This document shows, piece after piece, positions 1-16,065 of a stretch of 16,065 nucleotides of DNA. Below the pieces are notes generated by a model. It was not told the DNA's origin. It made no database searches and worked only from the letters and a program-made list of their open reading frames with translations. Position numbers and translations under genes: made by a program. Each line of letters starts with the position of its first letter. Position 1 is the stretch's first letter. This stretch comes from Deltaproteobacteria bacterium (GTDB lineage: Bacteria > Desulfobacterota > GWC2-55-46 > S146-70): positions 1 to 16,065 of the forward strand of contig WGFD01000124.1 in NCBI GenBank assembly GCA_015492395.1, given 5' to 3'.

Positions 1-210
1 GATCAAGCCATCACCATTAAAATCCCCCCATGACAATCCGTGAGACTTTCCGAGAGGATATGACAGACCGGCCTCGGCGGTCTTGTCGGCAAAGCGGATT
101 TCCGTGGCATGCGCTTCAAAAGCAGGTAGCGGTAATATAAAGATGTAGATCGCCAGACACAGGGCATAACTTAATGGTAATGCATTATACAACAACCGGG
201 AGATATTCAT
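1..210 (-). CDS. Secreted FG-GAP/VCBS repeat protein, ASPIC/UnbV-like (3' part missing)
   Basis: Seventy codons from an ATG at 210-208 run without a stop to the left edge, so only the N-terminus is present. A GGAGG at 222-218, seven bases upstream, supports the start. Residues 1-35 form a signal peptide: a short basic start (MNISR), a hydrophobic core, and an AHA site followed by TEIRF. The mature start reads FADKTAEAGL, then HGLSWGDFNGDG. This is the usual opening of VCBS/FG-GAP beta-propeller proteins of the CRTAC1/ASPIC-UnbV type, where the DxNxDG loop binds calcium. The inferred role is an extracellular or periplasmic calcium-binding propeller; its ligand is unknown. It follows the glycosyltransferase gene after 88 bases and could be co-transcribed with it. 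Family assignment rests on one repeat start and is good but not certain. Confidence 0.72.
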   Translation of the reverse strand, partial: MNISRLLYNALPLSYALCLAIYIFILPLPAFEAHATEIRFADKTAEAGLSYPLGKSHGLSWGDFNGDGLI

Positions 211-217
211 CTTTGTT

Positions 218-222
218 CCTCC
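218..222 (-). promoter_or_regulatory. Shine-Dalgarno site for the FG-GAP protein
   Basis: GGAGG on the minus strand, seven bases before the ATG at 210. It fixes the start of the partial secreted protein, which is too short inside the window to stand out otherwise. Confidence 0.7.
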
Positions 223-298
223 GTTTTCATAGTCGTGAGGCACACCGCTTCGAAATACAGAAGCTCTACTATGTAGCTTGCCGCCGGAAGCCTCACCC

Positions 299-1447
299 TC
301 AAACCTGCACACTCCCCAGGAGATCTGTATAAAGCCTTTCTAGATCTTTGATATTCCTGTTTATATTAAAGATTGAGTCCACTCTGTCGAATGCCCTGCT
401 TCCCATCCTTTGGATCAACTCAGGTGAACCTATCAATGATTTCACCTTTTCCGCAAACATCTCTGCATCTCCAAACGGAACAAGGAAACCAGTCTCATCG
501 GGCACGACAGCCTCGTTCACACCTTCCACATCGAACGCGACGATAGGCTTTGACTTGGCCATGGCCTCCAGCACCGTGATGGAGAAGGCCTCTCCGCCGG
601 AAGAAAAGACGAATAAGTCCATAATATCCAGGAGTTCATAAACGTCGCTTCTCTGTCCCAGAAGGCGGACATATCCACTCAGACCACTCGTCTCAATCAG
701 TGATTCCACATGGGCACGTTGAGGACCATCCCCAACTATCAGAAGGATAAATCTGATGCCTTCGGCCTTCAGGAGCGATACGGCTTTTATCAGAAGAGGA
801 TACTGCTTTTCCGGAACCAGCCTCCCTACAGTCCCGAGCACAGGCATGCCGGGCTGGATACCAAGAGAGAGCCTCTTTTGGGCCTTATCGCAGGATATCC
901 CGGCTATGGACTGCACATCGACACCGTTATATATCAGCGTTATCTTCTCCGGAGGGACCCTTTCTCTGACCTGTAGACTGTTCTCCATCCCCTTGGAGAT
1001 GGCTATAAAGTGGTCGATGTACGGCGTCAGCAGGCGATTGAAAAAGACTACGCGACTCTTGCGCCTGACCGGCGAACCGATCGTAGTTCCGTGGTCGGTG
1101 TGTATCACCAGGGTATGCCGGGGCAATACCGAACAGAACTTTGCCAACGGATTCTGACCATGGATATTGACCACATCTATCCTGCGCCGCCGAATGATGG
1201 AGGCGAGCCGCCTTGCTTTCCACAGATCGAATCCATTCGCCATATCGATCTTTACGACCTCATACCCATCAGCAGCCATCTCATCCGAGACCGGACCGCT
1301 TTCAAACAGAATGCACACGATGATATCAAAACGTTTCCTGTCATGCCTGCGACATAGGGAAAGGACAAACTTCTCCGCGCCCCCTACGGTTCCAAGAGGC
1401 AATACATACAATATCTTGATCTTATCTCCCACGGGGCGGATCTTCAA
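299..1447 (-). CDS. GT4-family glycosyltransferase
   Basis: This is a GT-B fold, retaining glycosyltransferase of family GT4 that would transfer a sugar from an activated nucleotide donor onto a glycan or lipid-linked acceptor at the cytoplasmic face. The N-terminal domain opens with a glycine-rich turn and GGAEKF (residues 22-27). The C-terminal donor domain has GRLVPEK (208-214, Arg209 and Lys214 as phosphate contacts), VGDGP (238-242) and the E-x7-E motif with Glu286 and Glu294 (GEAFSITVLEAMA). Length (382 aa) is normal. The TTG start overlaps the TGA of the deacetylase gene (TTGA), which suggests translational coupling. A GTG at 1432 is an equally possible start, and neither has a clear ribosome site. 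Donor and acceptor cannot be told from sequence. Pairing with a deacetylase suggests work on an N-acetylated sugar, which is inference. Confidence 0.92.
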   Translation of the reverse strand: MKIRPVGDKIKILYVLPLGTVGGAEKFVLSLCRRHDRKRFDIIVCILFESGPVSDEMAADGYEVVKIDMANGFDLWKARRLASIIRRRRIDVVNIHGQNPLAKFCSVLPRHTLVIHTDHGTTIGSPVRRKSRVVFFNRLLTPYIDHFIAISKGMENSLQVRERVPPEKITLIYNGVDVQSIAGISCDKAQKRLSLGIQPGMPVLGTVGRLVPEKQYPLLIKAVSLLKAEGIRFILLIVGDGPQRAHVESLIETSGLSGYVRLLGQRSDVYELLDIMDLFVFSSGGEAFSITVLEAMAKSKPIVAFDVEGVNEAVVPDETGFLVPFGDAEMFAEKVKSLIGSPELIQRMGSRAFDRVDSIFNINRNIKDLERLYTDLLGSVQV

Positions 1448-2445
1448 AAGAAGAGGTAAGGGCTCGGCGCCACACCCCTTCTTTTCAGTATTAATGGATC
1501 CTCAATAGGATATTGCTCGGCTCCGGCATTGGTAGTGCAGGCGTATTCAAATCCTTCTTTCAGCAAGACAGCACTGATATCCTCCGTAAAGTCTTCAGAC
1601 TTTCCATGTGGATACGCAAAAGTCGTGACAGGCTTTTGAATCCGGTCCTCTATGATCCTCTTCGATTGAGTAATCTCTCTCCGCGCTTCGGAATAAGATA
1701 TGGAGCTCAACACAGGATGCGACATGGTGTGGCTGCCGAATGAAATCCCCTCCCTGGACATCTCCTTCACCTCATCCCACGACAGCATGGGCCTGTCACC
1801 GTCCCCGGGCCATGTCATTACTTTACACATATCTCCCATGGCATCTAGTATATCTTCCCGCGTCCTTGCCGCAAGCGGCTTCAGGTCCGCCGCAAGGTCA
1901 CGCAATATGGTAGCGGCATCGAACTGCGGTTTGGATCTATGGAAGAGAGCTATCCTCTCTCCAATAACATCCGGCAGCCCGCCCCTCACAATATCCTTTC
2001 TTCCAGGAACCTTGGCGCCGTTATATAGTATCCATGACAACCTATCGTACCAAAGCAGCCGGCCTGTGCCTATGTAGTCCGTCGCCAGGAAGACCGTGGC
2101 CGGGACCCCGTACTTTTTTAGTACAGGAAAGGCGTATGTGTAGTTGTCCCTGTAACCGTCGTCGAAGGTAAGGATCACCAGATCCTTGCCATCTCCTCCC
2201 CTCTCCATCATCTTGAGGTCTTTCAGGTCTACAATCTCGTAGTGTCTCGATAAGAAACGGACTTGCCTCTCAAAGACATCAGGGGGAACAACGGTCTCAA
2301 AGAATGGCCGGGCCTCATAGTCTACCCTGTGGTACATCAAGATAAATATCCTGCACTTGCCGGAAATCCTACGCCAATATATCTTCACGAATGGGAGCCC
2401 ACCATAAAAAAGGAGCGGGCGCAGATTATTCTTCATCCCTCCCAT
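1444..2445 (-). CDS. Polysaccharide deacetylase (NodB homology domain)
   Basis: This is a carbohydrate esterase family 4 type enzyme that removes N- or O-acetyl groups from a glycan using a metal ion. Motif 1 is TFDDGY (residues 93-98, catalytic base Asp95 and metal ligand Asp96). Motif 2 is HTMSHPVL, giving metal ligands His239 and His243. Motif 3 is FAYPHG (276-281). An insert at about 125-215 separates motif 1 from motif 2, and an MYHRV motif (38-42) precedes the domain, as in many deacetylases of exopolysaccharide loci. No signal peptide or membrane span is seen, so it probably acts in the cytoplasm or on a membrane-linked intermediate. It starts 8 bases after the sulfatase-fold gene and overlaps the following GT4 gene by 4 bases. 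The ATG at 2445 lacks a clear ribosome site; an ATG at 2436 is the alternative. Confidence 0.9.
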   Translation of the reverse strand: MGGMKNNLRPLLFYGGLPFVKIYWRRISGKCRIFILMYHRVDYEARPFFETVVPPDVFERQVRFLSRHYEIVDLKDLKMMERGGDGKDLVILTFDDGYRDNYTYAFPVLKKYGVPATVFLATDYIGTGRLLWYDRLSWILYNGAKVPGRKDIVRGGLPDVIGERIALFHRSKPQFDAATILRDLAADLKPLAARTREDILDAMGDMCKVMTWPGDGDRPMLSWDEVKEMSREGISFGSHTMSHPVLSSISYSEARREITQSKRIIEDRIQKPVTTFAYPHGKSEDFTEDISAVLLKEGFEYACTTNAGAEQYPIEDPLILKRRGVAPSPYLFF

Positions 2446-2453
2446 ACACGAAA

Positions 2454-3941
2454 CTACATGTAGCCCAGTGATTTCAACTGCTCAATGGCATACTCATCCA
2501 TCTCGTTTCCATGTGATTCACCCTCGATCTTCTCCCTATTTGCATTATAGAATTCATCCATCCTCTTGTAGTACTTAGCGGCCTTTTCAATCAGGACGGA
2601 AAAGTTGTCATCGCCGGGGTAAAGATTGTTTGATTCCAATGGATCCTTTGCCAGATCGTAACACTCATGATCGCCCCTCGATGAATATATGAACTTGCGA
2701 TCCCTCGTACGCACACTCAGGAGACGGCGGTCATATTCGCCTAGCCTCTCCCTGTGGTGTATCCGGTCCGGTCCGTAGACCTTTACAAGCTCCGTAACGG
2801 CGAGGTCCTCTTCACGCCTCGGAGGCGCACTCTCCAACATGTCGTTACCCATGATCTGATCCCATATATTGCGCTCTTTTATGCCTAACATGGACAGTAT
2901 CGTCGGAAAGATATCTACATTCTGGACGACCTTCGGTATCCTCCCCCTGACTCCGGTCGTATCAGGATACTTTATGAGCAGTGGAATCTTGATAAGGGTG
3001 TCATACAGGCAGAAGTAGTGAAACATCAACCCGTGATCGCCGATATTGTCTCCATGATCGGACAGTACTATCAACAAGGTATCGTCGTAGATTCCATGCT
3101 TCCGCAGTAATCCGGCTATCCTTCTTATAAGGCGATCCACATAATAGATGGAGTTGTCATATGCCGACATGAGGATCCTGAAGTCATCGTCGGTCATACT
3201 GCACCTCTTCAGGAGGTACCTCAGATGATCATGGTTCACCAGAAGTTTCCTGATATTGTCTCTGACCGACAGGAACTTGAGTGAATGGTGCAACGGGGCG
3301 CGATAGGGAGAATGTGTTTCCAGAAGATGAAAGTACGCAAAGAAAGGCTTCTCCTCTTTTCTATGAAGTATCTTTGAAAAGCGGTTGACGAACTCGCCAC
3401 CTCCCCTATCCATCAAGATATCATAAATCCTTGACATGATACTATAGATGTAACCCTTAACGGTATCGGACTCATCGGACTTTCCCTCCGGCGAACCCGT
3501 GCACCCTGGGGGACGAAGACGGTCGATAGATCTCTTAGATATAGCGCTCCCGATCCTTTTCATGAAATCATCCACTGCATGCCCGGAGTGGAAATTGTCG
3601 AAACCGTAATCGAGGCCTGAAAAACCGGATACATAGAAGTTCCTGACAAAGGCGTGGCAATCGTAGCCGTTCTCCTGCAACACCTTCGGCAGTACCGCGA
3701 GGGATTGATCGAGCTTATCTCCGTCGGCAACAAGGCCATGGCCGGACGTATACATACCCGTAAACAGGGACGCTATGGACGGCATGGTCCAGTAGCTGGA
3801 AGAAACGGCATTCTCATAAACGGCCAGGTCCCCCTCCATAGAGGAGAGAAAGGGCGTGGTGTTCCTTCCATAACCATAAATCGGGAGGTTCTGCGCCCTT
3901 ACGGCGTCGAGGGTTATTATGACGATATTCGGCTTCAGCAA
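2454..3941 (-). CDS. Sulfatase-fold hydrolase/transferase with Thr at the nucleophile site
   Basis: This is an alkaline-phosphatase-superfamily protein of the sulfatase branch. PNIVIITLDAVR (4-15) carries metal ligand Asp12. LLETHSPY (206-213) carries His210. LSDHGDNIGDHG (293-304) carries Asp295, His296 and His303. The C-terminal YDLAKDPLESNNL (428-440) is typical of sulfatases. The active-site segment is WTMPSIASLFTG (51-62): Thr52 stands where true sulfatases have the Cys or Ser that becomes formylglycine, and the CxPxR arginine is Ile55. It is therefore more likely a phosphodiester or phosphoglycan hydrolase/transferase, or uses Thr as nucleophile. No signal peptide is seen. The TTG start at 3941 puts the first strand at residue 4; an in-frame stop lies only seven codons upstream. 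Many databases would label it 'sulfatase'; sulfate-ester cleavage is doubtful. Confidence 0.85.
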   Translation of the reverse strand: MLKPNIVIITLDAVRAQNLPIYGYGRNTTPFLSSMEGDLAVYENAVSSSYWTMPSIASLFTGMYTSGHGLVADGDKLDQSLAVLPKVLQENGYDCHAFVRNFYVSGFSGLDYGFDNFHSGHAVDDFMKRIGSAISKRSIDRLRPPGCTGSPEGKSDESDTVKGYIYSIMSRIYDILMDRGGGEFVNRFSKILHRKEEKPFFAYFHLLETHSPYRAPLHHSLKFLSVRDNIRKLLVNHDHLRYLLKRCSMTDDDFRILMSAYDNSIYYVDRLIRRIAGLLRKHGIYDDTLLIVLSDHGDNIGDHGLMFHYFCLYDTLIKIPLLIKYPDTTGVRGRIPKVVQNVDIFPTILSMLGIKERNIWDQIMGNDMLESAPPRREEDLAVTELVKVYGPDRIHHRERLGEYDRRLLSVRTRDRKFIYSSRGDHECYDLAKDPLESNNLYPGDDNFSVLIEKAAKYYKRMDEFYNANREKIEGESHGNEMDEYAIEQLKSLGYM

Positions 3942-3967
3942 AGACTCTCTGTCGGACGGTTATAAAT

Positions 3968-3996
3968 AAAAAATTATCTCTGGTGCACAGTAGAGA
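3968..3996 (-). terminator. Weak hairpin followed by a T-run (possible intrinsic terminator)
   Basis: On the minus strand a 5-base stem (TCTCT/AGAGA, at 3996-3992 and 3981-3977) with a 10-base loop is followed by TAATTTTTTATTT. It lies in the 73-base gap between the GNAT gene and the sulfatase-fold gene. The stem is short, so termination would be weak at best. The stretch may simply be AT-rich spacer or part of a promoter for the downstream three genes. Confidence 0.22.
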
Positions 3997-4014
3997 GTAG
4001 AGGAGATTCTTCAG

Positions 4015-5100
4015 TCACCGGGTCTGCAAAACTTTTCCCATATCTCTATGTATAAGGCGATAATCGCTGTCACCTAACATATAAAACCAGTTCTTCTCAT
4101 CTTTCAGAAGTGCCAGCGGCATGTCTTTATCCTTATTAGGCACCACTATCAAGTAATGTGGGATAGGCCTCTTGATAAATCCCTTCTTCCTTAGAACAGG
4201 ATATAAGCAGTGGTTATACGGTATCCAGCATATGATGCTCTCAGCGCCTTGATTGATGAGGTATCTGACAGCGGCCGACACAAGTTTTTCCATAATCCCG
4301 GGAGTATTTGGAATACAGACAATATCATCTATGATGCCGTATGCTATACCCTTATCTTTTTCAATACGAAAAACGATAAAACCTTTCAGCATCTCCTTCT
4401 TTCCGGTCGCATATACCCTGTACTTCACGGCAGGGCACTTGAAGTAACGCCAGTTGAGATACTTTGAATCCTTCGCCACCATTACCCTTGCCAATTTCGC
4501 CTTCTCCCAGAGGTCATCGAAATTCCCGTCGAAATTAGATATCTCATAGACATCCGCATCTCCGCTTGACAACCTCTCCTCCCTCCACTTGAGATACCTT
4601 CTTATATTTCTTCCAAGAACCGGCATGCCGGGGATCTTTACTTTTCTGTCAAGGTACTGCGTAGGATCTATGACCTTCACAACCCTGCCTATAGGAGCGA
4701 CCAGACTAAACCCAAGCGTTTTTATCGATATATCTTTCGTAGCCTCTATAGAGAATCCGAGACCAAAGGCCAGATTACGGCATTCTCCCTCCCTTTTAAC
4801 CATCCTTCCCAGGTGAAAGAAAGTTCCTCCCTTCCGGTAATTCTCAAGGATATCACTATCAACCTGGTGGGCCGCCATCACATCATCGGAATCAACCCTG
4901 AACCTAAGAGGAACGAATCCTATCCTTCCGACTATCCTTTCACCATCAAGCGCAAGCGCAATACAAGGAGGGCCGGAAGGGTTCTCAAAATATTTCCATT
5001 TCCAGAATGCCGGATCGATAAAAGATCCGCTCACCTCTTGATAAAACCGCGCCAGTCCTTCCTCGTCCCCTTCAACGCACAACCTGTAAGTCAATGCCAT
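4015..5100 (-). CDS. Tandem GNAT-fold acyltransferase
   Basis: This 361-residue protein has two GNAT-like halves. The first (about 1-145) has a helix carrying FWKWKYFENP (32-41), a central ERIVGRIGFVP strand, a V-x-D...YRKGG stretch at the usual acyl-CoA loop (80-92) and a closing KTLGF (127-131). The second (about 185-345) repeats the pattern with YLNWRYFKCP (214-223), strands at 239-262, a helix at 267-283 and RKKGF (304-308). Such double-GNAT proteins occur in polysaccharide and cell-wall loci (compare FemABX). The reaction would be N- or O-acylation of an amino sugar or amino acid. It follows the two ketosynthases by 69 bases, so acyl-ACP is a plausible donor, but that is inference. The ATG at 5100 has no Shine-Dalgarno site. 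The frame stays open 13 codons upstream without another ATG, GTG or TTG. Confidence 0.8.
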   Translation of the reverse strand: MALTYRLCVEGDEEGLARFYQEVSGSFIDPAFWKWKYFENPSGPPCIALALDGERIVGRIGFVPLRFRVDSDDVMAAHQVDSDILENYRKGGTFFHLGRMVKREGECRNLAFGLGFSIEATKDISIKTLGFSLVAPIGRVVKVIDPTQYLDRKVKIPGMPVLGRNIRRYLKWREERLSSGDADVYEISNFDGNFDDLWEKAKLARVMVAKDSKYLNWRYFKCPAVKYRVYATGKKEMLKGFIVFRIEKDKGIAYGIIDDIVCIPNTPGIMEKLVSAAVRYLINQGAESIICWIPYNHCLYPVLRKKGFIKRPIPHYLIVVPNKDKDMPLALLKDEKNWFYMLGDSDYRLIHRDMGKVLQTR

Positions 5101-5169
5101 GGGATATTCACACCAATCAAGTATTTTCTTAGATACGGACTATGTCGGCAATGATTAACAAGGACATCC

Positions 5170-6408
5170 TTATTGGCGCCTATATCTTGTGAGAATAATT
5201 GAAGCATTAGCCCCTCCGAAACCGAAAGAATTAGTCATAACCGTATTTACAGCGCTTCTTCTCCCTTTATTCGGGACGTAATCCAGGTCACACTCGGGAT
5301 CCGGAGCTTCATAGTTTATTGTAGGCGGAAGGAATTGATTTTCTATGGCCAAAATAGAGGCAATCGACTCTACAGTACCGGCGGCGCCAAGGAGATGTCC
5401 TATCATTGATTTGGTGGAACTTACCGGTATAGAGTATGCCATACTCCCAAAGACATTCTTGATTGCTTCGGTTTCTCCCTTATCGTTTATCGGGGTGGCA
5501 GTGCCATGAGCATTAATATAATCAACTTCTTCATTTGAAATATTACCGCTTTCTAAAGCGCCCTTCATAGCCTCGGCTTGCCCACGTGCATTAGGGAAGG
5601 TCAGGTGATAGGCATCTGAGTTGGACCAATATCCAACGACTTCACAATAGATATTTGAATCCCGTTCCATGGCATGTTCCAGGCTTTCCAGTATGACCAC
5701 CCCGGCACCTTCACCCAATACCGGGCCATCCCTATCCTTACTGAAGGGACGGACGGCCTGCTCTGGAATGTCATTCCTGGTCGATAATGCCCTCAACTTG
5801 CACCACCCACACAGCATGGCGGGGGTAATAGGCGCTTCAGACGCCCCGGCAACTATTACGTCTGCATACCCATGTTTGATCAAGCGATATCCTTCTCCTA
5901 CGGAAACAGCTCCGGATGAACAGGTATTGGTAATAGAGTAGTTAAGTCCCGTAATGCCGTATTCGATCGCAATGTTTGTAGCAGGCGCAACACCCATTGC
6001 CTTGGGAAGAGTCATAGGATCGATAGCTCTCGGCCCCTTCGAGAAGAATTTCCTATACTGTTCCTCACGGGTATTTATTCCACCTTCGCTTGAACCCCAA
6101 ATAACACCGATACGATTCTTGTTACTATCATTTAATGCAAATTTGCTGTCCTCGAAGGCCTCTTTAGTCGCAACCATCGCAAGTTGACTGAAACGATCCA
6201 TCACATATACCTTTTGGAGACTCAGATACTTTGAAGGATCAAACCCTTTTATCTGGGCGGCGATCTTTGTGCGGTATGGACTTGTATCGAATCCTTCTAT
6301 GAGCCTTACACCCGACACCCCCCTTTCCAGCGAATTCCAGAAGGCATCCTTCCCAATTCCTATGGGACTCACGACTCCTATACCTGTTATAACAACTCTG
6401 CGGTCCAA
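5170..6408 (-). CDS. fabF: Beta-ketoacyl-ACP synthase (FabF type), second of tandem pair
   Basis: This is a thiolase-fold condensing enzyme that joins malonyl-ACP to an acyl thioester by decarboxylative Claisen condensation. The residues are complete: Cys163 (NTCSSG), His301 (NAHGTATP), Lys333 and His338 (STKSMIGH), with a C-terminal NSFGFGGANAS loop. Length (412 aa) matches FabF. The start is TTG at 6408, with GGAG at 6420-6417 eight bases upstream; the ATG nearby is in another frame. It lies 18 bases after a paralogue with clearly similar sequence throughout. The active-site neighbourhood (TCSSGAVSVGEG) differs from the FabF-standard TACA type of its partner, so chain-length or primer choice may differ. 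Because Cys is kept it is not a chain-length factor. The symbol reflects family, not proven housekeeping role; a NodE-like or PKS-like specialised role is as likely. Confidence 0.92.
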   Translation of the reverse strand: MDRRVVITGIGVVSPIGIGKDAFWNSLERGVSGVRLIEGFDTSPYRTKIAAQIKGFDPSKYLSLQKVYVMDRFSQLAMVATKEAFEDSKFALNDSNKNRIGVIWGSSEGGINTREEQYRKFFSKGPRAIDPMTLPKAMGVAPATNIAIEYGITGLNYSITNTCSSGAVSVGEGYRLIKHGYADVIVAGASEAPITPAMLCGWCKLRALSTRNDIPEQAVRPFSKDRDGPVLGEGAGVVILESLEHAMERDSNIYCEVVGYWSNSDAYHLTFPNARGQAEAMKGALESGNISNEEVDYINAHGTATPINDKGETEAIKNVFGSMAYSIPVSSTKSMIGHLLGAAGTVESIASILAIENQFLPPTINYEAPDPECDLDYVPNKGRRSAVNTVMTNSFGFGGANASIILTRYRRQ

Positions 6409-6416
6409 GGCACATT

Positions 6417-6420
6417 CTCC
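6417..6420 (-). promoter_or_regulatory. Shine-Dalgarno site fixing a TTG start
   Basis: GGAG (within AGAGGAG) on the minus strand lies eight bases before the TTG at 6408-6406. It supports TTG as the start of the second ketosynthase, since MDRRVVITG is the usual family N-terminus and no in-frame ATG is near. Confidence 0.6.
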
Positions 6421-6426
6421 TCTATC

Positions 6427-7674
6427 TCAATCTTTCCATTTCTTAACTAGTAATACTGCATTGGTCCCGCCAAATCCGAAAGAACTCGACATGGCGATGC
6501 TCAACTCGGCCCTTCTGCCGACATTCGGCACATAATCAAGATCACACTCCGGATCGGGAATTTCATAATTTATTGTCGGTGGGATAAAACCATTCCTCAT
6601 GGCAAGTATAGATGCAATCAACTCAATAGCTCCAGAGGCCCCGAGGGAGTGACCTATCATGGATTTAGTCGAACTTATCGGAATAGAATAAGCTCGTTTA
6701 CCAAAGACAGTCTTTATTGTCTCCGTCTCCACCTTGTCATTCGCCGTGGTTGCAGTGCCGTGGGCATTGATGTAGTCAATATCATCCGGATTAACCCCCG
6801 CATCTGCCAATGTAAGCTCTATCGCCCTTATCTCCTGCTCTTTATTCGGATAGGTAAGGTGGAAAGCGTCACTGGTAGAACCATAACCGATGATCTCTCC
6901 GTAGATTCCGGCTGATCTGGCGACGGCACTATCCAGGCTCTCGAGAATCAGCATTCCCGACCCTTCAGCCATGACCAACCCGTCTCTATCCTTGCTGAAA
7001 GGCTTGCATGCCCTTTCAGGTTCTCCATTATTTGTAGACATCGCCCTGAGCTTATTCCATGCGGAGAAGCATACTGGGGAGATAGGCGCGTCCGACCCCC
7101 CGGCGACCATAATCTCGCCATACCCATTCTTGATCCTTTGATAGGCCTCGCCTATGGCGTTTGTAGCGGATGCGCACGCCGTAGATATGCCGAAACTTGT
7201 TCCTGTGAAACCAAAGTGCATACATATATTGCTTGCCCCCGCATTAAACATGACAAGAGGCACAGTCAAAGGGTTAACATAACGGTGTCCTCTGACAAAA
7301 AGATCTTTAGCGGCGATCTCATGAGATATGATGCCTGCGACAGCGGACCCAAGTATCACGCCGACCTTTTCCTTAATGCCATCGTCAATCTTCAAATTAC
7401 TGTCTTGAAGGGCCAAGGACGTAGCGGCGATCGCCAACTGAGTAAAGCGGTCCATCCTTTTGATCTCTTTCGGCTCCAAATACTTTTCAGGGTCGAAGTC
7501 TTCTATCTGACCAGCGATCTTAGTTCTGGATGCCGAGGTGTCGATACTTGTTACCAACCTTACTCCGGATACTCCATTCGCGACGGAATCCCAGAAGGTC
7601 TCCATATCCGAACCAACAGGAGTAATTAAGCCCATCCCAGTCACGACAACTCTTCTTCTATTCTTTTCAGACAT
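6427..7674 (-). CDS. fabF: Beta-ketoacyl-ACP synthase II (FabF type), first of tandem pair
   Basis: This is a condensing enzyme for acyl-chain elongation on ACP. Numbering from the ATG at 7674 (MSEKNRRRVVVTG), the catalytic residues are Cys167 (STACASATNAIGEA), His305 (NAHGTATT), Lys337 and His342 (STKSMIGH), with SSFGFGGTNA near the C-terminus. Length is 415 aa, normal for FabF. The ATG shares its A with the TGA of the upstream ACP gene (TGATG), a classic coupling overlap. A TTG at 7695 would add seven residues and cut into the ACP gene, so it was not used. The neighbouring ACP is its natural substrate carrier. It resembles FabF more closely than its downstream copy does. It could act as a homodimer or form a heterodimer with the paralogue. 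Confidence 0.94.
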   Translation of the reverse strand: MSEKNRRRVVVTGMGLITPVGSDMETFWDSVANGVSGVRLVTSIDTSASRTKIAGQIEDFDPEKYLEPKEIKRMDRFTQLAIAATSLALQDSNLKIDDGIKEKVGVILGSAVAGIISHEIAAKDLFVRGHRYVNPLTVPLVMFNAGASNICMHFGFTGTSFGISTACASATNAIGEAYQRIKNGYGEIMVAGGSDAPISPVCFSAWNKLRAMSTNNGEPERACKPFSKDRDGLVMAEGSGMLILESLDSAVARSAGIYGEIIGYGSTSDAFHLTYPNKEQEIRAIELTLADAGVNPDDIDYINAHGTATTANDKVETETIKTVFGKRAYSIPISSTKSMIGHSLGASGAIELIASILAMRNGFIPPTINYEIPDPECDLDYVPNVGRRAELSIAMSSSFGFGGTNAVLLVKKWKD

Positions 7675-7928
7675 CACGGTTGGCGATCCATACAACTTCT
7701 GACAACATCAACAGCCGCACCGAAGGAGCTTATCTTGATGGCCTCCTCATCCGGGATATCTATGTCAAATTCCTGTTCCAGGGCCGATAGGATGCCGAGG
7801 GCGGATAGAGAATCCCCCCCCAAGTCCGCTATAGTGGTTTCTCTAGCAATCTCCCTGTCTTTTACCTGCAAAACATTCTCTATAACCCCTCTCACTTTCT
7901 GTTCGATCTCATCAAGTCTCTCTTCCAT
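7674..7928 (-). CDS. Acyl carrier protein
   Basis: This is a small acidic four-helix carrier (84 aa) that holds the growing acyl chain on a 4'-phosphopantetheine arm. The attachment serine is Ser40 in DLGGDSLSALG (35-45), followed by the helix-II recognition segment ILSALEQEFDIDIPDEEA. GGAGG at 7937-7933, four bases before the ATG, supports the start. It sits 25 bases after the 3-oxoacyl reductase and overlaps the first ketosynthase by one base. The housekeeping ACP motif is usually DSLD-VE; here it is DSLSALGI, which points to a dedicated, NodF-like or PKS-like carrier. Activation would need a phosphopantetheinyl transferase encoded elsewhere. Confidence 0.94.
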   Translation of the reverse strand: MEERLDEIEQKVRGVIENVLQVKDREIARETTIADLGGDSLSALGILSALEQEFDIDIPDEEAIKISSFGAAVDVVRSCMDRQP

Positions 7929-7953
7929 TTTTCCTCCATTTCCATATGTTATC

Positions 7954-8700
7954 TTAAAAAAGACCTCCGTCTACTCTTATTACCTGCCCTGTTAGATAGT
8001 TTGATAAATTGGAAGCAAGGAATAAAACGACGTCAGATACCTCTTCAGCCTTACCGAACCTTCTTAAAGGAATATACTCCAAATAGCGATTGAGCATCTC
8101 TTTCGGAATTCCGGTCAGCATATCCGTCTCTATATAACCCGGCGCCACCGCATTCACGTTGACTCCGAAGGGAGCCAGTTCCCTGGAAAGAGACTTCGTG
8201 AATCCTATTATCCCACCTTTGGATGCCGTATAGTTTGTCTGCCCCGGAGATCCAACGATACCGCTCAGGGAAGCCATATTCACGATCCTTCCGCTTCTTC
8301 TCCTCATCATCGAGAAAGCGACATGTTTTGTAACATTAAATACGCCGAGAAGGTTCGTATTTATAACATCTACCCAGTCATCTGGCTCCATATTGATAAG
8401 AAACTTATCTCGAATAATACCTGCGTTGTTGACAAGTATATCTATCGGTCCCAGGGTGTCGCGCACGGTCTTTACCATCGCTTCAGCAGCCTTATAACCG
8501 GACACGGAACACTGTATCCTTACCGCCTTTCTCCCGAGTTCCCTTATAGCCTCCTCTATCTTTTTAGCTGTTTCGTCACTGGAAAGATAGTTGATTGCAA
8601 TATCGGCGCCGTTTCTCGCCAATGTCAAGGCTATTTCACGGCCTATACCGCGAGAAGCGCCTGTCACCAATGCCACTTTGCCTTTTAATCCAAGCTCCAT
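7954..8700 (-). CDS. fabG: 3-oxoacyl-ACP reductase (FabG-type short-chain dehydrogenase)
   Basis: This enzyme reduces 3-oxoacyl-ACP to 3-hydroxyacyl-ACP with NADPH in the cytoplasm. From the ATG at 8700 (MELGLKGKVALVTG) it is 248 aa, the normal FabG length. It has the Rossmann TGASRGIG (13-20), NNAG (91-94), Asn116, Ser144, Tyr157 and Lys161 (TNYTASK) as the catalytic tetrad, the PGYIETDM segment (187-194) and a C-terminal TGQVIRVDGG. GGAGG at 8708-8704 lies three bases before this ATG; a TTG at 8742 or ATGs at 8724 and 8712 would extend the protein with unconserved residues. It leads the cassette ACP, ketosynthase, ketosynthase. No dehydratase or enoyl reductase is adjacent, so full reduction would rely on enzymes elsewhere, or the product is a 3-hydroxyacyl chain. 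Confidence 0.94.
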   Translation of the reverse strand: MELGLKGKVALVTGASRGIGREIALTLARNGADIAINYLSSDETAKKIEEAIRELGRKAVRIQCSVSGYKAAEAMVKTVRDTLGPIDILVNNAGIIRDKFLINMEPDDWVDVINTNLLGVFNVTKHVAFSMMRRRSGRIVNMASLSGIVGSPGQTNYTASKGGIIGFTKSLSRELAPFGVNVNAVAPGYIETDMLTGIPKEMLNRYLEYIPLRRFGKAEEVSDVVLFLASNLSNYLTGQVIRVDGGLF

Positions 8701-8766
8701 AGGCCTCCCCATATCAGCACTCATGCCAAATGCCGTTATCAAGATAGACCGAATACCCCGCCTCGC

Positions 8767-9813
8767 TTAACTGTACTTCGGACACTTCACACAACACGCA
8801 GGCATACCGGTCTTCAGTTCATGGCGGAACTTCCTGTAAGGCTCGCCATTCCATATATCACCAAAATCACTCTCAAATATATTACCGAAATATGCACTCT
8901 CATCATAAAAGCTGTAACAACACGGATTTATCCATCCAGTTGAGTTAACGTAGGTTGTTTTCCATGGATCGACGCACGTCCTCTTACTCCGTTTGTTAGT
9001 AATCCTGCCGGACATATCTCCAAAAGAAAGAATGAAATTCTTGGAGTCAGCTTCTTGTTTATATCTCTTTAACATTTCTATATCTTCCAACGAAAGAGGA
9101 CTTCCTTCCGTCTGTTGATCTTCCAGGAAGCGATGTAGATTCAAACCGTTGCCACCAAGATCTTTTACGATCTCTATCAGTAGAGGTATTTCATGAACAT
9201 TCTCATGCATCGCAACCATAAAAACGGAAAGGCCGGGGCTTTTTTTTCCCATCTCGTCCCTTATTTCAATAAAACTGCGGATATTATCGCACAAATCAGA
9301 GAACTTTGCCCCGACTCTGATCCTTTCATACGTCTCCGGTTTGCCGCCATCAATCGAAACATTGATATTTATCAGACCATCGGCTTTAAGAAGTTCCTCA
9401 GCCTTTTCCGGCGTTAGCAGGGCGGCGTTGGTGAAAAAAGCGGTCTTGATTCCCTTGCTATAGGCATACCTAATCATATCCGCTATATTAGGATTCATCA
9501 GGGGTTCGCCGACACCATTTATCAGCGCAAATTGAATATGAGGCAGTTTGTCCAATATCACCTTGAATTCCTTCATCGTTAATATCTTGCGCGGATTCCG
9601 GCTCTTCCATGATGCTACGGAGTGCGCGCACATCCTGCACTTCAAGTTGCACACATTCGTGGTCTCTATCTGTGCCGTGATCGGATAGCTTCTGACATAG
9701 GAAGGCAGCCTCTTCAAGGTATAGAACTTCGTCAACGGCAGGTTGATCAAACTTCCAACGCCCTGTTTCCTGACAAGCTCCCCACATCGCTTCGCTTTAC
9801 TGCTCAAACTCAT
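8767..9813 (-). CDS. Radical SAM protein with SPASM-type C-terminal domain
   Basis: This enzyme would cleave S-adenosylmethionine at a [4Fe-4S] cluster to start radical chemistry. Numbering from the ATG at 9813 (MSLSSKAKRC), the cluster motif is CNLKCRMC with Cys55, Cys59 and Cys62, preceded by AQIETTNV. The partial-TIM-barrel signatures INGVGEPLMNP and FFTNAALL follow. The C-terminus has TCVDPWKTTYVNSTGWINPCC and, at the end, PACCVKC, the cysteine layout of SPASM or twitch auxiliary-cluster domains. AGGAG at 9825-9821 and GAGG at 9821-9818 favour this ATG; an ATG at 9831 adds six residues. The protein is 348 aa. No precursor peptide gene is visible beside it, so a glycan or small-molecule substrate is as likely as a peptide. 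An A8 run within the gene at 9240-9247 does not break the frame. Confidence 0.88.
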   Translation of the reverse strand: MSLSSKAKRCGELVRKQGVGSLINLPLTKFYTLKRLPSYVRSYPITAQIETTNVCNLKCRMCAHSVASWKSRNPRKILTMKEFKVILDKLPHIQFALINGVGEPLMNPNIADMIRYAYSKGIKTAFFTNAALLTPEKAEELLKADGLININVSIDGGKPETYERIRVGAKFSDLCDNIRSFIEIRDEMGKKSPGLSVFMVAMHENVHEIPLLIEIVKDLGGNGLNLHRFLEDQQTEGSPLSLEDIEMLKRYKQEADSKNFILSFGDMSGRITNKRSKRTCVDPWKTTYVNSTGWINPCCYSFYDESAYFGNIFESDFGDIWNGEPYRKFRHELKTGMPACCVKCPKYS

Positions 9814-9855
9814 CTTACCTCTCCTGCTCATCCGCTCTTCTGCAGGTACTGTATC

Positions 9856-10746
9856 CTATATGCTCTCATTCCTCTTCTGCTCAAGAAGCAGATTTCTTAG
9901 AAGTACGAGGACTGATGTATTGATCCCCGCAGCCAAATACAGGAGAACGATCTTCAATTTCACAGCTCCCAGGAAATGGCGGACATTGGATAATGTCCGC
10001 AAGGACCTTGGTATTGTATTTGTAGCGTGCCTCTTCTTGATCCACTCCTCACACCGTCTCAACGTATTATAATTGGCAATATATCTTTCGGGTGGCGGCA
10101 TGAGCTTTCTGGAGTTGGATGTTATTTCCAAGTTCCTTAACCCTAAGAAGAGGCAAATATTTCGTATCTCTCCGGTGAAATCATCACACAGCTTTTCATG
10201 TCGAACCGTATAAGTCTCGTGGGTTTCGGTCAATCCCGAAGTGATTTCACTCACTCGCAGGCAGTCCATGGCGTACAATACGAAACGCAACGGATTTAAG
10301 TAAATTCTTTTCAACCTCCGGGAGTCCGCCCCATTGTCCCATGAATGGTATATCCTGGTCCTCTTTGCGCTGATCCCGGACCCATACTGTGCGACAATGT
10401 CCTCCCTATCCAAGAGTATGATCTTCATCTTCGGCAAGTCCCTGCGGAGCGTATCCACAACCATCCTGGCCGCATTTGGTGAGGTCGTACTGCATGCCTT
10501 TGCGCCGCAATGTGTCACTCCGCTCTTCTCCCCCCGCATCGTAATTGCATTAAAGATGGCCTGTCTCCCCGACATACGCTCCTCTTCTGTCTCGTTTCCA
10601 AACGTGAAAGTCCGAATACCAAGGTCAAAGAATGGACTTATCGTCAATTCATCCGTCAAGACGGATACGTTTGGATGCTGCATCAACGCCTTATGGATGG
10701 CGGTTGTGCCGCTTCTCTGAATCCCTAATATCAAGTATTGTATCAT
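9856..10746 (-). CDS. Sulfotransferase family protein (NodH/Stf0-like)
   Basis: This is a P-loop-like enzyme that moves sulfate from PAPS to a hydroxyl or amino group. From the ATG at 10746 (MIQYLILGIQRSGTT) it is 296 aa. The 5'-phosphosulfate-binding motif is GIQRSGTTAI (8-17) right at the N-terminus, and the 3'-phosphate-binding region is LLDREDIVAQYGSG (111-124), with Arg114 and Ser123. The longer reading frame begins at 10824 but overlaps the upstream gene and adds an unconserved basic stretch, so the ATG at 10746 was chosen; it has no strong ribosome site and lies 16 bases after the upstream stop, so coupling is likely. Residues 264-288 form a hydrophobic segment that may associate with the membrane. 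The spacing to the 3' motif resembles carbohydrate sulfotransferases acting on oligosaccharides or glycolipids, but the acceptor is unknown. Confidence 0.82.
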   Translation of the reverse strand: MIQYLILGIQRSGTTAIHKALMQHPNVSVLTDELTISPFFDLGIRTFTFGNETEEERMSGRQAIFNAITMRGEKSGVTHCGAKACSTTSPNAARMVVDTLRRDLPKMKIILLDREDIVAQYGSGISAKRTRIYHSWDNGADSRRLKRIYLNPLRFVLYAMDCLRVSEITSGLTETHETYTVRHEKLCDDFTGEIRNICLFLGLRNLEITSNSRKLMPPPERYIANYNTLRRCEEWIKKRHATNTIPRSLRTLSNVRHFLGAVKLKIVLLYLAAGINTSVLVLLRNLLLEQKRNESI

Positions 10747-10762
10747 TGTGAATATATCTAAG

Positions 10763-11590
10763 TCAGCGCCAAGACGCCAATTCTCGGTCCAGCAACATTG
10801 AGAGTTTTTTCTTGTCTTCCGCAAAGAGCTGATTCAGCCGGGACCTGGTAGCAGGAGCGATCTTCCTTGAGTCATCGTTATGGGCCATATTATATTGCCT
10901 GATCTTGTCTATCAGTCCCGTTTTTTTAAGACCTTCGGCAAGCGAGTAAAGGCCGGCCTTTCTTATGGCGCTCCTCGTTATCACCATACCCATCTCCACA
11001 AACCTTACCTTGGGATTCACGGTAGAGTGTACCCTCCGGTTCACCGTTGAGGGCATAAAAGAGGCATCTATCTCCAGGAACTCATATATGGTTTCAAGAA
11101 ATGACTTCGCATCCTTCGTTAAATCTTCATAGACCAGGACCAATATCCGGCGCCGATCGAAGTACTCTAAATACCTGCTGATATGTTTATAATAATACGC
11201 GCCTTCAAGAATATGCGGCTTCTCATTCAATGCCTCCTCAAACGTGTTATTATACATATTCCTGTTTACTATGTAAAGATATCTTGAGTAGACCTGCTCC
11301 ACAGGATTCCTGAGAGATATGATCAACTTAACATCGGGAAGAAGCTCCTTGATCCTCCCGGGGGCCAGACCATTAGCCAAATAAGATGGTGAAAATTCTC
11401 CAACAAGGCTCCCGGCAGGACATTTGTCGAAAAATTTTTCATACCACTCCACTCCCTTATCATAATAAGTGTTAAAAAAATTTATCTCCTTCTCCTTGGA
11501 CATGCATATCCGCGGATGGTTCTTCAACATTTCATATATCCACGTCGTGCCGCTCCTTGGAGCCCCAATGCCGATAAAGTCAGGTAGCAA
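10763..11590 (-). CDS. Sulfotransferase (Sulfotransfer_1 type)
   Basis: This PAPS-dependent sulfotransferase has 275 aa. The 5'-PSB loop is GAPRSGTTWI (9-18), preceded by the usual PDFIGI strand. The 3'-PB motif is LRNPVEQVYSRY (93-104), with Arg94 and Ser102. A KEKEINFFN segment (32-40) and GEFSPSYL (64-71) match bacterial carbohydrate sulfotransferases. The start is TTG at 11590, and AAGGAGGA at 11601-11594 just upstream makes this choice strong. A sigma70-like promoter precedes it, so this may be the first gene of a transcript running through the acyl cassette. It shares only the cofactor motifs with the following sulfotransferase, so the two are unlikely to be a recent duplication and may sulfate different positions or acceptors. 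PAPS-making enzymes are not in the window. Confidence 0.9.
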   Translation of the reverse strand: MLPDFIGIGAPRSGTTWIYEMLKNHPRICMSKEKEINFFNTYYDKGVEWYEKFFDKCPAGSLVGEFSPSYLANGLAPGRIKELLPDVKLIISLRNPVEQVYSRYLYIVNRNMYNNTFEEALNEKPHILEGAYYYKHISRYLEYFDRRRILVLVYEDLTKDAKSFLETIYEFLEIDASFMPSTVNRRVHSTVNPKVRFVEMGMVITRSAIRKAGLYSLAEGLKKTGLIDKIRQYNMAHNDDSRKIAPATRSRLNQLFAEDKKKLSMLLDRELASWR

Positions 11591-11593
11591 TAC

Positions 11594-11601
11594 TCCTCCT
11601 T
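11594..11601 (-). promoter_or_regulatory. Strong Shine-Dalgarno site fixing a TTG start
   Basis: AAGGAGGA on the minus strand ends three bases before the TTG at 11590-11588. It decides the start of the first sulfotransferase, whose conserved PDFIGIGAPRSGTT begins at residue 3. Confidence 0.7.
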
Positions 11602-11609
11602 ATCCCTGT

Positions 11610-11639
11610 TTTATATCCTTTCAAACCACCTTATGGCAA
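11610..11639 (-). promoter_or_regulatory. Sigma70-like promoter before the sulfotransferase genes
   Basis: On the minus strand TTGCCA (11639-11634, five of six bases of the -35 consensus) and TATAAA (11615-11610, five of six of the -10 consensus) are separated by 18 bases. Transcription would begin near 11603, leaving a leader of about 13 bases that contains the Shine-Dalgarno site. It sits in the 88-base gap after the GH10 gene. It would drive the sulfotransferases and probably the genes after them. It was found by eye and has no experimental support. Confidence 0.45.
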
Positions 11640-11678
11640 AAATACAAAAACTCATGCCTTGAAACAAACCATTCTCAA

Positions 11679-13133
11679 TTAATCATCCAACACCAGGTTG
11701 AAATCTCTGACGCCTTTTTTGAGCAACTCGATTCTAAAGATTCTAGGTTTGCCGTCTTCCGGAATAAGCGTGATCTTGTAGGCACCAAAAAAACCTTTAA
11801 ATTCTACCTTTCCTTCGTCCGAGGAAACTGCTTGAGTCTTGGTCCACCACTTATTGCGTATCAAGTCCTTTAACGCGAAGTAAGCCGGCTTCGGAGTCAT
11901 GTCCTTTCTTAATAAACCTGCGGGCGCGTTTTTCCAGGCCGCAAGATCGGTCAAGTTCCACCACATGATTCCTTCTACTGCCGGATGGCTGAAAAGGGTG
12001 GTGTAGAGATTAACTACGTACTCCGCCTGAATGCGCTCTCCCTTTAGGGTAGTCCTTTTGCCAAAATTCTTGCCGGCATTAGGTGTCCCGCTAAGAACCG
12101 TAACTTCCGTAAAATGAATCGGTACGCCGAATCTCGAATAACCTTCGCAAACCTTCCAGACCGAGTCCAATGTCCACAGTTTTTTGTGCATATGACTCTG
12201 TATCCCGATGATGTCATACAGGGGTCTGCCTTTGGAGTCCTTCAGACTATCAAGGAGTTCAGGAAATCCGTATTTCTCTCGAATAGATACCTCGTTTATC
12301 ATTAACTTAGCGGCAGGATAAGCCTCCCTGGCCACTTCGAAGACCCTTGAGTAGAAGGCCTCCTTCCCGATCTTCTTTATACACCTTGTCATCTTATTCT
12401 TCTTGAATATGGGGCGAAACGGGTTGGAAGGTTCGTTGAGCAAAAGATAATAGTCATACCTATCCTTATAGTAACCAATAAAATCCCTGACCCGCTTCTC
12501 AACCGCTTTGCTGAGCTTGCCACAGTCCCTGGGCACCCATTCCGGCGACCTGTTATTCCAGACCAGTTGATGCGCCAAGACCTTGCTTCCGTTCTCATGA
12601 AACCACTTAAGCTCACTATCGTACAGTGCATAGTCTATATCGCCTTTTTTGCTTTCATACAATCTCCAGCCCACCGGCAGGGACGTATAGTTTGCAAATT
12701 CGAAGAATCTCCTTCTATATTCTTCCACTTGCCGGTCGTCAATCTTATACTTCTTTAGCCAGTGTTTGGGAATTTCAAGCCCATACTTTTTTGAATAGAT
12801 CAGCCCATTGACAACAATGCTGGTATTGAGCCCAAAGAGGAACTCATGTCCTTCCTGCTCCACTTCAACCCTTGCGCCTGAAACAGGGCGCCCATCCCTC
12901 GTTAGAAATCTCAGCGTGGCAGTCGTCTTACGATACTTTTCTATCCTCTTATCGGCGCCAGCAAGGATTTCAACCTCCTCGGGTTTAAGTTGTGCCAAGA
13001 CATTACCAGTCCCCAAACCCGCAACGGCATCAACAGATAGCAGGCACGGCATAGCTTGTGACAAAAGTGTGATCGCCACCACCAAAAGACTTATTCTGGA
13101 AGCCTTAGAGAGTATGGTTTTCATGTATGCCAT
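11679..13133 (-). CDS. Secreted glycoside hydrolase family 10 (endo-beta-xylanase-like)
   Basis: This is a retaining endo-glycosidase of the (beta/alpha)8 GH10 family. A signal peptide spans roughly residues 4-38 (hydrophobic core LLVVAITLL, possible DAVA site), so it acts outside the cytoplasm. A small beta-domain follows (about 70-105: RDGRPVSGARVEVEQ, then HEFLFGLN), as in plant-like and some bacterial GH10 proteins. In the barrel, AHQLVWNN (187-194) matches the GHTLVWH strand. Glu234 in LLLNEP is the acid/base, His314 in IQSHMH matches the conserved strand-6 His, Glu343 in IHFTEVTV is the nucleophile, and EGIMWWNLTDLAAW (387-400) closes the -1 site. Length is 484 aa from the ATG at 13133; an ATG at 13124 may be the true start, and neither has a clear ribosome site. 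No carbohydrate-binding module is recognised. Substrate may be xylan or the locus's own glycan. Confidence 0.88.
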   Translation of the reverse strand: MAYMKTILSKASRISLLVVAITLLSQAMPCLLSVDAVAGLGTGNVLAQLKPEEVEILAGADKRIEKYRKTTATLRFLTRDGRPVSGARVEVEQEGHEFLFGLNTSIVVNGLIYSKKYGLEIPKHWLKKYKIDDRQVEEYRRRFFEFANYTSLPVGWRLYESKKGDIDYALYDSELKWFHENGSKVLAHQLVWNNRSPEWVPRDCGKLSKAVEKRVRDFIGYYKDRYDYYLLLNEPSNPFRPIFKKNKMTRCIKKIGKEAFYSRVFEVAREAYPAAKLMINEVSIREKYGFPELLDSLKDSKGRPLYDIIGIQSHMHKKLWTLDSVWKVCEGYSRFGVPIHFTEVTVLSGTPNAGKNFGKRTTLKGERIQAEYVVNLYTTLFSHPAVEGIMWWNLTDLAAWKNAPAGLLRKDMTPKPAYFALKDLIRNKWWTKTQAVSSDEGKVEFKGFFGAYKITLIPEDGKPRIFRIELLKKGVRDFNLVLDD

Positions 13134-13180
13134 GGTAAGATATTAAATTATCAACACCCTGTCGCTTAAGATTTGAAGAG

Positions 13181-13200
13181 CCCTGCAACAAGCTGCAGGG
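13181..13200. repeat. Perfect 7-bp hairpin in intergenic space
   Basis: CCCTGCA and TGCAGGG enclose a six-base loop. It lies between the GT4 gene and the GH10 gene. No T-run follows on the minus strand (CTCTTCAAATC), so it is a poor intrinsic terminator. Together with the next hairpin three bases away it may be a dispersed intergenic (REP-like) element. Confidence 0.55.
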
Positions 13201-13203
13201 AAT

Positions 13204-13231
13204 GCCTGCCTGTCAATCCTGGCAGACAGGC
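13204..13231. repeat. Imperfect 11-bp hairpin beside the first
   Basis: Arms GCCTGCCTGTC and GGCAGACAGGC pair with one wobble and one mismatch around a six-base loop (AATCCT). It is adjacent to the CCCTGCA hairpin and within the 138-base gap before the GH10 gene. It could mark the end of the upstream transcript, stabilise mRNA, or be part of a repeat element. No T-run follows. Confidence 0.5.
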
Positions 13232-13271
13232 GCTCGCGGTTCATGTTCAAAATTTAAATTAATATCGCCCG

Positions 13272-14384
13272 TCATTGCTTAAGGTAAGCATTTAGTGCAT
13301 TTTGGTAAACGCCATTGGTCAACCCGGCTATACGCCGCCAACTCAAGGCGGTATTAGCCACCTCATACGCCGCCTTGCCCATAGATATGCTTTTCTCAGT
13401 ATTCTCCAATATACTTATTATGGCTTCAGCCAGTCCCTCCTGATCTCCAGGTGAAATAATTATACCGGTCTTCCCATCTTCCACAACTTCTGCAAGGCTT
13501 CCTACGTCCGTAACTATGACAGGTTTGGCGAAGGCAAAGGCCATGGCGACAACACCGCTTTGGCTACCCTCGATATAGGGAAGAACCACCACTGACGACC
13601 TTTCGAATAGCACAGCTATCTCCTCGTTGGGGATATACCGATCGTGTATCTCGAAATGTGGATTATTATCTATGAACTTTTTGTTTAAAGTCAGATCTTG
13701 CCCCCGGCCTGCCACTATTATCTTGAAATCTCGTACCTTTCGCCTGATTATGCGCTCCGCTTCAATCAAATACCTCAGCCCTTTATACTTTTCCATCCTG
13801 CCGAAAAACAGAATGGCACGCTCTCCCTCCATATCAACTTTACTGGAGCCGGCATTCTTGAAGGAGAAGAGGCATCCATGTGGTATCACAAAAATATCGT
13901 CCGGATTTCGTTTAGTGTTTGTCACTAAGGCATTCTTGAGAGTATGGCCGTGCACTATGATCTTTTCGTAAAATCGTTTGCGTATAAAGTCGCCGAATGC
14001 TATTAAGTAGTTGTTCCTTTCTGTTCCAGGATGGGGTTCGACATCATGTATGGTAGCCACAACAGGGATGAAGATAGAGAATGGAATCAGTACAAGTGGC
14101 GAAAAATCTCTGGATTCTTGATAGTGGACAACATCAGGCCTGAAGTCGAACAATACCTTTATAATCGCAATAAAGTTCTTTATTATTAAAGGGTTTTTCC
14201 CGGAATATCTTTCAAGTAGCGTATATGAGACTTTACCGCCCAAGAGATTGTCCAAGCTCTGTTTAACCGTGGAGGACACCTTGGGCTTCGAAAGTATGAG
14301 ATGTACCGTATTCTCACTGCTTAAAGCCCTGGCCAACTCTACCGCATACTCTACAAAATGCAAGGAGACAAGAAGTATTTTCAT
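13272..14384 (-). CDS. GT4-family glycosyltransferase (E-x7-A variant)
   Basis: This GT-B glycosyltransferase has 370 aa from the ATG at 14384 (MKILLVSLHF). The N-terminal half has DVVHYQE (84-90) and ATIHDVEPHPG (110-120). The donor-binding half has FFGRMEKYKG (193-202, Arg196 and Lys201), VAGRG (224-228) and EGSQSGVVAMAFA beginning at Glu272. The second Glu of the usual E-x7-E is Ala280, a variant seen in a subset of GT4 enzymes; PVIVTDVGSLAEVVEDGKTG (288-307) is otherwise canonical. It differs clearly from the other GT4 in the window. It starts 12 bases after the phosphodiesterase-like gene. A TTG at 14393 would add three residues and also lacks a well-placed ribosome site. Donor and acceptor are unknown. 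Confidence 0.9.
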   Translation of the reverse strand: MKILLVSLHFVEYAVELARALSSENTVHLILSKPKVSSTVKQSLDNLLGGKVSYTLLERYSGKNPLIIKNFIAIIKVLFDFRPDVVHYQESRDFSPLVLIPFSIFIPVVATIHDVEPHPGTERNNYLIAFGDFIRKRFYEKIIVHGHTLKNALVTNTKRNPDDIFVIPHGCLFSFKNAGSSKVDMEGERAILFFGRMEKYKGLRYLIEAERIIRRKVRDFKIIVAGRGQDLTLNKKFIDNNPHFEIHDRYIPNEEIAVLFERSSVVVLPYIEGSQSGVVAMAFAFAKPVIVTDVGSLAEVVEDGKTGIIISPGDQEGLAEAIISILENTEKSISMGKAAYEVANTALSWRRIAGLTNGVYQNALNAYLKQ

Positions 14385-14396
14385 CCCTTTCAAATG

Positions 14397-16064
14397 CTAA
14401 AGATACCCCAGACTTCTTAGCTTCTCCTCCATCTCCTCATCTTCCCGGTTATCGACGTGGAAGTCTTCCGGCTCGACATTATGATCCCACTCAACATACT
14501 CAACCGGTTGCCGTCTCAGGACTTCCCCCTTAAAGATATCCTTCAGCAACACTCCATCCATATCTTTAGGGATTGGAAGTCCCGTCGCATAAAGCACCGT
14601 CGGAGCCACGTCAATGATCTCGGCGCCCTTTATTTCTCCCGGCTTTATTTTCGGCCCATGCGCGATAAATATTCCGTCCATCAAGTGCATTCCTGATTTC
14701 TTGGAGAGAAGAAAACGGGGAACCGGTGATATTACCCGGCCATACAACTCCCTTCCACTCTCGTATCCGGGATTCAATCTATAGATGATATCAGGGAAGT
14801 TGCTGACAAAAGCGCCACGATACACATCTTCCCGCCGTACAGCCTCTTCCACCACCTTCTCTCCTGTCTTATCATCAATACATTCCAATAGATCTCTAAT
14901 AATATCATCTATCAATCGATTATACTCCCTCCCAGGCTCGATAATACCTTTCGGCTGTCTTCCCTTGAGGTTTATTGTTATTCCTCCGGTAGGGTACGAG
15001 AGAGGATGAAAAAACGCCTTGGTTGCATCCCAATTAAAGGCAGCACCGCTGCCACCACCCAAGTGCTTGGACTTCCTTCTTATCTTGGGGAGCATGGAGG
15101 ATCTCTTTTTGTTCTTGGGAGTTAAAACCTTCAGTAGATTGAAGTATGTAAGTCTAAGTACCTCCCTCTTCAAGGCCTTGTTAGTCCTTACCCCCAAGTA
15201 CCCCTTCTTTTTGAGCCATAAATTCACATTGAAATAGTGAAAAGCACGTCGGCCGGCGCCATGATCGGAAAGGATAAAGATATTAACTCCATTCCCATAT
15301 CTATCGAGAAACTTGGAGATCTCTTCATCTGCCAACCTGTAGTTCCTATAGATGGAGTCCCTGAATTTTGCTCTATCTTTGTCGGACACGCCAGGATAAT
15401 CGGGATCATGGTATTTCCAATAGTCATGCTGGGATCGATCTATGCCACCAAAAACCACGGCAAAACAGCCAAATTCATATCGATCCAGCAAATCGAATGT
15501 CAAATCAGCCCGGAGTTTATCCCTGTATAAACAATCCTCTATGATCTGCTCTTCCGTGGCGGTCTTGTAGTATTGAGAGCTGAAATTCAACGGCTCGTCA
15601 ATATTAATGGATATATCTTTTGAAATAGCATAAATCTTGTCGTTATCGGGACACGGATAGCCAGATATCATTATACCGTTGATGCTCCATGGGGGATAAG
15701 TAACCGGCACGGTGATCACGCCTACCTTCATTTTATTACCGCTCATGAAGTCGAAGAACGTTTTCCCTGCAAAGCTTTTGGTCGTTACAATCTTCTCTTC
15801 CTCGTTCGCATTCATTCCAACACTTATGAAGTCAAGGATGCCGTGTTTGCCGGGATTGCAGCCCGTCATGAATGAGGTCCATGCCGCGGCGGTTATGGGA
15901 GGAATCGTCGACCTCAGTCGTCCCCACGCGCCTTCCTCCAATAATCGCGTGAAGGCAGGCAATCTTCCCTCTTTAATAAAAGGCAACATGAGGTCGAATG
16001 TCGCCCCATCCAAACCGATAACGAGCGTTTTTAAACTAGTGCCACTCTTTGTATCACTCTTCAT
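14397..16064 (-). CDS. Alkaline-phosphatase-superfamily phosphodiesterase (type I phosphodiesterase/nucleotide pyrophosphatase-like)
   Basis: This is a two-metal hydrolase fold of the NPP/phosphoglycerate-mutase-like branch. TLVIGLDGATFD (13-24) holds the first metal ligand Asp19. PPITAAAWTSFMTG (55-68) carries the likely nucleophile Thr58, followed by NPGKHGILDF. GGIDRSQHDYWKY (206-218) gives Asp209 and His213, ILSDHGAG (264-271) gives Asp267 and His268, and SGMHLMDGIFIAHGP (457-471) gives His460. EIIDVAPTVLYATGLPIP (482-499) and a final EEKLRSLGYL are typical of a family often found near bacterial glycan genes. No signal peptide is visible, so it is probably cytoplasmic. The ATG at 16064 leaves ten residues before the first strand; because the window ends one base later, an upstream start or a ribosome site cannot be checked. 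Substrate is unknown, with nucleotide-sugar or phospho-glycan esters as guesses. Confidence 0.87.
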   Translation of the reverse strand: MKSDTKSGTSLKTLVIGLDGATFDLMLPFIKEGRLPAFTRLLEEGAWGRLRSTIPPITAAAWTSFMTGCNPGKHGILDFISVGMNANEEEKIVTTKSFAGKTFFDFMSGNKMKVGVITVPVTYPPWSINGIMISGYPCPDNDKIYAISKDISINIDEPLNFSSQYYKTATEEQIIEDCLYRDKLRADLTFDLLDRYEFGCFAVVFGGIDRSQHDYWKYHDPDYPGVSDKDRAKFRDSIYRNYRLADEEISKFLDRYGNGVNIFILSDHGAGRRAFHYFNVNLWLKKKGYLGVRTNKALKREVLRLTYFNLLKVLTPKNKKRSSMLPKIRRKSKHLGGGSGAAFNWDATKAFFHPLSYPTGGITINLKGRQPKGIIEPGREYNRLIDDIIRDLLECIDDKTGEKVVEEAVRREDVYRGAFVSNFPDIIYRLNPGYESGRELYGRVISPVPRFLLSKKSGMHLMDGIFIAHGPKIKPGEIKGAEIIDVAPTVLYATGLPIPKDMDGVLLKDIFKGEVLRRQPVEYVEWDHNVEPEDFHVDNREDEEMEEKLRSLGYL

Positions 16065-16065
16065 A

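Follow-up and report, generated by a model that had tools for sequence, protein, structure and literature searches.

The window, a stretch of 16,065 nucleotides that makes up the whole of contig C124, carries co-directional genes, all on the minus strand (Table 1), which stand an even chance of being an operon for a surface polysaccharide (or a glycolipid) that includes an acyl-decoration branch of its own. In the best reading of these genes, a dedicated acyl-ACP supply and an amine N-acyltransferase would decorate a deacetylated, perhaps sulfated, surface glycan. The earlier note on this DNA had reported a NodB-class deacetylase, an acyl carrier protein (ACP), two FabF-type ketosynthases (KS), a FabG, a GNAT protein, two sulfotransferases and a GT4, all read in one direction, and all of these classes are indeed present; outside that list are a radical SAM/SPASM protein, two proteins of the alkaline-phosphatase superfamily, a GH10 glycoside hydrolase and a second GT4. 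The intergenic gaps range from -62 to 138 bases (with its listed start the KS1 gene overlaps the end of the ACP gene by 22 bases) and a scan for terminator-like sites gave none between the minus-strand genes, so that a single operon is plausible. Since the window is the entire contig, its surroundings are out of reach; only 1 base separates the start of the rightmost gene from the contig end, and this gene may extend further. The tRNA and Rfam scans gave no matches, and the window has no gene for a flippase, a polymerase or export.

Table 1. Protein-coding features of the window and the evidence for their class.
Feature	Position	Strand	Evidence
GT4 glycosyltransferase	299..1447	-	PF00534, 131.7 bits
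Polysaccharide deacetylase	1444..2445	-	PF01522, 100.6 bits; metal-site motifs TFDDG, HTMSHP
Sulfatase-fold protein, alkaline-phosphatase superfamily	2454..3941	-	PF00884, 151.2 bits
Double-GNAT amine acyltransferase candidate, Eis/NMT-like fold	4015..5100	-	Predicted models, structure matches
Ketosynthase KS2, KS1 paralogue	5170..6408	-	TIGR03150, 534.2 bits (cut-off 493.75)
Ketosynthase KS1	6427..7695	-	TIGR03150, 528.8 bits (cut-off 493.75)
Acyl carrier protein	7674..7928	-	PF00550; DSL motif
FabG-type ketoreductase	7954..8742	-	TIGR01830, 312.5 bits (cut-off 297.75)
Radical SAM/SPASM protein	8767..9831	-	PF04055, PF13186; CNLKCRMC
Sulfotransferase 2 (ST2)	9856..10824	-	PF13469, 44.3 bits; RSGT motif
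Sulfotransferase 1 (ST1)	10763..11590	-	PF00685, 81.9 bits; RSGT motif; 24.5% over 200 aa to NodH
GH10 glycoside hydrolase	11679..13133	-	PF00331, 110.4 bits
GT4 glycosyltransferase (second)	13272..14393	-	PF13692, PF00534
Alkaline-phosphatase-superfamily protein, type I phosphodiesterase family	14397..16064	-	PF01663, 114.6 bits; T-A-A-A-W-T-S-F-M-T-G

The acyl cassette, in which no dehydratase is found, is not the sole housekeeping FAS II of the genome, the case that the earlier note had named as fatal to its reading: a separate FabD-FabG-ACP-FabF cluster is located on another contig, C94, and its FabF groups in the tree with the FabFs of 13 other genomes of the class. The window ACP is 41% identical to the housekeeping ACP of the same genome, and the window FabG is 46% identical to the housekeeping FabG and 40% to NodG. 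Both KSs retain Cys163, His303, Lys335 and His340, and a KS-CLF type II polyketide synthase, where one KS is devoid of the active-site Cys, was rejected on that ground. They fall inside a supported clade of 35 of the 69 tree rows (the KS clade), all 35 members of which show a Phe202-to-Trp change; the acyl pocket contains Trp202 in KS1 and Ser107/Glu108/Trp202 in KS2. In the same tree the window KSs join the ACP-KS of Brocadia and are separate from the remaining KS paralogues of Brocadia, and the ACPs encoded beside the KS clade are 59-66% identical to the window ACP in the loci L102, L103 and L028 and 47% in L104.

The acyltransferase candidate alone stays under the Pfam cut-offs (17.0 bits against 20.7 for PF00583, 12.6 against 25 for PF13527), and five of its seven nearest homologues pass that of PF13527. 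Its predicted model has two GNAT domains across the whole length. The 50 best structure matches listed for this model are all N-myristoyltransferases (NMT), but with the model of a distant homologue Eis-family entries tie with NMT, at lower rmsd, and because of this tie the identification as an NMT was dropped and only an Eis/NMT-like double GNAT is claimed; MshD and FemX are not among the matches listed, which is uninformative, each list being the best 50. The window protein shares the double-GNAT layout of Eis and NMT, both amine acyltransferases with a C-terminal carboxylate as the proposed base, and a conserved Asp is a candidate for this carboxylate; the identity in structural alignments is about 8-14%. 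This residue, Asp346, is the last one aligned with the NMT C-termini in most rows of the structure alignment of the predicted model and is invariant in 11 of 11 sequences (30 of 32 in a wider set); the tail motif is GD[ST]D. The modelled fold makes the protein a candidate for the transfer of an acyl group onto an amine. Eis itself is longer, having a third domain (PMC4964394). Among 39 GNAT loci a KS is present in the fetched stretch at two, a weak excess (p 0.04), so that most members of the family appear to work without a KS and may be plain acetyltransferases; a deacetylase is found near the GNAT in six loci when all ORFs are counted and in three on one non-overlapping ORF set. The results point to a wide and unassigned Eis/NMT-like GNAT family in bacteria and archaea, often adjoining glycosyltransferases.

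Among the remaining genes, the sulfatase-fold protein carries SSYWTMPSIASLFTG, which aligns with P-S-R-A in a sulfatase of solved structure. Where the C/S-x-P-x-R motif would be expected it reads T-M-P-S-I, Thr replacing the formylglycine Cys/Ser and Ile the motif Arg, and a formylglycine sulfatase was therefore rejected. A protein of the type I phosphodiesterase family, like the rightmost one, is also encoded next to the KS-clade genes of L102 and L104. The GH10 protein is likely exported, judging by eye from its hydrophobic N-terminus, and the radical SAM/SPASM protein stays below the cut-off for each of the 25 NCBIfam models listed as its best matches. With KS2 and with the deacetylase as queries, plasmid searches returned, among the matches listed, general relatives only. 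A sulfate donor may be supplied from elsewhere in the genome, where Pfam identifies an APS kinase (the earlier note had suggested a search for PAPS genes along an extended contig); the genes next to it we take, from their sequence, to encode ATP sulfurylase and a CysH-like protein.

The order of steps, like the acceptor, the donor, the chain length and export, is what we infer. The ACP, malonyl-loaded by housekeeping enzymes, would carry the chain that KS1 and KS2 extend, and FabG would reduce the 3-keto product to 3-hydroxyacyl-ACP; a longer chain would be possible if the housekeeping dehydratase and enoyl reductase assisted. The deacetylase would liberate an amino group on a sugar placed by the GT4 enzymes, and the double GNAT would move the acyl group to an amine, with Asp346 at the position of the proposed C-terminal carboxylate base of Eis and NMT. 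Sulfate may then be transferred by the sulfotransferases from PAPS, whose supply genes are present in the genome. The sulfated, acylated, partly deacetylated oligosaccharide or glycolipid suggested earlier is in this respect partly supported, by the separate acyl cassette, the GNAT, the sulfate donor genes and the glycan context.

With the E-value of the KS1 search as a proxy for the KS clade, and the centre genome included in the counts where it matches, matches at E 1e-142 or better occur in 4/392 and 5/75 genomes around Brocadia, in none of 395 genomes of the L011 phylum and in none of 95 genomes around L020, the phyla being samples of genomes and the empty searches having no positive control. 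In the own-phylum (395), L011-phylum (395) and Brocadia (392) searches at most four candidates were scored per genome. KS1 matches at 1e-120 in 49 of 63 genomes of its own class and at 1e-135 in 9 of 395 genomes of its own phylum; in each of the 37 loci fetched from other genomes (29 own class, 8 own phylum) the KS is accompanied by an ACP and a FabG, the FabG only partly within the stretch for two of them, and these loci can therefore be considered housekeeping clusters. At 1e-125 there are matches in 7 of the 22 genomes behind the GNAT loci, at best 49%. The KS clade is spread patchily over unrelated groups: the Brocadia class (5 of 75 genomes) and records named Deltaproteobacteria and Eisenbacteria.

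In three of the five Brocadia-class genomes the KS clade adjoins polysaccharide-export genes, and in two of the five it lies beside the GNAT, which is the next gene after ACP-KS. In another, L102, an LpxL-type acyltransferase is located two genes after ACP-KS, and no GNAT was seen in the stretch read. The earlier note had proposed a search for the same gene set in relatives: ACP-KS, in part with the GNAT, does recur, but neither a deacetylase nor a sulfotransferase was seen in the 6.4 to 20 kb covered at each of the five Brocadia-class KS-clade loci (BLAST at 1e-4 against the window proteins, L117 by eye). Yet another locus, L011, carries a sulfotransferase, a GT4 and FabG-KSx3-ACP with the GNAT as the next gene; no deacetylase was found there, and its KSs belong in the tree to a lineage other than the KS clade. 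One of them lacks the active-site Cys and another the second His, so L011 may encode a synthase of another kind.

This distribution bears on the rather unlikely alternative that the product of the cassette is a special membrane lipid or a lipid anchor of the glycan, the GNAT being an ordinary acetyl-CoA sugar N-acetyltransferase. The 37 of 39 GNAT loci without a KS in the stretch are consistent with it, as are the LpxL-type gene of L102 and the tie in fold with Eis, described as an acetyl-CoA enzyme in PMC4964394; the position of the GNAT directly behind ACP-KS (two Brocadia-class genomes) or FabG-KSx3-ACP (L011, whose KSs are of a different lineage) argues against it, as does the FAS II cluster elsewhere in the genome. 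It is improbable that the genes are chance neighbours or belong to separate pathways within one operon, the cassette making a small fatty acid or polyketide that has nothing to do with the glycan. Among the loci compared, the deacetylase, the sulfotransferases and the KS-clade cassette do occur together only in this window, the full set not being found twice, and KS-clade and GNAT proteins were matched to a common contig only on the own contig and one Brocadia contig; since their contigs mostly differ, there may be no such GNAT with the nearest KS1 relatives, for example the one on a contig of 49,417 bases. That contig and one of 17,092 bases carry probable KS1+KS2 pairs, whereas the same GNAT and KS1 were both matched to a contig of 38,865 bases. 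Against this stand the clade ACP-KS in the export loci of Brocadia-class genomes and the short gaps without a terminator-like site.

The decoration of a surface glycan may, as a tentative proposal, represent an undescribed system for bacterial surface polysaccharides, in which the KS clade and its partner ACP would feed an exchangeable acyltransferase, making lipid-bearing, here possibly sulfated, amino-glycans outside rhizobia. The acyltransferase would be the Eis/NMT-like one here and in Brocadia, and the LpxL-type one in another Brocadia-class genome. If so, acyl-tailed amino-glycans would not be confined to rhizobial signals or to the short acyl groups of flagellin sugars, and uncultured bacteria, the anammox class among them, would have taken over a distinct KS-ACP lineage for their coat sugars. 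Trp202 of the KS clade, Glu108 of KS2 and the GNAT tail GD[ST]D can serve as search handles, and the enzyme pair is directly testable. The literature searched, under the wording used, gave no report of an acyl cassette with a sulfotransferase and a deacetylase in exopolysaccharide and no anammox polysaccharide cluster with a ketoacyl synthase and an ACP, and its titles and abstract starts no mention of a relative of NMT in prokaryotes or of a cassette of this kind. A similar small local set of KS, reductase and ACP is present in the viosamine island of Pseudomonas syringae (vioS, vioR, acp, vioB), its proposed role being to provide a 3-hydroxyacyl for a sugar amino group in a surface glycan (PMC3927599). 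The island differs in that VioS is a KS III, the acyltransferase is another one, and no sulfotransferase or deacetylase is among the seven genes listed in that source; a viosamine-type cassette with a FabH-type KS III was rejected, as both window KSs exceed the TIGR03150 fabF cut-off.

Very improbable is a cluster of the ladderane or polyunsaturated-lipid type. In its favour, KSs, an ACP, FabG and a radical SAM protein adjoin in the window, and such genes are combined in the FAS II clusters of Kuenenia; ladderane-type FAS II clusters of anammox bacteria have extra FabF, ACP and radical SAM genes (PMC2649909). The altered FabF active sites and phytoene-desaturase-like genes of such clusters have no counterpart: the catalytic residues are intact, the KSs belong to another clade than the other Brocadia paralogues, glycan genes surround them, and no amine-oxidase/phytoene-desaturase family was found among the window proteins scanned.

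The window shares with nodABC, nodFEG and nodH of S. meliloti (pSymA genes called from an unannotated record and named by position and class) a dedicated ACP, KS, reductase, deacetylase, acyltransferase and sulfotransferase, but has two paralogous KSs plus the sulfatase-fold, phosphodiesterase and GH10 genes. The likeness noted earlier holds for the enzyme classes and fails for the Nod subfamilies. NodA is an acyltransferase of the GNAT type, and the window protein is an amine acyltransferase candidate of the GNAT fold; a BLAST comparison of it with S. meliloti NodA gives no match up to E 1, and there is no NodA family hit. A NodC-type chitin-oligomer synthase is absent from the window, as stated earlier, with no GT2 among the 15 window proteins scanned. 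The deacetylase scores 29.8 bits on the NodB model TIGR04243 (cut-off 240) and FabG 219.9 on the NodG model (cut-off 436), while KS1 (40% to NodE, 42-45% to housekeeping), the ACP (30% to NodF, 41-44%) and FabG (40% to NodG, 44-46%) each stand closer to housekeeping FAS II. It is thus hardly credible that the locus is a true Nod-factor-type system for sulfated lipo-chitooligosaccharides, even with the classes of NodB, E, F, G and H present, and decoration of the cell's own coat sugars is more likely. ST1 resembles NodH (E 2e-5 over the 200 aa) as a member of the same superfamily only, and the similarity of ST2 to NodH is weak. NodE, a long branch that the KS clade excludes in the tree, also carries Trp202.

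The window spans all 16,065 bases of contig C124 in a 2.09-Mb genome (359 contigs, 93% complete). Its minus strand carries 14 genes and the start of a 15th, in the transcription order phosphodiesterase-family protein, GT4, GH10, two sulfotransferases, radical SAM/SPASM protein, FabG, ACP, the ketosynthases KS1 and KS2, GNAT (a double-GNAT amine acyltransferase candidate), sulfatase-fold protein, deacetylase, GT4 and the cut gene. Intergenic gaps range from -62 to 138 bases, and no terminator-like site was found between the window genes on this strand; only one base separates the start of the first-transcribed gene from the contig end, and this gene could extend further. All enzyme classes named in the earlier note are present in the operon, which also contains genes beyond that list. 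The sulfatase-fold protein has T-M-P-S-I at the place of the C/S-x-P-x-R of formylglycine sulfatases, with a Thr spacing that we take to be that of nucleotide pyrophosphatases; judged by these residues, a role as a Thr-nucleophile phospho-transferase or phosphodiesterase is more likely than one as a sulfatase.

Coordinates of features in the window and in one comparison locus
Feature	Sequence	Position	Strand	Remarks
Cut gene	window	1-312	minus	Truncated at contig end; DFNGDG stretch resembling FG-GAP/CRTAC1-type secreted proteins (by eye); Pfam gave no match
Sulfatase-fold protein	window	2454-3941	minus	
GNAT	window	4015-5100	minus	
KS2	window	5170-6408	minus	
KS1	window	6427-7695	minus	
Radical SAM/SPASM protein	window	8767-9831	minus	Directly before FabG; for all 25 listed NCBIfam models, scores lie far under cut-off
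ST2, sulfotransferase	window	9856-10824	minus	
ST1, sulfotransferase	window	10763-11590	minus	
GH10 hydrolase	window	11679-13133	minus	Hydrophobic N-terminus; NEP and TEV stretches resemble catalytic Glu sites (by eye)
Four type I phosphodiesterase-family genes	L104, Brocadia-class genome	10717-19901		Downstream of ACP-KS, interspersed with other genes

A ketoacyl-synthase family search found three ketosynthases in this genome: KS1, KS2 and one on contig C94, in a cluster of the order FabD-FabG-ACP-FabF, whose FabF groups in the tree with FabFs from 13 further genomes in the class. The cassette as the sole housekeeping FAS II, a reading that the earlier note held to be incompatible with its proposal, is therefore ruled out. 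The search with KS1 gave 30 proteins (29 excluding its own) at E 1e-140 or better among 8000 candidates scored. In a maximum-likelihood tree of 69 rows, 68 of them different, a clade of 35 rows (99/95) comprises these 29, KS1, KS2 and four ketosynthases of Brocadia-class loci; it excludes housekeeping FabF, NodE and the ketosynthases of L011, a GNAT-family locus. This KS clade owes something to the choice of rows, the 29 being the best matches to KS1, but the tree still separates them from 20 housekeeping rows. Record names of other members include Deltaproteobacteria and Eisenbacteria. KS1 falls within a 14-row clade (100/99) and KS2 within a 7-row clade (100/100); two proteins of each come from single contigs of matching size (49,417 and 17,092 bases), which makes conservation of the KS1-KS2 pair probable. 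A KS-CLF pair was rejected, since both window ketosynthases retain Cys163, His303, Lys335 and His340. F202 and I108 are described as FabF gating residues in PMC7138838. Position 202 is Trp in all 35 KS-clade rows, as in NodE, and Phe in 21 of 21 housekeeping-type sequences including E. coli. Ser107-Glu108 occurs in KS2 and its six nearest relatives (7/7 members of its clade), gating position 108 being hydrophobic or Gly in all other rows listed; with this polar Glu, KS2 may handle a short or polar chain.

The Nod-factor-like set proposed earlier did not hold beyond enzyme classes: by sequence comparison, resemblance to Nod is one of classes. For reference we used the nod region of S. meliloti pSymA, a record without annotation in which we identified the genes. 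A Nod system was rejected because GNAT gave no match to S. meliloti NodA, the window proteins fall far short of the cut-offs of the NCBIfam NodB and NodG models, and three cassette proteins are closer to housekeeping enzymes than to their Nod counterparts: KS1 (45% identity to the genome's own FabF, 42% to E. coli FabF, 40% to NodE), the ACP (44% to AcpP, 41% to the own ACP, 30% to NodF) and FabG (46% to the own FabG, 44% to E. coli FabG, 40% to NodG). Matches of the deacetylase to NodB are confined to stretches of 72 and 36 residues, and ST1 is 24.5% identical to NodH over 200 residues.

No second copy of the cassette was found in the class (63 genomes) or the phylum (395 genomes, at most four candidates per genome being scored); the loci fetched from other genomes, 29 and 8, respectively, were all fab clusters. 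The KS clade is present in five of 75 Brocadia-class genomes, in three of them within export loci: L102 (sugar transferase, Poly_export, ACP-KS, Wzz, LpxL-type acyltransferase, Wzx, phosphodiesterase, GT), L104 (sugar transferase, Poly_export, Wzx, ACP-KS, phosphodiesterases) and L117 (Poly_export-like, ACP-KS, Wzz-like, contig end). GNAT is the next gene in the other two, L103 (ACP-KS-GNAT) and L118/L028 (ACP-KS-GNAT, then GT2 on the opposite strand). No deacetylase or sulfotransferase occurs in the stretches read of these five loci. The ACPs of L102, L103 and L028 are 59-66% identical to the window ACP and that of L104 47%, closer than the genome's own housekeeping ACP (41%), so ACP and KS seem, from these identities, to travel together. 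Poly_export genes occur elsewhere in the genome of the window, on contigs C236 and C335, with Wzz-like genes recognized by eye; on C335 an alkaline-phosphatase-superfamily protein adjoins the export genes.

The GNAT family is widespread, with records also from Thermoplasmata, Bathyarchaeota, Lokiarchaeota and Thorarchaeota. Its C-terminal tail [GS][DE]xD-x-x is present in 29 of 39 members, and the folds predicted for two modelled members resemble Eis/NMT. Neighbours within 1.5 kb of GNAT were compared with those at 1.5-10 kb in 39 loci: a deacetylase lies within the shorter distance in six and once in the longer (p 0.0003; p 0.02 without the weak L017 match and with L041, L043 and L045 merged), a KS is near GNAT in two (L011 and L028; p 0.04), and GT4 is also enriched (23 of 56 matches within 1.5 kb). 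In L012, L041, L043, L045 and L047 the distance between a polysaccharide deacetylase gene and the GNAT match is 21 to 351 bases, with the deacetylase gene on the opposite strand in L047; these could form a deacetylate-then-reacylate pair. L011 runs in one direction as sulfotransferase, GT4, dehydrogenase, MaoC dehydratase, FabG, three KSs, ACP, GNAT and PMT-type glycosyltransferase; its ketosynthases, of which one lacks the Cys and one the second His, are of a different lineage from the KS clade. That another KS set neighbours this same GNAT family speaks for a functional KS-GNAT link. Counting against it, KS-clade and GNAT proteins share same-sized contigs only in the window's own contig and one Brocadia contig, and the nearest relatives of KS1 may therefore rely on a different acyltransferase, or on one too divergent for the search to detect. 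A second Brocadia GNAT, on a 69,746-base contig, belongs to the contig of L103.

The full combination of cassette, deacetylase and sulfotransferases was seen once, in the window, and the product proposed earlier, a sulfated, acylated, partly deacetylated oligosaccharide or glycolipid, is thus best treated as hypothetical. The closest described logic is that of the viosamine island, with Nod as the second parallel. The cassette would provide a local supply of acyl-ACP, presumably 3-hydroxyacyl because it contains no dehydratase, unless housekeeping enzymes assist; the deacetylase would expose an amine, and GNAT would act as the N-acyltransferase. Sulfation would draw on PAPS as donor. The PAPS genes that the earlier note proposed to seek outside the window were found on contig C86, namely APS kinase, together with ATP sulfurylase and a CysH-like gene, the latter two assigned by us from sequence.
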